DNA from: Xanthobacteraceae bacterium
GTDB taxonomy: Bacteria; Pseudomonadota; Alphaproteobacteria; Rhizobiales; Xanthobacteraceae
Length of the DNA: 64,000 bases
Direction of reading: 5' to 3'
Assembly: GCA_030041005.1 (NCBI GenBank)
Contig: JASHOR010000046.1
Span: 1-64,000, forward strand
How positions within the stretch are numbered: position 1 is the first letter of the stretch; the number at the start of each line of letters is the position of its first letter. The position numbers were made by a program, and so were the translations under genes. The notes under the pieces are model-generated. The model did no database searches. It was not told where the DNA came from and saw nothing but the letters and a program-made list of their open reading frames with translations. Positions 1-64,000 of this stretch are shown here, one piece after another.

Positions 1-365
1 CGCGCCGGAAAGCAACAAAACCTGTCCCAGTCCAGTGAGCACCTCACACGCCGGTCATGCTGCCGGCGGGCATGATGCCCGAAGCCGCCCGAGTGCAACG
101 GTGACGAGCCATTGCCCGCGGGCGCCGCACCCCGCTCCGCAAGCCGCTGTCAGGCGGCCCGCGTCCTTCACGATGAGCGAGGCGGCGCGGCTTTTACCGG
201 CTCCGTGACTATTGTCAAGCGTTGTCACGGCGATGGCGACAAGTGCCTTGATCTGGCGCCGCTTTCCGCTCCGCCGCGCGGTTTCTTTTCGGCGGCTGGC
301 GGGGAGAATCGAGCGAATCAAGGAAGCGAATGGCGCGGGCGCACGCCGATAGCGACAATCCAGCC
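1..365. other. Non-coding stretch at window start, no gene recognised
   Basis: Open frames here overlap one another without codon structure or a recognisable product. The stretch lies downstream of the MarR gene's stop codon. I see no RNA gene, repeat or terminator I would defend. Confidence 0.4.
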
Positions 366-797
366 TTACGCCTTCGGTTTGAAATGCTTGAGCAGCGTTG
401 CCAATAACGGCGCCAGTCGCTGCAGCTCGTCCCGATGCGCCGCCGAGAGCTTGGCCAGAACGGTCTCGGCCTTGGGCGTGAGTGCCAGCATCACCTGGCG
501 ACGGTCCACGGCGCCGGTGCGTCTCCTTACCAGCGATTTCGACAGCAGCCGGTCGATCAGTCCGACCGCGCTGTGATGCCGAATTCCGAGGCGTTCGGCG
601 AGATCGCCGATCATCATCGGTCTGGCGCCGCCGAAACCCTTGATTGCAAGCAAGGCCTGATGCTGCCGGGTCGTAAGCCCGGCCTTTTCCGCGGCAGCCT
701 CGCTGAACATGAGGAACCGGCGCAGCAAAGAGCGGAACTCGGCCAACCGTTCGTAATCGGCATGGGATAGCGGCCGGTTGGACGGCTTTGCGGTCAC
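366..797 (-). CDS. MarR-family transcriptional regulator
   Basis: This 143-aa protein has the size and layout of a MarR-family winged-helix regulator. The DNA-binding region spans roughly residues 40-105, with helix-turn-helix text around IGDLAERLGIRHHSAVGLID, followed by a basic wing (LVRRRTGAVDRRQVML) and a C-terminal dimerisation helix. The start is a GTG at 797, preceded by an AGGAG ribosome site about 8 bases away. It diverges from a ClC-type chloride channel gene, and an inverted repeat at 841-857 lies between them. MarR proteins usually control themselves and a divergent transporter, so the channel is the likely target. The ligand is unknown. Confidence 0.9.
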   Translation of the reverse strand: MTAKPSNRPLSHADYERLAEFRSLLRRFLMFSEAAAEKAGLTTRQHQALLAIKGFGGARPMMIGDLAERLGIRHHSAVGLIDRLLSKSLVRRRTGAVDRRQVMLALTPKAETVLAKLSAAHRDELQRLAPLLATLLKHFKPKA

Positions 798-840
798 GGT
801 CGCGCTCCTGGAAGAGCCATGCGAAAAAATCCTTTATACA

Positions 841-857
841 ATGTCGTAACACGATAT
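841..857. promoter_or_regulatory. Candidate MarR operator (imperfect inverted repeat)
   Basis: The bases ATGTCGTAACACGATAT form an imperfect palindrome: 7-base arms with 6 of 7 matching around a 3-base centre. It lies in the spacer between the MarR gene (start 797) and the channel start chosen at 906. Its location argues that the channel begins at 906 rather than at the earlier in-frame ATG at 819. The assignment as operator is inferred from position and symmetry. Confidence 0.45.
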
Positions 858-905
858 ATGTGGGACTGCCATTTCAGCCCGGTTCCCGTGCAAAAGGTGT
901 TCTTA

Positions 906-2768
906 ATGCCGAGCGACGCTTCGCCCGCAGCCACAAGCCGTTCCAATCTTCACCCCCCGCCGAACGCCAAGCACGCGGGCGAGGACTACCTGCGGGATTT
1001 CAGCACGGATCGGCGGCTGTTCCTGCTCACAGGCATGGCCGTCGTGGTGGGCATCGCCGGGGCGTTGGCGGCCTGGGCGCTGTATCACCTGATCTCGCTC
1101 GTCACCAACATCGCCTATTACGGCAGCTTCAGCGCCGCGCAGGCCTCGCCGCCCAGCCATGGCCTCGGCTGGACATCGGTCCTCATCCCGGTCGCCGGCT
1201 GCCTTATCGTCGGGCTGATGGCGCGCTTCGGCTCGGAGAAAATTCGCGGGCACGGCATCCCCGAGGCGATGGAGGCTATCCTGATCGGCGGCAGCCGCAT
1301 CCAGCCGCGCGTGGCGGTGCTCAAGCCGCTGTCGTCCGCGATCTCCATCGGCACCGGCGGCCCGTTCGGCGCCGAAGGACCGATCATCATGACCGGCGGC
1401 GCCTTCGGCTCGCTGTTCGCCCAGTTGTTCAGCCTGTCAAGCAGCGAGCGCAAGACGCTGCTGGTTGCCGGCGCCGCCGCCGGCATGAGCGCCACGTTCG
1501 GCACGCCGGTCGCGGCCATGCTGCTCGCGGTCGAGCTTTTGCTGTTCGAGTGGAAGCCACGCAGTTTCGTGCCGGTCGCCGTCGCCTCCCTCATCGCGGC
1601 GGCGCTGCGGCCGTACCTCATGGCGGGCGCCGGCGGCGCGCTGTTTCCGATGGCCCAGAGCCTGCCGCTGGCGCCGCTCGCGCTCCTGCTCGCCGCCGTC
1701 CTCGGCATCCTCGCCGGCCTCGCCTCGGGCCTGCTGACGCAGATGGTCTATGCCGCCGAGGACGCGTTTCTGCGCCTGCCGATCCATTGGATGTGGTGGC
1801 CGGCCATGGGCGGCCTCGTCATCGGCATCGGCGGCGTGATCGACCCGCACGCGCTCGGCGTCGGCTACTACAACATCGCCGCGCTGCTCGCACACCATAT
1901 GACGACCGGGGAAGCCGTCCGGCTGCTGGTGGTGAAAGCGATCATCTGGTCGGTGGCGCTCGGCTCCGGCACGTCGGGCGGCGTGCTGGCTCCGCTGTTG
2001 ATGATGGGCGGGGCGCTCGGCGCGCTGTTTGGCGCCGTGGTGCCGTTCGGCGATCAGAGCACCTGGGCGCTGATCGGCACGGCGGCGATCATGGGCGGCA
2101 CCATGCGCTCGCCGCTCACCGCGATCGTGTTCGCGCTCGAACTCACCCACAATATCGGCGGGCTGGTGCCGGTCGCGGTCGGCTGCGTGATGGCGCATGC
2201 AACCACCGTGCTGCTGCTGCGCCGCTCGATCCTCACCGAGAAGGTCGCACGACGCGGTTACCACGTGCTGCGCGAATACATCACCGATCCATTCGAGACC
2301 ATGCGCGTCTCCGACATCATGGCCCGGCCGGTCGACACGCTGCCGGTGGACATGCGCATCGGCGACGTGGTGAAGTTCTTCACCGCCGACTCCTCGGCCG
2401 AACGGCACAAGAGCTATCCGGTGGTCGATGCGGATGGCCGCATTGCCGGCATCGTTTCGCGCTCGGACGTGCTGCGCTGGGCGGTCGATGGCTGGCCGAG
2501 CGGACAGGTGCTCAGCGATGTCGTCGCCGAGCAGGAACTGACCGTCGGCTATGACGACGAACTGGTCGGGCTGCTGGCCGACCGGATGGCCACCGCGGAC
2601 GTGAGCCGCGTGCCTATCCTGCGGCAAGGCGACCGCAAGGTGGTCGGCCTGGTGGCGCGGCGCGACCTGCTCCGGGTGCGGGTCTTTGGCGTGCAATCCG
2701 AGAACAAGCGCGAGGTCATGATCCCGCTGCGCGGCGGAAAATTGCGGCCGAGGGCGGGGTCGGACTGA
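906..2768 (+). CDS. ClC-family chloride channel/antiporter with C-terminal CBS domains
   Basis: With the start at 906 this is a 620-aa integral membrane protein of the ClC family, which moves chloride either passively or against protons. Family motifs are visible: GHGIPEAM (the GxGIP-type selectivity loop), GTGGPFGAEGP with the gating glutamate, and GTSGGVLAP in the later anion-binding loop. After the membrane core, two CBS repeats (about residues 475-600, with texts SDIMARPVDTLPVD and LADRMATADVSRVPIL) probably bind adenine nucleotides. An in-frame ATG at 819 would add 29 residues, but it would place the 841-857 palindrome inside the gene. The gene is divergent from a MarR regulator. Confidence 0.9.
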   Translation: MPSDASPAATSRSNLHPPPNAKHAGEDYLRDFSTDRRLFLLTGMAVVVGIAGALAAWALYHLISLVTNIAYYGSFSAAQASPPSHGLGWTSVLIPVAGCLIVGLMARFGSEKIRGHGIPEAMEAILIGGSRIQPRVAVLKPLSSAISIGTGGPFGAEGPIIMTGGAFGSLFAQLFSLSSSERKTLLVAGAAAGMSATFGTPVAAMLLAVELLLFEWKPRSFVPVAVASLIAAALRPYLMAGAGGALFPMAQSLPLAPLALLLAAVLGILAGLASGLLTQMVYAAEDAFLRLPIHWMWWPAMGGLVIGIGGVIDPHALGVGYYNIAALLAHHMTTGEAVRLLVVKAIIWSVALGSGTSGGVLAPLLMMGGALGALFGAVVPFGDQSTWALIGTAAIMGGTMRSPLTAIVFALELTHNIGGLVPVAVGCVMAHATTVLLLRRSILTEKVARRGYHVLREYITDPFETMRVSDIMARPVDTLPVDMRIGDVVKFFTADSSAERHKSYPVVDADGRIAGIVSRSDVLRWAVDGWPSGQVLSDVVAEQELTVGYDDELVGLLADRMATADVSRVPILRQGDRKVVGLVARRDLLRVRVFGVQSENKREVMIPLRGGKLRPRAGSD

Positions 2769-2820
2769 GCGCTCTGAGGCATTTTCCGCCGCTTGTTGCG
2801 CGATGATTTCAGGTCAGACC

Positions 2821-2941
2821 GTCGTTGCGGGCCGACGGACCCGCGCCAAGTCGCGCGGTCCGATGACTGGCCCCGCGAAGCAATCCGGCAACGGTCGCCC
2901 GTCGTGGATTGCTTCGCCGCTGTTGCACCCCCGCCATGACG
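2821..2941. repeat. Degenerate copy of a Bradyrhizobium-type palindromic intergenic repeat
   Basis: This intergenic stretch has nested inverted arms. The inner pair is GCGAAGCAATCC (2875-2886) and GGATTGCTTCGC (2906-2917), a perfect 12-base match. The outer ends (GTCGTTGCGGG and its near-complement at 2931-2941) also pair. The text resembles the abundant repeat I know from Bradyrhizobium-group genomes, which runs CGTCATTGCGAG...GAAGCAATCC. An 80-codon open frame across it is an artefact of the repeat. Confidence 0.6.
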
Positions 2942-2971
2942 GCAGGGCGTTCGTATCAGGCGCCCGCCCGT

Positions 2972-5104
2972 TCAATCCGCCAGCGGATTGGGGCGCACCT
3001 GGATATGAACCACGATCGGCCGGTCGCCCTTGCCGCCTTCCTTGAGCCAGGGCGTGCGATCGCCTTCCGCCGACCACAGCCCCCTGCCCTTCCAGCCGGC
3101 CTTGGGATTGTCGATGCGGGCGTCCAAACCCTTGGCGTAGAAGCCCATCGGGTACGGGATGCGCAGCACGATCATCTTGCCGTTGACCAGCGCGTCGAAG
3201 CCGTCGTTCTCGTTGCCGGTGGAGATCGGCACGTCCTTGCCGAGCCCGACGGCGTTGTGCTGGTCGACCCAGGTGTAGTAGCTCGCCTCGGCGCTGTTGT
3301 TGCCGATGCCGGCAAAGCCCGGGCCCGGATATTGGTAGAAGGTCCAGCCTTCGGGGCAGACGTCGCCGGTCACTGCCTTGGGACCGTTGAGCGGACCCTT
3401 GCACTTGCGGCGATCGAAGCTGCCGAGGTCGCCACTCGCCAGCGACACCCAGACCACGCCGTTTGAGTCGATATCGCCGCCGCGCGGGCCGAAGCCCGGC
3501 TTCGGAATCCTGAAGAACTCCGACAGCTTGGTCTTGGGATCGAAGCGCACGACGCCGCCGGCGCCGGCGAAGACGTTGACGGTGAACCAGACGGAGCCGT
3601 CGGTCGGGCTCGGCATCACCGCATAAGTCCCCGAGCCGCCGAGCATCGTATCCTTTTTCGGATCCATCGGCTGCCCGGGTTTGGTGAACTCCGCGGTCCG
3701 CACGCCGCTGCCCGGCGTGTCGAGAACGAACGGCGCCCAGCCTTCGGCCTTCTGCACGTCGTGGGTCTTGTCGAAAACCTTCGTGTCGAGCCAGCCAGCC
3801 ACCTCGCCGGCGCCGCTGACCCACAACGTTTCGTCCTTGTCGAAGCCGAATTGCAGATGGTGCGTCCCGAAGCAGGTGTCGATGAAGGTCCACTTTTTGG
3901 CCTTCGGCTCGTACATGACGAGCTGCCGCTCGTTCTTGGCGATCGGGTAGTACTTGGCGTAGGGGCTGTCGGATCCCGTGCGGCAGAACGCCGGCGTGCC
4001 CGGGGCATGATTGGTTCCGGTCAGCCAAAGCCGGCCTTTCGAATCAATCATGTCGTTGTGGTTGTTGATCTTTGAATCCCAGAGTTTCTCCATGCCCCAA
4101 TAAGCGGATGGCGCGATCGGCGCCGCCGCGGCGGCATGTCCGGGCCCGAGCGCCTCGGGCACGTTCGCTCCTTCAGGCGGCGTGATGAAGCTCGTCTCTG
4201 CCGTCTTCGGATCGAGCACCGGCAGATTGGTCGAGGAATATTCGGTCGAACCATACAGCTTGCCGTAGGCATTGACCGTCGGATGCACTTTGTCGGTCGA
4301 GATCAGGTCGTGAAGATATTTCTTGTCGGTGCTCCAGTCCCAGGTGGTGATGACGAGGTCGCGCTCCACTCCCGACGGCCGCGGCGGCTTGGCAAAGGGC
4401 AGCGCGCCCTTGGCAATGGAGTCGGTCCACTCGCCGAAATATTTGAGCGGCAGATTGTCGAACTTGCCGACCGCGTTGATCATCAACGGATAGGCCTGTC
4501 CCGACTGAATGCGCCGCGCCCATGCATCTTCTCCGGTCTTGAAGGTGCCGAAGGCCGCCGGAATCGTCCGCGTCCCGAGCTGCCCGAGTTGATGGCAACC
4601 GACGCATTGCTGATTCTTGATCGTCGTCAGCCAATCGCTCTGCGTCAGGTTCTTGGGAAGGGGGCCCTTGCCGCCAAAATCGCTGGCGGGCGGGATTTTC
4701 AGCATCGAATACCAATAGATCGCCGGATAATATTGGGCCGCTGCGGCGGCGTTCGGCGCCGGCACGGCGCTCAGATTGACATGCTTGCCGCGGGTGGCCT
4801 CGACCTTGGGCGAGTCGATCAGCCCGTAGCCGCGCACCCAGACCTCGTAATTGGCCTTCGGCAGATCCGGCACCACGTAGCGGCCCTGATCGTCGGTGAC
4901 GACGATCTTGGCGTAGCGGGTCGGCAGGTCGCGCGTTTCCGCAATCACCCACACGCCGGCCTCGGGGCCGTGCGGCCCGGTGACGACGCCGCCGATATCG
5001 TGCTGGCCGACGGGAACGTTTTGGGCATCGACCTGCCCTGGAACCGCGGTGATAAGTCCGGCGGCGGCGAGCGCAGCGACGCTCATGCCGGTGAGCCGCT
5101 TCAT
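2972..5104 (-). CDS. Exported mono-haem protein: carboxypeptidase-regulatory-like domain plus Vgb-like propeller
   Basis: The 710-aa product begins with a signal peptide ending near AQN (residues 1-28). A carboxypeptidase-regulatory-like beta sandwich (about 35-115) follows, then a c-type haem motif CVGCH at residues 167-171, and a long C-terminal region (about 330-690) of repeated strands such as WDSKINNHNDMIDSKGRLWL that resembles a virginiamycin-B-lyase-type beta-propeller. It should act in the periplasm, probably in electron transfer linked to oxidation of an organic substrate; this is inference. A good ribosome site (GGGAGG) precedes the ATG. The gene stands alone in its orientation next to a coiled-coil gene. 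Confidence 0.75.
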   Translation of the reverse strand: MKRLTGMSVAALAAAGLITAVPGQVDAQNVPVGQHDIGGVVTGPHGPEAGVWVIAETRDLPTRYAKIVVTDDQGRYVVPDLPKANYEVWVRGYGLIDSPKVEATRGKHVNLSAVPAPNAAAAAQYYPAIYWYSMLKIPPASDFGGKGPLPKNLTQSDWLTTIKNQQCVGCHQLGQLGTRTIPAAFGTFKTGEDAWARRIQSGQAYPLMINAVGKFDNLPLKYFGEWTDSIAKGALPFAKPPRPSGVERDLVITTWDWSTDKKYLHDLISTDKVHPTVNAYGKLYGSTEYSSTNLPVLDPKTAETSFITPPEGANVPEALGPGHAAAAAPIAPSAYWGMEKLWDSKINNHNDMIDSKGRLWLTGTNHAPGTPAFCRTGSDSPYAKYYPIAKNERQLVMYEPKAKKWTFIDTCFGTHHLQFGFDKDETLWVSGAGEVAGWLDTKVFDKTHDVQKAEGWAPFVLDTPGSGVRTAEFTKPGQPMDPKKDTMLGGSGTYAVMPSPTDGSVWFTVNVFAGAGGVVRFDPKTKLSEFFRIPKPGFGPRGGDIDSNGVVWVSLASGDLGSFDRRKCKGPLNGPKAVTGDVCPEGWTFYQYPGPGFAGIGNNSAEASYYTWVDQHNAVGLGKDVPISTGNENDGFDALVNGKMIVLRIPYPMGFYAKGLDARIDNPKAGWKGRGLWSAEGDRTPWLKEGGKGDRPIVVHIQVRPNPLAD

Positions 5105-5300
5105 GTGAACCTCCCATTTCCTTTCCTGCGGGCGCTCCCTTTGCGATCAACGGGCGCCGCGAGGAAGCGCAAAATCTGCATCACCGGTGCAGGAGCGGCA
5201 AGTGAAATCCTGCGGTGGCGCGCCAGCCATGCGCGCGCAGATGCAGGTGCAAGGCGCGTTGTGTTGTCGCAGCCGGCCACCGGCGACATGACGGCGACAA

Positions 5301-6716
5301 TCAGGTGGAGGAAGTGCTGACCGCGTCGCTCAACTTGTCGAACAGTCCGGCGATATCCTTGCGGATCGTCGACAGCCTGGCGAACTGGTCGGACAGGTTC
5401 AACACCCGCTCTTCGAGTTCGCTCTTCGCGTCGGCGAACAGCTTGATCCGCGCGGCGAGATCGCCCTCTTCGCCGCCTTCGATGCGCCGGATTTTCAAGA
5501 TCAGCTTTTCGCGGATGTCGTGCAGATCGGCGATGAGCTTCAGCACGCCGCTGTCGCCGGATTCGAGCGGAACAAGCCGCGTCTGCAAATCTTGCAGCCG
5601 CGCCCGTAATTGCTCGAACACCGGCACGCGCCGCTCGATCTCATCGAAGTGGCCCTGCGTCTGCTCGACGAAGCGCGAAAGTTCGTCGAGCCGGGCGTCT
5701 GCGTCGGACGCCCCGGCCTCGCCGCGCGTAAGCGACAGCGTGCCGAGCGCGCGGCCGAAGGCCGAGAACAGGGTGCCCACGTCCTTGCGCAAGGAGGCGA
5801 GTTGGGTGAATTGCGCGTTCAGATGCTCGATCTGCGCATTCAATCTGTTGCGATCCTCGGCAAGTTTCTGCACGCGCTCGGCAAGGAGGCCTTCCGGCGT
5901 CCGCTCGATCGCGTCGAGGTTGGCCGCGAGCCGCTCGTGCTGCTCGCCGACCTGCCGCAACCGGCTGGCGATGCCGTCGTCCGTCGCCGTGAGGGGCGTC
6001 AGACGCGCGCCCAGGTCCCCGTTCGCCTCCCTCAATTCCGCAACCGTCTTTGCCGCGTGCTCGATCTGATCGCAGCGGACATTGCCCTGGCGAACGAATT
6101 CGGCGAGGTTCTTCAGCCGCAGATCAAGCGCGGTGCCGTCGTCGCCGCTCGCCGCCTCGGCGAGCCCGCGGTCGATGTCGCCTTGACGGCTGTCAAGCTC
6201 GGCGAAGAGCTGCTCGATCGCGCGGCGCGCATCGAGCACCGGACCCAGCCGGTCCTTCAGCGCCTGCTGCTGGCTGCGCAGCGCGTCGACGCGCGATTCG
6301 AGGTCGACCGCGGCGTTGCGGTTCTGCTGAATCTGCGCGAAGCGCTCCGCCTCGGTGATCCGCCGCTGCAGCTCAGCGATAGCATCTTCGGGATCGCTTT
6401 TGGTCAGATGCTGCACGCCGGTTTCGGCATCGACCTGCGACTTGCCCAGATCCTTGACCCGGGCCCTGGCTCCATCAAGCCGCCGTTCGAGCCCCCTGGC
6501 AGCAGCGCGTTCACGCGCCAATCGATCCCACAGCCAGGCCGCGACCGGCAGCATCACCAGCGGCACCAATACGATGACGGCCCACGCGATCTTGTATAGC
6601 AGCGGCTCGGAGTCGAAGGCGGCGATCAACGCCGCCATTTCGGATCCTTGCGCGAGGCCAACGAATCCGACCGCCACTACGAAAAGCACTATGGAAACGC
6701 CGACGAATTTGCCCAT
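5301..6716 (-). CDS. Membrane-anchored coiled-coil protein of unknown function
   Basis: I do not recognise this 471-aa protein. It starts with two hydrophobic segments (about residues 4-22 and 42-64). From there to the C-terminus it is almost entirely charged heptad-like sequence rich in Glu, Arg, Leu and Gln, consistent with a long coiled-coil rod. No catalytic motif is visible. Such proteins often act as cell-envelope scaffolds or in chromosome or division processes, but nothing here points to one role. It is about 195 bases downstream of the mono-haem protein gene on the same strand, with no obvious terminator between. Confidence 0.6.
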   Translation of the reverse strand: MGKFVGVSIVLFVVAVGFVGLAQGSEMAALIAAFDSEPLLYKIAWAVIVLVPLVMLPVAAWLWDRLARERAAARGLERRLDGARARVKDLGKSQVDAETGVQHLTKSDPEDAIAELQRRITEAERFAQIQQNRNAAVDLESRVDALRSQQQALKDRLGPVLDARRAIEQLFAELDSRQGDIDRGLAEAASGDDGTALDLRLKNLAEFVRQGNVRCDQIEHAAKTVAELREANGDLGARLTPLTATDDGIASRLRQVGEQHERLAANLDAIERTPEGLLAERVQKLAEDRNRLNAQIEHLNAQFTQLASLRKDVGTLFSAFGRALGTLSLTRGEAGASDADARLDELSRFVEQTQGHFDEIERRVPVFEQLRARLQDLQTRLVPLESGDSGVLKLIADLHDIREKLILKIRRIEGGEEGDLAARIKLFADAKSELEERVLNLSDQFARLSTIRKDIAGLFDKLSDAVSTSST

Positions 6717-6856
6717 GGGAGCGCTTTACCCGCCCGCCGCCACGATCGGTCGATGTGGTACGACAGGACCGGGCGGGGCACAAGGACCCGCCGACGTGAC
6801 AATCGCTGAATCCGGCGTGATCCGCCGCGGCTGCGGCGCCCCACGACCGCCAGCGC

Positions 6857-8083
6857 TCAGGCGGCGGCGAAAGTCTGGCTGTGCCGGAAGGCCAGCGTGC
6901 TGAGAATGGTGAAATTGATCATGCTCACGCCGACACCGGCGGCGAAGGCCGGCGCGTAATAGCCGAAATAGTCGTAGAGAACGCCGCCGATCCAGGCGCC
7001 GGTCGCCATGCCGCACCCGCTGCACAACAACAGCGTCGGGATCCGCCAATAGGCTTCGTCGACCGGATAAAGTTCGCGCGTCGCCAGGATGTTGGCCGGG
7101 ACCAGTCCGCTGAACCCGAATCCGAACATCGCCGAGACGGTGAACAGTCCGTATTCGTTCTGCGTGAGCAGAAACGCCGCCAGCCCGACGGTCTGACAGG
7201 CGGAACCGGCGAGCATCGTATAGAGACCGCCGAACCGATCGGAAAGAACGCCCCACAATTGGCGACTGCAGAACGCGGAACCGAGCAGGACCGACAGCAT
7301 CAGCGCCCCCTGCACGGGACCGATGCCGATGTCGCTGCAGAATGCCACGAGATGCGCCTGCGGGATCGACATCGGCACGCAGCAGGCGAAAATCCCGCAG
7401 GCCTGCAGCGCGAACACCAGATTGATCGGCCAGCCAAGGGTCGTATCGCGGCTGCGCGAGGTGTCCACGTGCGCGAGCCGGTGCGCGCTTTCCGGCGGCG
7501 CTTCCAACACCACGATGGCGGCGGGCACGATGATGAGAATCTCGACGACGGCGTAATAGAGCATGGTATCCCGCCAGCCCGAATAGGCGATCACGCGCTC
7601 GAAGATCGGCGGCCACAGGGCGCCGGCGAGAAAGCTGCCGCTGGAAATAAGCGCCAGCGCCGAACCGCGCCGGCGGTCGAACCAGCGGCTGACATAAATG
7701 TAGAACGGCGCGTTGATGCCGCCGATGCCGAGCAGGCCGATGAACAGCCCATGGCCGATGAAGAGCGGCAGCGATGGGCCGAGCGTGGAGATGGACAGTC
7801 CCACCGCAATCATCAGCGAGCCGCCGATCACCGTCCAGCGGACGCCGATCCGCTCGGCGAGGCGCCCCATGAGAACGCCGCCGACGCCGGACCCGATCCA
7901 AACAAGCGCGCCGGCAAAAGCCGGGATCGAACGTTCGCCGCCGACCTCGCTGGCAATGGTCTTGAGGCCGACGATGGTAATCCAGGGCGCGCCGAACGCG
8001 CACGACATGATGGCGAGCGCGGCAGCGGCGACCACCCAGGACCGGGCCGTCTCCACGGACGGCAGCGATGACAATGACGGCAT
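6857..8083 (-). CDS. MFS transporter (12-TM type)
   Basis: The start is placed at the ATG at 8083 (MPSLSSLPSVETARSW), giving 408 aa with about twelve hydrophobic segments. A longer reading from 8431 would add 116 residues of arginine-rich, non-membrane text overlapping the divergent phosphoesterase gene's start and is rejected. The sequence has MFS features such as GSGVGGVLMGRLAERIGVRW between helices 2 and 3 and the C-half equivalent LWGVLSDRFGG. The closest remembered family is monocarboxylate/oxalate-formate-type symporters, so an organic anion substrate is plausible but unproven. Confidence 0.85.
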   Translation of the reverse strand: MPSLSSLPSVETARSWVVAAAALAIMSCAFGAPWITIVGLKTIASEVGGERSIPAFAGALVWIGSGVGGVLMGRLAERIGVRWTVIGGSLMIAVGLSISTLGPSLPLFIGHGLFIGLLGIGGINAPFYIYVSRWFDRRRGSALALISSGSFLAGALWPPIFERVIAYSGWRDTMLYYAVVEILIIVPAAIVVLEAPPESAHRLAHVDTSRSRDTTLGWPINLVFALQACGIFACCVPMSIPQAHLVAFCSDIGIGPVQGALMLSVLLGSAFCSRQLWGVLSDRFGGLYTMLAGSACQTVGLAAFLLTQNEYGLFTVSAMFGFGFSGLVPANILATRELYPVDEAYWRIPTLLLCSGCGMATGAWIGGVLYDYFGYYAPAFAAGVGVSMINFTILSTLAFRHSQTFAAA

Positions 8084-8343
8084 GATTTTCGCGTCGCGCG
8101 CGTCCGTAAGGGCTCTCGGGAACCCGACGCGATCAGTAAATTTATTCGGCCCGCGAATAAAGGGCGGTTCCGCCCAATGGGGGCGCTTCATGGCGCCCAT
8201 GCGGTCCATGCATCCCGATGGCGCGGCACGGCTGATGGCGAGCGTGCCCGCCGGCACTGCCGCCGTGTACGGCCGCGAAATTTTTCGACACCCCGGGAAT
8301 AAGCCGGGACTCCGCCCGATCCCGTTCTTGGAAGCCGCAGAGG

Positions 8344-8377
8344 CTTCGAAGGAGCAAGATCTTCGAAGGAGCAAGAT
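8344..8377 (+). repeat. Perfect 17-bp tandem duplication containing the Shine-Dalgarno sequence
   Basis: The 17-base unit CTTCGAAGGAGCAAGAT occurs twice head to tail (8344-8360 and 8361-8377), immediately before the ATG at 8379. Each unit carries the ribosome-binding core AAGGAG, so the phosphoesterase gene has two Shine-Dalgarno sequences. The second is at normal spacing from the start codon. Confidence 0.9.
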
Positions 8378-8378
8378 C

Positions 8379-9314
8379 ATGGGCGAACACGACGGCGACG
8401 GCGCCAGCCGGCGCAAAGTTCTCGAATGCATGACCTGGGCCGGTACCGGGGTCCTGTGGAGCGTGTCCGGCGGCGTGCCTCATGCGCTGGGAATCATCGA
8501 TCGGGCAGTGGCGGCCGAGCCCCGCGGCCTCACTTTCCTGCAGATCAGCGACAGCCACATCGGCTTCGACTTCAAGCCGCCCTATCCGAGCGCGGTCGGC
8601 ACGCTGCAGGAGTGCATCGCCAAGATCAACGCGCTGCCGACGAAACCCGCCTTCATGATCCACACCGGCGACATCAGCCATCTGTCGCTGGAATCGCAGT
8701 TCGACGATGCCGACCAGGCCATCGCGCAGACCAGGCTCGATGTGCATTACGTGCCGGGCGAGCACGACTTCGTCGATCAGGAGCAGAAGATCTTTCTGCA
8801 GCGCTACGGGCGCGGCACCAGGGGCGCGGGCTGGTACAGTTTCGATGCCAACGGCGTGCATTTCATCGCGCTGGTCAACGTCCACGATCTGAAGGCCGGC
8901 GGGCTCGGCAATCTCGGCCGCGAGCAGCTTGAATGGCTCGAAGCCGACGTGAAGGCGCGCTCCGCTTCGACGCCGATCGTCGTCTTCGCTCATATCCCGC
9001 TCTGGTCGGTCTATTCGAACTGGGGCTGGGGCACCGACGATGCCGCCCAGGCGCTGTCCTACCTGAAGCGGTTCGGATCGGTGACCGTGCTCAACGGCCA
9101 CATTCATCAGATCATGCAGAAGGTGGAAGGCAACATGACCTTTCACACCGCGCGCTCTACGGCGTTTCCGCAGCCCGCCCCCGGCACCGCGCCTTCGCCG
9201 GGACCCGAGAAGGTCGCGCTCACCAGGCTGCGCAGCATGCTCGGCATCGCCAACGTCGCCTACCGGCAAAACCAGGAGCGGCTCGCCATCATCGACGCGC
9301 CGCTGCAAAGCTGA
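8379..9314 (+). CDS. Exported metallophosphoesterase (calcineurin-like), Tat-type leader
   Basis: This 311-aa protein opens with a twin-arginine leader (SRRKVLECM followed by a hydrophobic stretch), so export of a folded metalloprotein is predicted. The calcineurin-like metallophosphoesterase fold is shown by FLQISDSHIGF (DxH block), IHTGDISH (GDxx), VPGEHD (normally GNHD; here Asn is Glu), VVFAHIPL and VLNGHIHQ. The start at 8379 is fixed by the duplicated ribosome site just upstream. It is the first gene of a four-gene coupled set with a cupredoxin, an ECF sigma factor and its anti-sigma factor. The substrate is unknown. Confidence 0.88.
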   Translation: MGEHDGDGASRRKVLECMTWAGTGVLWSVSGGVPHALGIIDRAVAAEPRGLTFLQISDSHIGFDFKPPYPSAVGTLQECIAKINALPTKPAFMIHTGDISHLSLESQFDDADQAIAQTRLDVHYVPGEHDFVDQEQKIFLQRYGRGTRGAGWYSFDANGVHFIALVNVHDLKAGGLGNLGREQLEWLEADVKARSASTPIVVFAHIPLWSVYSNWGWGTDDAAQALSYLKRFGSVTVLNGHIHQIMQKVEGNMTFHTARSTAFPQPAPGTAPSPGPEKVALTRLRSMLGIANVAYRQNQERLAIIDAPLQS

Positions 9315-9724
9315 TGATGAGCACGATGTCCGTCCCGACAAAATCCCCGTTGCCGACCATGCGCGGCGCAATCCTTGCCGCCGCACTGGGCGCCGCCTGC
9401 GCGCCGCTTGCCGCCGCCTGCGTCGTTCCCGGCTGGGCGCAGACAGCCGCCGCCAGTGCCGTGTCGATCGCCAACTTCACGTTCAATCCAAAAGCCCTGA
9501 CGGTCACGGCGGGCACCACCGTGACCTGGACCAACAGGGACGACATCCCGCACGGTATCGCCTGGACCAACAACGCCTTCCAGCGATCAAAGGCGCTCGA
9601 CACCGACGACGGCGCCTCGTTCACGTTCACGACGCCGGGCACGTATCAGTATTTCTGTTACATCCATCCGAACATGGTCGGCACGGTTGTGGTACAAGCG
9701 GCGACGGGCAGCAGCACCAAGTGA
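9314..9724 (+). CDS. Exported cupredoxin (amicyanin-like type 1 copper protein)
   Basis: The 136-aa product has a signal peptide (hydrophobic core about residues 18-37) and one cupredoxin domain. The four type 1 copper ligands are present: His80 (DIPHG), Cys115, His118 and Met121. The spacing C-x2-H-x2-M matches amicyanin. Its ATG at 9314 shares bases with the stop codon of the phosphoesterase gene (a second ATG follows at 9317), implying translational coupling. It probably carries electrons or copper in the periplasm for the exported phosphoesterase or for the sensing circuit encoded downstream; that link is inference. Confidence 0.88.
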   Translation: MMSTMSVPTKSPLPTMRGAILAAALGAACAPLAAACVVPGWAQTAAASAVSIANFTFNPKALTVTAGTTVTWTNRDDIPHGIAWTNNAFQRSKALDTDDGASFTFTTPGTYQYFCYIHPNMVGTVVVQAATGSSTK

Positions 9725-10389
9725 TGCTCGACCGGTCGAATGCCCCGTCCCGGATCCCCGCCGGCGCCAGGCGGGGAGCGGGCGAGGCGGGGGCGGCCGC
9801 GGCGATGACCGGGCGGGATCCGATGGCAGACGATGCCGATACGGACCAGCATGAACGGGCGCGGCGCTTTCGCGAGGCCGCCCTGCCCTGTCTCGACGAT
9901 GCCTTCACCCTGGCCCGTTATCTGTTGCGCAACGCGGCCGATGCCGAGGACGCCGTCCAGGAATGCTATCTGCGCGCGTTGCGCCACTTCGACAGCTATC
10001 GCGGGCCGGCGATGAAACCCTGGCTGCTGGCGATCCTGCGTAACGTCTGCAACGCCGAACTCGTGCGACGCAGCAGGCGCGAGGGGGCGATTGGCGGCGA
10101 CGGCGACGACGACGAAACATCCGCGGCGACGCCGATCTGGCAGGAACCCGCAGCGTCGCCGGAAAGCGATCTTCTGCGCCGGCAGGACGACGCCACGATC
10201 CGGCGGCTGGTTGCCGCCCTGCCGCAGCCGTTTCGCGAAACCATCGTGCTGCGCGAGATCAACGGCCTGTCCTATAACGAGATCGCCCAGGTGGCGGGCG
10301 TGCCTGTCGGAACGGTCATGTCGCGGCTCGCGCGTGCGCGGTTGATGCTCCGTTCGGCATGGAACGTCGCGGAAGGATCGACGCCATGA
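9724..10389 (+). CDS. ECF-type RNA polymerase sigma factor
   Basis: The product (221 aa from the ATG at 9724) shows sigma region 2 (about 45-105, with DAEDAVQECYLRALRHF and WLLAILRNVCN) and sigma region 4 (about 150-205, with LPQPFRETIVLREINGLSYN and an HTH around IAQVAGVPVGTVMSRLARAR). The start overlaps the cupredoxin stop as GTGATG, so either the GTG at 9721 or the ATG at 9724 may be used; a later Met (about residue 28) would also keep the whole domain. It is followed with a 4-base overlap by its presumed anti-sigma factor. Confidence 0.92.
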   Translation: MLDRSNAPSRIPAGARRGAGEAGAAAAMTGRDPMADDADTDQHERARRFREAALPCLDDAFTLARYLLRNAADAEDAVQECYLRALRHFDSYRGPAMKPWLLAILRNVCNAELVRRSRREGAIGGDGDDDETSAATPIWQEPAASPESDLLRRQDDATIRRLVAALPQPFRETIVLREINGLSYNEIAQVAGVPVGTVMSRLARARLMLRSAWNVAEGSTP

Positions 10390-11195
10390 ATTGCGCCGAA
10401 GCCGAAATCCTCATTCACGCGCTGATCGACGGCGAACTCGATGCCGGCCACGCGCGCGAGGTCGAGGCCCACGTGGCGTCCTGCGCCGGCTGTGCCGGGC
10501 AGTTCGAGGCCTTCCACCTCATGCATGCGGCGATGGCGGGCGCCGCGCTGAAGGACACGGCGCCGGCGAGCCTGCATGCGCGCATTGACGCGATGCTGCC
10601 GCCGGCGGCGGCCGGCACGGCAGCCGCGGCAGGCGCCGGCGCACCACGCTCGTGGCGGCGACCCTCTCGGCGCTCGTTCTTCGGCGGCTTTGCCGCCGGC
10701 GCGGTTCTCTCGGGAGCCTTGGCAGCCAGCGTCGCGCTTGTCGTGTTCAACGGCGATCGCGAAGGAACGATTGCCAATGAGGTGGTGTCCGCGCACATCC
10801 GTTCGCTGCAGGCCGGCCATCTGATCGATGTGGAAAGCAGCGATCAGCACACGGTCAAGCCCTGGTTCGACGGCAAGGTGGACGTAGCCCCGCCGGTGAT
10901 CGATCTGACCGCACAGGGTTTCACGCTCATCGGCGGCCGGCTCGATTACATCGACGGCGAGCCGGTGGCCGCGGTGGTGTATCGGCGGCGCAAGCACGTC
11001 ATCAACCTGTTCGTGGCGCGGCGGCTCGGCACCGAGCATGCCGCCGCCGCGGCACGGACCGTCCAGGGCTACAATGTCCGCCATTGGTCGGCGCAGGGAC
11101 TGGATTTCTGGGCGGTCAGCGATCTCGATGCGCAGGAACTTGACGAATTCGTGCAGAAAATTTCGGCCGCGGTGCCCGCAGTCTCACGGTCCTGA
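10386..11195 (+). CDS. Membrane anti-sigma factor with zinc-binding (ZAS) motif
   Basis: The 269-aa product starts at ATG 10386, overlapping the sigma gene's stop as ATGA. The N-terminal domain holds the ZAS zinc motif H-x3-C-x2-C (His29, Cys33, Cys36). A single transmembrane helix (about residues 96-120, FFGGFAAGAVLSGALAASVA) separates this cytoplasmic part from a periplasmic domain of about 150 residues, which presumably senses the signal. A longer reading from 10359 adds nine residues and lacks the coupling overlap. Typical action is to hold the sigma factor inactive until a periplasmic stress signal arrives. Confidence 0.9.
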   Translation: MNCAEAEILIHALIDGELDAGHAREVEAHVASCAGCAGQFEAFHLMHAAMAGAALKDTAPASLHARIDAMLPPAAAGTAAAAGAGAPRSWRRPSRRSFFGGFAAGAVLSGALAASVALVVFNGDREGTIANEVVSAHIRSLQAGHLIDVESSDQHTVKPWFDGKVDVAPPVIDLTAQGFTLIGGRLDYIDGEPVAAVVYRRRKHVINLFVARRLGTEHAAAAARTVQGYNVRHWSAQGLDFWAVSDLDAQELDEFVQKISAAVPAVSRS

Positions 11196-11323
11196 CCGGC
11201 AGGGCGGCCGTATTGCCGCCTCGAAACTCGCCGAATCAATGTCTATTATCGTTGGGCCAAGGCTGCGAACGCGCCGGCCCTGCGGGAAACGCAGCGGCGC
11301 GTCAAACGTTTTGCTTGTGAATC

Positions 11324-12439
11324 ATGGATCAACGCGTCGACAACGAATCTCGGCAAGAATCCGCGCCGAGCCTGCGACCCGAACTGCGTCGCGGCGAGCC
11401 GAAGGATCAGGGCGTGCTCGGCAGGTTGCGCGCCCGGCGCCGGCTGGTGCTGGCGATCGCCGCGCTTTGCGTTCTCGGCATCGCCGGGCTGACGGTGTGG
11501 TGGATCACCAGCAGCGGCTACATCTCCTCCGACGACGCTTTTATCGACACGCGCACGGTAACGATCAGCCCTCAGGTCAGCGCGCAGGTGGTGGACGTGC
11601 CGGTGACCGACAACCAGGCGGTCGCTGCGGGAACCGTGCTGGTGCGGCTCGACAACAGCGACTTCAAGGCGAAAGTCGATCAGGCCCGGGCCCAGGTTGA
11701 CGCCGCGCAAGCCAACATCGCCAACATCGAGGCGCAAATCAGCTCGCAAAACGCGCACATCGACCAGTCCAATCACCAGGTGACCCAGACCGAGGCCGCG
11801 CTTATCTTTGCCCAGCAGCAGGACCAACGCTACAGCGACCTGGTCAAGAAAGGCTCGGTCACCGTCGAGCAGGCCCAGCAGTACCACTCCAATTACCTGC
11901 AGGCGCAAGCGAGCAATGCGGCCGCGCAGGCGGGCGCCGCGGCGGCGCAGAAACAGCTCCTGGTGTTGCAGAGCCAGAAGCTGCAGGCCGAGGCGCAGTT
12001 GGAACAGCAGCGCGCCGCCCTCGAACAGGCCGACATCGATCTGTCGCGCACGGTCATCACCGCGCCGGTCGCGGGCTACGTGACGCAATTGACCGCAGCC
12101 AAGGGCAACTACGCCGCCGCCGGCCAGGTGCTGATGATGTTCGTGCCGCGCAACGTCTGGGTCACGGCCAATTTCAAGGAGACCGAACTGAATTCGGTTC
12201 GGGTTGGAGCGCCGGTCACGATCACGGTGGATGCCTATCCCAAGCTGACCTTTAAGGGTCATGTCGCGAGCATCCAGGCCGGCAGCGGCACCGCCTTCAG
12301 CCTGCTGCCGCCGGAGAATGCGACCGGCAACTACGTCAAGATCGTGCAGCGCGTGCCGGTCAAGATCGTGTTCAACAAGCCGCCCGACGTGCTGCTCGGG
12401 CCCGGCATGTCGGTGGTGCCCACGGTGAAGGTGCAATGA
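11324..12439 (+). CDS. HlyD/EmrA-family membrane fusion (periplasmic adaptor) protein
   Basis: At 371 aa this is a typical EmrA-like adaptor. It has a short cytoplasmic N-terminus, one membrane helix (about residues 41-61), then the diagnostic SDDAFIDTRTVTISPQVSAQ biotinyl-lipoyl half, a long alpha-helical hairpin rich in Gln and Ala (about 105-225), the second lipoyl half (TVITAPVAGYVTQL) and a beta-barrel domain. It bridges the inner-membrane pump encoded next (4-base overlap) to an outer-membrane channel, which is not encoded here. Together they should export toxic hydrophobic compounds. Confidence 0.93.
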   Translation: MDQRVDNESRQESAPSLRPELRRGEPKDQGVLGRLRARRRLVLAIAALCVLGIAGLTVWWITSSGYISSDDAFIDTRTVTISPQVSAQVVDVPVTDNQAVAAGTVLVRLDNSDFKAKVDQARAQVDAAQANIANIEAQISSQNAHIDQSNHQVTQTEAALIFAQQQDQRYSDLVKKGSVTVEQAQQYHSNYLQAQASNAAAQAGAAAAQKQLLVLQSQKLQAEAQLEQQRAALEQADIDLSRTVITAPVAGYVTQLTAAKGNYAAAGQVLMMFVPRNVWVTANFKETELNSVRVGAPVTITVDAYPKLTFKGHVASIQAGSGTAFSLLPPENATGNYVKIVQRVPVKIVFNKPPDVLLGPGMSVVPTVKVQ

Positions 12440-14049
12440 CCGATCGCGGCGGCGCCGGCGGCTGGGACGCCAGCCGATCCGCGGCCGGCGACCGCAGCCC
12501 CTGGCTCATCGCCGTCGTCGTCTCCATCGCCACCTTCATGGTCGTGCTCGACACCGCGATCGCCAACGTGTCGCTGCGCTATATCGCCGGCAGCTTCGGC
12601 GCCAGCGTCGACGAAAGCACCTGGATCGTCACCACCTATCTGATCGCCAACGCCATCGTCCTGCCGGTCAGCGGCTGGCTGTCCAACGTGCTCGGCCGCA
12701 AGCGCTTCTACATGATCTGCGTGGCGCTGTTCACCGCCAGCTCCTTTCTTTGCGGACTGGCCACGAGCCTCGGCGCGTTGCTGGTGTTCCGCATCCTGCA
12801 GGGGCTCGGCGGCGGCGGCATGCCGACCAGCGAACAGGCGATCCTCGCGGATACGTTTCCCCCGGAAAAGCGCGCCCAGGCATTTGCGGTTTACGGGATC
12901 GCGGTGATCGTGGCGCCAACCGTCGGGCCGACGATCGGCGGCTGGATTACCGACAACTACTCATGGCACTGGATATTCTTCATCAACATCCCGATCGGGC
13001 TCGGCTCGCTCGCCCTGGTGAAATGGCTGGTGGTCGAACCCGAGGCGCTCGAGCAGGAACGCCGCGAGCGTCTGGCCGGCGGCCTTCACATCGATTGGAT
13101 GGGCTTTGCGCTGATCGCGATCTGCTTCGGCTGTCTCGAATGGGTGCTGGACCGCGGCCAGATCGACGACTGGTTCTCATCGCACACGATCGTCATATTC
13201 AGCGCGATCGCGGCCTCGGCATTCATCTTTTTTGTCCCGTGGGAGCTCACGCATCCCGATCCGATCGTCGACATCCGGCTCTTGCTCAACCGGCAGTTCG
13301 CGATGTCGTTTATCATCATGCTGACGGTGGGCGCGATCCTGTTCGGCTCCACGCAGATCATGCCGCAACTTCTGCAAACGAGCTTTCCCTATACTGCGGA
13401 ACTCTCCGGGTTGGCGATCATGCCGGGAGGGCTGGCGATGATGGCCATGATGCCGCTCGCCGGCCAGATGATTCCGTATCTGCAGCCGAAATATTGGATC
13501 GCAATCGGTCTCGGCGGCCTCGCGCTGGCGATGTGGCATTCGACCACCATCGTCCCCGACGCCACGTTCGGCTACTTCGCGCTCATTCGCGTCTATCAGG
13601 TGATCGCCCTGCCGTTCCTGTTCATTCCGATCAACACCATCGCCTACGAGCGGCTGCCGCCCGACAAGACCAGCCAGGGCTCGGCGCTCATCAACGTCGC
13701 GCGCAATCTGGGCGGCAGCGTCGGCGTCTCGCTGGCCAACACCGAATTGCTGCAACGCAGTCAATTTCATCAGGCGCGGCTCGTCGGCAACCTGGTACCG
13801 TCGTCTCCGGCGTATCAGTCCGCCGTGGCGCAGATCACCCGAGTTTTCGTGCACCAGGGCGCGCCGCCAGCGGCCGCCCAAGCGCATGCGTTCGGCTATA
13901 TCGGCCAGATGATCGACCGGCAGGCCTCGCTCATGGCCTATATCGACATTTTTCACTCCTGGGCCATTTTCGCCGCCATCCTGGTGCCGACCGTGCTAAT
14001 ACTGATCCGGCGCGTCTCTGGTACGCGGCATGCAGCCGCCATGCACTGA
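12436..14049 (+). CDS. EmrB-type DHA2 family drug efflux pump (14-TM MFS)
   Basis: The 537-aa product has about fourteen membrane segments and DHA2 signature texts: FMVVLDTAIANVSL in helix 1, WIVTTYLIANAIVLPVSGWL, and GRKRFYMICVALFTASS after helix 2. The ATG overlaps the stop of the EmrA-like gene (ATGA), so the two are translated together. It is a proton-driven inner-membrane exporter working with the adjacent adaptor. Specificity cannot be read from the sequence. Confidence 0.93.
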   Translation: MTDRGGAGGWDASRSAAGDRSPWLIAVVVSIATFMVVLDTAIANVSLRYIAGSFGASVDESTWIVTTYLIANAIVLPVSGWLSNVLGRKRFYMICVALFTASSFLCGLATSLGALLVFRILQGLGGGGMPTSEQAILADTFPPEKRAQAFAVYGIAVIVAPTVGPTIGGWITDNYSWHWIFFINIPIGLGSLALVKWLVVEPEALEQERRERLAGGLHIDWMGFALIAICFGCLEWVLDRGQIDDWFSSHTIVIFSAIAASAFIFFVPWELTHPDPIVDIRLLLNRQFAMSFIIMLTVGAILFGSTQIMPQLLQTSFPYTAELSGLAIMPGGLAMMAMMPLAGQMIPYLQPKYWIAIGLGGLALAMWHSTTIVPDATFGYFALIRVYQVIALPFLFIPINTIAYERLPPDKTSQGSALINVARNLGGSVGVSLANTELLQRSQFHQARLVGNLVPSSPAYQSAVAQITRVFVHQGAPPAAAQAHAFGYIGQMIDRQASLMAYIDIFHSWAIFAAILVPTVLILIRRVSGTRHAAAMH

Positions 14050-14101
14050 ACCGATCGGGAATTGCAACAGCATGTGCGGCGGCGCGCCTCGTTTTGACCC
14101 G

Positions 14102-14155
14102 AGTGTCCCGATTCCGACGTTCGCCTCATGACGCGGAGTTCTGAACCGCCACGCT
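14102..14155. repeat. Truncated, rearranged copy of the bimodular palindromic repeat
   Basis: The first half (AGTGTCCCGATTCCGACGTTCGC) matches the outer edge of module 2 of the repeat described at 51343-51508. The second half (ATGACGCGGAGTTCTGAACCGCCACGCT) matches the outer edge of module 1. The interior is missing, as if the element had lost its middle by deletion. It lies in the spacer between the EmrB-like gene and a cupredoxin gene. Confidence 0.6.
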
Positions 14156-14192
14156 GGCCTGCTGCGACCTTGAAAAGGCCCGGACGAAAACG

Positions 14193-14582
14193 GTGCGTTG
14201 GACTTATCCGATAGCGGCCCTCGGTCTCGCGCTGGCAATCGTCATCGGCGTCGTCGCTGCGAAGCCGCGACCGGTTACGGTCACCGTGACGATGGTCGAT
14301 TACCGCTTCGTGCCCGATCACCTGACCTTTACGCACGATGTGCGCTACCGGCTGCACCTGGAGAATCACGGCAAGGAGACACATGAATTCACCGCCCCGG
14401 CTTTTTTCGCTACCGCCGACATCGGCAATCCTGATGTTCTTAGCAGCGATCGCTCCGAAGTGCTGATGCAGCCGGACGACAAGAAAGACGTGTTTCTGAC
14501 GCCACTTAAGCCGGGGACCTACGATTTGCGCTGTGCCGATCATGACTGGTTCGGCATGGTTGGCGGCATTACTGTCAAATAG
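14193..14582 (+). CDS. Cupredoxin-like exported or membrane-anchored protein
   Basis: The 129-aa product has an N-terminal hydrophobic helix (about residues 5-23) acting as signal or anchor, then one cupredoxin domain. The copper ligands His64 (ETHEF), Cys114, His117 and Met122 are in place; the C-x2-H-x4-M spacing is of the pseudoazurin type, unlike the amicyanin type at 9314. It follows the EmrAB-type genes but is separated from them by a repeat remnant, so co-transcription is uncertain. It probably binds copper in the periplasm. Confidence 0.8.
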   Translation: MRWTYPIAALGLALAIVIGVVAAKPRPVTVTVTMVDYRFVPDHLTFTHDVRYRLHLENHGKETHEFTAPAFFATADIGNPDVLSSDRSEVLMQPDDKKDVFLTPLKPGTYDLRCADHDWFGMVGGITVK

Positions 14583-14942
14583 ACGGGAGCCGACTTGCAA
14601 ACGGGAGCCGACTTGTAAGCGCGACTTGCGGCAGGCGGTTATCCTCGGCGGCGCAGCCGGTCGCCATAATGTTTGCACTAACGCGCAGCAAGCTGTGCGG
14701 CGAATGGGCCGACAACCGCAGCGGCGCGGCCGATTGCGAAGGCTCCGATGCGACGCGCATCGCGCCGAAACAGCCGACGGCGCCAGAAAAGCTCGCTTAT
14801 AAGCACCGCGTCCAGTTGTCTTTTATTCGTCTGCGGACGGCACCATTCTTGCTTGGCTTCGTTGTTGAGAGGGGTTGCGGGGGGCTGTGCATGGCAAGAC
14901 CCGGGATGACGAGATCCTGGGAAGAGAAGAAAGGAGTCGCCA
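14583..14942. other. Non-coding stretch with an 18-bp tandem duplication
   Basis: The stretch opens with an 18-base unit beginning ACGGGAGCCGACTTG repeated twice (14583-14600 and 14601-14618, one mismatch). The remaining bases contain no gene I can support. The last part carries the ribosome site (GAAAGGAG) of the gene starting at 14943. Confidence 0.6.
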
Positions 14943-15356
14943 ATGTGTGACTTTAGCCTCCAAAGCGTGCGCTCGCGGCCGGCGCAAGTCGGCGACAAGC
15001 TGGTAACACGAGACTTCGGGACGGGAACGCGCGGGTTCTCCGCCTCGGACGACCCCGGATTGGCGGTATGCCTCATGCCCGGAACGGAGCTGGCTTTTGC
15101 CAGCGCCGTCGCCTGCCTGCCCGCCGGCCTTCTGGGGTGGAAAACCAGAACAATCAAGCACGAAACGGCTATCTTCCGGCAAGTCAACAAGGACAAGCTA
15201 GCCGCCCATCACGATGCGCTCGAATTTCCCGACGGGCACATCGTGCTGCTCACTTTGTTGTGCGAAGGACAAGCGGCAACCGTGCTGCAATTGCCGGCGC
15301 AGCCGAAGACCGCGCAAGAGGCGCGCGCGCAAGAACGCGTCGGCTTTCTCGGCTGA
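14943..15356 (+). CDS. Conserved hypothetical protein, small and cytoplasmic
   Basis: This 137-aa protein begins MCDFSLQSVRSRPAQVGDKL and has no signal peptide or membrane segment. I recall similar uncharacterised proteins beginning MCDYSL in Bradyrhizobium-group genomes, but no function. A strong ribosome site (AAAGGAG, six bases before the ATG) and a near-ideal terminator immediately downstream show that it is a genuine single-gene transcription unit, probably well expressed. Confidence 0.7.
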   Translation: MCDFSLQSVRSRPAQVGDKLVTRDFGTGTRGFSASDDPGLAVCLMPGTELAFASAVACLPAGLLGWKTRTIKHETAIFRQVNKDKLAAHHDALEFPDGHIVLLTLLCEGQAATVLQLPAQPKTAQEARAQERVGFLG

Positions 15357-15383
15357 ACCGCGCTCGTTCGCCTGAGCGAGGAT

Positions 15384-15416
15384 GCCGGCCGCCGGAAACG
15401 GCGGCCGGCCTTTTTT
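15384..15416 (+). terminator. Strong intrinsic terminator with GAAA tetraloop
   Basis: An 11-base perfect stem (GCCGGCCGCCG, 15384-15394, paired with 15399-15409) closes on the loop GAAA and is followed by C and six T. It lies 28 bases after the stop of the gene ending at 15356 and could also stop leftward readthrough from the phasin gene. Confidence 0.92.
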
Positions 15417-15457
15417 ATCCCTGCGTGCAGGCGCGCGCAGGCGGATCCGCGACGCGG

Positions 15458-15886
15458 TCAGCTCGTCGCCGCCGGCGCGCTGTCGGCGAAGCAGCGTACG
15501 CCGGCATCAATGAGTTTGCGGCTGTCCGATGCGAGCCGCCGGCTGTCTTCGTCGAACCTGCCGATCCATTCGTTCAACCATTGCTGATATGCCGAAAAAG
15601 CGTCGGGCACCGAACGCGCCGCCGTCAATTTGTTCGGCAGCGTTAAAGCCAATTCGGCGTCCGAGGTCGCGCGAGAGAGCCAATCTTGACTGATCTCCGA
15701 AAGGACACCGAACATTTCCTTCTGCAGGCGCAGACCGGCGGTAACGCTTCGCGCTGCCATTTCGCCGAAGGGCGCGTTCATCGCGATCAGGGATGCTTTG
15801 TCGCCGCGCGATCGTTCGGAGCGCGCGCTGTCGCTGCGACTATGCTCGGTGCGTTGACTGTCGTTTCGTGGATTGTCTTGAGGCAT
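15458..15886 (-). CDS. Phasin-family protein
   Basis: The 142-aa product has a polar, Ser/Arg-rich N-terminal tail (about residues 1-30) and then a helical, Ala-rich segment typical of the phasin family (MAARSVTAGLRLQKEMFGVL and YQQWLNEWIGRFDEDSRRL). Phasins coat polyhydroxyalkanoate granules or similar hydrophobic surfaces. A GGAG ribosome site precedes the ATG at 15886. No PHA synthase or depolymerase gene lies nearby, so the granule link rests on family resemblance alone. Confidence 0.7.
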   Translation of the reverse strand: MPQDNPRNDSQRTEHSRSDSARSERSRGDKASLIAMNAPFGEMAARSVTAGLRLQKEMFGVLSEISQDWLSRATSDAELALTLPNKLTAARSVPDAFSAYQQWLNEWIGRFDEDSRRLASDSRKLIDAGVRCFADSAPAATS

Positions 15887-16305
15887 GGGGTGGCTCCGCT
15901 CGTTATTTTGCGTCCAAACCTGGACCGTGCCGACCGCTCCCGATGTCGTAAGAAGCGACGGCGCCCACCCTCAATAATCAAGTATAGCGCCTTTGCCGCC
16001 CCGCTTGAAGGGCGCTGCGGACGGTGCGCGCTGCGGACAGGCGCGCCAGGGGCATGGGGCGCCAGGGGCATGGCGCGCTGACGCCCGGGAGCGGCCAAGA
16101 AGCGACGAGGTCATCGCGCTCGACGAGGGATTTTCGTGATGCATCGACCCGCAATGCAGGGCAGATTAGCGAATCGTGGCCGTTGCACGACGGCAACAGC
16201 GGGGCCATTAGAGTTGAGACCAAGCCGCAATCGAAGCGCCCGCCCGCTGCCAGGGCGCGAGGACGACTGTCCGCCGCGCCAAGGCCATCCCGTGACCGCC
16301 GTTCG
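15887..16305. other. Divergent spacer with a 16-bp tandem duplication
   Basis: This spacer separates the leftward phasin gene from the rightward DHA2 pump gene and should hold both promoters. I cannot assign them. It contains a 16-base near-perfect tandem duplication of GCGCCAGGGGCATGGG (16043-16058 and 16059-16074; the last base differs). No gene is supported. Confidence 0.5.
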
Positions 16306-17850
16306 ATGAACGATACAATCGATCAGCCGACCAAGTTGCGCCGTCCCATCCAGCCGACGGCTGCGGCATCGGGCGGGGAACCCGACAAGGCGCCGTCGCC
16401 GCGCGCGCTGTTCCTCACCGTCTTTCCTTCCATCATGCTGCCGATGTTTCTGGCCGTCGCCGACCAGACCATCGTCGCCACTGCGCTGCCCAGCATCGCC
16501 TCGAATCTCGGAGAGATCGAGCGCGCGTCCTGGGTGGTGGTGTCCTATCTGATCGCCAACACCATCGCGGCGCCGGCCTACGGGCGCCTCGGCGACACCT
16601 TCGGCCGGCGTCCGATGATGGTCGTCGCGGTGACGATCTTCATGATCGGTTCGGTCTTGTGCGCGCTGGCGCCCAGCATCGAATGGCTGACCGCGTTCCG
16701 CGTGCTGCAGGGATTTGGCGGCGGCGGCCTCATGACGCTGTCGCAGGCGCTGATCGGAGAGGCCATACCGCCGCGGGAGCGCGGCCGCTACCAGGGCTAC
16801 CTTGCCGGCGTGTCGGTGAGTTCCAGCACCTTCGGTCCGGTCGCCGGCGGCTATTTGACCCAGGCGTTCGGCTGGCAGTCGATCTTCTGGGTCAATGTGC
16901 CGCTCGGGCTGGTCGCCGTCGCGCTGGTGCTGCGCCTGCAAGCGCGCCCCGGCGACCGCCGCCGCACCACGTTCGACATTCCGGGCCTGTTTCTGTTCAT
17001 CATGTTCGTGAGCCCGGTCATCCTGGCGCTTGAAGAGTTGCAGCAGATGCAGTCCAGCACCATGCCGATGGCGTTCGGGCTGCTGGCTTTCGGCCTGCTC
17101 TCGCTCGCGACCCTGGTCTGGCAGGAAGCGCGCAGCACCTCGCCGCTGATCCCTCCCAGCCTGTTCAAGGAGCCCTCGATCTGGCGCAGCGACGGCCTGG
17201 CGGCATGCCACGGCGCCGCGCTGGTTTCCTTGATCACGTTCCTGCCGATCTATTTGCGGGCGGTCCGCGGTTCTTCGCCGGAGGAGACCGGGCTGATGCT
17301 GCTGCCGCTGACTTTCGGCATCGGCCTCGGTTCGCTGATCACCGGGCAGATCGTGACCAGAACCGGACGCACCGCGGTATTCCCATCCTACGGGCTGCCG
17401 GCCGCGACGCTGGGCCTGCTCGGCCTCGCGTTTTTTACCTCGCGCCTGACGGTCGCGGAGCTGCCCTGGGCCTGGGGCGTGATCGCGCTGTGCATGGGCA
17501 CCGTCATGGGCGTCGTGCAGCTCACGGTGCAGGCGATCGCCGGGCCGCGGCGGCTCGGCACCAGCGCGGCGATGGTGCAGTTCTCGCGTTCGGTCGGCGC
17601 GGCCTTCGGCACCGCCGCTGTCGCCGCGATATTGTTTGCCATCCTGGCGGTCACCGACCGCGACACGGCGCGCATGTTCGGCACCATCATCGAGCAGGGA
17701 CCGGAAGCCATCGCGACGCTGGCGCCGGCGCGGCAGGCTGTCGTGCAGGCCGAGATCGGCGATGCGTTCCGCGCCGCTTTCGTGACGATCGCGACGTTCA
17801 CCGGGATCGGCTCGCTGTTGGCGTGGACCATGCCGCTGCGGCGCGTCTAG
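16306..17850 (+). CDS. DHA2-family MFS efflux transporter
   Basis: With the start at 16306 (MNDTIDQPTKLRRP) the product is 514 aa with about fourteen membrane segments. DHA2 texts include FLAVADQTIVATALPSIASN (helix 1 region), WVVVSYLIANTIAAPAYGRL and GRRPMMVVAVTIFMIGSV. The longer frame from 16024 adds 94 arginine-rich residues across the tandem repeat and is not believable. No adaptor gene is adjacent, so it probably works alone as a drug or metabolite exporter. A candidate terminator follows. Confidence 0.9.
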   Translation: MNDTIDQPTKLRRPIQPTAAASGGEPDKAPSPRALFLTVFPSIMLPMFLAVADQTIVATALPSIASNLGEIERASWVVVSYLIANTIAAPAYGRLGDTFGRRPMMVVAVTIFMIGSVLCALAPSIEWLTAFRVLQGFGGGGLMTLSQALIGEAIPPRERGRYQGYLAGVSVSSSTFGPVAGGYLTQAFGWQSIFWVNVPLGLVAVALVLRLQARPGDRRRTTFDIPGLFLFIMFVSPVILALEELQQMQSSTMPMAFGLLAFGLLSLATLVWQEARSTSPLIPPSLFKEPSIWRSDGLAACHGAALVSLITFLPIYLRAVRGSSPEETGLMLLPLTFGIGLGSLITGQIVTRTGRTAVFPSYGLPAATLGLLGLAFFTSRLTVAELPWAWGVIALCMGTVMGVVQLTVQAIAGPRRLGTSAAMVQFSRSVGAAFGTAAVAAILFAILAVTDRDTARMFGTIIEQGPEAIATLAPARQAVVQAEIGDAFRAAFVTIATFTGIGSLLAWTMPLRRV

Positions 17851-17884
17851 AAGCCAAATCACGTTCCCTGAGCTGGCGGCGGCC

Positions 17885-17913
17885 GGAGCCGTAAGGTTCC
17901 GGCTCCTTCGTTT
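17885..17913 (+). terminator. Candidate intrinsic terminator after the DHA2 pump
   Basis: The 7-base stem GGAGCCG / CGGCTCC encloses a loop of about eight bases and is followed by TTCGTTT, a weak T-run. It lies 35 bases past the pump's stop codon. Confidence 0.6.
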
Positions 17914-18297
17914 GGAGAATCTGAGATTCCGCAACGGCGCCCAAAACCAATAACCAGCAGCCCTTTGGAGTCGTGATTGATTCCCAGGATCAATCGAAGC
18001 AGATTCAATTGTGCAAGCTTCCTCGTTCCACGGTAGAATCAGTTACGCAGTTTGCGAGCTGTTGTCGATTTTTGGTGACGGGCGAGCTGGTCAGGGGCTA
18101 CGTTCCGACGATCTCAATCTTATCGTTGAACTATCCGGCGTCTGCGTGCTGGAAATTGACAACGAATTCGGTCACACTCGACAGCACGGCGCGGCGGCTT
18201 TGTGTGTCATTCTGATCGAGTAAGAAAAAAATATAAGAAAAAATACCAGGTCAAAGTTTCGATTGAGGCATTGATCTTCAGGGAAAGGAAAATCCTC
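17914..18297. other. Lower-GC non-coding stretch with a spaced inverted repeat
   Basis: The region between the terminator and the Cys-rich peptide gene is noticeably less GC-rich than its surroundings. It holds an inverted repeat GATTGAT-N7-ATCAATC (17975-17995) that could be a regulator site. Open frames of 70-80 codons are present here but lack ribosome sites and recognisable products, so none is called. Confidence 0.45.
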
Positions 18298-18567
18298 ATG
18301 AATCGCAACTCTCGACTCCGCATTGCATGTTTGGCGTTGTTTGTCTTCATGGGCGCCGGCGCGTCGCAGGCATCGTCGCCAGCGTCCTTCTCCAGCGCGA
18401 AAAACTTCTCGACCGCAGATTTCTGCTCCACGGATTCGCATTCGGCTGCGGGAAGAATTCCCAACGCCTCGCCGATGATGCGTGTCGCTCAATTCGGTCA
18501 TTGTCGCTGCTGCGGTTGGGAAAATTGGAACGGCCATCAGGTATGCACCAAGCAATGCTGCCAATAG
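18298..18567 (+). CDS. Small secreted cysteine-rich protein
   Basis: The 89-aa product starts at ATG 18298 after a clear ribosome site (GGAAAGGA). It has a signal peptide (MNRNSRLRIACLALFVFMGA, cleavage near residue 25). The mature part ends in a short cysteine-dense tail, CRCCGWENWNGHQVCTKQCC, with six Cys in about 20 residues. This suggests disulfide bonding or metal binding outside the cytoplasm. I do not recognise the family. It lies about 210 bases before the large secreted PDZ protein gene on the same strand. Confidence 0.65.
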   Translation: MNRNSRLRIACLALFVFMGAGASQASSPASFSSAKNFSTADFCSTDSHSAAGRIPNASPMMRVAQFGHCRCCGWENWNGHQVCTKQCCQ

Positions 18568-18584
18568 GACCGCAATGCGGGGCG

Positions 18585-18613
18585 GCGCGGCGACTAGGGC
18601 GAAGTCGCCGCGC
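18585..18613. other. Strong 11-bp hairpin without T-run
   Basis: GCGCGGCGACT (18585-18595) pairs perfectly with AGTCGCCGCGC (18603-18613) around a 7-base loop. There is no downstream T-run, so it may be a weak terminator or an mRNA stability element between the Cys-rich peptide gene and the PDZ protein gene. Confidence 0.55.
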
Positions 18614-18775
18614 GTGATCTCTTTCGACGGATTCGCGGCGGCTGCGATCTCGCTTATCGGCGGGGGCTGCGCCCATGTTGCCGCTGCTACCAGGCCTGAT
18701 ATCCGGAGTAAAAATGTCATCCATGAAGCGGATTTAGATTAAGTTTAATTGGACGAGCAACAAGCGGAGCATGTT

Positions 18776-21700
18776 ATGCGATTTGCCACGCGCGCATTTT
18801 GCACGACGGTTGGCGCGACGATGCTTGCACTTGGCCCCTGCGTTACCGCCAGTGTTGCGCAGGATACAATCCCACACGCCGAATCTTGCACCCAAGGTGG
18901 ATGGGGCTTTCGGTATGGCCGCCAGCTGCATTTTGGAACTACGAACACATGTCATAAGTCTGTGACGATTTGGTTCATGCGTAAGACCGGCGAGCTTGTC
19001 CGCAATGATGTTTCTCCCGGCGGAACGTTTGATACTGGCTTGCCCAAGAGTTCATTCGTGGGGAAGGGTTGGGTCGCGGCTACCTGTTTAGCTGGCTTTC
19101 GACCGCGCCCTGCGGTCGCCATGGCTCACTGGGACGACATACTCCACAGCCGTTATGTCTGCGCCCAAGCGAATACTGACGACGGAAAGTTTGGGACCTC
19201 TGGCCGCAAGCTGCCGCATGTTAGCTCCTCAACCGCCTCGGTCGGGGATGGTCGGGGCGCCAATGCAAACGCCGCGCCGGTTGGGCATTCGAGCACCGCT
19301 GTTCGAACGGACACCGTGGAAAACAAGCTGGAGGCCGTCGGGGACGAGTTGCCGCGCGGTGTCTATGCTCTCGACGACGCGCTGGATTTCAACGTCCTTG
19401 ATTCCGTCTATTACGATGCAGCCCAGGACCAGCTGTCTTTGGTGGGTCATTTTGATCCCCGTTTTCAGGGACCGCGCGTTCCCTACCTGGAGTACTTAGC
19501 CACCCTTCTTGAAAACCCTAAGCCAGAATTCACTCTGACGTGGACGCCGGACTCAAAGCGACGGATTGACGCCCTTTTCAGCCGGCGTCTTTCGAAACAG
19601 CAAGGCGAAAGCATCACACATCAATGGGGGACACTTTTCGATCGGAACCACAATCTCACCCGAGCCGGCTATTATCTGTTACCGGCTCTTGGGATCTCAC
19701 CTATCCGAAACAATCAGGCACCCGGAAGCCTGGGTCTGACCGTCAAGACGGCGAATGTGCCGGGCATACTTCAGGTCACGGCGGTTCGCCCAGGCTCGCC
19801 GGCCGAAGCAGCCGGACTCAAAGTGGGCTATCTTATCCAATCTCTTCAGGGCGAACCGGTTCTTACCCCGAGCGAGTTCTACCGGATCGTGCGGCAGAGT
19901 GGAGCCGGATGGGCACTTAACATCGGCTATGTCGGTGTTGTGAATGGAAGGATGGTGCAGGCGACCGCAATCGCGATATTGGCGGCAGACGCCAACGGCG
20001 ACATTTGGGATCATGCCACACGCTACGATGTCATTAAAGCTCTCTATCTGGCCAATGGCGACCTGCATGCGGCCGCGGTGATCGATGTCGTCGGCATCTG
20101 GGATCGCTTGGCAAAACCGGGGCAAAGCCCGCAGTTGAGCAACGCCTTGATCCAGATCTTGATCGATTCGCTCGGTGTCCGTTCCGCTGCCGAGGCCGAC
20201 AGGCAAGCCGTTCAGCGCCACAGCATGACGCTGAACGCAGCCAAATACGACGTTATGCTCAAAGTCAGCCGCGCCTTTGATTCGACCTTTCATTTCATCG
20301 GCAATCCGGTTGCCCAGGCCTACGAAAATTCGGTGCGGATGACTCACAATGTCGACAACCTCACTCCAGCGACCAACGTCATGGATCGGCTTCTCGTCGG
20401 CAAAATAGGCGCTCTTTTGGATCCGATTTTCCAGCGACGCTCCGGCGTGCAAATCCCGCCTGAACTGGTCGAGGACCAATTTCATGTTCATCCGGAAATG
20501 CAGCCGGAATACCTGGGCGTACCCGGCGATTCGCTTTTGGCGCGCGCAATGTATGCCGGCGACTACCTGTGCAAGAGGCTGATGAATCGCCCCGATCTCA
20601 AACGAACCATCTCAGGCTACCAAACCGAATTTGAGTTCGAACAAACCCATCCCGCCTTTCGCCACACCACCGGCAATTACCGGCTCTGGATTTCGGTCGA
20701 CAAGATGGACACCCCGCAATCGCCGGACGGGAAAATCCTCGCGTTTCGCAACGTGAAGATGCGTTTCAACATTCGCGAACAAACCGACTCCGGACGAGAT
20801 ATCCCCAATAGACCGGGAAGCTACGAAGAGCTGCTCACCTCGCTGTGGGACAAATTCGAGCAGGAATATCCCACCCTTCATCAACTACGCGAGGCGGCGA
20901 AGCTCGCGGCTGCTGCCAACTGGATTTTGCAGCACAATCGATCGGCGTCGTTGCCCACCGCGGGACGAGCGCATTGGCATGGCCCCACTACGGTGCCCGG
21001 GCTCGTCTTTATCGAACTGACACCGGATGCCGCGCGGGGAATGTATAAGACTCACGAGACCATTATCGCCGAAGGCGGTGTTTCGCTGGTCCCATTTCCC
21101 CGGGAAAACGTCAACAATCCGAACGCGGACGGCCAGGCGACTGCCAATCCGTTTCCCTATGATTCCTCGGTAGTCGATTTGACCGGCCTTGGCGAGCCCG
21201 TCGGCGCGGCGTCCGGCGAGACCCCCCTTGCGCCGGCGTTGTTCTCCCACCAGCAGCAGGACAGTCTAGCCAGCCGCATCTTTCACGAGAAGATCATAGT
21301 GCCGGAGCCTCATCCCTCCGCGTGGGTGACCGACTTTACCAAAGGCAACCGCACCTTGAGCGCGATTTCCGTGGCGCTCAGTCAACTGAAGCAAGGAAGC
21401 CCCGTCGATGCCGAAGCCTCGATCGAACAGCGCCGCAAATTGGAGCAAGTCCGCCTTGTCGCAATCCATCTGGCGCAAGTCGAACGCGCCCTGAACCTGT
21501 TGAATGAGACCAATTCTGAGAACGTTCGACAGTTTCAGCAACTGCAGGAGGAAATCACCGCGCAACGTGACGCGTTCTACGAGCACATGTTTGATTTCTC
21601 CCTCGATAACATGCTTGAAGCGCGCTTTCAGTTGAACGAGCATCCCGATATCGCCGAGGCAGGAAATATCGCTTACGATACCGGCGAGAATATCGACTAT

Positions 21701-22087
21701 CTCGAGAAGCTCGAGGGAAGTCTCAGGACGGGACAAGTCCCGGTCGCAATGCTTGAAGCCGGCACTGCCACGATCAAACGCTTCTCGGAGGGCCTTGCAA
21801 GGATCAGTCGCGACTTAGGGGCGACTCCTGCCGCGACTTATTTTGACACCGTCACGGAGGCGAAAAGGTTTACGGATGTTCTTGCCATGGAAGGCGAAGT
21901 CGCCCAACTGGAGTTCGTCACCGACGTCAAGGTGGAGAAATTGGAATCGTCCAGCGACGCTGCCGCCAGAGCCCGAAAAGCGTTGCTGCCGCTGCAGCGG
22001 GAGTTGTCTGATCAATTGGACGCCCTGTGCAACGATCCGCAGCTGAAAGGCCTGACCGTGAACGGAAATACGGGCGGCAACCGCTGA
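18776..22087 (+). CDS. Very large exported PDZ-domain protein of unknown function
   Basis: The 1103-aa product starts at ATG 18776, preceded by GCGGAG. An N-terminal signal peptide (hydrophobic core about residues 8-27) leads into a Cys-containing region, then a PDZ-like domain (about residues 311-396, with LGLTVKTANVPGILQVTAVR and SPAEAAGLKVGYLIQSL). The rest is a large mixed region and a C-terminal helical part (about 870-1080). No protease catalytic triad or metal motif is evident, so it is not a DegP-type protease. The region is lower in GC than its neighbours. I cannot name the family; envelope scaffolding is one possibility. Confidence 0.7.
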   Translation: MRFATRAFCTTVGATMLALGPCVTASVAQDTIPHAESCTQGGWGFRYGRQLHFGTTNTCHKSVTIWFMRKTGELVRNDVSPGGTFDTGLPKSSFVGKGWVAATCLAGFRPRPAVAMAHWDDILHSRYVCAQANTDDGKFGTSGRKLPHVSSSTASVGDGRGANANAAPVGHSSTAVRTDTVENKLEAVGDELPRGVYALDDALDFNVLDSVYYDAAQDQLSLVGHFDPRFQGPRVPYLEYLATLLENPKPEFTLTWTPDSKRRIDALFSRRLSKQQGESITHQWGTLFDRNHNLTRAGYYLLPALGISPIRNNQAPGSLGLTVKTANVPGILQVTAVRPGSPAEAAGLKVGYLIQSLQGEPVLTPSEFYRIVRQSGAGWALNIGYVGVVNGRMVQATAIAILAADANGDIWDHATRYDVIKALYLANGDLHAAAVIDVVGIWDRLAKPGQSPQLSNALIQILIDSLGVRSAAEADRQAVQRHSMTLNAAKYDVMLKVSRAFDSTFHFIGNPVAQAYENSVRMTHNVDNLTPATNVMDRLLVGKIGALLDPIFQRRSGVQIPPELVEDQFHVHPEMQPEYLGVPGDSLLARAMYAGDYLCKRLMNRPDLKRTISGYQTEFEFEQTHPAFRHTTGNYRLWISVDKMDTPQSPDGKILAFRNVKMRFNIREQTDSGRDIPNRPGSYEELLTSLWDKFEQEYPTLHQLREAAKLAAAANWILQHNRSASLPTAGRAHWHGPTTVPGLVFIELTPDAARGMYKTHETIIAEGGVSLVPFPRENVNNPNADGQATANPFPYDSSVVDLTGLGEPVGAASGETPLAPALFSHQQQDSLASRIFHEKIIVPEPHPSAWVTDFTKGNRTLSAISVALSQLKQGSPVDAEASIEQRRKLEQVRLVAIHLAQVERALNLLNETNSENVRQFQQLQEEITAQRDAFYEHMFDFSLDNMLEARFQLNEHPDIAEAGNIAYDTGENIDYLEKLEGSLRTGQVPVAMLEAGTATIKRFSEGLARISRDLGATPAATYFDTVTEAKRFTDVLAMEGEVAQLEFVTDVKVEKLESSSDAAARARKALLPLQRELSDQLDALCNDPQLKGLTVNGNTGGNR

Positions 22088-22106
22088 CGATGCCCTGCGG
22101 GAGGGC

Positions 22107-22136
22107 GCGGTCACAGGGGTTGCGGTCACAGGGGTT
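22107..22136. repeat. Perfect 15-bp tandem duplication
   Basis: GCGGTCACAGGGGTT occurs twice head to tail (22107-22121 and 22122-22136), just after the stop codon of the PDZ protein gene. Confidence 0.9.
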
Positions 22137-22251
22137 TCAGTCGATCCGCCGGCATCGCCGCCGGTATTTGCAGCACGCGCATTGTGCCATACTCGATCCG
22201 GAGGCGCGAGATACTCCGCTCTCATCAGGATGCGACACGTTCTCGATTTCC

Positions 22252-22878
22252 ATGACGAAAATTCTGCTCACCCGTCACGGCCACGTCGAAGGCATCAAGC
22301 CGGAACGGTTCCGCGGCCGCGAGCCGCTCGAACTGACCGAACTCGGCCGCAAGCAGGCCGACGCCGTCGCCGCACGCATTGCCGCGGCCTGGCAGCCGGT
22401 CGCCGTCTATACCAGCCCGATGAGCCGCTGCGTTGCCACCGGCGCCGCGATCGCAAAATCGTGCGGCGTGGCCGCCGCGATCTGCGCCGACCTCAACGAC
22501 ATGGATTACGGCGCCTGGCAGTTCAAGACGTTCGCCGACGCCGGGCGGGACGATCCGTCGCTGTTTGCCGCCTGGTTCGCCACGCCGCACCTGGTGCGCT
22601 TTCCGCGCGGCGAATCCTTGCAGGACCTCGCCGCGCGCACCGCCAATGCGCTGCGCCATGTCATGACCGGTCATCCCCGCGACACGATCGTGCTGGTCGG
22701 CCACGACAGCGTCAATCGCGCCTTGCTGCTGCAATGTCTCGGTCTGCCGCTGCCGGCCTATTGGCGCATCGCCCAGGAGCCCTGCTGCCTCAACGAAATC
22801 GATATCGACGGCGACAAATTCCGCATTGTGCGTATCAACGAAACGCGTCACCTCGACGCGCCGGCGTCGGACCAGTGA
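22252..22878 (+). CDS. Histidine phosphatase family protein (phosphoglycerate-mutase-like)
   Basis: The 208-aa product has the family signature LLTRHGHVEG near the N-terminus (catalytic His in RHG), the Arg-containing VYTSPMSRCVATG block, and the second catalytic His in VLVGHDSVNRALL. Members remove phosphate from small metabolites such as alpha-ribazole phosphate, phosphoglycerate or sugar phosphates; the substrate cannot be deduced here. The ATG at 22252 directly precedes the conserved beta strand; longer readings add 75 residues of unrelated sequence. It is 37 bases upstream of a CoxL-like gene, so the two may be co-transcribed. Confidence 0.88.
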   Translation: MTKILLTRHGHVEGIKPERFRGREPLELTELGRKQADAVAARIAAAWQPVAVYTSPMSRCVATGAAIAKSCGVAAAICADLNDMDYGAWQFKTFADAGRDDPSLFAAWFATPHLVRFPRGESLQDLAARTANALRHVMTGHPRDTIVLVGHDSVNRALLLQCLGLPLPAYWRIAQEPCCLNEIDIDGDKFRIVRINETRHLDAPASDQ

Positions 22879-22915
22879 CGTGCGCGGCGCGGCGGCAACA
22901 ATTGGCGTGAACGCG

Positions 22916-25213
22916 ATGGGCTTTGTCGGACGTTCGGTGCCACGGATCGAGGACGCCCCGCTCGTCGCCGGCAGCGGCCTGTTCGCGGCTGATGTCGGCT
23001 TCGCTCATCAATTGCACATGCGCGTCGTGCGCTCGCCTTACGCGCACGGCCGCATCGTGTCGATCGATGCCGCCGCGGCGCGCGCGGCGCCGGGCGTGGT
23101 GGCGGTATGGACGGCGAACGACGTGATCGACGTTCCGCCGATCGATTTCCGCCTCACGCGCGTCGAGGGGCTCGAACCGTACCGGCAGCCGATCCTCGCC
23201 GGCGAACGCGTGCGCTATGTCGGCGAACCGATCGCCGCCGTGTTCGCGACCGATCCCTATCTCGCCGAGGACGCCGCGGACCTGATCGCGCTCGAGGTCG
23301 AAGAATTGCCGGTTCTGCTCGCCGCCGATGCGCCGCCCGGCGCATTTGACTCCGGCCATTCCACCGAGGTGACAACCGTCAGCAAGGGCTTCGGCGACGT
23401 GGAAGCGGCCTTCGCCGCCGCGCATGCGGTTGTCGCGCTCGAACTTGCGATTGGCCGGCACAGCGGCGTGCCGATGGAAACGCGCGGCGCCATCGCCCGC
23501 GAACTTCGCGGCATTCTCGAACTGCACGGCGCCGCCAAGGTGCTGCACTGGAACAGGGACAGCCTCGCGCGCATGCTCGGCCGTCCGCCGTCTTCCGTGC
23601 ATCTTTTCGAGGGCCACGTCGGCGGCGGCTTCGGCGTGCGCGGAGAGCTTTATCCGGAGGACGTGCTGGTCTGCCTCGGCGCGCTGCGGCTGTCTCGTCC
23701 GGTGAAGTGGATCGAGGATCGCCGCGAGCATCTGCTCGCCGCCAATCATTCGCGCCAGCAGCTTTATCGCGTCCGCGCCGCGGTGGACGGCGACGGCCGC
23801 CTGCTCGGAATCGACGGCGAGTTTTTTCACGACCAGGGCGCCTACGTGCGCACCCATGCGGCGACCGTGCCCGACCTTGCCGCCGCGATGCTGCCCGGAC
23901 CGTATCGTCTCGGCGCCTATCGCATGACCGGCCGCATCCGGCTCACCAACAAGACGCCCTGCGGCACCTATCGGGCGCCCGGACGCTACGAGAGCACGTT
24001 CGTGCGCGAGCGGCTGATGGATGCGATCGCGGCCGAGCTTGCGATCGATCCCATCGAAGTCCGCCGGCGCAATCTGATTGCCAAGGAAGAGATGCCGTTC
24101 GACCGCACGCTCGGCACGCTCGGCACCGAACTGACCTACGATTCCGGCGATTATGCCGGCCTGCTCGACAAGGCGCTCGCGGCAATCGACTGGCCGGCGT
24201 TGCGGCAAGCGCTTGCGGGCCGCCGCGCCGCCGGCGAGTGCGTCGGAGCAGGCGTCGCCATGTTCGTGGAGAAAAGCGGGCTCGGGCCGTTCGACGGCGT
24301 GCGGGCGGCAATCGACGAAAGCGGCGCGGTCGAAGTCGTGACCGGCGCGGCATCGGTCGGCCAGGGCATGGAAACGGCCATTGCGCAAATCTGCGCCGAT
24401 GCGCTCGGCGTCGATTACCGTCAGGTGCGCGTGGTTCATGGCCAGACGCGCCGCATCGCCTTCGGCATGGGGGCGTTCGCCTCGCGGGTGACGGTGATGA
24501 CCGGAGAGGCCACGCGCAAAGCGGCGAGCGCGCTGCGCGAGAAGGCGATCGCCGCCGCCGCCGTGCTGATGCAGAGCGCGCCCGAAGCACTCGACGTCGT
24601 CGACGGCCGCGTGGTGAGCAAGGCGAACGCGCGCGGCCCTTCGGTCAGTCTCGCGGAGGTGGCGAAAATGCTCGCGCCCACCTCGAAGCTGCGCGGCGAT
24701 GCCTCGCCCGGCCTCAGCGCCGAAGGCTGGGTCGAGCAGAGCCACATGGCCTATCCGTACGGCGTCCACGTCGCCGTGGTGCGTCTCGACCGCGACAGCG
24801 GCGCCGTCGCGCTCGAACGCTATCTGGTCGCCTACGACGTCGGCAAAGCCGTCAACCCGATGCTGGTCGAGGGCCAGATCGTCGGCGGCGTGGCGCAGGG
24901 CATCGGCGGCGCGTTGTTCGAGGAATTCCGCTATGACGACGGCGGCGAACCGCTGAGCGTGAGCTTCGTCGATTATCTGATGCCGACGGCGCGGGAAATT
25001 CCGCGGGTCGAGACGCTGATCACCGAGGATGCGCCCAGTCCGCTCAATCCGCTCGGGCTCAAAGGCGCCGGCGAAGGCGGCGCCAATGCCGTCGGCGCCG
25101 CCGTCGCTTCGGCGATCGACGACGCGCTCGGCATGGCGGGCGCGATCCGCGAGCTTCCCGTCTCCCCGCAACGGCTGCGGGTCATTCTCAAACGAAGCCG
25201 AACGCGCGGCTGA
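22916..25213 (+). CDS. CoxL-like molybdopterin-binding hydroxylase large subunit (xanthine dehydrogenase family)
   Basis: The 765-aa product matches the large subunit of molybdenum hydroxylases. Visible are the opening FVGRSVPRIEDAPLVAGSG, the VGGGFGVRGELYPED molybdopterin segment, PCGTYRAPGRYEST (position of the AYRxxGR active-site loop, here not the form I CO dehydrogenase type), GVAQGIGGALFEEF, and the catalytic glutamate region LKGAGEGG. Such subunits normally work with an FAD subunit and a 2Fe-2S subunit. Neither gene is next to it, so it is an orphan or draws partners from elsewhere. The substrate is unknown; an aldehyde or N-heterocycle is typical. Confidence 0.88.
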   Translation: MGFVGRSVPRIEDAPLVAGSGLFAADVGFAHQLHMRVVRSPYAHGRIVSIDAAAARAAPGVVAVWTANDVIDVPPIDFRLTRVEGLEPYRQPILAGERVRYVGEPIAAVFATDPYLAEDAADLIALEVEELPVLLAADAPPGAFDSGHSTEVTTVSKGFGDVEAAFAAAHAVVALELAIGRHSGVPMETRGAIARELRGILELHGAAKVLHWNRDSLARMLGRPPSSVHLFEGHVGGGFGVRGELYPEDVLVCLGALRLSRPVKWIEDRREHLLAANHSRQQLYRVRAAVDGDGRLLGIDGEFFHDQGAYVRTHAATVPDLAAAMLPGPYRLGAYRMTGRIRLTNKTPCGTYRAPGRYESTFVRERLMDAIAAELAIDPIEVRRRNLIAKEEMPFDRTLGTLGTELTYDSGDYAGLLDKALAAIDWPALRQALAGRRAAGECVGAGVAMFVEKSGLGPFDGVRAAIDESGAVEVVTGAASVGQGMETAIAQICADALGVDYRQVRVVHGQTRRIAFGMGAFASRVTVMTGEATRKAASALREKAIAAAAVLMQSAPEALDVVDGRVVSKANARGPSVSLAEVAKMLAPTSKLRGDASPGLSAEGWVEQSHMAYPYGVHVAVVRLDRDSGAVALERYLVAYDVGKAVNPMLVEGQIVGGVAQGIGGALFEEFRYDDGGEPLSVSFVDYLMPTAREIPRVETLITEDAPSPLNPLGLKGAGEGGANAVGAAVASAIDDALGMAGAIRELPVSPQRLRVILKRSRTRG

Positions 25214-25231
25214 TACGCCTTCGCGGGGGAA

Positions 25232-25705
25232 TTAACCCCCGGCCGCGGCCGCCAATGTTTGTATAACCGCAAGATTTGATGCCAGGTTCGGCGGCACACC
25301 GTGCCGCTCCTGTAAATACTCCTGGCTATTGTACGAGAGCCGGACTTTTCTCTGCGCGTCCTCTGCAACTAAAATCTTCAATGGCAGGTCGAGCGCAATG
25401 CTGGGAGTAGCCAGCATCAGAGGCGTGCCGCCTTTTGGATCGCCGAAGATCAACAGCTTCGTGGCCGGCATCTTATATCCCACGTTTGCCGCTTCCCCGC
25501 TGTGGTCGATCACGGCAAACAGCTTGATCCCTTTGGATTGAAGAATGTTCTTGAGCCTATCCACGGTCTCGTCGACCGAATGATTGCTCGAAATGCTGAC
25601 GATGCCTGCTTCTTTTTCGACCATAGCGCGTTCATCAGCCGTGGAGCTTGCGGGCCACGGCACAGCGAGAGCCGTGAATAGCGCGGCAAGCAGCAAATAT
25701 CTCAC
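25232..25705 (-). CDS. DUF302 domain protein with signal peptide
   Basis: The start is a GTG at 25705 behind a purine-rich ribosome site (GAGAGGGG), giving 157 aa. The first ~22 residues (RYLLLAALFTALAVPWPASS) form a signal peptide. The rest fits DUF302: SVDETVDRLKNILQSKGIKL, VGYKMPATKLLIFGDPKGG and PLKILVAEDAQRKVRLSYN. DUF302 proteins are small, often periplasmic, of undetermined role. The reading from 25846 adds 47 residues before the signal peptide and is unlikely. The gene converges with the CoxL-like gene. Confidence 0.85.
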   Translation of the reverse strand: MRYLLLAALFTALAVPWPASSTADERAMVEKEAGIVSISSNHSVDETVDRLKNILQSKGIKLFAVIDHSGEAANVGYKMPATKLLIFGDPKGGTPLMLATPSIALDLPLKILVAEDAQRKVRLSYNSQEYLQERHGVPPNLASNLAVIQTLAAAAGG

Positions 25706-25975
25706 GACAAATCCCCTCTCGCTCCGAATCACTTTTGGGTGAAAGGGGCCGCGCCGATAAATCTGTATCGCCCGAGCGCTGGCAAACGGGAAAAAGCTCG
25801 TGGCCCGGATCAGCCGTGGCGCGCAGCGGCGGACTGTGCCGCCCATGGCGCATGGTCGTGGCCGTCGCGGCCGCAGAAACCGGGTGGGTCCACGGCAGCC
25901 GGAATACTATCATTCGGGATATCTCGGAATGAAAGCCCGCACGTTCAACTGACGGCAGGGTTCCGGAGCGACGAC

Positions 25976-26686
25976 GTGAGGTCTTTTGGCGAACGCACCG
26001 ATACATACGATTGGAGCGCCATCGGCGCCGAGCTGAGCGGGCACGGCTGCGCCGTCCTGCCGAAATTGCTGAGTGCGGCGGAGTGCAAAGACATCGCCGC
26101 GCTCTATCCGCGTGGGGAGCATTTCCGCAGCACCGTCGTCATGGCGCGGCACGGCTTCGGCAAGGGCGAGTACCGCTATTTCAAATATCCGCTGCCCGAT
26201 CTCGTCGGCGAGCTGCGCGCGGCGCTGTACGCACGTATTGCAACGATCGCGAATGAATGGAACGCGCGGATGAACGTCGAGGCGCGCTATCCGGCCGCGC
26301 ACGGCGATTATCTGAAAGTCTGTCACAAGGCCGGGCAGACGCGGCCGACGCCGCTCCTGCTGCGCTATGGGCCCGGCGATTTCAACTGCCTGCACCAGGA
26401 CCTCTATGGCGAGCTGGCCTTCCCGCTGCAGGCGACGGTGTTGCTATCCGAGCCCGGGAAGGATTTCACCGGCGGCGAATTCGTGCTCACCGAGCAGCAC
26501 CCGCGCATGCAGAGCCGCGTCGAGGTGGTGCCGCTGCAGCACGGCGACGCGGTCATCTTCGCCGTGCACAATCGGCCGGTGCAGGGCACGAAGGGCGCCT
26601 ATCGCGTCAACCTGCGCCACGGCGTGAGCCGGCTGCGCTCCGGCCGCCGCCACACGCTCGGCATCATTTTTCACGACGCGACGTAG
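25976..26686 (+). CDS. 2-oxoglutarate-Fe(II) oxygenase family protein
   Basis: The start is set at GTG 25976 (CGGAG seven bases before), giving 236 aa; the frame from 25739 adds 79 residues with no family resemblance. The double-stranded beta-helix core carries the iron ligands His and Asp in NCLHQDLYGEL, a distal His in FAVHNRPV, and the 2-oxoglutarate-binding Arg in YRVNLRHGVS. Members hydroxylate proteins or small molecules. DNA/RNA repair (AlkB) is less likely because its RxNxTxR-type motif is absent. A palindromic repeat begins inside its stop codon. Confidence 0.85.
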   Translation: MRSFGERTDTYDWSAIGAELSGHGCAVLPKLLSAAECKDIAALYPRGEHFRSTVVMARHGFGKGEYRYFKYPLPDLVGELRAALYARIATIANEWNARMNVEARYPAAHGDYLKVCHKAGQTRPTPLLLRYGPGDFNCLHQDLYGELAFPLQATVLLSEPGKDFTGGEFVLTEQHPRMQSRVEVVPLQHGDAVIFAVHNRPVQGTKGAYRVNLRHGVSRLRSGRRHTLGIIFHDAT

Positions 26687-26847
26687 TGTGGCGGTTCAGA
26701 AGTCCGCATCATTCCTGCCGCGACCTCGGTCATGCGGAGTTCTGAACCAAAGCCACACTGGATCAATAAGTTGCCAGTGTCCTTCGATTCCGAAGTTCGC
26801 AAACGAGGGTGCCGCATAATGATGCGAACTTCGGAATCGGCACACGA
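26685..26847 (+). repeat. Bimodular palindromic repeat, full copy (module 1 then module 2)
   Basis: Module 1 (26685-26759) folds on itself through outer arms AGTGTGGC / GCCACACT and inner arms GGTTCAGAA.TCCGCAT / ATGCGGA.TTCTGAACC. Module 2 has a perfect 17-base inverted repeat (26785-26801 with 26823-26839, CGATTCCGAAGTTCGCA). The linker is ATCAATAAGTTGCCAGTGTC. The first bases of the element form the end of the oxygenase gene's TAG stop. The rest of the spacer to 26987 holds nothing else I can support. Confidence 0.9.
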
Positions 26848-26987
26848 GTGGAGAGCAGGAGCGATAGCGACGGCTCCGTTTTCCGTTTCCCACGGGCAAC
26901 CAAAGGATTGGCCGCGGCGCCCCGCTTCGATAAATTGAGGCGCGTGCCGTGACTTCAACGACAAGGCTGAAACCGACGGAGACCTCC

Positions 26988-27452
26988 ATGCGTCGCTCGC
27001 CCGTCAAGGTCGGCGCCAAATGCGCTGCAATGTGCGCCGCAATGTGCGCCGTCACGTTCGTCAGTTCGTTCGCTTCCGCGCAACAGCCGCCGGTGCCGAC
27101 GCCGCGCCAAGCCGTGCCCGCCGCGCCACCCCCGCGGCCGCAAGCCCCGGCGGCAGAAGCGCCGGCGCCGACGACATGGACGCTTTTCCTTGTGACGGTG
27201 CCGTTCAAAGGGACCTGGACGGTCACGTCGATCGGCTCGTTCAACACCAAGGGGACCGCTTATACCGATTGTTTGCACGCCATAGGCGCGATCGACAGGA
27301 TTCCCGGCATTCGCGAGTCGAATACCGATGCAAAGAAGGCCGAAGGCAGCGCCGAATACATGATCTGCCTGCCGGCGACTGCAAGCCAATCGCGTGGCGG
27401 CGGTGGCGGGGGCGGCGACGGCGGCGGCGGCCAAGGTGGCGGCGGAGAATAA
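26988..27452 (+). CDS. Secreted hypothetical protein with Pro/Ala linker and glycine-rich tail
   Basis: From ATG 26988 (GGAG just upstream) the product is 154 aa with a signal peptide of about 30 residues (core AAMCAAMCAVTFVSSFASA). A Pro/Ala-rich stretch, a small folded region with two Cys (DCLHAIGAID and EYMICLPA) and a poly-glycine tail (GGGGGGGDGGGGQGGGGE) follow. The two Cys could form one disulfide. I do not recognise the family. The Ala/Met/Cys run in the leader is built from near-repeats of the codons for CAAM. Confidence 0.6.
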   Translation: MRRSPVKVGAKCAAMCAAMCAVTFVSSFASAQQPPVPTPRQAVPAAPPPRPQAPAAEAPAPTTWTLFLVTVPFKGTWTVTSIGSFNTKGTAYTDCLHAIGAIDRIPGIRESNTDAKKAEGSAEYMICLPATASQSRGGGGGGGDGGGGQGGGGE

Positions 27453-27539
27453 GGACGTCCACGACGGCGATCTTCGTCAACGCTCACGTTTCCGGGGCAT
27501 CCTGGTGCGCCGTTCCAGACTTTTGACGCTGTAGTAAGT

Positions 27540-28400
27540 CTAATCCGGCTTGCGATGCGCCATCCAGCGGCCGGCTTCGGCGGCAGCAAACAGTTCGGCC
27601 AGCGCGGCGTTGACCGCTTCGGGGTCTTCGCTGGTGATGGTGTGGCCGGTGCGCGGAACAACCAGCAATCCGGCGGTCGGCGCCGTGCGCTTGAGAAATA
27701 CGCTGCCGTCGAGACAGGTCTCGTCCTCGTCGCCGCAGATGATCAGGAGCGGCGGCGCGAACTTTTTCAGCTCCGGCTCCATGTCCCACAGCGTCGGGCG
27801 CCGCGCCTGCAGCATCGCCATGGTGAGCGCGTGGCCTTGCGCCGAATGCTCGGAGAGCATGCGCACGAATTCGGCGTAGCCGCGCGGGTCCTTGTATTTC
27901 TGCGTGTTGCGGGTCGGACCGTCGGCATAGATCGCCGCCGCCTCGGCCATGCTGTGCTCGGTGAATAATTTGACGTTGTCCCGCGCCTGCTTGCGCATGC
28001 GCTCGCGCGCCTCCGCATCCGGCAGCGAACCCCAGCCGCAGCCCGCCGCGGTCACCGATATGCAGCGCTGCGGATGGCGGATGCCGACATGCAGCGCGGT
28101 ATAGGCGCCCATCGAATGACCGACGACGTGCGCCCTGCCGATGCCGAGCGCATCCATGACGGCGATGACGTCGTCGCGCGCGATATCCTGTCCGTAGCGC
28201 GCCGCGTCCGTTGGCACGTCGGAGGGCGGATAGCCGCGCTGGCTGTAGGTGATGCAGCGGTGCGAGCGCGCGAAACGGCGCATCTGCGGTTCCCAGGTGC
28301 GGTAATCGCCGGCGAACTCGTGCACAAACACGATCGGCGTGCCGATGCCGGCCTCCTCGTAATAAAGGCTCGTGCCGTCGGCCGTCTTGATTTTCGGCAT
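27540..28400 (-). CDS. Alpha/beta hydrolase
   Basis: The 286-aa product has the alpha/beta hydrolase fold: an oxyanion region in VFVHEFAGDYRTWEPQ, the nucleophile elbow GHSMGAY, an Asp in LIICGDEDETC and the catalytic His in VPRTGHTI. The start at 28400 (MPKIKTADGTSLYYEEAG) has a strong AGGGGGAG ribosome site. It lies 17 bases behind a cyclase-family gene on the same strand, so both probably belong to one operon acting on a small ester, lactone or acyl compound. This resembles esterases beside cyclase-like hydrolases in aromatic catabolism, but the substrate is unknown. Confidence 0.88.
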   Translation of the reverse strand: MPKIKTADGTSLYYEEAGIGTPIVFVHEFAGDYRTWEPQMRRFARSHRCITYSQRGYPPSDVPTDAARYGQDIARDDVIAVMDALGIGRAHVVGHSMGAYTALHVGIRHPQRCISVTAAGCGWGSLPDAEARERMRKQARDNVKLFTEHSMAEAAAIYADGPTRNTQKYKDPRGYAEFVRMLSEHSAQGHALTMAMLQARRPTLWDMEPELKKFAPPLLIICGDEDETCLDGSVFLKRTAPTAGLLVVPRTGHTITSEDPEAVNAALAELFAAAEAGRWMAHRKPD

Positions 28401-28417
28401 GGACTCCCCCTTCCCGC

Positions 28418-29269
28418 TCAACGGCGAACGAGCGCGCGCGCGGCATCACCGAGCGCCTCGACCGGCCCGTCGCCGGCGTCGAAGATCGCCAGGATGCGGC
28501 ACGGACAGGATTCGAGCCCTTCGTAGCGCCACGGGAAGGCGCCGATGATGCAGCGCTTGCCGACCACCGTTTCAAGATCGCCGCCCAGATTCTCGGCGTG
28601 CAAGAGCCCCTCCTGAAACGCGTAATTATGAAACGGGAAGACGTCCTGGCGCACCTTGCGCCCCGAGCGCTTGTGCACGTACTCGAACGTGCCGAAATAG
28701 TCCGCCGGCGTCTTGCCCATCACCCGCTCGAACTCGCGCGCGATGTCCGGACGCATGGTGCGGATCGAGGTGTTCATCGGATGGTCGCACGAGCCGGTAT
28801 CCATGCCGAACCATTTGATCTTTTTCTTCAGCATCCATTCGAGCGTGGCAAGCGTCGGCCCGGGGTGGTAGCAGAAATAGCGGACGAGGTCCTGCTGGCT
28901 CTGGCCTTCGTAATATTTGTGCCAACCGGTGTGCAGGATGAGAATGTCGCCTTCGCGAATCTCGGCGCCGGACTTTTCGATCATCTCAGGCGTGATCGCC
29001 GACCAGTCCGTCACCTGCGGCGCGAGATCGACGACGACGCCGTGATTGATCAGAAAGTCCAGCGGCAGCGAGGCCATGTCGCCGGTGCGCCCGTCGGTGG
29101 CGTGCATGGCGCCGTCGAAATGCGTGCCGGCATGCAGCGAGGTCTCGATGCGTTGCGCAACGATGCCGACGGTCTGCAAATTCTGCGCGTAATACATCTT
29201 GTTGCCGGCATAGCCGACCCAACCCGGCGTGTGGATGCTCATGGTGTGAGACAGATCGACGATTTTCAT
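28418..29269 (-). CDS. Cyclase family protein (kynurenine-formamidase-like metal hydrolase)
   Basis: The 283-aa product shows the metal-binding signature of the cyclase/KynB family, HAGTHFDGAMHA (HxGTHxDxxxH type), and a later GMDTGSCDHPMNTS segment. Members hydrolyse amide or lactone-like bonds, e.g. N-formylkynurenine or isatin. It is about 70 aa longer than bacterial kynurenine formamidase, so a different substrate is likely. It sits between an Ntn hydrolase (13 bases upstream) and an alpha/beta hydrolase (17 bases downstream), forming a compact set of three hydrolases. Confidence 0.88.
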   Translation of the reverse strand: MKIVDLSHTMSIHTPGWVGYAGNKMYYAQNLQTVGIVAQRIETSLHAGTHFDGAMHATDGRTGDMASLPLDFLINHGVVVDLAPQVTDWSAITPEMIEKSGAEIREGDILILHTGWHKYYEGQSQQDLVRYFCYHPGPTLATLEWMLKKKIKWFGMDTGSCDHPMNTSIRTMRPDIAREFERVMGKTPADYFGTFEYVHKRSGRKVRQDVFPFHNYAFQEGLLHAENLGGDLETVVGKRCIIGAFPWRYEGLESCPCRILAIFDAGDGPVEALGDAARALVRR

Positions 29270-29282
29270 GGCGGCGCCTTCG

Positions 29283-30365
29283 CTATACCGGTTGCAGTTC
29301 GGGGGCGAGATCGATCTCGCACGGTCGGGTGACCGGTTCCGGCAATGCGGCGTCGGTCACGTCGTAGCCGACGGCGAGCAATAGTCCCTGTGCCGGGCAC
29401 ATGACCGCCGCCAGCCGCGTGTAGGGATTGAGAACCGGTTCGCGAACCCAGCCGAAGGCGTCCTCGGAGAGCGAGCCGCTCCAGCCGGCGAGCGTTTCCC
29501 GCCTCATGCGGCTGAAGCCGGCCGCTTCGGCGAAGGAACTGCGCAGGAATCGGCGGGTCCCGATGCGGCCCTCCCAGGCGGGGCGTTCGGGGACCCAATC
29601 GTTGGCGGCGCTGGTGTTGTCGGTGCGGGTGACGAATTCGGTCTCGGTGCGTTCGATGACGCAGCATTCGTCCGCCGCACAGCCGACCAGAGTGAAGATC
29701 GCCGGGCGCGACACCGGCGTCGTTTCCAGCATGCCGCGCGCGTGCTCATAATCGTCGCACACTTCGAACACCCGGCGCAGCAGTTGATCCGGCGGCATGC
29801 GACCCTGGCAGCGCCAGCTCGAGATCGCGTTCGCCGCCAAGTCGAACGGACGCAGCCACGCATGGCTGGTGCGACGGCGCAGCGGCGCCTGATTGATGCA
29901 GGCGGCGAAACGAAACGGCGCCATGGCGGTGAGCGCCCCGACATAGCCGGGCCAGGTGATGCTGAAGAAATCTCCGACGCTGCCGCGCATCCGCACCACG
30001 TCGGCATGGCGGCCGAGACCGTGGAACGGCCAATCGAGCGTTCGCGCCAGCCAGGGCACGCCGTGCTCCTCGCGCGCCATCGCGGTGCAGGCCCACTGGT
30101 AGGACGCGTTGAGCAGCCAGACGCCGGAAAAGCCGAGCGTGTCGGCAATCTGCGCGATCTCGCGCAGGTAGGGCGAGCGGCAACGTTCGAGCCAGCGCCG
30201 CGCCGCCCAATCAAACGCCGGCAGCGCCGCGTGCAGCGCCGGCGGGAAAAATGTCAGGCAAGCGTCGCGCAGTTCACGCGCCTGCATCGCGCTTTGCTGT
30301 GCATGCCGCGGCGGCCCGCCGCGCCGGATGTCGATGACCGGAATGGGCCTTGTCGGTGTGTTCAT
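29283..30365 (-). CDS. Ntn-hydrolase family protein, acid-ceramidase/C45-like
   Basis: The 360-aa product resembles the Ntn-hydrolase group of acid ceramidase, NAAA and C45 acyltransferases. The likely nucleophile is Cys93 in WACTAMAREEHGVPWLARTL, followed by the family-typical Asp of TLDWPF. As in ceramidase, the Cys is internal, so self-cleavage ahead of it would be needed for activation. Other family-like parts are TWPGYVGALTAMAP and AAINQAP-type text (AACINQAP). Members cleave or form amide bonds on acyl amides. It begins a three-gene run with the cyclase and alpha/beta hydrolase genes. Confidence 0.75.
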   Translation of the reverse strand: MNTPTRPIPVIDIRRGGPPRHAQQSAMQARELRDACLTFFPPALHAALPAFDWAARRWLERCRSPYLREIAQIADTLGFSGVWLLNASYQWACTAMAREEHGVPWLARTLDWPFHGLGRHADVVRMRGSVGDFFSITWPGYVGALTAMAPFRFAACINQAPLRRRTSHAWLRPFDLAANAISSWRCQGRMPPDQLLRRVFEVCDDYEHARGMLETTPVSRPAIFTLVGCAADECCVIERTETEFVTRTDNTSAANDWVPERPAWEGRIGTRRFLRSSFAEAAGFSRMRRETLAGWSGSLSEDAFGWVREPVLNPYTRLAAVMCPAQGLLLAVGYDVTDAALPEPVTRPCEIDLAPELQPV

Positions 30366-30444
30366 GCACGGATCGCAGCGCGGGGCGCCGCTCGTTGCGG
30401 ACGGAACTCGGTCGATGGCGGACGCACCGGCTTAGCAGTCACGC

Positions 30445-30852
30445 TCAGGCCAAGTCCACTGCGAACCGCTTCAAATCGCGGAGCGAGCAATAGGCCAGAG
30501 CGCCCTCATGCGTGGCACGCAGGACCACGCGGGGCGCTTGCCCGGCCTCGAACGCCTCCTGCCAGCGCGGCGCGCACAGACACCACCGATCGCCGGGCTT
30601 GAGGCCGGGAAAGCCGAATTCCGGCACCGGCGTGGAAAGGTCATTGCCGCGCGACTTGGAGAATTCGAGAAACGCGGATGTCATCACCACGCACACCGTA
30701 TGGCTGCCGGCATCTTCGCGGCCGGTATTGCAGCAGCCGTCGCGATAGAAGCCCGTCATCGGGCTGATCGAGCAGATATCGAGCGGCTCGCCGAGCACGT
30801 TGCGCGCCGCATTGCTGCGGCGGCCGCCGCCACTCCTGTCGTCCCTCAGCAT
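30445..30852 (-). CDS. DUF2237 family protein
   Basis: The start at 30852 (MLRDDRSGGGRRSNAARNVL) gives 135 aa, almost all of it a DUF2237 domain: NVLGEPLDICSISPMTGFYR, DGCCNTGREDAGSHTVC, MTSAFLEFSKSRGNDLSTP and PGDRWCLCAPRWQEAF. The conserved Cys pairs suggest metal binding or redox chemistry, but the family is uncharacterised. A longer frame to 30993 adds a low-complexity tail with no match. Confidence 0.9.
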   Translation of the reverse strand: MLRDDRSGGGRRSNAARNVLGEPLDICSISPMTGFYRDGCCNTGREDAGSHTVCVVMTSAFLEFSKSRGNDLSTPVPEFGFPGLKPGDRWCLCAPRWQEAFEAGQAPRVVLRATHEGALAYCSLRDLKRFAVDLA

Positions 30853-30993
30853 GATCGCTTCTCCGCCGGCGGGCGCCGCACGACCACATCGTACCCGCCC
30901 GCCGGCGATGTGCAACACGGGCATTGCGAGGGGCCGTCCCCTGCAGCCTGATGCGAAGGCGCCCGGCGCGAGGCGGCTCCAAACCGTGGGCAC

Positions 30994-31803
30994 TCAGCGG
31001 TCGCGGACCTTGTCCATCAGCGGCTTGTCCTGCCCGCCGTCGATCTCGATCATCGTGCCGTTGACGAAAAAGGCGAGATCGGAGGCGAGAAACGTCACCA
31101 GATTGGCCACTTCTTCGCTCTCGGCGATGCGGCCAAGCGGAATGCTCGCGGGCGCAAGCTGATCGGCCTCGTCGTAGCTCATGTTCATGTCGCGCGCCAT
31201 GGCCTTGACCAGACCCACCCAGCGTTCGGTGCGCACCGGGCCGGGATTGACGCACACGAAGCTGATGTTGTCCTTGCCGTATTGGCTCGCCAGCGCCAGC
31301 GTCAGATTCTGCCCCGCAGCGTTGGCCGCTCCGGGCGCGATTTCCCAATAGGAGACCTTCACGCCGTCGTTGCCGATGACGTTGACCACCCTCCCCTTTT
31401 TCTGTTTCTGCATGATCGGCAGCACGTGCTTCATGCAGCGCACATAGCCCATGAATTTTAGCTGCAGCGCGCTCGCCCATTCCTCCTCGGTCAGATGGTC
31501 GATCAGGCCGCCGGGCGCCGAGCCGGCATTGTTGACCAGAATGTCGATCCGGCCGAGCGCAGCGTGCGCCTTGCTGACGAAATTCTCGACGTCGGCCGGC
31601 TTGGTCATATCGGCGGGAATGGGAACGATCTTGCGGCCGGTGGCTTTGGCGATTTCCGCGGCCGTCCGTTCGAGCGGCTCCTTGCGCCGTGCGCAGATGG
31701 CGACGTCGACGCCTTCACGGGCGAGCGACCAGGTCACCGCCTTGCCAATCCCCTCGCTGCCGCCGGTGACGATCGCCTTCTTTCCTGCCATTGCCAGATC
31801 CAT
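30994..31803 (-). CDS. SDR-family oxidoreductase with non-canonical active site
   Basis: The 269-aa product has the SDR Rossmann signature (TGGSEGIGKAVT) and NNAGSAPGG, and ends with the usual GTMIEIDGGQD. Where SDRs normally carry Ser and then Tyr-x3-Lys, it reads NVIGNDGVKVSYWEIAPGAA: a Tyr is present but the Lys four residues later is Ala. It may use an altered proton relay, or not be a dehydrogenase at all. The gene lies between DUF2237 and MetE-like genes on the same strand. Confidence 0.85.
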   Translation of the reverse strand: MDLAMAGKKAIVTGGSEGIGKAVTWSLAREGVDVAICARRKEPLERTAAEIAKATGRKIVPIPADMTKPADVENFVSKAHAALGRIDILVNNAGSAPGGLIDHLTEEEWASALQLKFMGYVRCMKHVLPIMQKQKKGRVVNVIGNDGVKVSYWEIAPGAANAAGQNLTLALASQYGKDNISFVCVNPGPVRTERWVGLVKAMARDMNMSYDEADQLAPASIPLGRIAESEEVANLVTFLASDLAFFVNGTMIEIDGGQDKPLMDKVRDR

Positions 31804-31963
31804 AGCCCTGCCTCCCCGGTTCGCCCGCCGCGCAGCCGCGGCGTCAGCTCCAATGCATTATCGTCGAGAATCTTCGCTACGTCCGCCTCGCCAAGCCGGC
31901 CCTCTCCGCTTTGCGAAGAGGCAGTCGCGGGCCAATCGTTTCACATTCCTGTGATCCCGAGTC

Positions 31964-33133
31964 CTAGGCTGATCCCCACAACCGCTGGCTGGCGAGCGCC
32001 GCGCCGTCGCTGAGCGCGCGCAGCTTGGCCCAGACGATGCTCGCCGCCACCTTCGGCTCGCTGCGTACCGCCGTGCCAAATCCGCAATCGACGCCGGCGA
32101 TCAGTCGTTCGCGGCCGACGATCTGCGCGTAGCGGCCGATGCGTTGCGCCACCAACCGCGGATGCTCGACGAAATTGGTCGTCGAATCGATGACGCCCGG
32201 AATGAGAATCTTGTCGTCGGGAATCTTCACCGACTTGAGATCCTCCCATTCGTGATCGTGGCGCGGATTGGCGGCCTCGATGCTGATCGCCTGCGGCCGC
32301 GCCTTGAACGCGATGTCGATGATCTTCGTCAACGGCAAATCGTGCGTATGCGGCCCCTCGTAATTGCCCCAACAGACGTGCAGGCGCATGCGCTCGGGCG
32401 GAAGGCCGGCGGTCGCGGCGTTGAGCAGCGCCACGTTGCGCTCGGCGATCTTGCTGCGGAACTCGTCGTCGGTGAGATGGCGGTATTGGTTGTTGCGCGC
32501 CGAGGCGAGATCGGGGGCGTCAATCTGCAGCAGAAAGCCGGCCGCTACGATCGCGCGGTATTCGGTTTGCATCGTTTCGGCCAACGCCGCCACGTAGGCA
32601 TCCTCGGTGGGATAGTGCAGGTTGATGATGAAGCGCGTCAGTATTCCGGGTGACGGCGCGGTCATGAAAACTTCGGTCGGCCGCCACTTGTCCGCCGCCG
32701 CCTTCAGGTGCGCCAGGTCGCGGTCGAGCGCGGAGCGGTCGTTGTAGCGCAGTTCGCCGACGCAGCCGGGAAACGGCACCTCGCTGAAATTGCCGCGCTG
32801 CCGCGCGAAATCCGGGTGCTGCAGCAGGTCGCGGCCGAGCATGATGTCGCGGCCCTGCTCGGCGGCGCGCGGATCCGGCGCGATGCCGGCGATGCGGTGC
32901 CGCACATAGGTCGTGTAGGACGGTTTACTCATCTCGCCGTCGCTGATCACGTCGATGCCGGCGGCGATCTGTCGCGCCACCACGTCTTCGATGGCATTGG
33001 CGGTCTCGGTCTCGAAGGTTGGCGCATCGACCGTGCCGTCCATCTCGCGCTTGAGAATAAGTGCGACGAGCGAACGCGGGCGCGGCAGGCTCCCGGTATG
33101 AGTGGTGAGAATGCGATCGGTCGAGGCTTTCAT
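31964..33133 (-). CDS. MetE-like (cobalamin-independent methionine synthase C-terminal family) protein
   Basis: At 389 aa this is about half the size of MetE and corresponds to its catalytic C-terminal barrel. The zinc ligands are present: His and Cys in LHVCWGNY, Glu in ISIEAANPRHDH, and Cys in GVDCGFGTA. Relatives include core MetE proteins and epoxyalkane:coenzyme M transferase, which activate a thiol on zinc. In this catabolic setting a role in thiol or methyl transfer to a substrate is more likely than methionine synthesis. The start at 33133 (GGGAG upstream) is preferred over 33265. It is divergent from a GntR regulator. Confidence 0.85.
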   Translation of the reverse strand: MKASTDRILTTHTGSLPRPRSLVALILKREMDGTVDAPTFETETANAIEDVVARQIAAGIDVISDGEMSKPSYTTYVRHRIAGIAPDPRAAEQGRDIMLGRDLLQHPDFARQRGNFSEVPFPGCVGELRYNDRSALDRDLAHLKAAADKWRPTEVFMTAPSPGILTRFIINLHYPTEDAYVAALAETMQTEYRAIVAAGFLLQIDAPDLASARNNQYRHLTDDEFRSKIAERNVALLNAATAGLPPERMRLHVCWGNYEGPHTHDLPLTKIIDIAFKARPQAISIEAANPRHDHEWEDLKSVKIPDDKILIPGVIDSTTNFVEHPRLVAQRIGRYAQIVGRERLIAGVDCGFGTAVRSEPKVAASIVWAKLRALSDGAALASQRLWGSA

Positions 33134-33206
33134 GGCCGGCTCCCGCGCCGTCGGGCGGTCGACGCCGATACTTTCCGCGAGGAACCGCATTCGGCCGCAA
33201 CTGAGC

Positions 33207-33221
33207 GTTATAGTCAATAAC
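33207..33221. promoter_or_regulatory. Candidate operator between MetE-like and GntR genes
   Basis: GTTATAGTCAATAAC is a palindrome with perfect 5-base arms (GTTAT/ATAAC) around 5 bases. It sits 74 bases before the MetE-like start and 148 bases before the GntR start, in the shared spacer. A GntR operator is a reasonable guess from position only. Confidence 0.35.
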
Positions 33222-33368
33222 ACGGACATTGCCTCCTGACGGCAAGCCGCGCGGAAGTTCTTCATCCCGTTGGAAAACGATCATGACGTTCCCGGCGAGG
33301 GGCCCTTGAGTGCGCCGAGTTTGGTGATATCAGTTCAAATAGAGGGAAGACACGCGCTGGGAGACGTT

Positions 33369-34073
33369 ATGGTAGCAAGAAAGCTCCGCCGGACGAACCT
33401 CAGTGTCGACGCTTACGCATTCGTCCAGAACCTGTTGACCAATGGCAACCGATACAAGCCGGGCGAAAAAATCAGCGTCGAGGAACTGAGCCGCGAGCTT
33501 GGCGTCAGCCGCACGCCGCTGTGGGGCGCGATCAATCGCCTGGAAGCGGAAGGCATTGTCGAAATCGTTCCCCGACAGGGTGTTTACCTGATCAACTACG
33601 ACCCGGACCGGGTCCTTGAAATTTATCAAACGCGCGAAGCCCTCGAAGGCATGGCCGCACGTCTGGCGGCAACCAGAGCCACCGACCGTCAACTCGTCGC
33701 CCTGGAAGCCAGCGTCGAGGAGCAACGACGGCTGCTCGCGGACAACGATCTCCTGGGATTCCGCGGCGTGGTCCTGGACTTTCACGAGCAGATCGGTCGG
33801 ATGGGGCAAAACCGGACGCTGTCGCGACTTTTGACATCGGTCCTCGCTCAGATTCGTGCCATGGGCACTCAGCACAGCTATGTCATGATGGCCCTGCCTC
33901 ACTCGTGCGAGGACCACACCAGGCTCATCAAGGCGCTGCAGGAGAGGAATCCCGATGCCGCCGAACGCATAGCGCGCGAGCATATGAAAGATGTGGTGAG
34001 ACAAGTCGGTCGCGCGCTGCAATCGAAAGAGGCAATCGCAGCAACCGGAGACAGCCGACTGACGCGCGTCTGA
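33369..34073 (+). CDS. GntR-family regulator (FadR/FCD subgroup)
   Basis: From ATG 33369 (MVARKLRRTNLSVDAYAF) the product is 234 aa. The winged-helix domain (about residues 10-75) includes ISVEELSRELGVSRTPLWGA and the wing VEIVPRQGVYLI. The C-terminal helical FCD domain (about 90-220) contains LEGMAARLAATRA and DFHEQIGRMGQNRTL, where metal and an organic acid usually bind. It probably controls the divergent MetE-like gene set and/or the TctC gene just downstream. Confidence 0.92.
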   Translation: MVARKLRRTNLSVDAYAFVQNLLTNGNRYKPGEKISVEELSRELGVSRTPLWGAINRLEAEGIVEIVPRQGVYLINYDPDRVLEIYQTREALEGMAARLAATRATDRQLVALEASVEEQRRLLADNDLLGFRGVVLDFHEQIGRMGQNRTLSRLLTSVLAQIRAMGTQHSYVMMALPHSCEDHTRLIKALQERNPDAAERIAREHMKDVVRQVGRALQSKEAIAATGDSRLTRV

Positions 34074-34145
34074 GCGGACTGGAGGTTTGCGAACGGCTTC
34101 GCTCTTCCGGCTTCGAACGAAACAGAAAGACGAACGAGGAAACAG

Positions 34146-35114
34146 ATGAGGAAGAGCATTCGCGCTTGCATCCTGCTCCTGGCCATGGTCGGCGCATCGC
34201 CGGTTCTGCACGCCGCCGGCTATCCCGATCATCCGGTGAAGATCATCGTGCCGTTTCCCGCCGGCGGCATTACCGACATCGTCACCCGCGTGATCGCGAA
34301 AAAGCTCGCAGACCGGCTCGGCCAGCAGTTCTACGTCGAAGATGTCGGCGGCGCCGGCGGCAATATCGGCATGGGAGACGCCGCGCGCGCGCCGGGGGAC
34401 GGCTATACGATCCTGTTCGCGTCGTCGAGCATCGTCGTGAATCCAAGTCTCTACAAGAAAGTGCCGTTCGACGTGGATCGGGATTTCATCCCGGTCACCG
34501 AGGCCGGCGCTGCGCCCAATTCGTGGCTGGTGAAAGCCGATTTCCCGGCAAAGACGATGAAGGATCTGATTGCGCTCATGAAGGCCAAGCCGGACGAATA
34601 CAGCGTCGCCTCCCCCGGCACCGGCACGACACCGTCATTGTCGATCGAGATGCTCAAACAGGCCTTTGGGGTGAGCTTCATCACCGTGCCGTTTGCCGGC
34701 GGCGGCCCGATGGTTCAATCGGTCCTCGGCGGGTTTACGCCGATCGCATGCGCGGCGATCGCCAACTCCGTGCCGTTGATCAAGGACGGCAAGCTGCGGG
34801 CGCTCGCCGTGACGACAAGCAAGCGTATCGAGACCTTGCCCGACGTGCCCACGCTCGACGAACTCGGCATCAAGAACGAGGACGCCGAAACCATGACCGG
34901 GGTGTTCGTTCCGGCCGGCACTCCGCAGCCGATCGTGGACCTGTTGCAGAAGCAGATCGCCGAGATCGTGCGCATGCCGGATGTCAAAGCGCGGTTGCTG
35001 CAGTTCGGCATCGCGCCAAACGGCGACTCGTCGGCCGATTTCGCCGCCTACGTGCGAGGTGAAATAGCCAAGTGGCAACACGTCATCGAGGCCGCCAAGA
35101 TCAATCGCATCTGA
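34146..35114 (+). CDS. Bug/TctC-family tripartite tricarboxylate transporter substrate-binding protein
   Basis: The 322-aa product has a signal peptide (about residues 1-22) and the Bug-family opening YPDHPVKIIVPFPAGGITDI, followed by ADRLGQQFYVEDVGGAGGNI and DGYTILFASSS. It binds an organic acid in the periplasm. No membrane subunits (TctA/TctB) are encoded nearby, as is common for this expanded family. It lies 72 bases after the GntR gene and may deliver the substrate of the neighbouring catabolic genes or act as a sensor. Confidence 0.93.
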   Translation: MRKSIRACILLLAMVGASPVLHAAGYPDHPVKIIVPFPAGGITDIVTRVIAKKLADRLGQQFYVEDVGGAGGNIGMGDAARAPGDGYTILFASSSIVVNPSLYKKVPFDVDRDFIPVTEAGAAPNSWLVKADFPAKTMKDLIALMKAKPDEYSVASPGTGTTPSLSIEMLKQAFGVSFITVPFAGGGPMVQSVLGGFTPIACAAIANSVPLIKDGKLRALAVTTSKRIETLPDVPTLDELGIKNEDAETMTGVFVPAGTPQPIVDLLQKQIAEIVRMPDVKARLLQFGIAPNGDSSADFAAYVRGEIAKWQHVIEAAKINRI

Positions 35115-35138
35115 CCGCGACGTTCCACTGCGGGCCAT

Positions 35139-36224
35139 TCACCGCATTGCCGGAGCGGGTTTGCCGGCCGCTTCGAGATCGATGAGCTGTTTGCGCGCCT
35201 GCTGCGCCAGATAGCGCCGCATGCGGATCACTCCGGCGTCGTGCTGATAAAGCATCTCGAACTTCTCCAGGCCGGGGCGAAGACCGGACAGGATTTCCCG
35301 ATCCTGTTCGAGCACCGTCCAGTGGCGCGCCTCGATGCTGGTCTTGTAGAGGAAGCGCCAGACGTCGCGTTGCCAGCCGCTCACCTTGCGGGCGCGCCAG
35401 AAGAACACGCACATCGTGTTCTCGTCGACCGGTGTGCCGAAGCCGACGATGCCGAAGTTTCCGCCAGGGCCGCCGGACGGCGGATAGGGGATCTCCAGGC
35501 GAACGTACAGCGCGCCGTTGTCGACCAGTTCGCTCCAGTCGAAGTTCACGTCGCGCTGGCCGGTCTTCTCGAAGATGAAGCCGTGCGGCGTATCGCGTGT
35601 CGTGAAATGCGCCTGCGTATCGCCCTGATACATCGTGTGCGAGTTGGCGTGCAGGAACGTGCCATGCATCGGATCCATCAGGTTGTCGAACGCATACCGC
35701 CACGGGATCTCCCAATCGGCGTAACAGAGAAAGTGGGAATATTCGGGCGAAACGAGCTGCTCGGGCGGCTCGAATTGCGTTGCGCTCTCATGCAACGCAT
35801 CGCCAAACCAGACGAAGATGGCGCCGGCGAGTTCGCAGGACGGGTAGGTCTTCACCGCCTTCTTGCCTTCGAGCGGACAGCCGGGCTGCCCGGGAACGCG
35901 CAGCACCCGGCCGTCGGGACCGACCTCGACACCATGATAATTGCAGCGCAGCCGGTCGCCTTCGTTGACGCCGCGCGACAACGGAATGGAGCGGTGCGGG
36001 CAGCGGTCGTTATGAACGTGAATGGTGCCGTGGGAATCGCGCCAGAGCACGATGCTTTCGCCAAGCCGCACAAGGCCCAGCGGCGGACCGCCGGTCTCGA
36101 TGAAACGCGAAGGCAGGATCGGCCACCAGCGATTGCGCAAGCCGGTGCGCAGATAGGACTGCACTTGCTGATCGGTCGGGCCGGGTGTGCCGGTTCGCGG
36201 ACGGTCGAGTGTCACGGTTGACAT
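35139..36224 (-). CDS. Rieske non-haem iron oxygenase, alpha subunit
   Basis: The 361-aa product starts at 36224 (MSTVTLDRPRTG), one base after the stop of the small gene upstream. The Rieske 2Fe-2S ligands are Cys75, His77, Cys94 and His97 (CPHRS and CNYHG). The mononuclear iron site is visible as NLMDPMHGTFLH (2-His-1-carboxylate). Size and layout fit the vanillate-demethylase/phthalate-oxygenase group, which hydroxylates or demethylates aromatic acids. No reductase gene is next to it. It is the last gene of an IclR-associated operon. Confidence 0.9.
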   Translation of the reverse strand: MSTVTLDRPRTGTPGPTDQQVQSYLRTGLRNRWWPILPSRFIETGGPPLGLVRLGESIVLWRDSHGTIHVHNDRCPHRSIPLSRGVNEGDRLRCNYHGVEVGPDGRVLRVPGQPGCPLEGKKAVKTYPSCELAGAIFVWFGDALHESATQFEPPEQLVSPEYSHFLCYADWEIPWRYAFDNLMDPMHGTFLHANSHTMYQGDTQAHFTTRDTPHGFIFEKTGQRDVNFDWSELVDNGALYVRLEIPYPPSGGPGGNFGIVGFGTPVDENTMCVFFWRARKVSGWQRDVWRFLYKTSIEARHWTVLEQDREILSGLRPGLEKFEMLYQHDAGVIRMRRYLAQQARKQLIDLEAAGKPAPAMR

Positions 36225-36225
36225 G

Positions 36226-36450
36226 TCAGGCTCCGAGTTCGCGCATCGCGGCGATGAAAGTCTGTTCGGTCCATTGCGCGCCCTCGGGAGGACGCACGCG
36301 CGAGGCATTGAGGCCGGCGATCAGGTCGCCGAGTTCGTGCGCGCCTTTGGCGAAGATGGACTCGATGGCGTTGGCCAGCTCCTGCTGCCAGGCGGTCGGC
36401 TCGTTGATCCGCGTCTGATGCGGATCAAGATACGGATATCGATAAGCCAT
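36226..36450 (-). CDS. Small recombinase-like helix-turn-helix protein
   Basis: This 74-aa protein (MAYRYPYLDPHQTRINEPTA start, GGAGG ribosome site just before 36450) resembles the short proteins labelled recombinase-like HTH that I recall next to Rieske oxygenase genes. Helical segments WQQELANAIESIFAKG and LGDLIAGLNASRVRPPEG are visible. It is tightly packed between the TPP-enzyme gene (46 bases) and the Rieske gene (1 base). The conserved company suggests an accessory role with the oxygenase rather than recombination; this is inference. Confidence 0.75.
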   Translation of the reverse strand: MAYRYPYLDPHQTRINEPTAWQQELANAIESIFAKGAHELGDLIAGLNASRVRPPEGAQWTEQTFIAAMRELGA

Positions 36451-36496
36451 TCGATCCTCCATTTGTCGCGACGGTCGCGGCGGCCGCCGCTGGCGC

Positions 36497-38200
36497 TCAC
36501 GACGGTCGTCCTGCTGCGCCGGCCGGAGGGCCGGCGAATTTCTGGCCGAACGGACCGATCGCGGTCATGTCGACCTCGATCATCTGCGGCCCGGCCGCGG
36601 CGATGGCGCGATCGAGCGCCGGTTCGAAGGCCTCGATATGGGTAACGCGCGCATGCGGCAGGCCGACCGACCGGCAGACCAGTGCGAAATCCGGCGTGAG
36701 AATATCGGCGAAAAATCTGCGGCCGTCGTATTGCGCGTCCTGGATGTTGCGGATCACGCCATAGCCACGGTCGTTCATCAGGACGAACACGACATCGGCG
36801 CGCGATTCCACCGCGGTCGCGAGTTCGCCCAGCATCAATTGCGCCCCGCCGTCGCCCAGCAAGGCGATGGTCTTTGCCGCGACCCGCGCCGCCGCGGCGC
36901 CGATGCCCATCGCTATGCCCTGCCCGATGCCGCCGCCCAGCGCATGCACGCCAAGGCGCGGCTCGGCGAGACGCACATAGCGATTGCCGAAGGTGCTGTT
37001 GGAGACCGTCACATCGCGCACCCAGGGATGCCCGCCGCGTTCGACGCGGCGGCTGAGCGCATCGGCGAGCGGCGTGTAGGGTCCGAGCGCGCGGCGCAGC
37101 GCCGCCTCGGCTTCGGCGCGTGCGGCGCCGACCTGCGCGAGAAAGCACGGGTCCGTCGCCAGCGTCTGCGGCAGCCGCGCCGCCAGCCCCTCGAGCGCGA
37201 GCCGCGCGTCGCCGGCGATGAACAGCTCGACCGGATAGTTGCGGCCCGCCTGCAGCGGATCGGCGTCGATCTGAGCGAGCCGTGGCAGCCGCATCTTGTT
37301 GTTCTGCGTTTCGTTGCCGCGCAGCCGCGATCCCACGACGATCATCAGATCCGACGCGCCGTAGATGTGTTCCGCTTCCTTGGTCATGTTGAAAGCGCCG
37401 AGGCTGTGCGGATGACCTTCAGGCACCACCGCGCGGCCATTGGTGCTGGTCACGATGCCGAATCCCCGCTCGGCCAGCGCCCTTGCCGCAGCGGCCGCGC
37501 CGCGCGCACCGCCGCCGAGCCAGAGCATCGGCCGTTCGGCCTGCCGCACCCTTTCCGCCAGCGCGTCGAGCCGCGCCGGGTCAGGCCGGCGCAGCGGAAT
37601 ATCCGGCGCGCCGGCCACCTGCTGCGGCGCGATCTTCCGGCGCTGCACGTCGACCGGAATTTCGAGCGTGACCGGCCCGGACGGCGCGGTGAGCGCCGTG
37701 GTCGCAGCCTCAAGCAGCGCATCGACAGCGCCGACAGGCTCACGAACGCGCAGGTAATGCTTGCTCACGGCCTTCAACATGTCGGGCTGCCGGGGCACGT
37801 CGTGAATCGCGGCGCGGTCGAGGTCCATGAATTCGCGGTCGACCTGCGTGGTGATGTGGAGCAGGGGCGAACCCGCGGTGAGCGCCTCGACCTGGGAGCC
37901 GGCCGCATTGCCCGCCGCGGTTCCGGTGCTGGTGATGACCACGCCCAGCGAGCGTGACACGCGCGCGAACGCGTCCGCCATGTTCATGGCTCCGGCTTCG
38001 CCCCGCGCCGGCACGAAACGGATGCGGCCCTGGCGCCCGATGGCGTCCAGGATCGGCATATTGTGGATCGAGATCACGCCGAAGGCCGTTGTCACGCCCA
38101 TATCGGCGAGCGCGGCGGCAATCGCATCGCCGACCGGTTGCTCGGTCGCGGCAGGCGTTGTGACCCTGCTTCGCGCACGCGTCTGGACATCCTGGTTCAT
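36497..38200 (-). CDS. Thiamine-pyrophosphate-dependent enzyme (acetolactate-synthase/benzoylformate-decarboxylase fold)
   Basis: The 567-aa product has the three-domain layout of the ALS/BFD family. The N-terminal PYR domain begins GDAIAAALADMGVTTAFGVI and includes ARGEAGAMNMADAFARV with the catalytic Glu. The C-terminal PP domain carries the TPP-binding motif starting GDGGAQLMLGELATAV and ending LMNDRGYG. Likely reactions are decarboxylation or carboligation of 2-oxo acids. In this operon, with a Rieske oxygenase and an alpha/beta hydrolase, an aromatic or branched 2-oxo acid is plausible. Confidence 0.9.
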   Translation of the reverse strand: MNQDVQTRARSRVTTPAATEQPVGDAIAAALADMGVTTAFGVISIHNMPILDAIGRQGRIRFVPARGEAGAMNMADAFARVSRSLGVVITSTGTAAGNAAGSQVEALTAGSPLLHITTQVDREFMDLDRAAIHDVPRQPDMLKAVSKHYLRVREPVGAVDALLEAATTALTAPSGPVTLEIPVDVQRRKIAPQQVAGAPDIPLRRPDPARLDALAERVRQAERPMLWLGGGARGAAAAARALAERGFGIVTSTNGRAVVPEGHPHSLGAFNMTKEAEHIYGASDLMIVVGSRLRGNETQNNKMRLPRLAQIDADPLQAGRNYPVELFIAGDARLALEGLAARLPQTLATDPCFLAQVGAARAEAEAALRRALGPYTPLADALSRRVERGGHPWVRDVTVSNSTFGNRYVRLAEPRLGVHALGGGIGQGIAMGIGAAAARVAAKTIALLGDGGAQLMLGELATAVESRADVVFVLMNDRGYGVIRNIQDAQYDGRRFFADILTPDFALVCRSVGLPHARVTHIEAFEPALDRAIAAAGPQMIEVDMTAIGPFGQKFAGPPAGAAGRPS

Positions 38201-38220
38201 CGGCGACGACCTTTCGGATC

Positions 38221-39012
38221 TTAAATGGAGCGCGACACGCCGCCCGATATTTCGAGGCTCGCTCCGGTGATGTAGCTCGCCGCGCGAGAGCCGAGAAAGA
38301 CGATGGCGCGCGCCGGCTCATCCGGATCGCCAAGCCGGCCGAGCGGAATTTTCTTCTCCGCGGCAAGCTCACTCATCCATTCGGCGCGCGATTGCGAGCG
38401 ATTTGTCCTCGCCTCGAAGCGGCGCTGCCACTGGCCGGAATCGATCAGGCCGAGCAGCACCGAATTCACTCTGATATGGGGAGCGAATTCGCTCGCCAGC
38501 GACTTCAACAGGTTCTGTACGCCGGCGCGCGCCGCCGAGGTGCACACCATGTGCGGCTCGGGCTGCATCGCCAGCAGTGAATTGACGGCCACGATGGCCG
38601 CCCGCTCGCTCTTGCGCAAGAGCGGCAGGAACGCCCTGATCGGCAGGATCTGGCTGAAGAATTTCAGTTCCAGCTCCTGGCGCCATTGCTCGTCGGTGGT
38701 GTCGGCAAAGGCCGAGACGCGCCCTTGCCCGGCATTGTTGACGAGAAGGTCGAGGCGGCCGCCGCCCCATTGCGCGACCTTCCGCGCAAACGCCTCGACC
38801 TGTCCGCGATCGAGCACGTCGCAGCGTTCGGCCAGCAGCGTCTTGGCGTTCGGCCCGCCGAGCTGCGACACTGCGGCGCCAAGACGCGCCGCGTCGCGTC
38901 CGCAGATCGCCACCCGCGCGCCGTCGGCGAGCAGCAATCGGGCGGTCGCAAGCCCGATGCCGGAGCTGCCGCCGGTAACGACGGCGATGCTGTCGGTCAG
39001 GCCAAGGTCCAC
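38221..39012 (-). CDS. SDR-family oxidoreductase lacking the canonical Tyr-x3-Lys
   Basis: The 263-aa product starts at a GTG (39012) inside the last codons of the IclR gene. Rossmann text TGGSSGIGLATARLL and NNAGQGRVS are clear, as is the C-terminal ITGASLEISGG. At the active-site position it reads PHMVCTSAARAGVQNLLKSL, so neither the Tyr nor the Lys of the usual motif is present. A subgroup of SDRs has this HMVxTSAARAG form; their activity is uncertain. It is in the IclR-led operon. Confidence 0.85.
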   Translation of the reverse strand: MDLGLTDSIAVVTGGSSGIGLATARLLLADGARVAICGRDAARLGAAVSQLGGPNAKTLLAERCDVLDRGQVEAFARKVAQWGGGRLDLLVNNAGQGRVSAFADTTDEQWRQELELKFFSQILPIRAFLPLLRKSERAAIVAVNSLLAMQPEPHMVCTSAARAGVQNLLKSLASEFAPHIRVNSVLLGLIDSGQWQRRFEARTNRSQSRAEWMSELAAEKKIPLGRLGDPDEPARAIVFLGSRAASYITGASLEISGGVSRSI

Positions 39013-39893
39013 GATCGATCCCCGCGATTGGTTTTGGCCGGGCCCGGCGCGACCGCCGGCCGGCCGTCATGCCTTGCCGTTGCATCGGACTGCGGGCCGT
39101 TGTGCCAGCCCAGACGCAGCGATATTTCGCGCGCCGCCTCCTTGACGGCGGCGCCGATCTGCGCGCGCCGTTCGGCGCCTGCGAATTGCGCGGATTGCCC
39201 GGTCACGTTACAGGCGGCGACCGGCGTATTGGAGACGTCGAAGATCGCCGCAGCGACCGAGCTTATTCCGGCCTCGTAATTGCCGTCGCTCCAGGCGAGA
39301 CCGAGAGTACGGTCGGCGTCGAGCTGCGCGCGCAATTGCTGCGCCGTAACCGGCGTGTGCGGCGTGACCGGGCGCAAGTCAAACCCGGCGTAAAGCCGAT
39401 CGACGCGTTCGCGCGGCAAATTTGCCAGAATAATGCGGCCCATATTGGCGGCGTGGGCCGGCAGGCGGCTGCCGATTCTGATATTGCTGGCGAAGGCGTG
39501 ATCGGGGACGCGGCGCACCAGATAGACAATGTCGTGGCCGTCGAGCACCGCCAGATGCGCCGACAGCGTCAACGTTCCAGCCAGCCGCGTCAGCACCGGG
39601 ACCGCGGTCTGCACCAGATCCTCCGAGAAGAACGCCTGCGCGGTGAGCGTGATCAACCCGATGCCGATCCGCCATCCCTGACCCTCGCCGCGCGGTTCGA
39701 TGAACCGCTCGCTTTGCAGCGCGTGCAGGAGCCGCAGCAGCGTCGTTCTGTTGATGCCGAGTTCGCGCGCGCTGCGCGCCATGTTGGACACGCTGTCGCC
39801 TTCGGCGATGCGGCGCAGGAGCCGCGCCACGCGTTGCACCGGCGGCGACGCGTAAAGATCGTCCTTCGATTCTGCTGCGGCAGCTTCAGGCAT
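38997..39893 (-). CDS. IclR-family transcriptional regulator
   Basis: From ATG 39893 (MPEAAAAESKDDLYASPPVQ) the product is 298 aa, with an N-terminal winged helix (about residues 20-85, SVSNMARSARELGINRTTLL) and the IclR effector domain (GWRIGIGLITLTAQAF, AHAANMGRIILANL and GLAWSDGNYEAGISSVAAAI). It overlaps both neighbours (8 bases with the hydrolase gene, 16 with the SDR gene), so it is co-transcribed with the pathway it probably controls. The 298 aa include an unusual 35-residue C-terminal extension. A palindrome upstream of the operon (40749-40762) is a candidate target. Confidence 0.92.
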   Translation of the reverse strand: MPEAAAAESKDDLYASPPVQRVARLLRRIAEGDSVSNMARSARELGINRTTLLRLLHALQSERFIEPRGEGQGWRIGIGLITLTAQAFFSEDLVQTAVPVLTRLAGTLTLSAHLAVLDGHDIVYLVRRVPDHAFASNIRIGSRLPAHAANMGRIILANLPRERVDRLYAGFDLRPVTPHTPVTAQQLRAQLDADRTLGLAWSDGNYEAGISSVAAAIFDVSNTPVAACNVTGQSAQFAGAERRAQIGAAVKEAAREISLRLGWHNGPQSDATARHDGRPAVAPGPAKTNRGDRSWTLA

Positions 39894-40722
39894 GCGCCAT
39901 GGTCCTTGCGATTCGGGCAAGAAGGACGGCAACGGTCGAAGGCTCTTCCTGCGGCAGCGCATGCCCGGCATTGGCAATCTCGTGCAAACCCGCCGCATGA
40001 GGCAGCGCCGCGTGCACCGCGGCGGCGCCGGCCGGCGGCGTGATCTGGTCGAGCTTACCGACGGCAACAATAGTGGGCACGCCGATGAGCTTCGCGTCCG
40101 ACAGGAGCCGTCCGGCGCCGAGCGCATGGACGGCCTGAATGTACCCACCAGGATGCACCGTGGCCATCGCCCGCTCGACGGCGGCCACGACATCAGGCCG
40201 CGCGTTCGGATCGCCGACCAGGCGCGGCGCGCGCTTTTTGGCGAACGCCGCCGGACCAACCTCCTCGATTTCATCGATGCGCGCCTGCACGCCGGGCGGC
40301 AACGTGCCTCCCGGCTCAACGCCATAGCCGGGTGCCGGCGAAATCAGCGCCAGCGCGTTGACGCGATCCGGATAACGGGCGGCAAAGCTCGCCGCAAACA
40401 GCGCGCCGAGCGAATGCCCGGCAAGCGTAACCTGCGGCGTCTGCAGCGCATCGAGAAATTGCGCCAGCGCGTCCGCATAGGCGCGCGGCGTCGGCATCGC
40501 GACGGCAAGCGGCACCGATTGGCCATAACCCGGCGCATCCCAGGCAATGACATTCAGCGGTGCCGGCAGCGCCGCGATCAGGGTCGAAAAGCTGTCGGCG
40601 CGACTGCCGATGCCGTGCAGCAACACCAGCGTCGGCGCCGCTGTGTCGCCGACGCGGCGCAGAAAGCCGACGCCGGCAGCGAAGTCGCGCGTCAGGTCCC
40701 CGACCATGTCTTCGCCCGCCAT
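39886..40722 (-). CDS. Alpha/beta hydrolase, first gene of the IclR-associated operon
   Basis: The 278-aa product shows TLVLLHGIGSRADSFS (oxyanion strand), the nucleophile elbow LAGHSLGALFAA, an acid residue near VAVGKLDQITPP and catalytic His in IANAGHALPQEEP. The layout is that of carboxylic-ester or C-C bond hydrolases (MhpC/PcaD group). It is the promoter-proximal gene of a six-gene leftward operon with IclR, SDR, TPP enzyme, small HTH protein and Rieske oxygenase, consistent with degradation of an aromatic or alicyclic acid. Confidence 0.9.
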   Translation of the reverse strand: MAGEDMVGDLTRDFAAGVGFLRRVGDTAAPTLVLLHGIGSRADSFSTLIAALPAPLNVIAWDAPGYGQSVPLAVAMPTPRAYADALAQFLDALQTPQVTLAGHSLGALFAASFAARYPDRVNALALISPAPGYGVEPGGTLPPGVQARIDEIEEVGPAAFAKKRAPRLVGDPNARPDVVAAVERAMATVHPGGYIQAVHALGAGRLLSDAKLIGVPTIVAVGKLDQITPPAGAAAVHAALPHAAGLHEIANAGHALPQEEPSTVAVLLARIARTMAHA

Positions 40723-40748
40723 GACTGCGCCTGACGTCTATCGCTTAT

Positions 40749-40762
40749 GTTCATATTTGAAC
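40749..40762. promoter_or_regulatory. Candidate IclR-type operator
   Basis: GTTCATATTTGAAC is a perfect 5-base-arm palindrome in an AT-rich stretch 27 bases before the operon's first start codon, with a further GTTC half-site at 40768-40771. IclR proteins commonly bind GTTC/GAAC palindromes of similar size. Binding by the regulator encoded at 38997 is inferred. Confidence 0.5.
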
Positions 40763-40941
40763 TATATGTTCTCACACTAGGCATTCTGGGGACTGTTGTC
40801 AAACCGCGCAAGCTCTTCGATGGAGCGCGCCGGGGGCTGCAACGACAGTCGCTCTTCCGACCGTTGCAATCGGCGGCGCGCTCCGACTCTTGGCGAGCTA
40901 CTCTTGGCGAGCGATTCCAATCAGGCGGGATATACTCCGGC

Positions 40942-41009
40942 GTGGCGGTTCAGAAGTCCGCACCATGATGGCCGCGACGCTCGCCGTGCGGAGTTCTGAG
41001 CCAAAGCCA
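40942..41009 (+). repeat. Bimodular repeat, module 1 only (diverged)
   Basis: GTGGCGGTTCAGAAGTCCGC ... GCGGAGTTCTGAGCCAAAGCCA matches module 1 of the dispersed repeat, with a changed central part. It ends just before the cupin gene, whose ATG at 41009 (not the start chosen) is formed by the repeat. Confidence 0.75.
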
Positions 41010-41026
41010 TGGACAGGAGAGCGAAC

Positions 41027-41560
41027 ATGGACGACGTCACCCGCAAAGAGCCGAAGCGATCCTGGGATCGCGCGGAAGGCATGAGCTACGAAGCCTGGAT
41101 GAACAGCCGGGTGGCGCGCGTCGCCGACCGCGCATATGACTGGAACGCGCTCAAGTTTCAGGCCGACTACGATCCAAAATACCGCCGGGCGCAGAAGCGC
41201 TTCATCGGGACCGGCGGCACCGGCGTCGCGAGCGATTCTTCGGTGGTGCCGGCGGAACATTTCACGCTGTCCAACATGATCATGCCGCCCGGCGCGGAAG
41301 GGCCGATGCATCTGCATGTCGATGCCGAGGAAGTCTTCTTTGTATTGCGCGGCAAGATCAAGGTGATGACCGAGAAAGACGGCGAGCGCTGGGAGACCGT
41401 GCTCGGCGAACGCGATTGCATCTCGGTGCCGCCGGGCGTCTATCGCGGCGAAGTGAATATCGGCGAGGAAGAGGCGATCATGATGGTCATGATCGGTTCG
41501 CCGAAGCCGATCACGCCGACCTACCCGCCCGATCATCCGCTGGCGAAGATCAAACGCTAG
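41027..41560 (+). CDS. Cupin-domain protein
   Basis: The ATG at 41027 has a good ribosome site (AGGAG at 41015-41019), giving 177 aa; an earlier ATG at 41009 lies in the adjacent repeat. The single cupin barrel (about residues 65-150) shows the metal motif GPMHLHVDAEEVFFVLRG (H-x-H...E) and the second motif VPPGVYRGEVN, in which the usual His is not obvious. It probably binds a metal and a small carboxylated ligand; the exact reaction is unknown. It stands alone between two repeats. Confidence 0.85.
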   Translation: MDDVTRKEPKRSWDRAEGMSYEAWMNSRVARVADRAYDWNALKFQADYDPKYRRAQKRFIGTGGTGVASDSSVVPAEHFTLSNMIMPPGAEGPMHLHVDAEEVFFVLRGKIKVMTEKDGERWETVLGERDCISVPPGVYRGEVNIGEEEAIMMVMIGSPKPITPTYPPDHPLAKIKR

Positions 41561-41720
41561 TGCTCCGATTCCAACATTCGCATCCCTTTTTGGCACGCCC
41601 TCGCGCGAATGTTGGAATCAAAGGACCACGAGCAACTATAAGTGCTGGTGGAGCTTTTGGATTTGACATTCGCTTGATGAAAAAGTGGCTTGCGGGTAGC
41701 GAATGTCAAATCCGCTCCAC
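41559..41720 (-). repeat. Diverged second subtype of the bimodular palindromic repeat
   Basis: This 162-base element has the same architecture as the repeat at 51343-51508 but different arms. Module 2-like: CCGATTCCAACATTCGC near 41564-41580 pairs with GCGAATGTTGGAATC. Linker: AAAGGACCACGAGCAACTAT, compared with AAGGACACTGGCAACTTATT. Module 1-like: GTGGAGC...GGATTTGACATTCGC pairs with GCGAATGTCAAATCC.GCTCCAC. It starts in the stop codon of the cupin gene. Confidence 0.75.
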
Positions 41721-41780
41721 GAGGGACACCCTGCTCAGACCGAGGAGAAGCTGGACGCATACGGAAAGAGACCAGAGCGC

Positions 41781-42254
41781 TTAATGGCAATGACCGTGGT
41801 CTATCCGGCACACGATATTTGAAACGTGATCTCCTTCGCTCACGAGCGACGCGTTGCCCTTAAAGATCTGACCACGGTCGGCGCCTTTTGTTACCTGCGT
41901 CCAGTACTGATGGCCGTCGCCGTACCATGCGGAGCAGGTGCGGAACAGCGTATGCCTCGTTTCCCCCCGGCGCCGCCACCGCGCCCACGTACAAATCTCG
42001 TTATCTTTGACGCGCCATTGCCCTCTGGCGAAATATTTGTGGTTCTTCGTATAACCGATGAGACTGCCGTCGGGCGCAAAATATTGTTCGACGGTGCCGT
42101 AATCGATCGTCTTGTCCGAGTAGAGCAATGTGGTCTCGCTCGTACTCAGCGCGTGGACATCCGCCGGCAACTGCGGTTCGGCACGCGCCGCGTCCGGCCC
42201 GGCTGCAATGACGACGATACCGGCGAGCACATATATCAGCGCAGCGATCTTCAT
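41781..42254 (-). CDS. Secreted DUF995-like protein
   Basis: The start at 42254 (MKIAALIYVLAGIVVIAAGP) has a GGAGAGG ribosome site and gives 157 aa with a signal peptide of about 23 residues. The mature part resembles DUF995: LSTSETTLLYSDKTIDYGTV, QYFAPDGSLIGYTKNHKYFA and GQWRVKDNEICTWARW. Four Cys could form two disulfides. DUF995 proteins are small periplasmic proteins of unknown function in Rhizobiales. No operon partners are evident. Confidence 0.7.
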   Translation of the reverse strand: MKIAALIYVLAGIVVIAAGPDAARAEPQLPADVHALSTSETTLLYSDKTIDYGTVEQYFAPDGSLIGYTKNHKYFARGQWRVKDNEICTWARWRRRGETRHTLFRTCSAWYGDGHQYWTQVTKGADRGQIFKGNASLVSEGDHVSNIVCRIDHGHCH

Positions 42255-42663
42255 GATGCACCTCTCCAGTTGTCGTCGGCGACGGCCGGCGTGCATCCTC
42301 GCCGACGACGGCAATATCTCGTTCGCGAAAAGGCAAGCCGGTTTGCCGACGTCACGCATCATATGTCGCGATCCCCGTTTGAGCAGCACGACAGACGAGC
42401 TAGTACCAACGGCGCCTCGTATCTCCCGCCGGGCTAGCTCACCATGGGTAATGGCGCCTGACCGAAATAGTCGGTCAACTTCCGATCGCGGCAGCTAGAA
42501 AGAATGCTGAACGTCGGCCCCAATGCCGGCAGCATCGACGGCACCAGATACTCACGGTGCCGCCAAACCAGAGTCCGGTTACCTTTCGGCGAATTTGTCT
42601 CGACCACGACTTCGTTTGCGACAGCGATCAGTAGCGGGCCTGACGGCTTTCTTCGACGTAACG
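42255..42663. other. Spacer before the PqqD/ATP-grasp cassette
   Basis: This spacer separates the leftward DUF995-like gene from the rightward cassette and should carry the cassette promoter, which I cannot place. I looked here for a small precursor peptide gene that a PqqD-like partner would serve and found none with a ribosome site and convincing composition. Open frames on both strands run into the cassette's coding DNA and look like shadows. Confidence 0.4.
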
Positions 42664-43149
42664 ATGGAGCAGACAATGTACGTTGCCGGAAATCTCGCAG
42701 AAAAAATCGAGATTGTTCATTCTGGACGGGCGGGCGCAAACGGCGGGCGCAAATCGCCAAGCAAGAAGGCGCCACGAAGCAAATCGCCGAGGAACGAGTG
42801 GCCGGGGACGGCGGCCGATGCAGAGCCAGCCGTCAATGGTCATCCGACCGCCGCCGTCGGCTTGACGAACCTGAAAATCATTCGGAATCGTTTCGTCTTC
42901 GACACGCAAACGGGGAAGTTTCACCGCATCAGCGAAACAGCGGCTTTTCTTCTGATCGAGCTGCAGCGGCAGACTCCCGTTGCCGATCTGGTGATGCGCT
43001 ATGCCGAACGCTATGCCGTTCCGCATCCGATCGCCGAGCGGGACCTCGAATTGTTCTTGAACGACCTTGCCGTCGCCGGCGGCCCGACATACGGCCACCC
43101 GGCGCCGCCCCAGGCAGACCGGGAGCGTCTGAGCGCGCGGCCGGTCTAG
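42664..43149 (+). CDS. PqqD-like protein with long basic N-terminal extension
   Basis: The 161-aa product (ATG 42664; an ATG at 42676 is also possible) has a Lys/Arg-rich, probably disordered first 70 residues. A PqqD-like domain follows (about 75-145): IIRNRFVFDTQTGKFHRISE, TAAFLLIELQRQTPVADLVM and IAERDLELFLNDLAVAGG. PqqD-like domains usually bind a peptide leader and present it to a modifying enzyme. It is 20 bases ahead of an ATP-grasp ligase gene. No precursor peptide gene is seen nearby, so the client may be encoded elsewhere or the extension itself may matter. Confidence 0.75.
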   Translation: MEQTMYVAGNLAEKIEIVHSGRAGANGGRKSPSKKAPRSKSPRNEWPGTAADAEPAVNGHPTAAVGLTNLKIIRNRFVFDTQTGKFHRISETAAFLLIELQRQTPVADLVMRYAERYAVPHPIAERDLELFLNDLAVAGGPTYGHPAPPQADRERLSARPV

Positions 43150-43169
43150 CGCGGCCCGGCGGCAGAGCG

Positions 43170-44273
43170 ATGTCAGCGCGAATGCGCGAGCGTCCGGTCA
43201 TCGCGGTCAGCGGCCTGCACCGCGGGGACAACCCGCAGCCCGGCCCGGCCGTCATTCGCAGCGTCCGGCGCGTCTATCGTTCCGCGACGGTGCTGGGCCT
43301 TTCGTACGATCCGTTGGAAAGCGGCCTGTTCAGCACCGATCTCGACCGGGTCGACGCAGCGTTTTCGTTGCCGCTTCCCGCCATGGGCGCCAACGCGCTG
43401 CTCGATCGTCTCGAACAGATTCGGCAGACCAACGCGATCGATCTCATCGTGCCCTGCCTCGATGCGGAAATTCCCAACTACTTTGCGCTGCTGAAAGAGC
43501 TAAGGCGCCGAGGGATCGAAATCGTGCTGCCGACGGCGGCGGCCTTCGAGCGACGGAGCAAGGAGAAGCTGACGACGCTTGGGCTCGAAGCGGGCGTCGC
43601 GGTGCCGCGTACGTTGATGGCTCCTGATTTGGCGGCGGCCTACCGGGCTGGCGAGCAGATCGGCTATCCGCTGTTCCTCAAGGGCCGACTCTACGAGGCG
43701 CTCAGGCTGACATCCCCCGCCGAGATCGCAAATGCGTTTCACTATCTGACGTCGGTTTGGGGCGGTCCGGTCATGGTTCAAGAACCGATAGTCGGCGAGG
43801 AGTACGACGTGACCGGTCTCGGCGACGGAACGGGCGGCTTGTCCGGCTTTTGCTCTATTCGCAAAATGATGTTGACAAAAACCGGCAAGGCTTACGCCGG
43901 CATCGTCATTTCCGATCCGACATTGGACGTCCTGGTCGGCCGCATCGTCAAGGCACTGTCCTGGAACGGACCGTTTGAGATCGAATTCATCAGGGGGCCG
44001 CAGGGCTATGCCTTGATCGAGATGAATCCACGATTTCCAGCCTGGATCGACTTCCCGTCGCAGATCGGCTGCAACCTGCCGGCCGCCCTTGTACAGCGGG
44101 CTGTAGGAGGAGCGGCTGGCGCGCCCGGCCGCTGCGAGGCGGGCCGGATGTTCGTGCGGCACGCGGTCGACCTGGTCGGCGACATCGCTGAACTTGCGGA
44201 ATTATCGGTGACCGGAGCCCGCAGCCGCAATGCGCGCACGGCCATCGCTGAAGTCACGGAGCTCGCGAGATGA
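43170..44273 (+). CDS. ATP-grasp ligase (carbamoyl-phosphate-synthase-like)
   Basis: From ATG 43170 (MSARMRERPVIAVSGLHRGD) the product is 367 aa. An N-terminal Rossmann-like pre-ATP-grasp domain (about 8-110) is followed by an ATP-grasp domain: lid/ATP region YPLFLKGRLYEALRLTSPAE, VMVQEPIVGEEYDVTGLG, and the Mg-binding end YALIEMNPRFPAWID (E-x-N-P-R). Such enzymes activate a carboxylate as acyl phosphate and join it to an amine or other nucleophile. It overlaps the PLP decarboxylase gene by 4 bases, so the two products are made together. Confidence 0.85.
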   Translation: MSARMRERPVIAVSGLHRGDNPQPGPAVIRSVRRVYRSATVLGLSYDPLESGLFSTDLDRVDAAFSLPLPAMGANALLDRLEQIRQTNAIDLIVPCLDAEIPNYFALLKELRRRGIEIVLPTAAAFERRSKEKLTTLGLEAGVAVPRTLMAPDLAAAYRAGEQIGYPLFLKGRLYEALRLTSPAEIANAFHYLTSVWGGPVMVQEPIVGEEYDVTGLGDGTGGLSGFCSIRKMMLTKTGKAYAGIVISDPTLDVLVGRIVKALSWNGPFEIEFIRGPQGYALIEMNPRFPAWIDFPSQIGCNLPAALVQRAVGGAAGAPGRCEAGRMFVRHAVDLVGDIAELAELSVTGARSRNARTAIAEVTELAR

Positions 44274-45691
44274 CCCTCCAATATTCGCCTCCGATAATCA
44301 CGAGCGAACTGGGCCGTCACACCGACGCTCTCATCAACCGAAATTCGCTCAGCCAAACCCACCGAACGCCTGCTTGCGATCGCATAGAAGGCGTAGCTGT
44401 CGAAGATCTCGTCGAAAAATTCGGATCACCCCTGTTTGTTTTTTCCGAACGCGTATTGCGCAGCGCTGCCCGGCGCGCACGCGAGGCCTTCGAGTCGCTC
44501 TATCGCGAGACCCTGTTCGCCTGGTCCTACAAAACCAATTACCTCCGGGCGATCTGCAACATATTTCACGACGAGGGCTGGATTGCGGAGGTGGTCTCTG
44601 ATTTCGAATATCAGAAGGCCGAGAAGGCAGGCATCCGCCCGAGCGACATCATCTATAACGGCCCAAACAAGTCTCGGCATAGTCTCGAACGCGCCCTCGC
44701 TCAAGGAGCGGTCGTCCAGATCGACAATTGGGACGAGTTGGGACTGATCGAGGAGATAGCGGGCACCTTGAAGCACGCCGCCAGGGTCGGAATCCGCGTC
44801 TGGATGGACACGGGTCATGCCCCGGTCTGGTCGAAGTTCGGCTTCGCGCTCGCGAACGGCGAGGCGGCCCGTGCGGCGCTGCGCGTCGTGGCCAATCCGC
44901 GGCTCATGCTGCACTCGCTCCACACCCATATCGGCACGTATTTGCTCGATCCCGTCGCCTACGCGGTGGCTGCCGATCGGCTGCTGGCGATCAGGGAAAT
45001 GGTCCATGGCCAAACCGGCCACCTCGTGCCCTGCATCAATCTCGGCGGCGGCTTCCCTTCCAACAGTCTGTTGCACGGCATGGTCGGGCCGGCGGAGCTC
45101 GTGGTACCCCCGGTCGAGCGCTATGCCGAAGCGATCGCCGGCGTATTGAACACTCTGCCGCGAAGCCGGCGTCCGCAATTGCGCCTGGAGACGGGCCGCC
45201 ATCTGGTGGACGATGCCGGCTGGCTGATCACTTCCGTCGTCGCCGTCAAAGGTGCCGACCGCACCGCAACCGCGGGCGCTTCGGTGCACGATCTCAAGAC
45301 CGGTTTTGTGCTCGGCGAGCACAGCCGAGGCAGCTACGTCGTCGATGCCGGCGTGAATCTGCTCTACACGGCGACATGGTATCGCATCGGCGTATCTCCG
45401 GCGCGGGCAGTGGATATGCCGCCCAACGTCGTGCGGCTCTACGGCTGCCTTTGCATGAACATCGACGTCATCCGCGAGTCGGTCGAATTGCCGCCTCTCG
45501 AGATCGGCGATCGACTCGTGCTGCACCCGGTCGGCGCCTACAACCTCACCCAGTCGATGCAATTCATCGCGTTCCGGCCCGCCGTCGTGCTGATCGGCTC
45601 CGACGGCGACGTCGAGGCGATCCGTCGCCGCGAGGAACTTGCCGACATCGAACAGGGGGAACTGGTCCCGGCGCGTCTGATGCGGCGATAA
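44270..45691 (+). CDS. PLP-dependent decarboxylase of the DapDC/ornithine decarboxylase fold (type III)
   Basis: The 473-aa product resembles LysA-type decarboxylases. The PLP-binding Lys is in FAWSYKTNYLRAIC, the PLP-phosphate Gly-rich loop is LGGGFPSN, HTHIGTYLLDPV matches the HxHIGS region, and LYGCLCMNIDVI stands where family members have C-E-S-x-D. The changed CESxD block points to a substrate other than diaminopimelate. It may decarboxylate an amino acid before or after ligation by the preceding ATP-grasp enzyme. Start ATG overlaps the upstream stop as ATGA. Confidence 0.85.
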   Translation: MTLQYSPPIITSELGRHTDALINRNSLSQTHRTPACDRIEGVAVEDLVEKFGSPLFVFSERVLRSAARRAREAFESLYRETLFAWSYKTNYLRAICNIFHDEGWIAEVVSDFEYQKAEKAGIRPSDIIYNGPNKSRHSLERALAQGAVVQIDNWDELGLIEEIAGTLKHAARVGIRVWMDTGHAPVWSKFGFALANGEAARAALRVVANPRLMLHSLHTHIGTYLLDPVAYAVAADRLLAIREMVHGQTGHLVPCINLGGGFPSNSLLHGMVGPAELVVPPVERYAEAIAGVLNTLPRSRRPQLRLETGRHLVDDAGWLITSVVAVKGADRTATAGASVHDLKTGFVLGEHSRGSYVVDAGVNLLYTATWYRIGVSPARAVDMPPNVVRLYGCLCMNIDVIRESVELPPLEIGDRLVLHPVGAYNLTQSMQFIAFRPAVVLIGSDGDVEAIRRREELADIEQGELVPARLMRR

Positions 45692-47901
45692 TGTCTTCCC
45701 CGCGGGCCGGATTGGGGTTGCGCGCCGACAATGCGGTGCATGGCGCGCTGCGTATTCTCGATCATATCTGCCGCGCGTTCGGCAACGTCCTGATGATCGG
45801 CTCGCCCCTGGGCGGTCTCGTCATCATTGCCGCGCTTGCGATCGAGCCTCTCAACCTCATCGGCGGACTGCTCGGTCTATCGATGGCCGAGGTCTGCCTC
45901 TACAGCGTCGGTCAACGCGACGGACCGCGGGCCAAGAACGCGCGCGCCAACGCAATTCTGGCAGGGGTCGCCGCAGCGTGGCTCGTGGCGCCGTCGCAGC
46001 AGCCGTTTTACGCGGCGGCCATTCTGATCGCGTCCGTCAGCAGCGCCGCCGCGTTTCTGTCGACGGCGTTGACGCGAGCGCTCGCCAACACGCCGGTCCC
46101 CGCAATGTCGCTCGCCTTCATCATCACTTTCGCCGTTTTGCTCACGCTGTTGCCCTACTGGGCGGCGCACGCGGCCTTCAGCCAACCGTTCTGGCCGTAC
46201 CCCGTGGGTATTTCGGGCTGGCTCGACTCGTTCCTGCGGTCGCTCGGCATCATCCTGTTCTCGCCTCGCCCCGAGACCGGCGCCGCGGTGTTCGCGGCGC
46301 TGCTGTTCTGGTCGCCCGCGATGGCGATCAGCGGCGTCGTCGGCTGGATCGCCGGCATTTTGACCGCCGAAGTCCTTGCGGATTTCGGGTTCAACTGGCT
46401 TTGGCTGATCGCCGCCGACAACAGTTTCATTACTGCGATGTTGTTGGGCGCCGTCTTCCATCTGCCAAGTCGCTCGACCTTGGCGACCTCCGCGCTCGCC
46501 GGGATTGGCGCCGCAGTGCTCGCTCTTGCCGTACAGACGGCCTTCCGCGGCACGGGTTGGGCGTTTCAACCCCTACCGGCTTTGTTGACCACTTGGATCG
46601 CGTTGCTGGCGCTCTCCGGACGCTCGGCGCGGCATCCGATCGTCGCGACCCCCAGTTTCGATCTTGCGCCTGAGCAGGCATGGCAACAAGCGAGGCTGTT
46701 CGAGGCCCGCTTCGGCGCGCCTGCACCGCTGGTGGCCGTTCCGCTCGCCGGCGTGGTCGCCGTCAGTCAGGGCTTCGATGGGCCGATCAGTCATCGGGGA
46801 CCGTGGCGCCACGGAATCGATTTCGAAATGCCGATCAAGCCGGGGTTGGAGGCCGGCTCGTTCGGTGCGCCCGTCTATTGCCCAACGGACGGCACAGTAG
46901 AGTCTCTTACCGACAACGTCCCCGATAACCCCCTTGGAGTGAGCAATTACAGTCAGAATTGGGGCAACTACATCGTGATTCGCATGGATCAGGGCCTCTG
47001 GCTGATGCTGGCCCACCTGGCGAAAGACTCGATCAGGGTTGCGGCCGGGCAGCGCGTCCGCACCGGCCAAGTTCTCGCCGCGGTCGGCAATTCCGGCCGC
47101 AGTCCCACGCCGCATTTGCACCTTCACGTCCAAACGGGTCCCATGCCCGGCGCGCCGACCATATTCTTCAACCTGGCCAACTACCTGGGAGACTCATCCA
47201 GCGCCATGACGGGAGCGATTTGGTTGCGGGCCGGTGTGCCGAAGACCGGCACGTTTGTCCGCGCGGCGCTCAAGGTCCCGGCAACGTTTCGTAATGCGGC
47301 CGGACTTGCACCGGGGGTCGGACTGTGGCGCATAAGACTGACCGACGAGATGGCGGCACCGTTCTGGGTATCTGAACCCACCGAACAATTGTCGACGACG
47401 TTGGACCCGGCCGGGAACCACTGTGTTGTAGACAATCGCCATGCGCGGCTCGTGCTGCATGCCGATGTCGATAGCCTGCGCGTCTACGAACTGAGCGGCC
47501 GACCGGGACTAGTGTTGCGATTGTGGTCCATGGCTTTGCCTGTAGTGCCCTATTGCGCCACGCCCGGCCTGTGCTGGTTCGACCGGATCGATCCGCCTCC
47601 AAGCACCCTGCTTGAGCGCATTGCGCTGCCGGCGGCGCCGTATCTGGCACGACCGCTGGCCGACATGCGTTTGCGCTGCACCGCGATTGCGGCCGAGGCG
47701 CGCGAAGAAATAATCGTGGAAGCGGAACCGGTACACCAAAAGGCCGGCTTTCCCACGCGCATCGTCGCTCGGCTGGCCGGGGTCATCGGACCGGTGGCAT
47801 TCGAGGCATACTTCGAGGAAGGTTCGGTTCTGGCCGAACTCATCTCCTTCGCTCCGGTTTCCTCGCCGGAAAACGCAGGCGAGCAACGCGCGCCCTCGTG
47901 A
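45691..47901 (+). CDS. Fusion of urea-transporter-like membrane domain and M23 metallopeptidase domain
   Basis: The 736-aa product starts at 45691, sharing one base with the upstream stop codon. Residues about 15-310 form a ten-helix membrane domain like the bacterial urea transporter family (GNVLMIGSPLGGLVIIAALA region). Residues about 360-500 form an M23/LytM peptidase domain with HGIDFEM (H-x3-D zinc motif), APVYCPTDGTVESL and SPTPHLHLHVQ (H-x-H). The C-terminal ~230 residues are beta-rich and unassigned. M23 enzymes cut peptidoglycan cross-links or small peptides outside the cytoplasm. The fusion suggests coupling of hydrolysis to uptake or release of a small neutral product. Confidence 0.8.
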   Translation: MSSPRAGLGLRADNAVHGALRILDHICRAFGNVLMIGSPLGGLVIIAALAIEPLNLIGGLLGLSMAEVCLYSVGQRDGPRAKNARANAILAGVAAAWLVAPSQQPFYAAAILIASVSSAAAFLSTALTRALANTPVPAMSLAFIITFAVLLTLLPYWAAHAAFSQPFWPYPVGISGWLDSFLRSLGIILFSPRPETGAAVFAALLFWSPAMAISGVVGWIAGILTAEVLADFGFNWLWLIAADNSFITAMLLGAVFHLPSRSTLATSALAGIGAAVLALAVQTAFRGTGWAFQPLPALLTTWIALLALSGRSARHPIVATPSFDLAPEQAWQQARLFEARFGAPAPLVAVPLAGVVAVSQGFDGPISHRGPWRHGIDFEMPIKPGLEAGSFGAPVYCPTDGTVESLTDNVPDNPLGVSNYSQNWGNYIVIRMDQGLWLMLAHLAKDSIRVAAGQRVRTGQVLAAVGNSGRSPTPHLHLHVQTGPMPGAPTIFFNLANYLGDSSSAMTGAIWLRAGVPKTGTFVRAALKVPATFRNAAGLAPGVGLWRIRLTDEMAAPFWVSEPTEQLSTTLDPAGNHCVVDNRHARLVLHADVDSLRVYELSGRPGLVLRLWSMALPVVPYCATPGLCWFDRIDPPPSTLLERIALPAAPYLARPLADMRLRCTAIAAEAREEIIVEAEPVHQKAGFPTRIVARLAGVIGPVAFEAYFEEGSVLAELISFAPVSSPENAGEQRAPS

Positions 47902-48026
47902 GAAAAATCGCTCCGCGCAAGCGCGTCGTCACATTGGCATCGACGCGCAAATAGTCGCCGCGTCGCTGACCACGCCCCACCGGACGATCCGGGCCGCGGC
48001 TTGATACATGAGGGATGACGATGTGG

Positions 48027-48914
48027 TCACCCGCGCACGCCGACCTTGTCCTGCGTTCTGGTCTCGAAATCGCCGGCGCCATGTCGTTCGTGCAACTGCC
48101 CTTCAGGCGGCCCGCTCACACGATTGACCATTCGCCCGCGCTTGACGGCCGGGCGTTCGCCGATTTCTTTCGTCCAGCGCGTCAGGTTCTTGTATTCGTG
48201 CGTCTGCAGGAACTGGCGCGGGTCGTTGTAGGAGGCGCCGTTCAACATGCCGTTGCCGTACCACGGCCAGATCGCCATGTCGGCGATGGTATATTCGTCG
48301 CCGGCGACGAACCGGTTGTTCGCAAGCTGCCGGTCGAGCACGTCGAGCTGGCGCTTCACTTCCATCGCGAAACGGTCGATGGCGTATTTGATCTTCACCG
48401 GCGCATAGGCATAGAAGTGCCCGAAGCCGCCGCCGACATAGGGCGTTGAACCCATCTGCCAGAACAGCCAGTTCAGCGCCTCGGTGCGCCTGCCGCGGCC
48501 CTTTGGCAGGAAGGCGCCGAATTTATCCGCCAGATAGAGCAGGATCGAACCGGATTCGAACACGCGCAGCGGCGGCTGCTCGCTATAGTCCATGAGCGCC
48601 GGGATTTTGGAATTCGGGTTCACCCCGACAAATCCGCTGCCAAACTGGTTGCCCTCACCGATCCGGATGAGCCAGGCGTCATATTCCGCTCCGCTGTGAC
48701 CGGCGGCCAGCAATTCCTCCAGCATGATCGTCACCTTGACGCCATTGGGCGTCGCCAGCGAATAAAGCTGCAGCGGATGCCTTCCGCGCGGCAACTCCTT
48801 CTCATGCGTCGCGCCCGCGATAGGGCGATTGGTGTGGCTATAGCGCCAGTTGGGACTGTCGTTCTTCTCCCAGACCCAGACGTCCGGCGGCGTGTATTGC
48901 GGTGTGTCAGTCAT
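48027..48914 (-). CDS. yghU: Glutathione-dependent disulfide-bond oxidoreductase, YghU-type GST
   Basis: From 48914 (MTDTPQYTPPDVWVWEKNDS) the product is 295 aa. It matches YghU, with the thioredoxin-like GST N-domain (HPLQLYSLATPNGVKVTIML, VNPNSKIPALMDYS, FESGSILLYLADKFG) preceded by the characteristic ~45-residue extension. The helical C-domain contains NRFVAGDEYTIADMAIWPWY. YghU binds two glutathiones and reduces disulfides. It faces the end of the UT/M23 fusion gene across a ~125-base spacer, with no evident functional link. Confidence 0.92.
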   Translation of the reverse strand: MTDTPQYTPPDVWVWEKNDSPNWRYSHTNRPIAGATHEKELPRGRHPLQLYSLATPNGVKVTIMLEELLAAGHSGAEYDAWLIRIGEGNQFGSGFVGVNPNSKIPALMDYSEQPPLRVFESGSILLYLADKFGAFLPKGRGRRTEALNWLFWQMGSTPYVGGGFGHFYAYAPVKIKYAIDRFAMEVKRQLDVLDRQLANNRFVAGDEYTIADMAIWPWYGNGMLNGASYNDPRQFLQTHEYKNLTRWTKEIGERPAVKRGRMVNRVSGPPEGQLHERHGAGDFETRTQDKVGVRG

Positions 48915-49122
48915 GTTGGGGCTCGCGTTTGTCGCTCGATAGCTCGGCCGAATGGATAGAGTGGCGAGCGCGGGCTGTCCAATCATGGTTGCGCGCAACG
49001 GCTCGCATTGAAGGGACCGGCCGTGCGGCGCCGGATCGCGGGCGTAGTGGCGTGCTGATCGCCGACCACATCGAGCCGCGCCGGGAAGGCGGCCCAGTCA
49101 CTCCGGAGGGTGACCCAACAGC

Positions 49123-49365
49123 CTACCAAAGCCGTTTTCTGGCGAAGGCATGGCCCGAACCGGACTTTAAATAGCGCTCAAAAGTCTGGGCTTTTCGAGA
49201 ATCGGAGAATGCGATGTAAGTCACTAATTTCCACGGAAGATACTTAGAGGTGTGCGGAGAGTCTCCTGCATTATGTTCGGCAAGGCGCCGTTTGAGATTC
49301 GACGTAATGCCGACATACCGTTGGCCTTCGATCGTCTTGCTTTGCAGCATGTAGACATAGTGCAT
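49123..49365 (-). CDS. Small GIY-YIG nuclease-domain protein
   Basis: The 80-aa product begins MHYVYMLQSK with a GGAGGAGGG ribosome site. It consists of one GIY-YIG domain: HYVYML and YVGITSNLKRRLAEHNAG carry the two signature strands, including the catalytic Arg, and a Glu follows in QTFERYLKSG. Stand-alone GIY-YIG proteins of this kind are common in Rhizobiales and often lie near tRNAs. It begins 94 bases after the 3' end of tRNA-Lys on the same strand, separated by a long hairpin. Confidence 0.88.
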   Translation of the reverse strand: MHYVYMLQSKTIEGQRYVGITSNLKRRLAEHNAGDSPHTSKYLPWKLVTYIAFSDSRKAQTFERYLKSGSGHAFARKRLW

Positions 49366-49398
49366 TCGGCGGCCCTCCTCCGCCAAGGCTTCGGAGGG

Positions 49399-49458
49399 CA
49401 TCCTGCTTCGCGCTTCACTGGGAAGCAATCCTGCGAAGCGCATCAGCGCGAAGCAGGA

Positions 49459-49460
<2 letters not shown>
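49399..49460. repeat. 16-bp inverted repeat touching the tRNA-Lys 3' end
   Basis: CATCCTGCTTCGCGCT (49399-49414) pairs perfectly with AGCGCGAAGCAGGATG (49445-49460). The second arm ends inside the CCA of the tRNA gene (49459-49461). The structure fills the gap between the tRNA and the GIY-YIG gene and may act as terminator/processing signal or as a mobile palindrome. Confidence 0.8.
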
Positions 49461-49534
<74 letters not shown>

Positions 49535-50111
49535 TAACCGAGGAATTTCCGTGGGTTAGGTGGAAGGCCGTTCTCGGTGGGGCCCCTCCGGGGCACCGAG
49601 AGCCGCGTACCCGCGCGGCTCGGTCGATATAGCGGCCGGAGGCTCGTCGGGCAAGGTTTCCTGCTCGATTCGCACTGCCCAAAGGGAGCGGCTGATGAAG
49701 GATCTCGGCTACGCGCGTCGCGGCATCGAGCCGGCGGGTGAATGTCGGTTAACATTCGCGTGAGAGGCCGCCGAAGTGGGATGCGGATGTAAGAAGCGGA
49801 CCTCTAGTGTCCCGATTCCGAACTTCGCATCATTATGCGGGCACCCTCGTTTGCGAACTTCGGAACCGAAGGACACTGGCAACTTATTGACCTCGTGTGG
49901 CTTTGGTTCAGAAATCCGCATGACGAGGGCGCGGCAGGAATGATGCGGACTTCGAAACCGCCACACCAGGTCGTTCGTAAGTTCGTCGCCCTGGACCGGC
50001 GGGCCGAGCTGCAAATCTGAACACCCAATGCCGTTCCGGCTGGTGAAGCTGCCGTCTTCGCACCGTCAGATATCCGCCACCTCTCGGCGTGAGCGAAGGC
50101 GTAAGCGCGCG
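49535..50111. other. Spacer between tRNA-Lys and metK, largely a palindromic repeat
   Basis: Just upstream of the tRNA there is a hairpin (TCTCGGTG 49572-49579 with CACCGAGA 49594-49601). From 49806 to 49967 lies a full copy of the bimodular repeat, listed separately. I find no gene in the remaining sequence, and this is where the DNA changes from typical high GC to the lower-GC glycyl radical module. Confidence 0.5.
49806..49967 (-). repeat. Bimodular palindromic repeat, full copy (inverted orientation)
   Basis: Module 2 comes first (CGATTCCGAACTTCGCA pairing with TGCGAACTTCGGAACCG), then the linker AAGGACACTGGCAACTTATT, then module 1 (GTGTGGCTTTGGTTCAGAA... to ...TTCGAAACCGCCACAC). It is the reverse complement of the arrangement at 26685 and 51343 and lies between tRNA-Lys and metK. 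Confidence 0.9.
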
Positions 50112-51293
50112 TCAAGAACTCCTGATTTCGGCGAGGAGCTCGTCGCCTGCGTCAAGACGCTCCCACGCGAACTCAGGTCTGCCGAAATGGCCATACGCGG
50201 CGGTCTTGGCGTAAATGGGTGTTCTAAGTTTCAGGTGGTCGATCATTCCTGCCGGTGAAAGTGGGAACACCCTCCTTACCAGTGTCGACAGTGCTTCGTC
50301 CGAAACCTTCCCGGTTTCGTAGCTGTTCACCATCACGGAGACAGGATCGACCAGACCGATGCAGTAGCCGAGCTGAACAAGGCACTCATCGGCCAGACCG
50401 ACTGCCACGATATTTTTCGCGATATAGCGCGCCATGTATCCAGCAGAGCGATCGACTTTCGTGGGATCTTTTCCGCTGAACGCTCCACCGCCGTGGACCG
50501 ACCAGCCGCCATAGGTATCGACGATGATCTTGCGTCCTGTCAGGCCCGTATCGCACTGCGGACCGCTCACGAGGAACTTCCCCGTGCCATTGACAGTAAT
50601 CTTTGTGTTTTTGTCGACTAGACCGCCGACGACGGGTAGCACGACCTTCTCGACGATCTCCCGCTTCGCTTCCTCAGTAGTAAATCGCCCGTCGGGCGTG
50701 ATCACCTCATCGGTGTGAGATGCCGCGATCACAACATAGTCGATCCGCACTGGTTTACCTTCGCGATACTCGACCGTAACCTGGGTCTTTCCGTCCGGCC
50801 CCAGATACGGCAACACGTTTCTCTTGCGCGCGGCCGCAAGCTGCATCGCCAGCTTGTGGGCCAGCATGATCGGCAGCGGCATAAGCTCTGCCGTCTGACG
50901 GCAGGCATATCCGAACATCAGCCCTTGATCGCCTGCGCCGATCCTACCGCCCGCCTTCGTTACGCCAAGGTCAATGTCGGGGGACTGAGGATGAATCGTT
51001 CGGATTACGGCAGCGGTGTTCACGTCGAAGCCGTATTTCGGCGATGTGTAGCCAATCTCATTCCCGACGTCGCGAACGACATTGGAAACGTCGAAAAGCG
51101 CTTTGGTCGTGATCTCGCCACCGACGAGCAACAATCCCATTGTTACAAAGGTATTGCACGCCACGCGCGACATGGGGTCGCGTCTCAGGCACTCGTCGAG
51201 CACCGCATCGGAGATCTGGTCGCAAAACTTGTCCGGATGTCCCTCCGTCACGGACTCTGATGTAAAGAACATGTTCCTATTATACATAGACAT
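50112..51293 (-). CDS. metK: S-adenosylmethionine synthetase
   Basis: The 393-aa product is a full-length Met[21 protein letters not shown] at the N-terminus, [12 protein letters not shown] (ATP-binding loop), [20 protein letters not shown] and [19 protein letters not shown]. It makes SAM from methionine and ATP. It lies downstream of the GRE activase, ferredoxin and reductase genes on the same strand, and looks like a dedicated or second copy serving the SAM-consuming activase. Base composition is lower in GC than the genes before 48 kb. The ribosome site is weak. Confidence 0.96.
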
Positions 51294-51342
51294 TGGATCT
51301 TATGCCTGCGTGGTTTTGGACCGTGGCGTAGCTAATCGAGAA

Positions 51343-51508
51343 CTAGTGTGGCGGTTTCGAAGTCCGCATCATTCCTGCCGCGACCTCGTCATGCGGAGTT
51401 CCGGACCAAAGCCACACTAGATCAATAAGTTGCTAGTTTCCTTCGATTCCGAAGCTCGCAAACGAGGGTGCCGCATAACGATGCGAGCTTCGGAAATCGG
51501 GACACTAG
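51343..51508 (+). repeat. Bimodular palindromic repeat, most complete copy, with CTAG ends
   Basis: The element runs from CTAGTGTGGCGG to GGGACACTAG, so its ends CTAGTGT/ACACTAG are inverted repeats. Module 1 occupies the first ~75 bases (module arms as at 26685) and module 2 the last ~70 (CGATTCCGAAGCTCGCA pairing with TGCGAGCTTCGGAAATCG). It separates fdxA from metK within the GRE gene set. Confidence 0.9.
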
Positions 51509-51536
51509 CTGCCTTGACGGCTCCGTTCATGCCTCT

Positions 51537-51872
51537 TCATCCCTCGGGAGGCCGGGGATCGAAGTACTTCTGGAACTTGTTTGGAACGCCTGCCCATTTA
51601 TCGGCATCGGTGGGCCGATCCTTCTTCTTCGTGATCCTGGGCCAGCGTTTGGTAAAATCTGCATTGACCGCGAGCCACTGCTCGAGATCAGGTTTGGAGT
51701 CAGGCTGAATTGCGTGCACCGGACACACGGGCCGACAAGCGTCGCAGTCGATGCACTCATCGGGATCGATGACGAGCATATTCACGCCTTCGTGGAAGCA
51801 ATTGACCGGACACGGCGTCACGCAGTCCATGTACTTGCACTTCACACAGCTTTCCGTGACTACATAGGTCAT
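51537..51872 (-). CDS. fdxA: Seven-iron type ferredoxin FdxA
   Basis: The 111-aa protein has the FdxA pattern: Cys9, Cys12, Cys17, Cys21 and Cys25 in the first half ([17 protein letters not shown]) and Cys40, 43, 46 and 50 in [11 protein letters not shown]. These hold one 3Fe-4S and one 4Fe-4S cluster. A C-terminal tail of about 55 residues is typical of the alphaproteobacterial form. It is 24 bases after the ferredoxin reductase gene and is the likely low-potential electron donor to the GRE activase. Confidence 0.93.
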
Positions 51873-51896
51873 ACTTTGCCCTCGGAACCAGTGCCG

Positions 51897-52775
51897 TCAG
51901 TAGTGGCCCGGTAGGGAAGGGGTGGCTTGCTTCCTCTGAGTCGCGCTCGCAGGCGACGCGAACCAATAGCGCTCGACGTGAATCTGCCCAGGTACATCGC
52001 CTGCGCATTCCCGGAAGTCTTCGTCAACCAGCAGGGCGGCCATGTCGTCGATCATGTGAGGGCTCCCGCACAAAAAGGCATGCGTGTCCTCTGGCGTGGG
52101 CCTGCTGCCCCATGCCTGCGCAAGTACCGGTCCGTTCCAGACGTCCTGCACATGTCCGATTGCTCGCCGCCACGGCACCGGCTCGTCCGCGGGACGACTG
52201 ATAACCGGCACGTAGGTCACGTTGCTCCGTAAGTGCTGCATGGTCATCAGGATTGAGCGATAGCCGAGGTCCCATGAGTTTCGCACACCATGGAGAACCG
52301 CGACCCGGCGTTGGCTGCCGAAACGAAGGTGGGTACTGAGCATGCTGACGTACGGTGCGAGACCTGTTCCTGTTGCGATCAGCGCGACGTTGGCATCGTC
52401 GGGGACATCATGGAAGGTGAAGGCACCAGTGATGCGATCGCTGAGGTTGACGCGATCGCCGATCTTCAACGCGAACAGCCGCGGGCTCAATACACCGTGC
52501 GGAACCAGGTGGATGAAGAACTCCACGAATTCCTTGTTCACGGGAGACGAAGCGATGCAATATGCGCGTTGGATCAGCTTGTACGGATCTGCAGGAGTTA
52601 CTTCCCGTTCCGCGAGATCGCGGCGGGGAGCGGTTCCGAACAAACCGACCGTCGTGTATTGGCCTGGGATGAATTCCGGAAAGGTCCAGCCGTCTGGCAC
52701 CACCTGTAGCACCATCAGCCACGGCGATATGCGGTTCACAAGCGTCACGACAGCGTTGAGGTCGCTCGCTGACAT
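51897..52775 (-). CDS. Ferredoxin--NADP(+) reductase (Fpr-like)
   Basis: The 292-aa flavoprotein has the FAD-binding segment QRAYCIASSPVNKEF, which matches RxYS/C in bacterial Fpr. It also has a phosphate/FAD loop around GVLSPRLFALKIGD, the NADP domain IATGTGLAPYVSML, and the C-terminal FLCGSPHMIDDM. It should pass electrons from NADPH to the ferredoxin encoded next. It follows the GRE activase gene by 8 bases, placing the reductase in the activase's supply line. Its C-terminus is longer than in E. coli Fpr. Confidence 0.9.
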   Translation of the reverse strand: MSASDLNAVVTLVNRISPWLMVLQVVPDGWTFPEFIPGQYTTVGLFGTAPRRDLAEREVTPADPYKLIQRAYCIASSPVNKEFVEFFIHLVPHGVLSPRLFALKIGDRVNLSDRITGAFTFHDVPDDANVALIATGTGLAPYVSMLSTHLRFGSQRRVAVLHGVRNSWDLGYRSILMTMQHLRSNVTYVPVISRPADEPVPWRRAIGHVQDVWNGPVLAQAWGSRPTPEDTHAFLCGSPHMIDDMAALLVDEDFRECAGDVPGQIHVERYWFASPASATQRKQATPSLPGHY

Positions 52776-52783
52776 GACGGCAG

Positions 52784-53743
52784 CTATCCTGTCTTCCCTG
52801 CGGCCGTACGACCGAACGATTCATCGATGATCGCGCGAAGACGGTCCATTGTCTCGGACGATGGCGGAGTGAAATCCTCCAATTCGTAAACCTTGCCCAG
52901 GAATCCGTACTTGGTCTCGCCATAACGGTGATACGGCAACAATTGGTAATCGACGACGTTTTTGTGGGGACGGATGAAAGCCAGCACTGAACGGATATGT
53001 TCCTCGTCGTCATTCACGCCGGGAATGATAGGCGTGCGGGCGATGAACGTCTTGTCCGGAAATGTCTCATAAGCCTTTTTGAAATTCGCTAGAATTCGCG
53101 TGTTGTCCGCGCCAACCCACTTCTTGTGCCGAATGGGATCGGTCAACTTATGATCATGCAGCACGGTGTCGACGTGAGGCAGCACCTCTTCCATGAACGC
53201 CCATGGCACGTTTCCTGCTGTCTCGATGGCAGTATTGATTCCGCGTTCGTGCGCCTCGGCAAGAAGCGCGGTGCTGAAATCAGGCTGCAGCAGGCATTCA
53301 CCGCCGCTCAGGGTGACGCCGCCGCCGGACTCTCGATAAAAGGCGCTGTCCTGCTCCACTTCGTCGAGGACTTGATCAACTGTCATCTCCTGTCCAAACA
53401 AGTAGAGCGCTCCAGTCGGACAGACTGATGTGGTTTCCTCACCGCATCCCTGGGCCAAGTCCCAGTTGATGTGTACGCGATCATCCGGCCCGTCGAGGAC
53501 ATACATGGCTCCTTCGGGAGCGGGTGGCTGCAGGCACTTTCCGCATGCCTTTTTTCCGATACACTTGTTGATGTCGTAGGCAAGCTCCGGTCTCTGCCCG
53601 ATGCTCTCGGGATTGCAGCACCACTTGCAGCGCAGCGAACAGAATTTGAGAAAGACGGTCGTCCGGATACCGGGGCCATCGTTGGTGCAAAAGTGCTGGA
53701 TGTTCAGCACCAAACCCTTTTGGTTCGGGGTGGCTTGACTCAT
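52784..53743 (-). CDS. Glycyl-radical enzyme activating protein (radical SAM)
   Basis: The 319-aa product is a GRE activase. The opening HFCTNDGPGIRTTVFLKF is typical. The radical SAM cluster motif is C-x3-C-x2-C (Cys35, 39, 42), and GGGVTLSGGECLLQPDF matches the GGExxP region. Between residues 61 and 108 lies a ferredoxin-like insert with only five Cys (61, 67, 70, 100, 108) rather than eight, so probably one auxiliary cluster at most. It uses SAM and one electron to make the glycyl radical on the enzyme encoded at 55898. Start ATG has a GAGGTG ribosome site. Confidence 0.93.
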   Translation of the reverse strand: MSQATPNQKGLVLNIQHFCTNDGPGIRTTVFLKFCSLRCKWCCNPESIGQRPELAYDINKCIGKKACGKCLQPPAPEGAMYVLDGPDDRVHINWDLAQGCGEETTSVCPTGALYLFGQEMTVDQVLDEVEQDSAFYRESGGGVTLSGGECLLQPDFSTALLAEAHERGINTAIETAGNVPWAFMEEVLPHVDTVLHDHKLTDPIRHKKWVGADNTRILANFKKAYETFPDKTFIARTPIIPGVNDDEEHIRSVLAFIRPHKNVVDYQLLPYHRYGETKYGFLGKVYELEDFTPPSSETMDRLRAIIDESFGRTAAGKTG

Positions 53744-53752
53744 AATCGCACC

Positions 53753-54946
53753 TCAGTCGCCAAGGGAAATGCCCAGCGCGCGGGCGATCTGCACGAACTC
53801 GCTATTCGCCGGCACAGTCCTGACTTTGTTGATCGTTTCGGCGAGCGGAACGAACTTCAGATCTGGCGGCTGAAAGGCGACCATCACCCCGCTTTGGCCA
53901 CTGTCCAGAGCTCGGACCGCGGCCGCACCGTAGCCAAGCCCGAGTTGCCGGTCGACCGCAGTTGGCGCTCCCCCGCGGACCAACTGACCGAGGACAACGG
54001 GGAAGGTTTCGTGGTCAGTCAGCTTCTGTAATTTCAAGGCCACCGTCTCGGCAGCCAGCCCTGATCGCTCGATAACCCGGGCGCCCTCGCCAAATCGCGG
54101 ATCCGAGAGCGGCGACAAGCTCTTTCTGAGACCGTGTTCCTGCAAATTTTGCGAACTGTCGGCTGACGATGCATCGTCGTTTTTCGGTATCGCACCTTCT
54201 GCCACGACGACCAACGAGGGTCTTCGTCCCGCTTTCTCATCCTCCCGCAACTTGGCTGCCGCCTCGCGCAGGTCATAGGGGATTTCGGGGATCAGTACGA
54301 CGTCTGCGCAAACCGCCATTCCCGACTGCAACGCGAGCCATCCGGCCTGGTGGCCGAGAACTTCCACCACCGCGATCCGATGGACATCGCGGGCGGCTGT
54401 GCGGATACGCGCCAGGGTCTCCGTCGTGTAGCTGAGTGCGCTATTGTAGCCGAACGACAGGGCCGTGACGCTTATATCGTTCTCGACCGATTTGGGAACG
54501 CAGACCGTGCGGAGCCCCTTTCGGCTCAACTTGAAGGCGACGCTCAGCGCGTGCATGCCGGTGAGCGCACTGCCACCGACAACGGAAATGACCGCATCGA
54601 TCTTCTCGGCGCGGATTTTCTCCAGCAGCTCGTCAGAACGATCCACTTCCTCCACGAAGTTTTCCGCATTGATGGTGCGGAATCGGAACGGATCGGTTCG
54701 TGCCGCAGTTCCAAGTATGCTGCCATCGCTCCCAATGAGATTTTCGATGACATTCGGACTAAGCCTGACGAGCCCGCCCTCAGGATAGTTTTCCCGAGTC
54801 ATGAGGCCATCATAGCCATCATAGATGCCCACGACTTCCAAACCGAGGTTGCTCGCGGAAAGCACTGCGCCTGCCACCACAGCATTGAGCCCCGGCACGT
54901 AGCCACCGCCGCTATTGATTGCTATGCGATGCAATGATGTCTCCAT
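53753..54946 (-). CDS. Phosphofructokinase-family (PfkA) protein with altered catalytic residues
   Basis: From 54946 (METSLHRIAINSGGGYVPGL) the product is 397 aa and aligns by eye to ATP-PfkA over its length. Key positions differ. GGDGS, where Asp binds Mg-ATP, reads GGSAL (124-128). The catalytic PKTIDND reads PKSVEND (151-157), so the base Asp is Glu155. MGR reads LGH (His199). The sugar-phosphate region IPEIPYDL and VVVAEGA are kept. It is unlikely to be an ordinary F6P kinase; it may phosphorylate a different substrate or be regulatory. It lies 9 bases before the GRE activase gene. Confidence 0.85.
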   Translation of the reverse strand: METSLHRIAINSGGGYVPGLNAVVAGAVLSASNLGLEVVGIYDGYDGLMTRENYPEGGLVRLSPNVIENLIGSDGSILGTAARTDPFRFRTINAENFVEEVDRSDELLEKIRAEKIDAVISVVGGSALTGMHALSVAFKLSRKGLRTVCVPKSVENDISVTALSFGYNSALSYTTETLARIRTAARDVHRIAVVEVLGHQAGWLALQSGMAVCADVVLIPEIPYDLREAAAKLREDEKAGRRPSLVVVAEGAIPKNDDASSADSSQNLQEHGLRKSLSPLSDPRFGEGARVIERSGLAAETVALKLQKLTDHETFPVVLGQLVRGGAPTAVDRQLGLGYGAAAVRALDSGQSGVMVAFQPPDLKFVPLAETINKVRTVPANSEFVQIARALGISLGD

Positions 54947-55013
54947 GAGTGGATCTCTCTTAGGGGCTTGCCGGTCTTCGACCTCCCGATGCGCATCGTT
55001 GGGGTATAGCTTG

Positions 55014-55832
55014 CTACCCCGCTTTGGCTCGAAGTTCTTCCATACGCTTGCGAACGATGGGGCGCAGATCCTCGCCATAGCCGGTCATCACGCCCCCATC
55101 GACGTCGAGCAACTGCCCTGTCACCATGTCCGCATTGTCGCTTGCGAAATAGATGACTGCGCCGCCGATATCGTCAGGGGTGCACCAGCGGCCGAGGGGG
55201 ACTAGCCGCTTGGTCACCATTTCGCGGTACTCGGGTGTCGTCCCTGCTTCTGCAAGCGGCGTCAATGTCGCGCCGGGGCAGATCGCGTTGACGGTGATGT
55301 GACTCTCTGCCAGCTCCCATGCAAGATGCAGCGTCAGCCCCACGCCGCCATGCTTGGAAGCCGTATAATCCGCACTTCCGAAGAACGTCATCCGACGGCC
55401 GGCCAGCGAATTGATATTGATGATTCGCCCCTTATTGTGATTCATCATGACCGGGATGACTGCCTGACAGCAAAGAAAGACACCTTTCAGGTTGACTCCG
55501 AGCACGCGGTCCCATTGCTTCTCGGGGATATCTTTCAGAAGCATTGGCGAGGATTCGATCCCCGCGTTGTTGACCAGGATGTCGACCGTTCCAAACTTAG
55601 CGACCGTTGCGGCAACCATCGCGTCGATCTCGGCCTTCTTAGTAACGTCCGCCTTGAACGCCAGCGCCTTGCCGCCGCCGGACTCGATGGTTTTCACCAC
55701 GCCTTGGGCGTTCTCGAAGTTCATGTCGTTGACCACGACGTTCGCCCCTGCGCGTGCAACGGCAAGTGCGATCCCCTCCCCGATTCCTCGGCCCGCACCT
55801 GTGATGATTGCGGTCTTACCCTTAAGCTCCAT
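55014..55832 (-). CDS. SDR-family dehydrogenase with canonical active site
   Basis: The 272-aa product has TGAGRGIGEGIALAVA (NAD(P) loop), NNAGIESSP, the active-site Ser and Tyr-x3-Lys in GSADYTASKHGG, and VTGQLLDVDGG at the C-end. It is a working classical SDR, for example an alcohol or 3-hydroxyacyl dehydrogenase. Placed directly behind the GRE gene (65 bases), it probably reduces or oxidises the GRE product, such as an aldehyde or ketone. The start has AAGGAG within a CTCCTTAAGGAG palindrome (55841-55852). Confidence 0.93.
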   Translation of the reverse strand: MELKGKTAIITGAGRGIGEGIALAVARAGANVVVNDMNFENAQGVVKTIESGGGKALAFKADVTKKAEIDAMVAATVAKFGTVDILVNNAGIESSPMLLKDIPEKQWDRVLGVNLKGVFLCCQAVIPVMMNHNKGRIININSLAGRRMTFFGSADYTASKHGGVGLTLHLAWELAESHITVNAICPGATLTPLAEAGTTPEYREMVTKRLVPLGRWCTPDDIGGAVIYFASDNADMVTGQLLDVDGGVMTGYGEDLRPIVRKRMEELRAKAG

Positions 55833-55897
55833 GTCGAATACTCCTTAAGGAGAATCCACTTCTCGAGCACCCAGAGCACTGAAAACGAAGCAGACGC

Positions 55898-58438
55898 TCA
55901 ATGCGCCATCTCCTCCTCTGTTCGCGCGATGATCTCCGCCTGCTGCATCGGCGAAAGGTCCACGAAGAACGCCGAGTAGCCGGCGATTCGGACGATGAGG
56001 TCGCGGTACTTCATGGGGTCCTTCTGGGCCGCGAGCAGCGTCCGCTTGTTGATTATGTTGAACTGGATGTGCCAGAGCTTAAGCTCACACCAAGTGCGAA
56101 TGACCTGCATAAGCCGCCGGGTCCCGTCCTCGCCGGCCACGGTTGAGGGCGTGAACTTCATGTTGATCAGATCGGCGCCCTTCTCCTTGTAGGCGCCGCA
56201 GCGTGCCCGGGCCATTGAGTGCAAGGCCGTCGTTGGGCCTTTCACGTCCATGCCGTGGGACGCGGAGATCCCCTCGGACAAGTATTCGGGGTTGGGACGG
56301 CCATTCGGGGTGGCCCACACCGCCCTGCCCATGGGAACGTGAGCGGTAACCGGAACCGATCGCTGCATGTAGTACTGGTTCGCGCGGACGTGATACCGAC
56401 GGGCGCATTCGAGCTGGATACGCTCGATCTCCCAGCCGATGGCATCAACCCACTCGATGCCATTGCCGTATTTGGGGGCGTTCAGGCACAGTTGTCGGAT
56501 CGCTTCCTTCCCCTCCCAGTTCCTCTCTAGCGCGTCCAGCAGTGCGTCCCAGGTGAGCTGCTTCGTGTCGTAGATGAGATGCTTGATCGCCGCCAGAGAA
56601 TCGATAGCCGTGCCCTTGCCCACCGTTTCAAGGCAGGGCAAATCGATGGACCCAGGGATGAATTCGCCGTGCCGGTGCAGGTCGATGCACTCCTTCATGG
56701 CCAGGTCATGGAGCATCGACGCCATCGGAGCGGCGAAGAAGTGCGGCTTCAGCGTTACCGCCACGCACTGCTGAATCATGACATGCTTCGTGAAGTGCTC
56801 AAGCTGCGCACAGAACGCTCTCCATAGGTCCTCGTAGGTCGCGAACTTCTTGGGGTCTCCGGTCTTGAGGCCGAATTGCTCGTCCTTCCAAACCTTGCTC
56901 TTGCCGTCCCGCAGCGCCATCTCGACGACAGCTCCGAGATTAGTTCCGGTGTTACCTGTGACCTGGGTCTCGCGGTTTACCAGGCGCGATTCGCAGCAGC
57001 CCGAACATGCGTAATCCAGAGCCTCGGGCACAGTCGCGCCGTTGCTCAGATAAAACGGCACGATGTTCTCATCGTTGACGACCTTGGGACGTCCTGTGCC
57101 GTCCTTGACGGCCTCAGCCACTGCGTGCAGGAAGCGGTCCGGGGTGTTTGCGTATATCCGAACTGTTATTTCAGGATAAGTGCAGGGCAGAGGCCGCGCG
57201 GACTCGAGAATCACGTAGGACAGCTCATTCGTGGCATCCAGGCCATCGGCGGTTTGCCCGCCAATCGTGACCGGCTCGAAGTGCGCGAATCCCTCCATAC
57301 TTGCCGCCGCGGACGGCGACAATTTCACTTCCGTGCTCTGCCACATGTTCAGCCAGACGCACTGGAGCAACTCCTCGGCGGACTCCCTCGTGATCCGACC
57401 GTCGGCAAGGTCCTTCTGATAGTAGGGGTACAAGTACTGGTCCATTCTCCCCATACTGACCTGCCCGCCGATGTTCTGCTCGAGCCGCGAGAACATCTGC
57501 GTGAACCACTGTGATTGGACGGCCTCGCGGAAGGTTCGCGCCGGGTTCTCGGGAACCCAGGCGCACGCCTCGGCGATTTCCTGCAGTTCGTTCTTCCGCT
57601 GTTGATCGTTCTCCCTGGAGGCCATGTCTGCCGCGAGCCGGCCGTACCTCATCGCCAAGGTCATCATCGCATCGCAAACGATGATCACCGATTCAAGGAA
57701 TGGCATTTTCTGGACGACATCGTACGGGTGTTCCAGCGCAGCCAGCTTGGCCCGGGCCTCGTCGCGGATGCCCTTGCAGCCGCGGGTAAGGATTTTCCCA
57801 AAATCGTGCGCCCAATTCTGCGAGTGCCGCCACGCGCCCGTGCACATCAGCATTCCGGTCTGCACTGAGATGTTGTTCGGATCCGGCCCGTAGATGAGGT
57901 GCCGCGTTTCTTCCGGCAGCGCCTTGATGAATGCAGGGGTGAAATCACGGCCATTCCAGTACGGGAACAGGACTTCCTCAATTACCTTGCCGTCTTCCGC
58001 CAGCACGGTAACTGAACTAGACGGGATCGATCCTTGCCCTTTCTTGTCCTTGACCGCCTTGAAAACTCCCAAGGCCTCCTTCATCAGACTGCCGTCGAGT
58101 TCACCGTAGACGAGGCCGTAGCGGCCGAACCAGGTGTTGGGCCTGCCGACGATAAGTTCGTCAGCAAAGATGGTGACCGCGATATTCTCAGCTATGTGCT
58201 TGAGAGCCTTAGCCCAGCGCAATACGAGCGGCTGGCCCTCCGTCGTCTTGAACGATTCGGTGAACAGGACCGTACGGTCCAGTGTCAGCCTGGGGTCGCC
58301 GTAGTTCCGAATCAGCTCGATCATTCGCAGGATCCGCTCGCTTACGTTTTCATGCAGAGCCTTCTTCCCGCTCTCTATGGCGCGTTCCTGCGCAGACAAC
58401 GGGTTTGGGTCAGCGAGTTTCACAGCTGCCTTGGCCAT
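55898..58438 (-). CDS. Glycyl radical enzyme (C-x-E dehydratase/lyase class), substrate unknown
   Basis: From 58438 (GGGAGG upstream) the product is 846 aa, normal for GREs. The C-terminal glycyl radical motif is VRIAGYSAFF with radical Gly820. The active-site loop is ACSGCCES (477-484): Cys481 is the likely thiyl residue and Glu483 the +2 glutamate of C-x-E dehydratases/lyases such as glycerol/propanediol dehydratase, choline or isethionate lyase. It lacks the Cys-Cys of pyruvate formate-lyase in normal context. The residue between Cys and Glu is Cys482 rather than Val. Oxygen destroys such enzymes, so anaerobic expression is expected. It begins a leftward gene set with SDR, PFK-like, activase, reductase and ferredoxin. 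Confidence 0.93.
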   Translation of the reverse strand: MAKAAVKLADPNPLSAQERAIESGKKALHENVSERILRMIELIRNYGDPRLTLDRTVLFTESFKTTEGQPLVLRWAKALKHIAENIAVTIFADELIVGRPNTWFGRYGLVYGELDGSLMKEALGVFKAVKDKKGQGSIPSSSVTVLAEDGKVIEEVLFPYWNGRDFTPAFIKALPEETRHLIYGPDPNNISVQTGMLMCTGAWRHSQNWAHDFGKILTRGCKGIRDEARAKLAALEHPYDVVQKMPFLESVIIVCDAMMTLAMRYGRLAADMASRENDQQRKNELQEIAEACAWVPENPARTFREAVQSQWFTQMFSRLEQNIGGQVSMGRMDQYLYPYYQKDLADGRITRESAEELLQCVWLNMWQSTEVKLSPSAAASMEGFAHFEPVTIGGQTADGLDATNELSYVILESARPLPCTYPEITVRIYANTPDRFLHAVAEAVKDGTGRPKVVNDENIVPFYLSNGATVPEALDYACSGCCESRLVNRETQVTGNTGTNLGAVVEMALRDGKSKVWKDEQFGLKTGDPKKFATYEDLWRAFCAQLEHFTKHVMIQQCVAVTLKPHFFAAPMASMLHDLAMKECIDLHRHGEFIPGSIDLPCLETVGKGTAIDSLAAIKHLIYDTKQLTWDALLDALERNWEGKEAIRQLCLNAPKYGNGIEWVDAIGWEIERIQLECARRYHVRANQYYMQRSVPVTAHVPMGRAVWATPNGRPNPEYLSEGISASHGMDVKGPTTALHSMARARCGAYKEKGADLINMKFTPSTVAGEDGTRRLMQVIRTWCELKLWHIQFNIINKRTLLAAQKDPMKYRDLIVRIAGYSAFFVDLSPMQQAEIIARTEEEMAH

Positions 58439-58610
58439 TCGATTCCTCCCTTTAGTCCTTGCAGTGCTCACGGCCAGTCGAGCGAGCGAGATCACCGGTA
58501 AAACCTACACCTACCCCATACCCCCTGAACCATTCGCGGCTGACAATCAGGCGCGTTGGAGTTGAAGCCTCGACCGTCGTGAATTGACGATCAACCGCGC
58601 TCGGCAATGC

Positions 58611-58646
58611 CGGGTTCCTTGGCTTGCTCGGGTTCCTTGGCTTGCT
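58611..58646. repeat. Perfect 18-bp tandem duplication upstream of the GRE gene
   Basis: CGGGTTCCTTGGCTTGCT occurs twice head to tail (58611-58628 and 58629-58646). Confidence 0.92.
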
Positions 58647-58783
58647 CTCCGACTCTGTTTGTCGACCAGCGGAGTGTGGCGGCCATTCAATCGACCGCTA
58701 TCGCTCTTCAGGCTCGTAGCGAGAGACAGCAAGGGCACGGCGCATTCGGTTGTCTTTGCTATGCGATCAAAGCGATCCGAGAC

Positions 58784-58797
58784 TTGATCTGGGTCAA
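58784..58797. promoter_or_regulatory. FNR/FixK-type box upstream of the GRE gene set
   Basis: TTGATCTGGGTCAA fits the FNR/FixK consensus TTGAY-N4-RTCAA at every fixed position. It lies 346 bases upstream of the GRE start codon and just downstream of the epimerase gene's end. An oxygen-responsive regulator here would suit an oxygen-sensitive enzyme. Assignment is by motif and context only. Confidence 0.5.
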
Positions 58798-58845
58798 AGA
58801 GCGCATTGGGCGAGCATCACGTTGTCGTGACGACCAGCGTCACCT

Positions 58846-59805
58846 TCAGTGGCTGACTGGAACAGAAGAAAAACTCTCGATGATCCGCTCAAGATCGTGT
58901 CGGTGCCGCCATCCCCATTCGGCGCGCGCATGGAGATCATCGAACGGCTGTCCACCGACGGCGTCCACGAGCGCTGAAATGCGCGGAATGACATTGAAAT
59001 CGAGTTTCGAGCTGGGAAATTTGGCTTTTACAGCATTTACCAATTCCCCGGCAGTCGGCGCGGGTACCGGGCCAAGAATAGTGTAGTTCACAGTCTTGAT
59101 TACGTCCGACGGGGCAACTGCCAACTCGTAAAATGCTCTTGCGGCATCAGCGACATGCATGACCGGGATACGAACGTGCGGTTCCACATAGATCGAGTAT
59201 GGCCGCCCCTGCACGCTTTCCTCTATCGCCTTGTTGAAATACTCGAGATAACCGTGCGTCGTCGTCCCCGGTCCATTCACGTTGGGCAGCCGAAGGCCGC
59301 GATAGTCGAGGCCGTAAAGGCGCCGGTAGCAGAGGCCGAGATTTTCCGAGAAGAGCTTTGCGGCCGCATAGATCGTATCGGGCCGCGTCCCTGAATAGTC
59401 ATCGATGGTCGAATGCCTTTCTTTTGGTGCCCCACCGAATACGCTCATGGAGCTCGCAAAAATGACCTGCCGAGCCCCGAACAATCGGGCCGCTTCAAGC
59501 ACATGGTAGGTGCCGAGACCGTTGGAACGGATGCCCGCTTCCGGATCGTCGTCGCATGCAGGGGCAAGCATTGCGCCGATGTGAAAGATGGTTTGCGGCC
59601 TGCATTTTTCCACCAAACGCAGCACGTCGGTGAAGATACCTAGATCGGCGCGGGCAATCTCTAGACGATCGCGCAATGCTTCAAGATTGCGGTAGCGTCC
59701 AGATATGTTGCTAACGATGACTTTTCCTACGCCTCGTTCGAGCAGCAATCGGACGAGATGGGAACCGATAAACCCAGTGCCGCCGGTGACCAGTACGACG
59801 TCCAA
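58846..59805 (-). CDS. NAD-dependent epimerase/dehydratase (extended SDR)
   Basis: The 319-aa product begins at a TTG codon (59805) behind a perfect AAAAGGAGG ribosome site. It has the extended SDR loop LVTGGTGFIGSHLVRLL, the Tyr-x3-Lys pair in DTIYAAAKLFSENLG and FHIGAMLAP. It resembles GalE-like L-threonine-3-dehydrogenase/epimerases more than nucleotide-sugar dehydratases, but the substrate is uncertain. It is upstream of and in the same direction as the GRE gene (407 bases apart). A palindromic repeat lies just upstream of its ribosome site. Confidence 0.88.
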   Translation of the reverse strand: MDVVLVTGGTGFIGSHLVRLLLERGVGKVIVSNISGRYRNLEALRDRLEIARADLGIFTDVLRLVEKCRPQTIFHIGAMLAPACDDDPEAGIRSNGLGTYHVLEAARLFGARQVIFASSMSVFGGAPKERHSTIDDYSGTRPDTIYAAAKLFSENLGLCYRRLYGLDYRGLRLPNVNGPGTTTHGYLEYFNKAIEESVQGRPYSIYVEPHVRIPVMHVADAARAFYELAVAPSDVIKTVNYTILGPVPAPTAGELVNAVKAKFPSSKLDFNVIPRISALVDAVGGQPFDDLHARAEWGWRHRHDLERIIESFSSVPVSH

Positions 59806-59837
59806 TGTCGGAACCTCCTTTTGCGCACAAACCGACG

Positions 59838-59949
59838 TTCTTCGGAATCGAAGGACACCAGCAACTTATTGATCTCGTGTGGCTTTGGTTCAGAAATCCG
59901 CATGACGCGGTCGCGGCAGAAATGATGCGCACTTCTGAACCGCCACACT
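59838..59949 (-). repeat. Bimodular repeat, half of module 2 plus full module 1
   Basis: TTCTTCGGAATCGAAGGACA corresponds to the inner half of module 2. The linker CAGCAACTTATTGATCTCGT and module 1 (GTGTGGCTTTGGTTCAGAA... to ...TTCTGAACCGCCACACTAG) follow. It lies about 20 bases upstream of the epimerase gene's ribosome site. Confidence 0.85.
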
Positions 59950-60032
59950 AGCGTCTAACAGGGCATGGGAGTGGACCATTCTTGCAATCACCCTCCGATT
60001 GACCTCGCCGGACACATATATTGAATTCCCAT

Positions 60033-60058
60033 TTTGATCTTAATCTTTGATCTTAATC
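60033..60058. repeat. 13-bp tandem duplication that builds a second near-FNR site
   Basis: TTTGATCTTAATC occurs twice head to tail (60033-60045 and 60046-60058). The second copy, with the following AA, forms the perfect FNR-type palindrome at 60047-60060. The first copy forms an imperfect one (TTGATCTTAATCTT). Confidence 0.9.
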
Positions 60059-60060
60059 AA
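60047..60060. promoter_or_regulatory. Perfect FNR/FixK/Anr-type box
   Basis: TTGATCTTAATCAA matches TTGAT-N4-ATCAA exactly. It lies 242 bases before the epimerase start and 286 bases before the GH15 start, with a palindromic repeat on each side, so either or both genes could be under oxygen-responsive control. Binding is inferred from the motif. Confidence 0.6.
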
Positions 60061-60133
60061 AGCGGGAACTTGGTCTTCTTCGAGTAATCTTATTTTGCAA
60101 TCGAAGTGCAGATGCAGATGGCGAAGTTCAGCT

Positions 60134-60214
60134 AGTGTGGCTTTGGTTCAGAAGCCCGCATGACGAGGTCGCGGGGTCGCGGCAGGAATGATGCGGACTT
60201 CTGAACCGCCACAC
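60134..60214 (-). repeat. Bimodular repeat, module 1 only
   Basis: AGTGTGGCTTTGGTTCAGAA... to ...TTCTGAACCGCCACAC is module 1 in the inverted orientation, with an 8-base duplication (GTCGCGGG/GTCGCGGC) in the loop. Confidence 0.85.
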
Positions 60215-60345
60215 GAGGTCGAAATTGACGCGGCTGCTGAAAATCACAAATGACCGCAAAAACTTTATTCCACCAAGGTGCCAGGGAATGCTGAACAATG
60301 AATGTTGCCGGAAGGCGTTGATCCCTACCAAGGGAGCAAAACACA

Positions 60346-62184
60346 ATGGCCCTTCCTATTGAAGATTATGCACTGATCGGCAACTGCAAGACCGCAGCCT
60401 TGATCGGCCGCAACGGCTCGATCGATTGGTTGTGCTGCCCGCGCTTCGATTCGCCAGCCTGCTTTGCCGCCCTGCTTGGCGATGCCTACAACGGTCGCTG
60501 GCTTATTGCGCCAAAAGAGCCGTCCATCGACGTGAGACGGAATTATCGTCCCGGCACCCTCGTTCTGGAAACCGAATTTCAAACCAAAACCGGCACGGCC
60601 GCGCTCATCGATTTCATGCCGCTGGCAGATGGCGCTGACTTGGTGCGGATTGTAACCGGCCGCTCCGGGCGCGTGATCTTTCAGACCGAACTCGTGGTGC
60701 GTTTCAACTACGGAGTGGCCGTGCCGTGGGTGAACAAGCTTGACGACGGCACGATCAACGCAACTGCGGGTCCAGAACGTCTGGTCCTGCGCACCCCGTC
60801 CCCACTCTACGGTGAACATCTTAAAACAGTCGGCGAGTTCGCGGTCGAAGCCGGCCAGTCCATTCCCTTCGTCCTCTCCTACGAACCGTCATTTCAAAGT
60901 CATTCGCCGGCGATCGATCCGTTCGAGGCGCTGGCGCGCACGGAAACATTCTGGCATCAATGGAGCGATCGGTGTCCTGATCTTGGGCCTTGGACGGATG
61001 CGGTCAGACGGTCGCTCATCACGTTGAAGGCTTTGACGTATGCCCCCACAGGCGGCATCGTCGCCGCTGCCACGACTTCGCTGCCCGAGCGCATTGGCGG
61101 TACGAGGAACTGGGATTATCGCTTTTGCTGGCTGCGGGATGCCACTTTCACACTCCTGGCTCTTATAAATCTCGGCTATTACGACGAAGCACGGGCTTGG
61201 CGCCTCTGGCTTCTTCGGACCGTTGCCGGTAGCCCGAGCCAGATCCAGATCATGTACGGAGTGGGCGGCGAGCGATGGCTGCCGGAACTGATCGTTCCAT
61301 GGTTGTCGGGCTATGAGAACTCTTCACCTGTGCGGATCGGCAATGATGCGTCCAAGCAGTTGCAGCTCGACGTCTTCGGAGAGCTTTCCGACGCGACGTT
61401 TCAAGCGTTCAAGGCCGGCATGGGGATGTCCGAACGCGGCCGTGAGCTGCTGCCGGCGATATTAGAATATCTCGCCACGGCTTGGCAGCAGCCGGATGAA
61501 GGCATTTGGGAAGTGCGCGGTGGGCGGCAGCATTTCGTCCATTCTAAGGTGATGTGCTGGGTCGCGTTCGATCGCGCCGCGAAGATCGCGCAATCTCAGG
61601 GATCCAATGAATCGAGCCGGCGCTGGGGCGACATCGCCGACGAAATCCATGCTGATGTCTGCGAGCGCGGTTTCGACCGCGAGCTCAACAGTTTTGTTCA
61701 GGCCTACGGCTCCAAGCGGCTTGATGCCAGCTTGTTGCTGCTCCCCCTCGTTGGCTTTCTTCCACCAGAGGACCCGCGGATCCGCGGGACGCTGCAGGCG
61801 GTCGAGGACAAACTGCTCATCGACGGCGAATTCGTTCTGCGCTATGAAACCGAACATGGCGTTGACGGCCTGCCACAAGGCGAGGGCGCCTTTCTGGCGT
61901 GCAGCTTTTTTCTCGTCGACAACTACATACTGCAGGGCCGTTATGCGGAGGCCCGGAAACTGTTTGAGCGTTTGCTCTCACGCCGTAATGACGTAGGCTT
62001 GCTCGCCGAAGAGACCGATCCGCTGAACGGACGCATGCTTGGCAACTTCCCGCAGGCCTATAGCCATGTGGGCCTGATCAACTGTGCCCTCAATCTCAGC
62101 CGGCAGAAGGGGCCGGCGGAGGAACGCGCTCGGGCGCAGGGAGCACCGGCTGTTGCTTCCGTCGCAGCGGAGGACAACGGTTAG
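60346..62184 (+). CDS. Glycoside hydrolase family 15 protein (glucoamylase/trehalase-like)
   Basis: The 612-aa product has the bacterial GH15 layout. An N-terminal beta-sandwich domain starts IEDYALIGNCKTAALIGRNG and SIDWLCCPRFDSPACFAALL; the (alpha/alpha)6 barrel follows, with GGTRNWDYRFCWLRDATFTL and the probable catalytic acid in a later helix (EGIWEVRGGRQHFVHSKVM). No signal peptide is seen, so it acts on an internal alpha-glucan or trehalose. Ribosome site GGGAG precedes the ATG. Alphaproteobacterial relatives sometimes accompany trehalose or glycogen genes, which are absent here. Confidence 0.93.
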   Translation: MALPIEDYALIGNCKTAALIGRNGSIDWLCCPRFDSPACFAALLGDAYNGRWLIAPKEPSIDVRRNYRPGTLVLETEFQTKTGTAALIDFMPLADGADLVRIVTGRSGRVIFQTELVVRFNYGVAVPWVNKLDDGTINATAGPERLVLRTPSPLYGEHLKTVGEFAVEAGQSIPFVLSYEPSFQSHSPAIDPFEALARTETFWHQWSDRCPDLGPWTDAVRRSLITLKALTYAPTGGIVAAATTSLPERIGGTRNWDYRFCWLRDATFTLLALINLGYYDEARAWRLWLLRTVAGSPSQIQIMYGVGGERWLPELIVPWLSGYENSSPVRIGNDASKQLQLDVFGELSDATFQAFKAGMGMSERGRELLPAILEYLATAWQQPDEGIWEVRGGRQHFVHSKVMCWVAFDRAAKIAQSQGSNESSRRWGDIADEIHADVCERGFDRELNSFVQAYGSKRLDASLLLLPLVGFLPPEDPRIRGTLQAVEDKLLIDGEFVLRYETEHGVDGLPQGEGAFLACSFFLVDNYILQGRYAEARKLFERLLSRRNDVGLLAEETDPLNGRMLGNFPQAYSHVGLINCALNLSRQKGPAEERARAQGAPAVASVAAEDNG

Positions 62185-62430
62185 GCCGTTCCACCGTTTC
62201 TTCGTGGCACCGATCTTGGCACCGCGCCGCGGTATCCCCTGCGGCTCGTTCGATACAGGCGGATGGCGGATGAGCGGGCACGGCGTGAACCGCAGCGCGG
62301 ACGCTTCAGGCAGTTCTCCAACCTCGATGGCGGGAATGCAGCGGTCGAACGGCCGCTTGCAGTGGACCGGCAATCAGCAATGCAGTAGATTTCAACTCAA
62401 AGACTGGCGGCGTGACATCAGAGGCGTGCA

Positions 62431-62931
62431 ATGGAAGAACCAAGAACGGCGACATCGACGAGTGACTGGCGGAACCAGCTCAATGAATATGCGGCCAACT
62501 CCGTCGCTTCCGTATTCGAGCTCAAAACGCGACTGCTCAAGCAGGGGCGAACGAACCTGCCGCTCGCCGCAACCGACAGAATGAGCGTCGTGCTCAAATG
62601 TTATGCCGAAGGCGGAGAGAACGAGCTTCATTCCCATCCCTACGAGGACCATGTTTTCGTTCTGCTGCAGGGCGAAGCATGCTTTTTCGCCCCCGACGGC
62701 ACCACCACCGTCCTTAAGGCCCATCAAGGCATCATGCTGCCAGCCGGAACGCTGTATTCCTTCAAGGCCCAAGGCGACCAAAACCTGGTGCTGCTGCGGA
62801 TCGGCACGACGATCGAGGCCGGCGCCGATCCGCTGGCGCGGACGGACGTCGACGGCAGGCCCTTCGACGGCTACTCGCCTGAAAACAAGCGGCGGGAGGT
62901 CGTCTTCGACGGTGATCGTCTGTTCGTTTGA
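62431..62931 (+). CDS. Cupin-domain protein
   Basis: The 166-aa product has a single cupin barrel (about residues 50-130): CYAEGGENELHSHPYEDHVF supplies the H-x-H and nearby acid/His ligands, and GIMLPAGTLYSFKAQGDQNL the second motif. It probably binds a metal and a small ligand, in the way of many uncharacterised cupins near catabolic genes. It lies about 245 bases after the GH15 gene, same strand; a common transcript is possible but not shown. Confidence 0.85.
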   Translation: MEEPRTATSTSDWRNQLNEYAANSVASVFELKTRLLKQGRTNLPLAATDRMSVVLKCYAEGGENELHSHPYEDHVFVLLQGEACFFAPDGTTTVLKAHQGIMLPAGTLYSFKAQGDQNLVLLRIGTTIEAGADPLARTDVDGRPFDGYSPENKRREVVFDGDRLFV

Positions 62932-63109
62932 ATGGTGCCGTGGGTCTGGTGACAAGAGATCCGCCGGCGTCGATCGAGCCGAGGACCTGCCGGGCGGCGT
63001 ACGGTGTTCGGCCACGACGGCGACAGAGCAGCCATTGACCCGACCGTTGCGCCGTTGGAGCGCAATCGCTTCAGATTGAATCGATTACGCTCTATAATTT
63101 TTTGTTGGG

Positions 63110-63154
63110 GCATGATCTTTTCGGAAAACCGGTGCCCACTTTTCCGGATCATGC
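63110..63154. repeat. Rhizobiales-type palindromic repeat (GCATGATC/GATCATGC)
   Basis: GCATGATC (63110-63117) and GATCATGC (63147-63154) enclose TTTTCGGAAAACCGG...CTTTTCCG. The preceding text (GCAATCGCTTCAGATTGAAT, 63062 onward) is the usual flank of this very common intergenic repeat in Bradyrhizobium-type genomes. It lies between the cupin gene and the convergent deacetylase gene. Confidence 0.8.
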
Positions 63155-63164
63155 TCCAGGATTG

Positions 63165-64000
63165 CTAAGTTGCCTCGGTCTCTCGGATCGTCAGATCGCT
63201 TTCAAGCGCCCATTTGGCGATGGCATCCTTGCGAGCAAACCAGACTCCCGGCTTCTTTTGCGCATATTCGATGAAGCGCCGAAGAGCGCGTGTCCTGGCC
63301 GGACGGGCGACCCTGTCGTGCCAACTGATCACCATCATCCGGCGCTTGCGGGCGGCTTCCTCGTACAACGTGTCGAACTCGTCCCGAAGCGCGCTCTCAT
63401 AGCCGTTGTTGTCCATGCTCAGCAGGATGAAGTGCTCGAAGTCGTTCAGGTGACGCGTGTAGGGCACCACGACGAACGGTTTGTCGTTGACCGGAACGAT
63501 GAACGGCTCGTCGCGGCTGACATCGTCGATATGGTAGAGAAATCCAAGCTCCTGGAGAATGGACAGCGTATTCGGACTGCGGCGTAACGCTTTGCAATTG
63601 TAGCCGAGCGGCGTTTGCCCGGTGACCCGTATGACACTGTCCATTCCTGCCTTGATGAAGGCATACTCCTCATCGCGGGACATCTGCATCTGCCAGTCGT
63701 GCATCTTGCCGTGGGCGGCACATTCGTGGCCGCGCTCCGCAATCTCCACCCCGATTTCGGGGATGAGATCGACGCAGTTTCCGCTGATGAACGACGAGCA
63801 TTTGATGTCATAGCGGTCGAACAAGTCGAGCAGCCGCGGAATCCCCTCGCGATAGCCATACTGGACGTTGGTCTCGGCGGGCAGATCGGGATAGCGCTTG
63901 CCGTCGGGAGCCACAAATGTCAGCGGCGGCTCGGCCGGCGATTCCACCATCAGCGACAGGGATATCGCGAGGCGTGCCCCGTCCGGCCAGAACTGCGGCG
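63165..64000 (-). CDS. Polysaccharide deacetylase (NodB-like), 5' end beyond the window
   Basis: The frame is open up to the window edge. The text before the Met at 63950 (PQFWPDGARLAISLSLMVES) is the normal start of the NodB fold in PuuE-like deacetylases, so the true start lies past 64000. At least 277 residues are visible, with the metal His pair in RGHECAAHGKMHDW, LGYNCKALRRSPNTL and VISWHDRVARPARTR. PuuE/chitooligosaccharide-type deacetylases remove acetyl or ureido groups. No neighbouring clue to the substrate is available. Confidence 0.88.
   Translation of the reverse strand, partial: PQFWPDGARLAISLSLMVESPAEPPLTFVAPDGKRYPDLPAETNVQYGYREGIPRLLDLFDRYDIKCSSFISGNCVDLIPEIGVEIAERGHECAAHGKMHDWQMQMSRDEEYAFIKAGMDSVIRVTGQTPLGYNCKALRRSPNTLSILQELGFLYHIDDVSRDEPFIVPVNDKPFVVVPYTRHLNDFEHFILLSMDNNGYESALRDEFDTLYEEAARKRRMMVISWHDRVARPARTRALRRFIEYAQKKPGVWFARKDAIAKWALESDLTIRETEAT

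Follow-up and report, generated by a model that had tools for sequence, protein, structure and literature searches.

The locus considered here raises the question of what a PqqD-like protein recognises when it is encoded with a ligase, a decarboxylase and a membrane protein fused to a peptidase-like domain. In the window, i.e. the whole 64,000-nucleotide stretch that was analysed, the four genes lie on the forward strand with spacings of +20, −4 and −1 bases, as the first-pass annotation had stated (Table 1). The best explanation of the locus as a whole, to which we give about an even chance, is an operon comprising an RRE that acts on an arm of one of the encoded enzymes, a ligase, a decarboxylase and a UT-M23 fusion.

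Table 1. Features of the four-gene cassette, with positions in the window.
Feature	Position	Strand	Remarks
PqqD-family RRE-like protein	42664..43149	+	161 aa; PqqD domain residues 78-138; basic N-terminal extension
ATP-grasp ligase, CarB/PRK12767-like	43170..44273	+	
Fold-III PLP decarboxylase, N-citrylornithine-decarboxylase-like	44270..45691	+	473 aa; Pfam and PDB match 7kh2
Decarboxylase N-terminal arm, residues 1-36	44270..44377	+	
Leader-like motif Y5-S-P-P8-I-I10, fitting [Y/W]xxPx[L/V/I/A/F/Y]	44282..44299	+	sequence
CMNID loop, Cys395-Met-Asn-Ile-Asp399	45452..45466	+	invariant in 21 aligned; 108/113 relatives
UT-M23 fusion protein	45691..47901	+	736 aa
Urea-transporter-fold domain, residues 24-307	45760..46611	+	Pfam UT; family profile to 3k3f; Foldseek
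M23-like domain with displaced His	46792..47136	+	H368, D377, H442, H475, H477 invariant in 102 proteins
C-terminal beta-rich region of the fusion, residues 495-736	47173..47898	+	no Pfam match

The initial assignments of the PqqD-like protein (PF05402, 37.3 bits, cut-off 23.4), the decarboxylase (Orn/DAP/Arg decarboxylase N and C domains, 99.7 and 44.3 bits) and the fusion protein (UT, 81.9 bits; Peptidase_M23, 55.8 bits) are upheld by Pfam matches. The ligase is a diverged ATP-grasp member, scoring below the cut-offs of both ATPgrasp_Ter (19 bits, cut-off 29.1) and a PRK12767-type NCBIfam model (65 bits). An AF2 model of the ATP-grasp protein (pLDDT 92.3) has 2pn1 as its best match (Z 30.3), and K171, E270, E284, N286 and R288 are invariant in 30 sequences, including that of the window.

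The association of the four genes is not peculiar to the window. They occur together at 29 of 35 loci anchored on UT-M23, in the same order and strand at 28, this set comprising one genome of a class sample (G035) and 34 genomes from a phylum sample of 398; four of the six incomplete loci are cut by contig ends. When anchored on the decarboxylase, taking the best 80 (22 named phyla) of at least 575 relatives, all four genes are present at 70 loci and ordered at 67, a rate that is biased upward because the set consists of the 80 most similar. Median gaps between the genes, measured from longest-ORF starts, are −4, −4 and +3 or +4 bases, and the pairwise distances of the decarboxylase, ATP-grasp and UT-M23 proteins correlate across 93 loci and the window (r 0.91-0.94). 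Since the genes co-occur so widely, the doubt raised at the outset, that they might seldom be found together, does not hold. Exceptions include two genomes with UT-M23 but without the cassette decarboxylase (G478 and G504), and one (that of L149) with UT-M23 on another contig than ATP-grasp and PqqD, where an assembly break is possible because UT-M23 starts 403 bases from the contig end. In an Aquificota MAG (G801) the four genes lie on four different contigs, of 67,214 bases (decarboxylase), 60,631 (ATP-grasp; C20), 28,402 (UT-M23; C7) and 26,758 (PqqD; C8), a scatter that could reflect a mixed bin. Cassette hosts include vent, iron- and sulfur-cycling lineages, and those in culture include Thermodesulfatator autotrophicus (L134) and Chthoniobacter flavus (L128). 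The cassette probably belongs to a widespread, apparently undescribed, biosynthetic operon of about 20 phyla. No published description of the gene set was found in the literature searched; the ATP-grasp amidoligase survey of Iyer et al. from 2009 may reportedly mention such a neighbourhood. The available portion of PMC9088363, which surfaces for ATP-grasp with PqqD, concerns PQQ genes.

A candidate for what the PqqD-like protein recognises is carried by the decarboxylase. Ahead of its catalytic domain, all 105 evaluable cassette members have [YW]xxPx[LVIAFYM], in which M is also allowed at the last position; the pattern [YWF]xxPx[ILVM] is present in 94 of 96, where shuffled sequences would be expected to give 4.4. 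Scanning of a looser pattern over the first 45 ORF residues of all cassette and flank families matched 104/115 decarboxylase hits, 0/104 for PqqD, 2/110 for ATP-grasp, 3/102 for TPR and 3/41 for barrel proteins, and 28/113 for UT-M23, where it probably reflects a UT membrane segment. Inspection of five paralogues over their first 60 residues did not reveal the motif (the ORF start at L048 being uncertain). Among solved structures, the best match of the cassette PqqD family profile is the lasso B1 protein TbiB1 (E 8.2e-14), and most discrete lasso RREs bind the published consensus [Y/W]xxPx[L/V/I/A/F/Y], according to an excerpt of PMC13381572. The cassette resembles the pairing of lasso B1 with a [Y/W]xxPx[L/V/I] leader, in having a small PqqD-family protein and the same motif. 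By contrast with lasso clusters, the motif is on the decarboxylase rather than a short precursor, Transglut_core3 (B2 leader peptidase) has no match in the window genome (95% complete), and asparagine-synthetase-like neighbours occur only at L088, L093 and L098 among the 35 UT-anchored loci, that at L088 scoring as AsnB (343.9 bits, cut-off 267.1); no such cyclase is present among three window flanking genes tested by Pfam. Against the NCBIfam lasso PqqD model (cut-off 70), the window protein scores 19.2 bits and that of L134 46.8. The window PqqD is diverged, as is the window arm beyond the motif.

Judged from sequence, the cassette PqqD probably binds a leader-like segment of the decarboxylase rather than a separate peptide. 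If the RRE does bind this arm, the leader would be part of the enzyme and would assemble a complex. More tentatively, and with somewhat less than an even chance, the cassette may represent a new kind of biosynthetic logic, in which the RRE reads a leader on the enzyme itself and RiPP-type recognition thereby brings together a precursor-less or self-carrying ligase-decarboxylase complex; this complex would supply a UT-type channel fused to an M23-like domain, in about 20 phyla and towards an unknown compound. Coevolution of RRE and arm cannot be demonstrated by the Y/W switch because the alternation involves only two changes on the tree; some PqqD columns do differ strongly between Y loci and W loci. 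Borosins, in which a RiPP core is fused to its own methyltransferase, likewise have a peptide element fused to a tailoring enzyme, but the cassette differs in that the element is a leader-type motif at the N terminus of a PLP decarboxylase and the RRE is separate.

The initial observation that no precursor gene is visible was borne out: among 2352 cassette-strand ORFs within 2 kb at 110 loci, no precursor-peptide family was found, the largest small-ORF cluster spanning four loci. A leader motif is nonetheless present, on the decarboxylase. It seems improbable to us that a conventional RiPP precursor is encoded elsewhere in the genome, with the arm only competing for or gating the RRE. Discrete RREs normally serve precursor peptides, as described in the same excerpt of PMC13381572, and G801 shows that the genes of the cassette may be scattered; against this are the lack of a small-ORF family at more than four of the 110 loci, within 2 kb of the cassette, and the finding that 62 other ORFs with a fuller motif in these loci form no family by eye.

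Alternatively, though we have little expectation that this is so, the arm could itself be the precursor, presented by PqqD, modified after the motif (often at NKFG) by the ATP-grasp and decarboxylase enzymes, and cut by the M23 domain. Some M23 enzymes are glycyl endopeptidases, which is in keeping with this proposal. The arm has the form [YW]xxPx[IL]..G..NKFG in many lineages (by eye), and numbering from the Y/W as residue 1 often places its last G at residue 18 (by eye). This would be the start of a lasso core, the lasso leader Y being at −17 relative to the core in the excerpt of PMC10368454. However, the residues following the motif are not invariant, being INRNSL in the window, NPFRLG or NPQRLG in several Verrucomicrobiota and LREKKS-like in some Thermodesulfobacteriota, and the canonical M23 histidine is absent.

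With respect to chemistry, the decarboxylase had been credited with a CESxD site, which was a misreading: the window protein has CMNID, and CESGD belongs to a LysA-like paralogue on another contig (C49) of its genome. Of the 113 hits examined for the cassette decarboxylase, 108 share CMNID, one has CMNLD, one has CMSID and three are unmatched by the pattern. The window protein, with its CMNID loop in place of CESGD, scores below the cut-offs of the equivalog models for both LysA (206.7 bits, cut-off 297.9) and FslC (192.4 bits, cut-off 500). The best PDB match of the family profile is the N-citrylornithine decarboxylase 7kh2 (296.6 bits), the best LysA scoring 210.6. The FigC residues C354, M355, T327, Y331 and Y383 correspond to C395, M396, T367, Y371 and Y424 of the window enzyme, so that the Cys-Met-x-x-Asp and Thr/Tyr active site residues are shared; the FigC citrate contacts H357 and R387 are replaced by I398 and Q428.

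The likeness to the FslA/FslC (FigA/FigC) rhizoferrin pathway, in which ligation is followed by decarboxylation of the conjugate, an order that would apply here also, is thus partial: the cassette ligase is of the ATP-grasp type, the window genome has no match to an IucA/IucC-type (NIS) synthetase, and the RRE, UT-M23 and arm are additional. We regard as unlikely a rhizoferrin-type, metallophore-like small-molecule pathway in which PqqD would have no more than a structural or regulatory part and the arm would serve dimerisation or stability. In its favour, FslC/FigC are nearest to the decarboxylase in the PDB, many of the hosts belong, going by their record titles, to chemolithotroph or vent taxa (by eye), copper-handling genes lie near one locus (L081, by eye), and PqqD is fused to a TetR_N domain in L082, with similarly long PqqD ORFs at other loci. 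By contrast, the replaced citrate contacts and the missing synthetase do not fit, and it is left unexplained why all evaluable arms fit the consensus bound by RREs. Butirosin biosynthesis employs the same pair of enzyme types, the ATP-grasp BtrJ and the PLP decarboxylase BtrK, acting on a carrier protein; BtrK and 7ru7 (135 bits) are among the PDB matches but BtrK lies far below FigC, and in the cassette the acyl carrier protein is replaced by the PqqD-like protein. The decarboxylase clade that includes FigC has other members, DAPDC and D-ODC, whose substrates are free amino acids (PMC7857480, in part).

The fusion protein has the UT fold (family profile to 3k3f, 173 bits) and the HxH motif of M23/LytM proteins. 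Gln24 and Glu187 of dvUT are conserved urea-coordinating residues. Across 102 full-length relatives of the fusion neither is conserved, the Glu187 position being A, S or T in 75 and that of Gln24 variable. The M23 HxH and Asp are invariant in the same 102, but none has a His at the canonical HxxxD position, H368 being invariant instead; the displaced-His pattern also occurs in standalone M23 proteins at L008 and L034. The cassette protein further differs from dvUT and M23/LytM proteins in that it combines the two domains in one chain and occurs together with biosynthetic enzymes. Net charge per residue in these sequences, calculated with no control protein, is +0.062 for the N-tail, +0.058 after the UT domain and −0.047 between the repeats, the remaining loops alternating in sign, although a few are near zero. 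Both UT termini are thus predicted to be cytoplasmic, so the non-canonical M23 domain is probably cytoplasmic as well; the proposal that it is an envelope peptidase was not retained, since the loop charges argue against it.

A role in peptidoglycan or amino acid recycling, in which M23 frees a wall peptide, UT imports it and the ATP-grasp and decarboxylase enzymes rework DAP-like amino acids, appears very unlikely: the LysA-like decarboxylase and the M23 homology are consistent with it, but CMNID replaces CESGD, the M23 part is predicted to be cytoplasmic with a non-canonical site, and such a role needs no RRE.

The first-pass annotation linked biosynthesis to envelope processing or export. 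The processing part is doubtful, because the termini are predicted to be cytoplasmic and the canonical HxxxD His is absent. The export part finds some encouragement in the fetched flanks of the decarboxylase-anchored loci (the best 80 of at least 575), where a TPR gene is present at 63 and a barrel-like gene at 20, suggesting envelope or export involvement; a search of the 64 kb window with both profiles gave no match. Passage through urea channels is restricted to very small molecules, so export of a conjugate fits a UT-like channel poorly.

In the operon as we interpret it, the PqqD-like RRE would dock on the [Y/W]xxPx[I/L/V] arm of the cassette's own decarboxylase. The ATP-grasp ligase may couple a carboxylate to an amino group to give an amide, and the decarboxylase may then strip the α-carboxylate from the ligated conjugate, by analogy with N-citrylornithine decarboxylase on the route to rhizoferrin and BtrK on that to butirosin. 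The product would be either a decarboxylated amino acid in amide linkage or a peptide conjugate, and the M23-like domain at the inner face of the membrane might trim or bind it before it crosses the UT-like channel; in many lineages the TPR and barrel-like proteins may carry it onward. RiPP genome mining usually seeks a precursor peptide beside an RRE, and would miss or misfile a family with its recognition motif inside a tailoring enzyme. If correct, the proposal implies that a recognition element may have enzymes, not substrates, as the things it organises. Given that the operon spans many phyla and has cultured hosts, a widely distributed metabolite would be directly testable.

Regulation by known riboswitches was considered and set aside, only tRNA being found in window positions 38000-52000 and no riboswitch reaching the gathering score at the seven loci scanned; promoter and terminator scans gave no more than shuffles. 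Spread by plasmids was likewise rejected. There is no DNA match, UT-M23 matches in 87 plasmid records all fall short of covering 80% of UT-M23, and among the matches listed (30 of 202 plasmid records) decarboxylase identity is at most 31.1%; the one record examined (H55) has two tandem decarboxylases, with no PqqD, ATP-grasp, UT-M23, TPR or barrel match. The window copy of the cassette was probably acquired horizontally.

The four-gene set is real and conserved. In the window its members were found on the plus strand with the coordinates and the spacings (+20, -4 and -1 bases) that the first-pass annotation had given, and they encode a PqqD-like protein, a diverged ATP-grasp protein, a fold-III PLP decarboxylase (DEC) and a fusion of a urea-transporter-like part with Peptidase_M23 (UT-M23). 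The CESxD site claimed for the decarboxylase was a misreading; its loop is CMNID, the form present in 108 of 113 cassette DEC matches, and CESGD is carried by a LysA-like paralogue on another contig of the same genome.

Within a class sample of 385 genomes, for each of which the two best candidates were scored, the UT-M23 query matched over both parts in one other genome (G035), and in the 19 congeners no match listed extended over the UT part. A two-row UT-M23 profile matched 41 of 398 genomes of a phylum sample at E 1e-20; 35 of these, including the window genome, reached 1e-50 or better, the level at which a fusion was called (the G591 contig holds the C-terminal half only), and the remaining six matched in the M23 part only. 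The earlier proposal to ask whether the four genes always accompany the fusion was followed up at 35 loci (34 other phylum-sample genomes and G035), where the complete set is present in 29, on one strand and in the same order in 28; the set thus recurs, though not always. In four incomplete loci (L079, L108, L109, L111) the first detected gene begins within 93 bases of the contig start; in L103 and L104 the fusion gene stands alone, and their genomes (G478, G504) have no DEC match at 1e-40.

The DEC alignment, run against 84,980 named genomes, matched at least 575 relatives; judged from record titles, the best 80 span 22 named phyla, with one unplaced. The complete set is present in 70 of these 80 loci and ordered in 67, a co-occurrence rate biased upward by the choice of the most similar relatives; several of the ten incomplete loci sit at contig ends. 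Counts in the fetched flanks, from profiles built in this analysis, were DEC 80, ATP-grasp 78, UT-M23 75 and PqqD 74, together with two recurring accessory genes, a TPR protein of ~200 residues (63) and a barrel-like protein of ~300 residues (20). Searches of a literature library listed no description of the four-gene set.

The ~36 residues preceding the DEC catalytic domain form an arm with a leader-like motif. When 112 DEC loci were scanned, and those with no recognisable anchor or fewer than 38 upstream residues dropped, [YW]xxPx[LVIAFYM] was present in all 105 evaluable DECs, at most 60 residues before the catalytic anchor; [YWF]xxPx[ILVM] occurs in 94 of 96 DECs, versus 4.4 expected in shuffles. 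The motif is absent from the first 60 residues of five paralogues (four from the window's own genome, one in L129; the start in L048 is uncertain). A looser form in the first 45 ORF residues was found in DEC (104/115), UT-M23 (28/113), barrel (3/41), TPR (3/102), ATP-grasp (2/110) and PqqD (0/104) proteins.

In a passage of PMC13381572, [Y/W]xxPx[L/V/I/A/F/Y] is said to be recognised by most discrete lasso RREs; part of PMC10368454 locates YxxPxL in lasso leaders between positions -17 and -12, and a section of PMC12710340 describes W/Y/LxxP/L/I recognition sequences as common to RREs of several RiPP classes. The best PDB match of the cassette PqqD family is the lasso-type protein TbiB1 (E 8.2e-14), followed by TfuB1. 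The window genome has no lasso-B2-type Transglut_core3 gene, and the first-pass remark that no precursor peptide gene is visible held on a wider scale: among 2352 small ORFs from 110 loci (20-110 residues, cassette strand, within 2 kb of the cassette) no cluster occurs in more than four loci. We propose, with moderate confidence in the mechanism, that the RRE would recognise a leader carried on an enzyme, i.e. the DEC arm, a reading that arose in this analysis. Counting against it, the Y/W alternation of the motif involves only two changes on the tree.

A functional link beyond gene neighbourhood is suggested by an Aquificota metagenome-assembled genome (MAG), G801. Over 20.8 kb of sequence from a contig of 67,214 bases, the DEC (locus L154) has no other cassette gene beside it, and the ATP-grasp, UT-M23 and PqqD genes are on contigs C20 (60,631 bases), C7 (28,402) and C8 (26,758); the DEC arm is retained. 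A mixed bin may alternatively account for this dispersal. DEC, ATP-grasp and UT-M23 distances correlate (r = 0.91-0.94; 93 loci and the window), to which shared species history contributes. Within the genus, one of 20 genomes (eight being ≥90% complete with ≤5% contamination) has the DEC, namely the window's own. The nearest relatives of this DEC come from a Rhodoferax MAG (64% over 447 columns), from two further proteobacterial MAGs and from Verrucomicrobiota; we infer horizontal acquisition of the window cassette.

The best PDB match of the DEC profile is the N-citrylornithine decarboxylase FigC (7kh2; 296.6 bits, against 210.6 for LysA and 135 for BtrK-type enzymes). Residues considered in a part of PMC7857480 include FigC C354, M355, H357, T327, T330, Y331, Y383 and R387, which in our alignment (chain offset 19) map to DEC C395, M396, I398, T367, W370, Y371, Y424 and Q428, all invariant in 21 aligned DECs. 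The cassette enzymes thus keep the equivalents of C354, M355, T327, Y331 and Y383 but, unlike FigC, lack T330 and the predicted citrate contacts H357 and R387. This pattern is compatible with an enzyme that decarboxylates a conjugate, though not a citryl conjugate; the substrate may alternatively be a free amino acid, since the FigC clade, which includes SbnH, AcsE, MccE and BtrK, also holds DAPDCs and D-ODC (same part of PMC7857480). The window genome has no IucA/IucC-type synthetase. The predicted ATP-grasp model matches 2pn1 (Z 30.3, rmsd 2.6, 303 aligned). ATP-grasp K171, E270, E284, N286 and R288, which we take to have catalytic roles, are kept in 30 sequences. Elsewhere, plasmid pSMS3-3 of Antarctobacter heliothermus has two tandem decarboxylase-family genes, annotated hypothetical (194.8 and 134.5 bits against the cassette profile), the other cassette genes being absent.

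The UT part is clearly a relative of urea channels (173 bits against 3k3f; Foldseek E 1e-9), with both termini predicted to be inside from charge distribution. The positions of dvUT Glu187 and Gln24, urea-coordinating residues of the channel, differ: the former carries A, S or T in 75 of the 102 cassette proteins and the latter is variable. In 102 full-length fusions H368, D377, H442, H475 and H477 are invariant, and the canonical M23 HxxxD histidine position is never H (R 50, Q 26, K 17, S 3, A 2; M, I, N and C one each). Standalone M23 proteins (L008, L034) have the same displaced histidine, so the fusion may still have peptidase activity. A second UT-like protein lies directly downstream of the cassette in two loci, identified by a weak UT-M23 profile match in L118 and by eye in L115.

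Coordinates of the cassette and other features
Feature	Location	Strand	Remark
Four-gene cassette	window 42664-47901	+	
Arm motif YSPPII	window DEC residues 5-10		
C-terminal beta-rich region of UT-M23	window 47173-47898		fair to high prediction confidence in most blocks; no Pfam match
Second UT-like protein	L115 14552-16003		
Second UT-like protein	L118 14508-15989		
Tandem decarboxylase-family genes	L194 (pSMS3-3) 4590-7723		
TetR_N/PqqD-like fusion	L082 12713-13504		
Upstream family	L121, L130, L133, L146, L148, L150, L153, L160, L167, L189, L190		
Glycyl radical enzyme	window 55898-58495	-	
Radical-SAM activase	window 52784-53743	-	
Ferredoxin reductase-like gene	window 51897-52775	-	

The TPR and barrel-like proteins, judged by eye to be secreted from their hydrophobic N-termini, have no profile match within the 64 kb window; Pfam matches of the barrel-like proteins are weak or none. 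Asparagine-synthetase-like genes adjoin the cassette in L088, L093 and L098; in L093, a single 8.5 kb contig, two DEC pieces flank PqqD, ATP-grasp, asparagine-synthetase-like and UT-M23 genes, as if the cassette had been duplicated in tandem. In L082 the PqqD-like domain is fused behind a TetR_N domain, and PqqD ORFs are equally long in many related loci, which suggests regulator-RRE fusions. A same-strand family directly upstream of the cassette (12 ORFs in 11 loci) has, in the one member tested (L153), a C-terminal Por_Secre/FlgD-type sorting domain; it is possibly a client protein, or merely shares a tail. Elsewhere in the window, a glycyl radical enzyme (1019.8 bits against a cut-off of 1000 for the (2S)-3-sulfopropanediol dehydratase model) is accompanied by a ferredoxin reductase-like gene and a radical-SAM activase, which scores 359.9 bits, short of the 430 required by the matching activase model and above the cut-off of the general glycyl-radical activase model.
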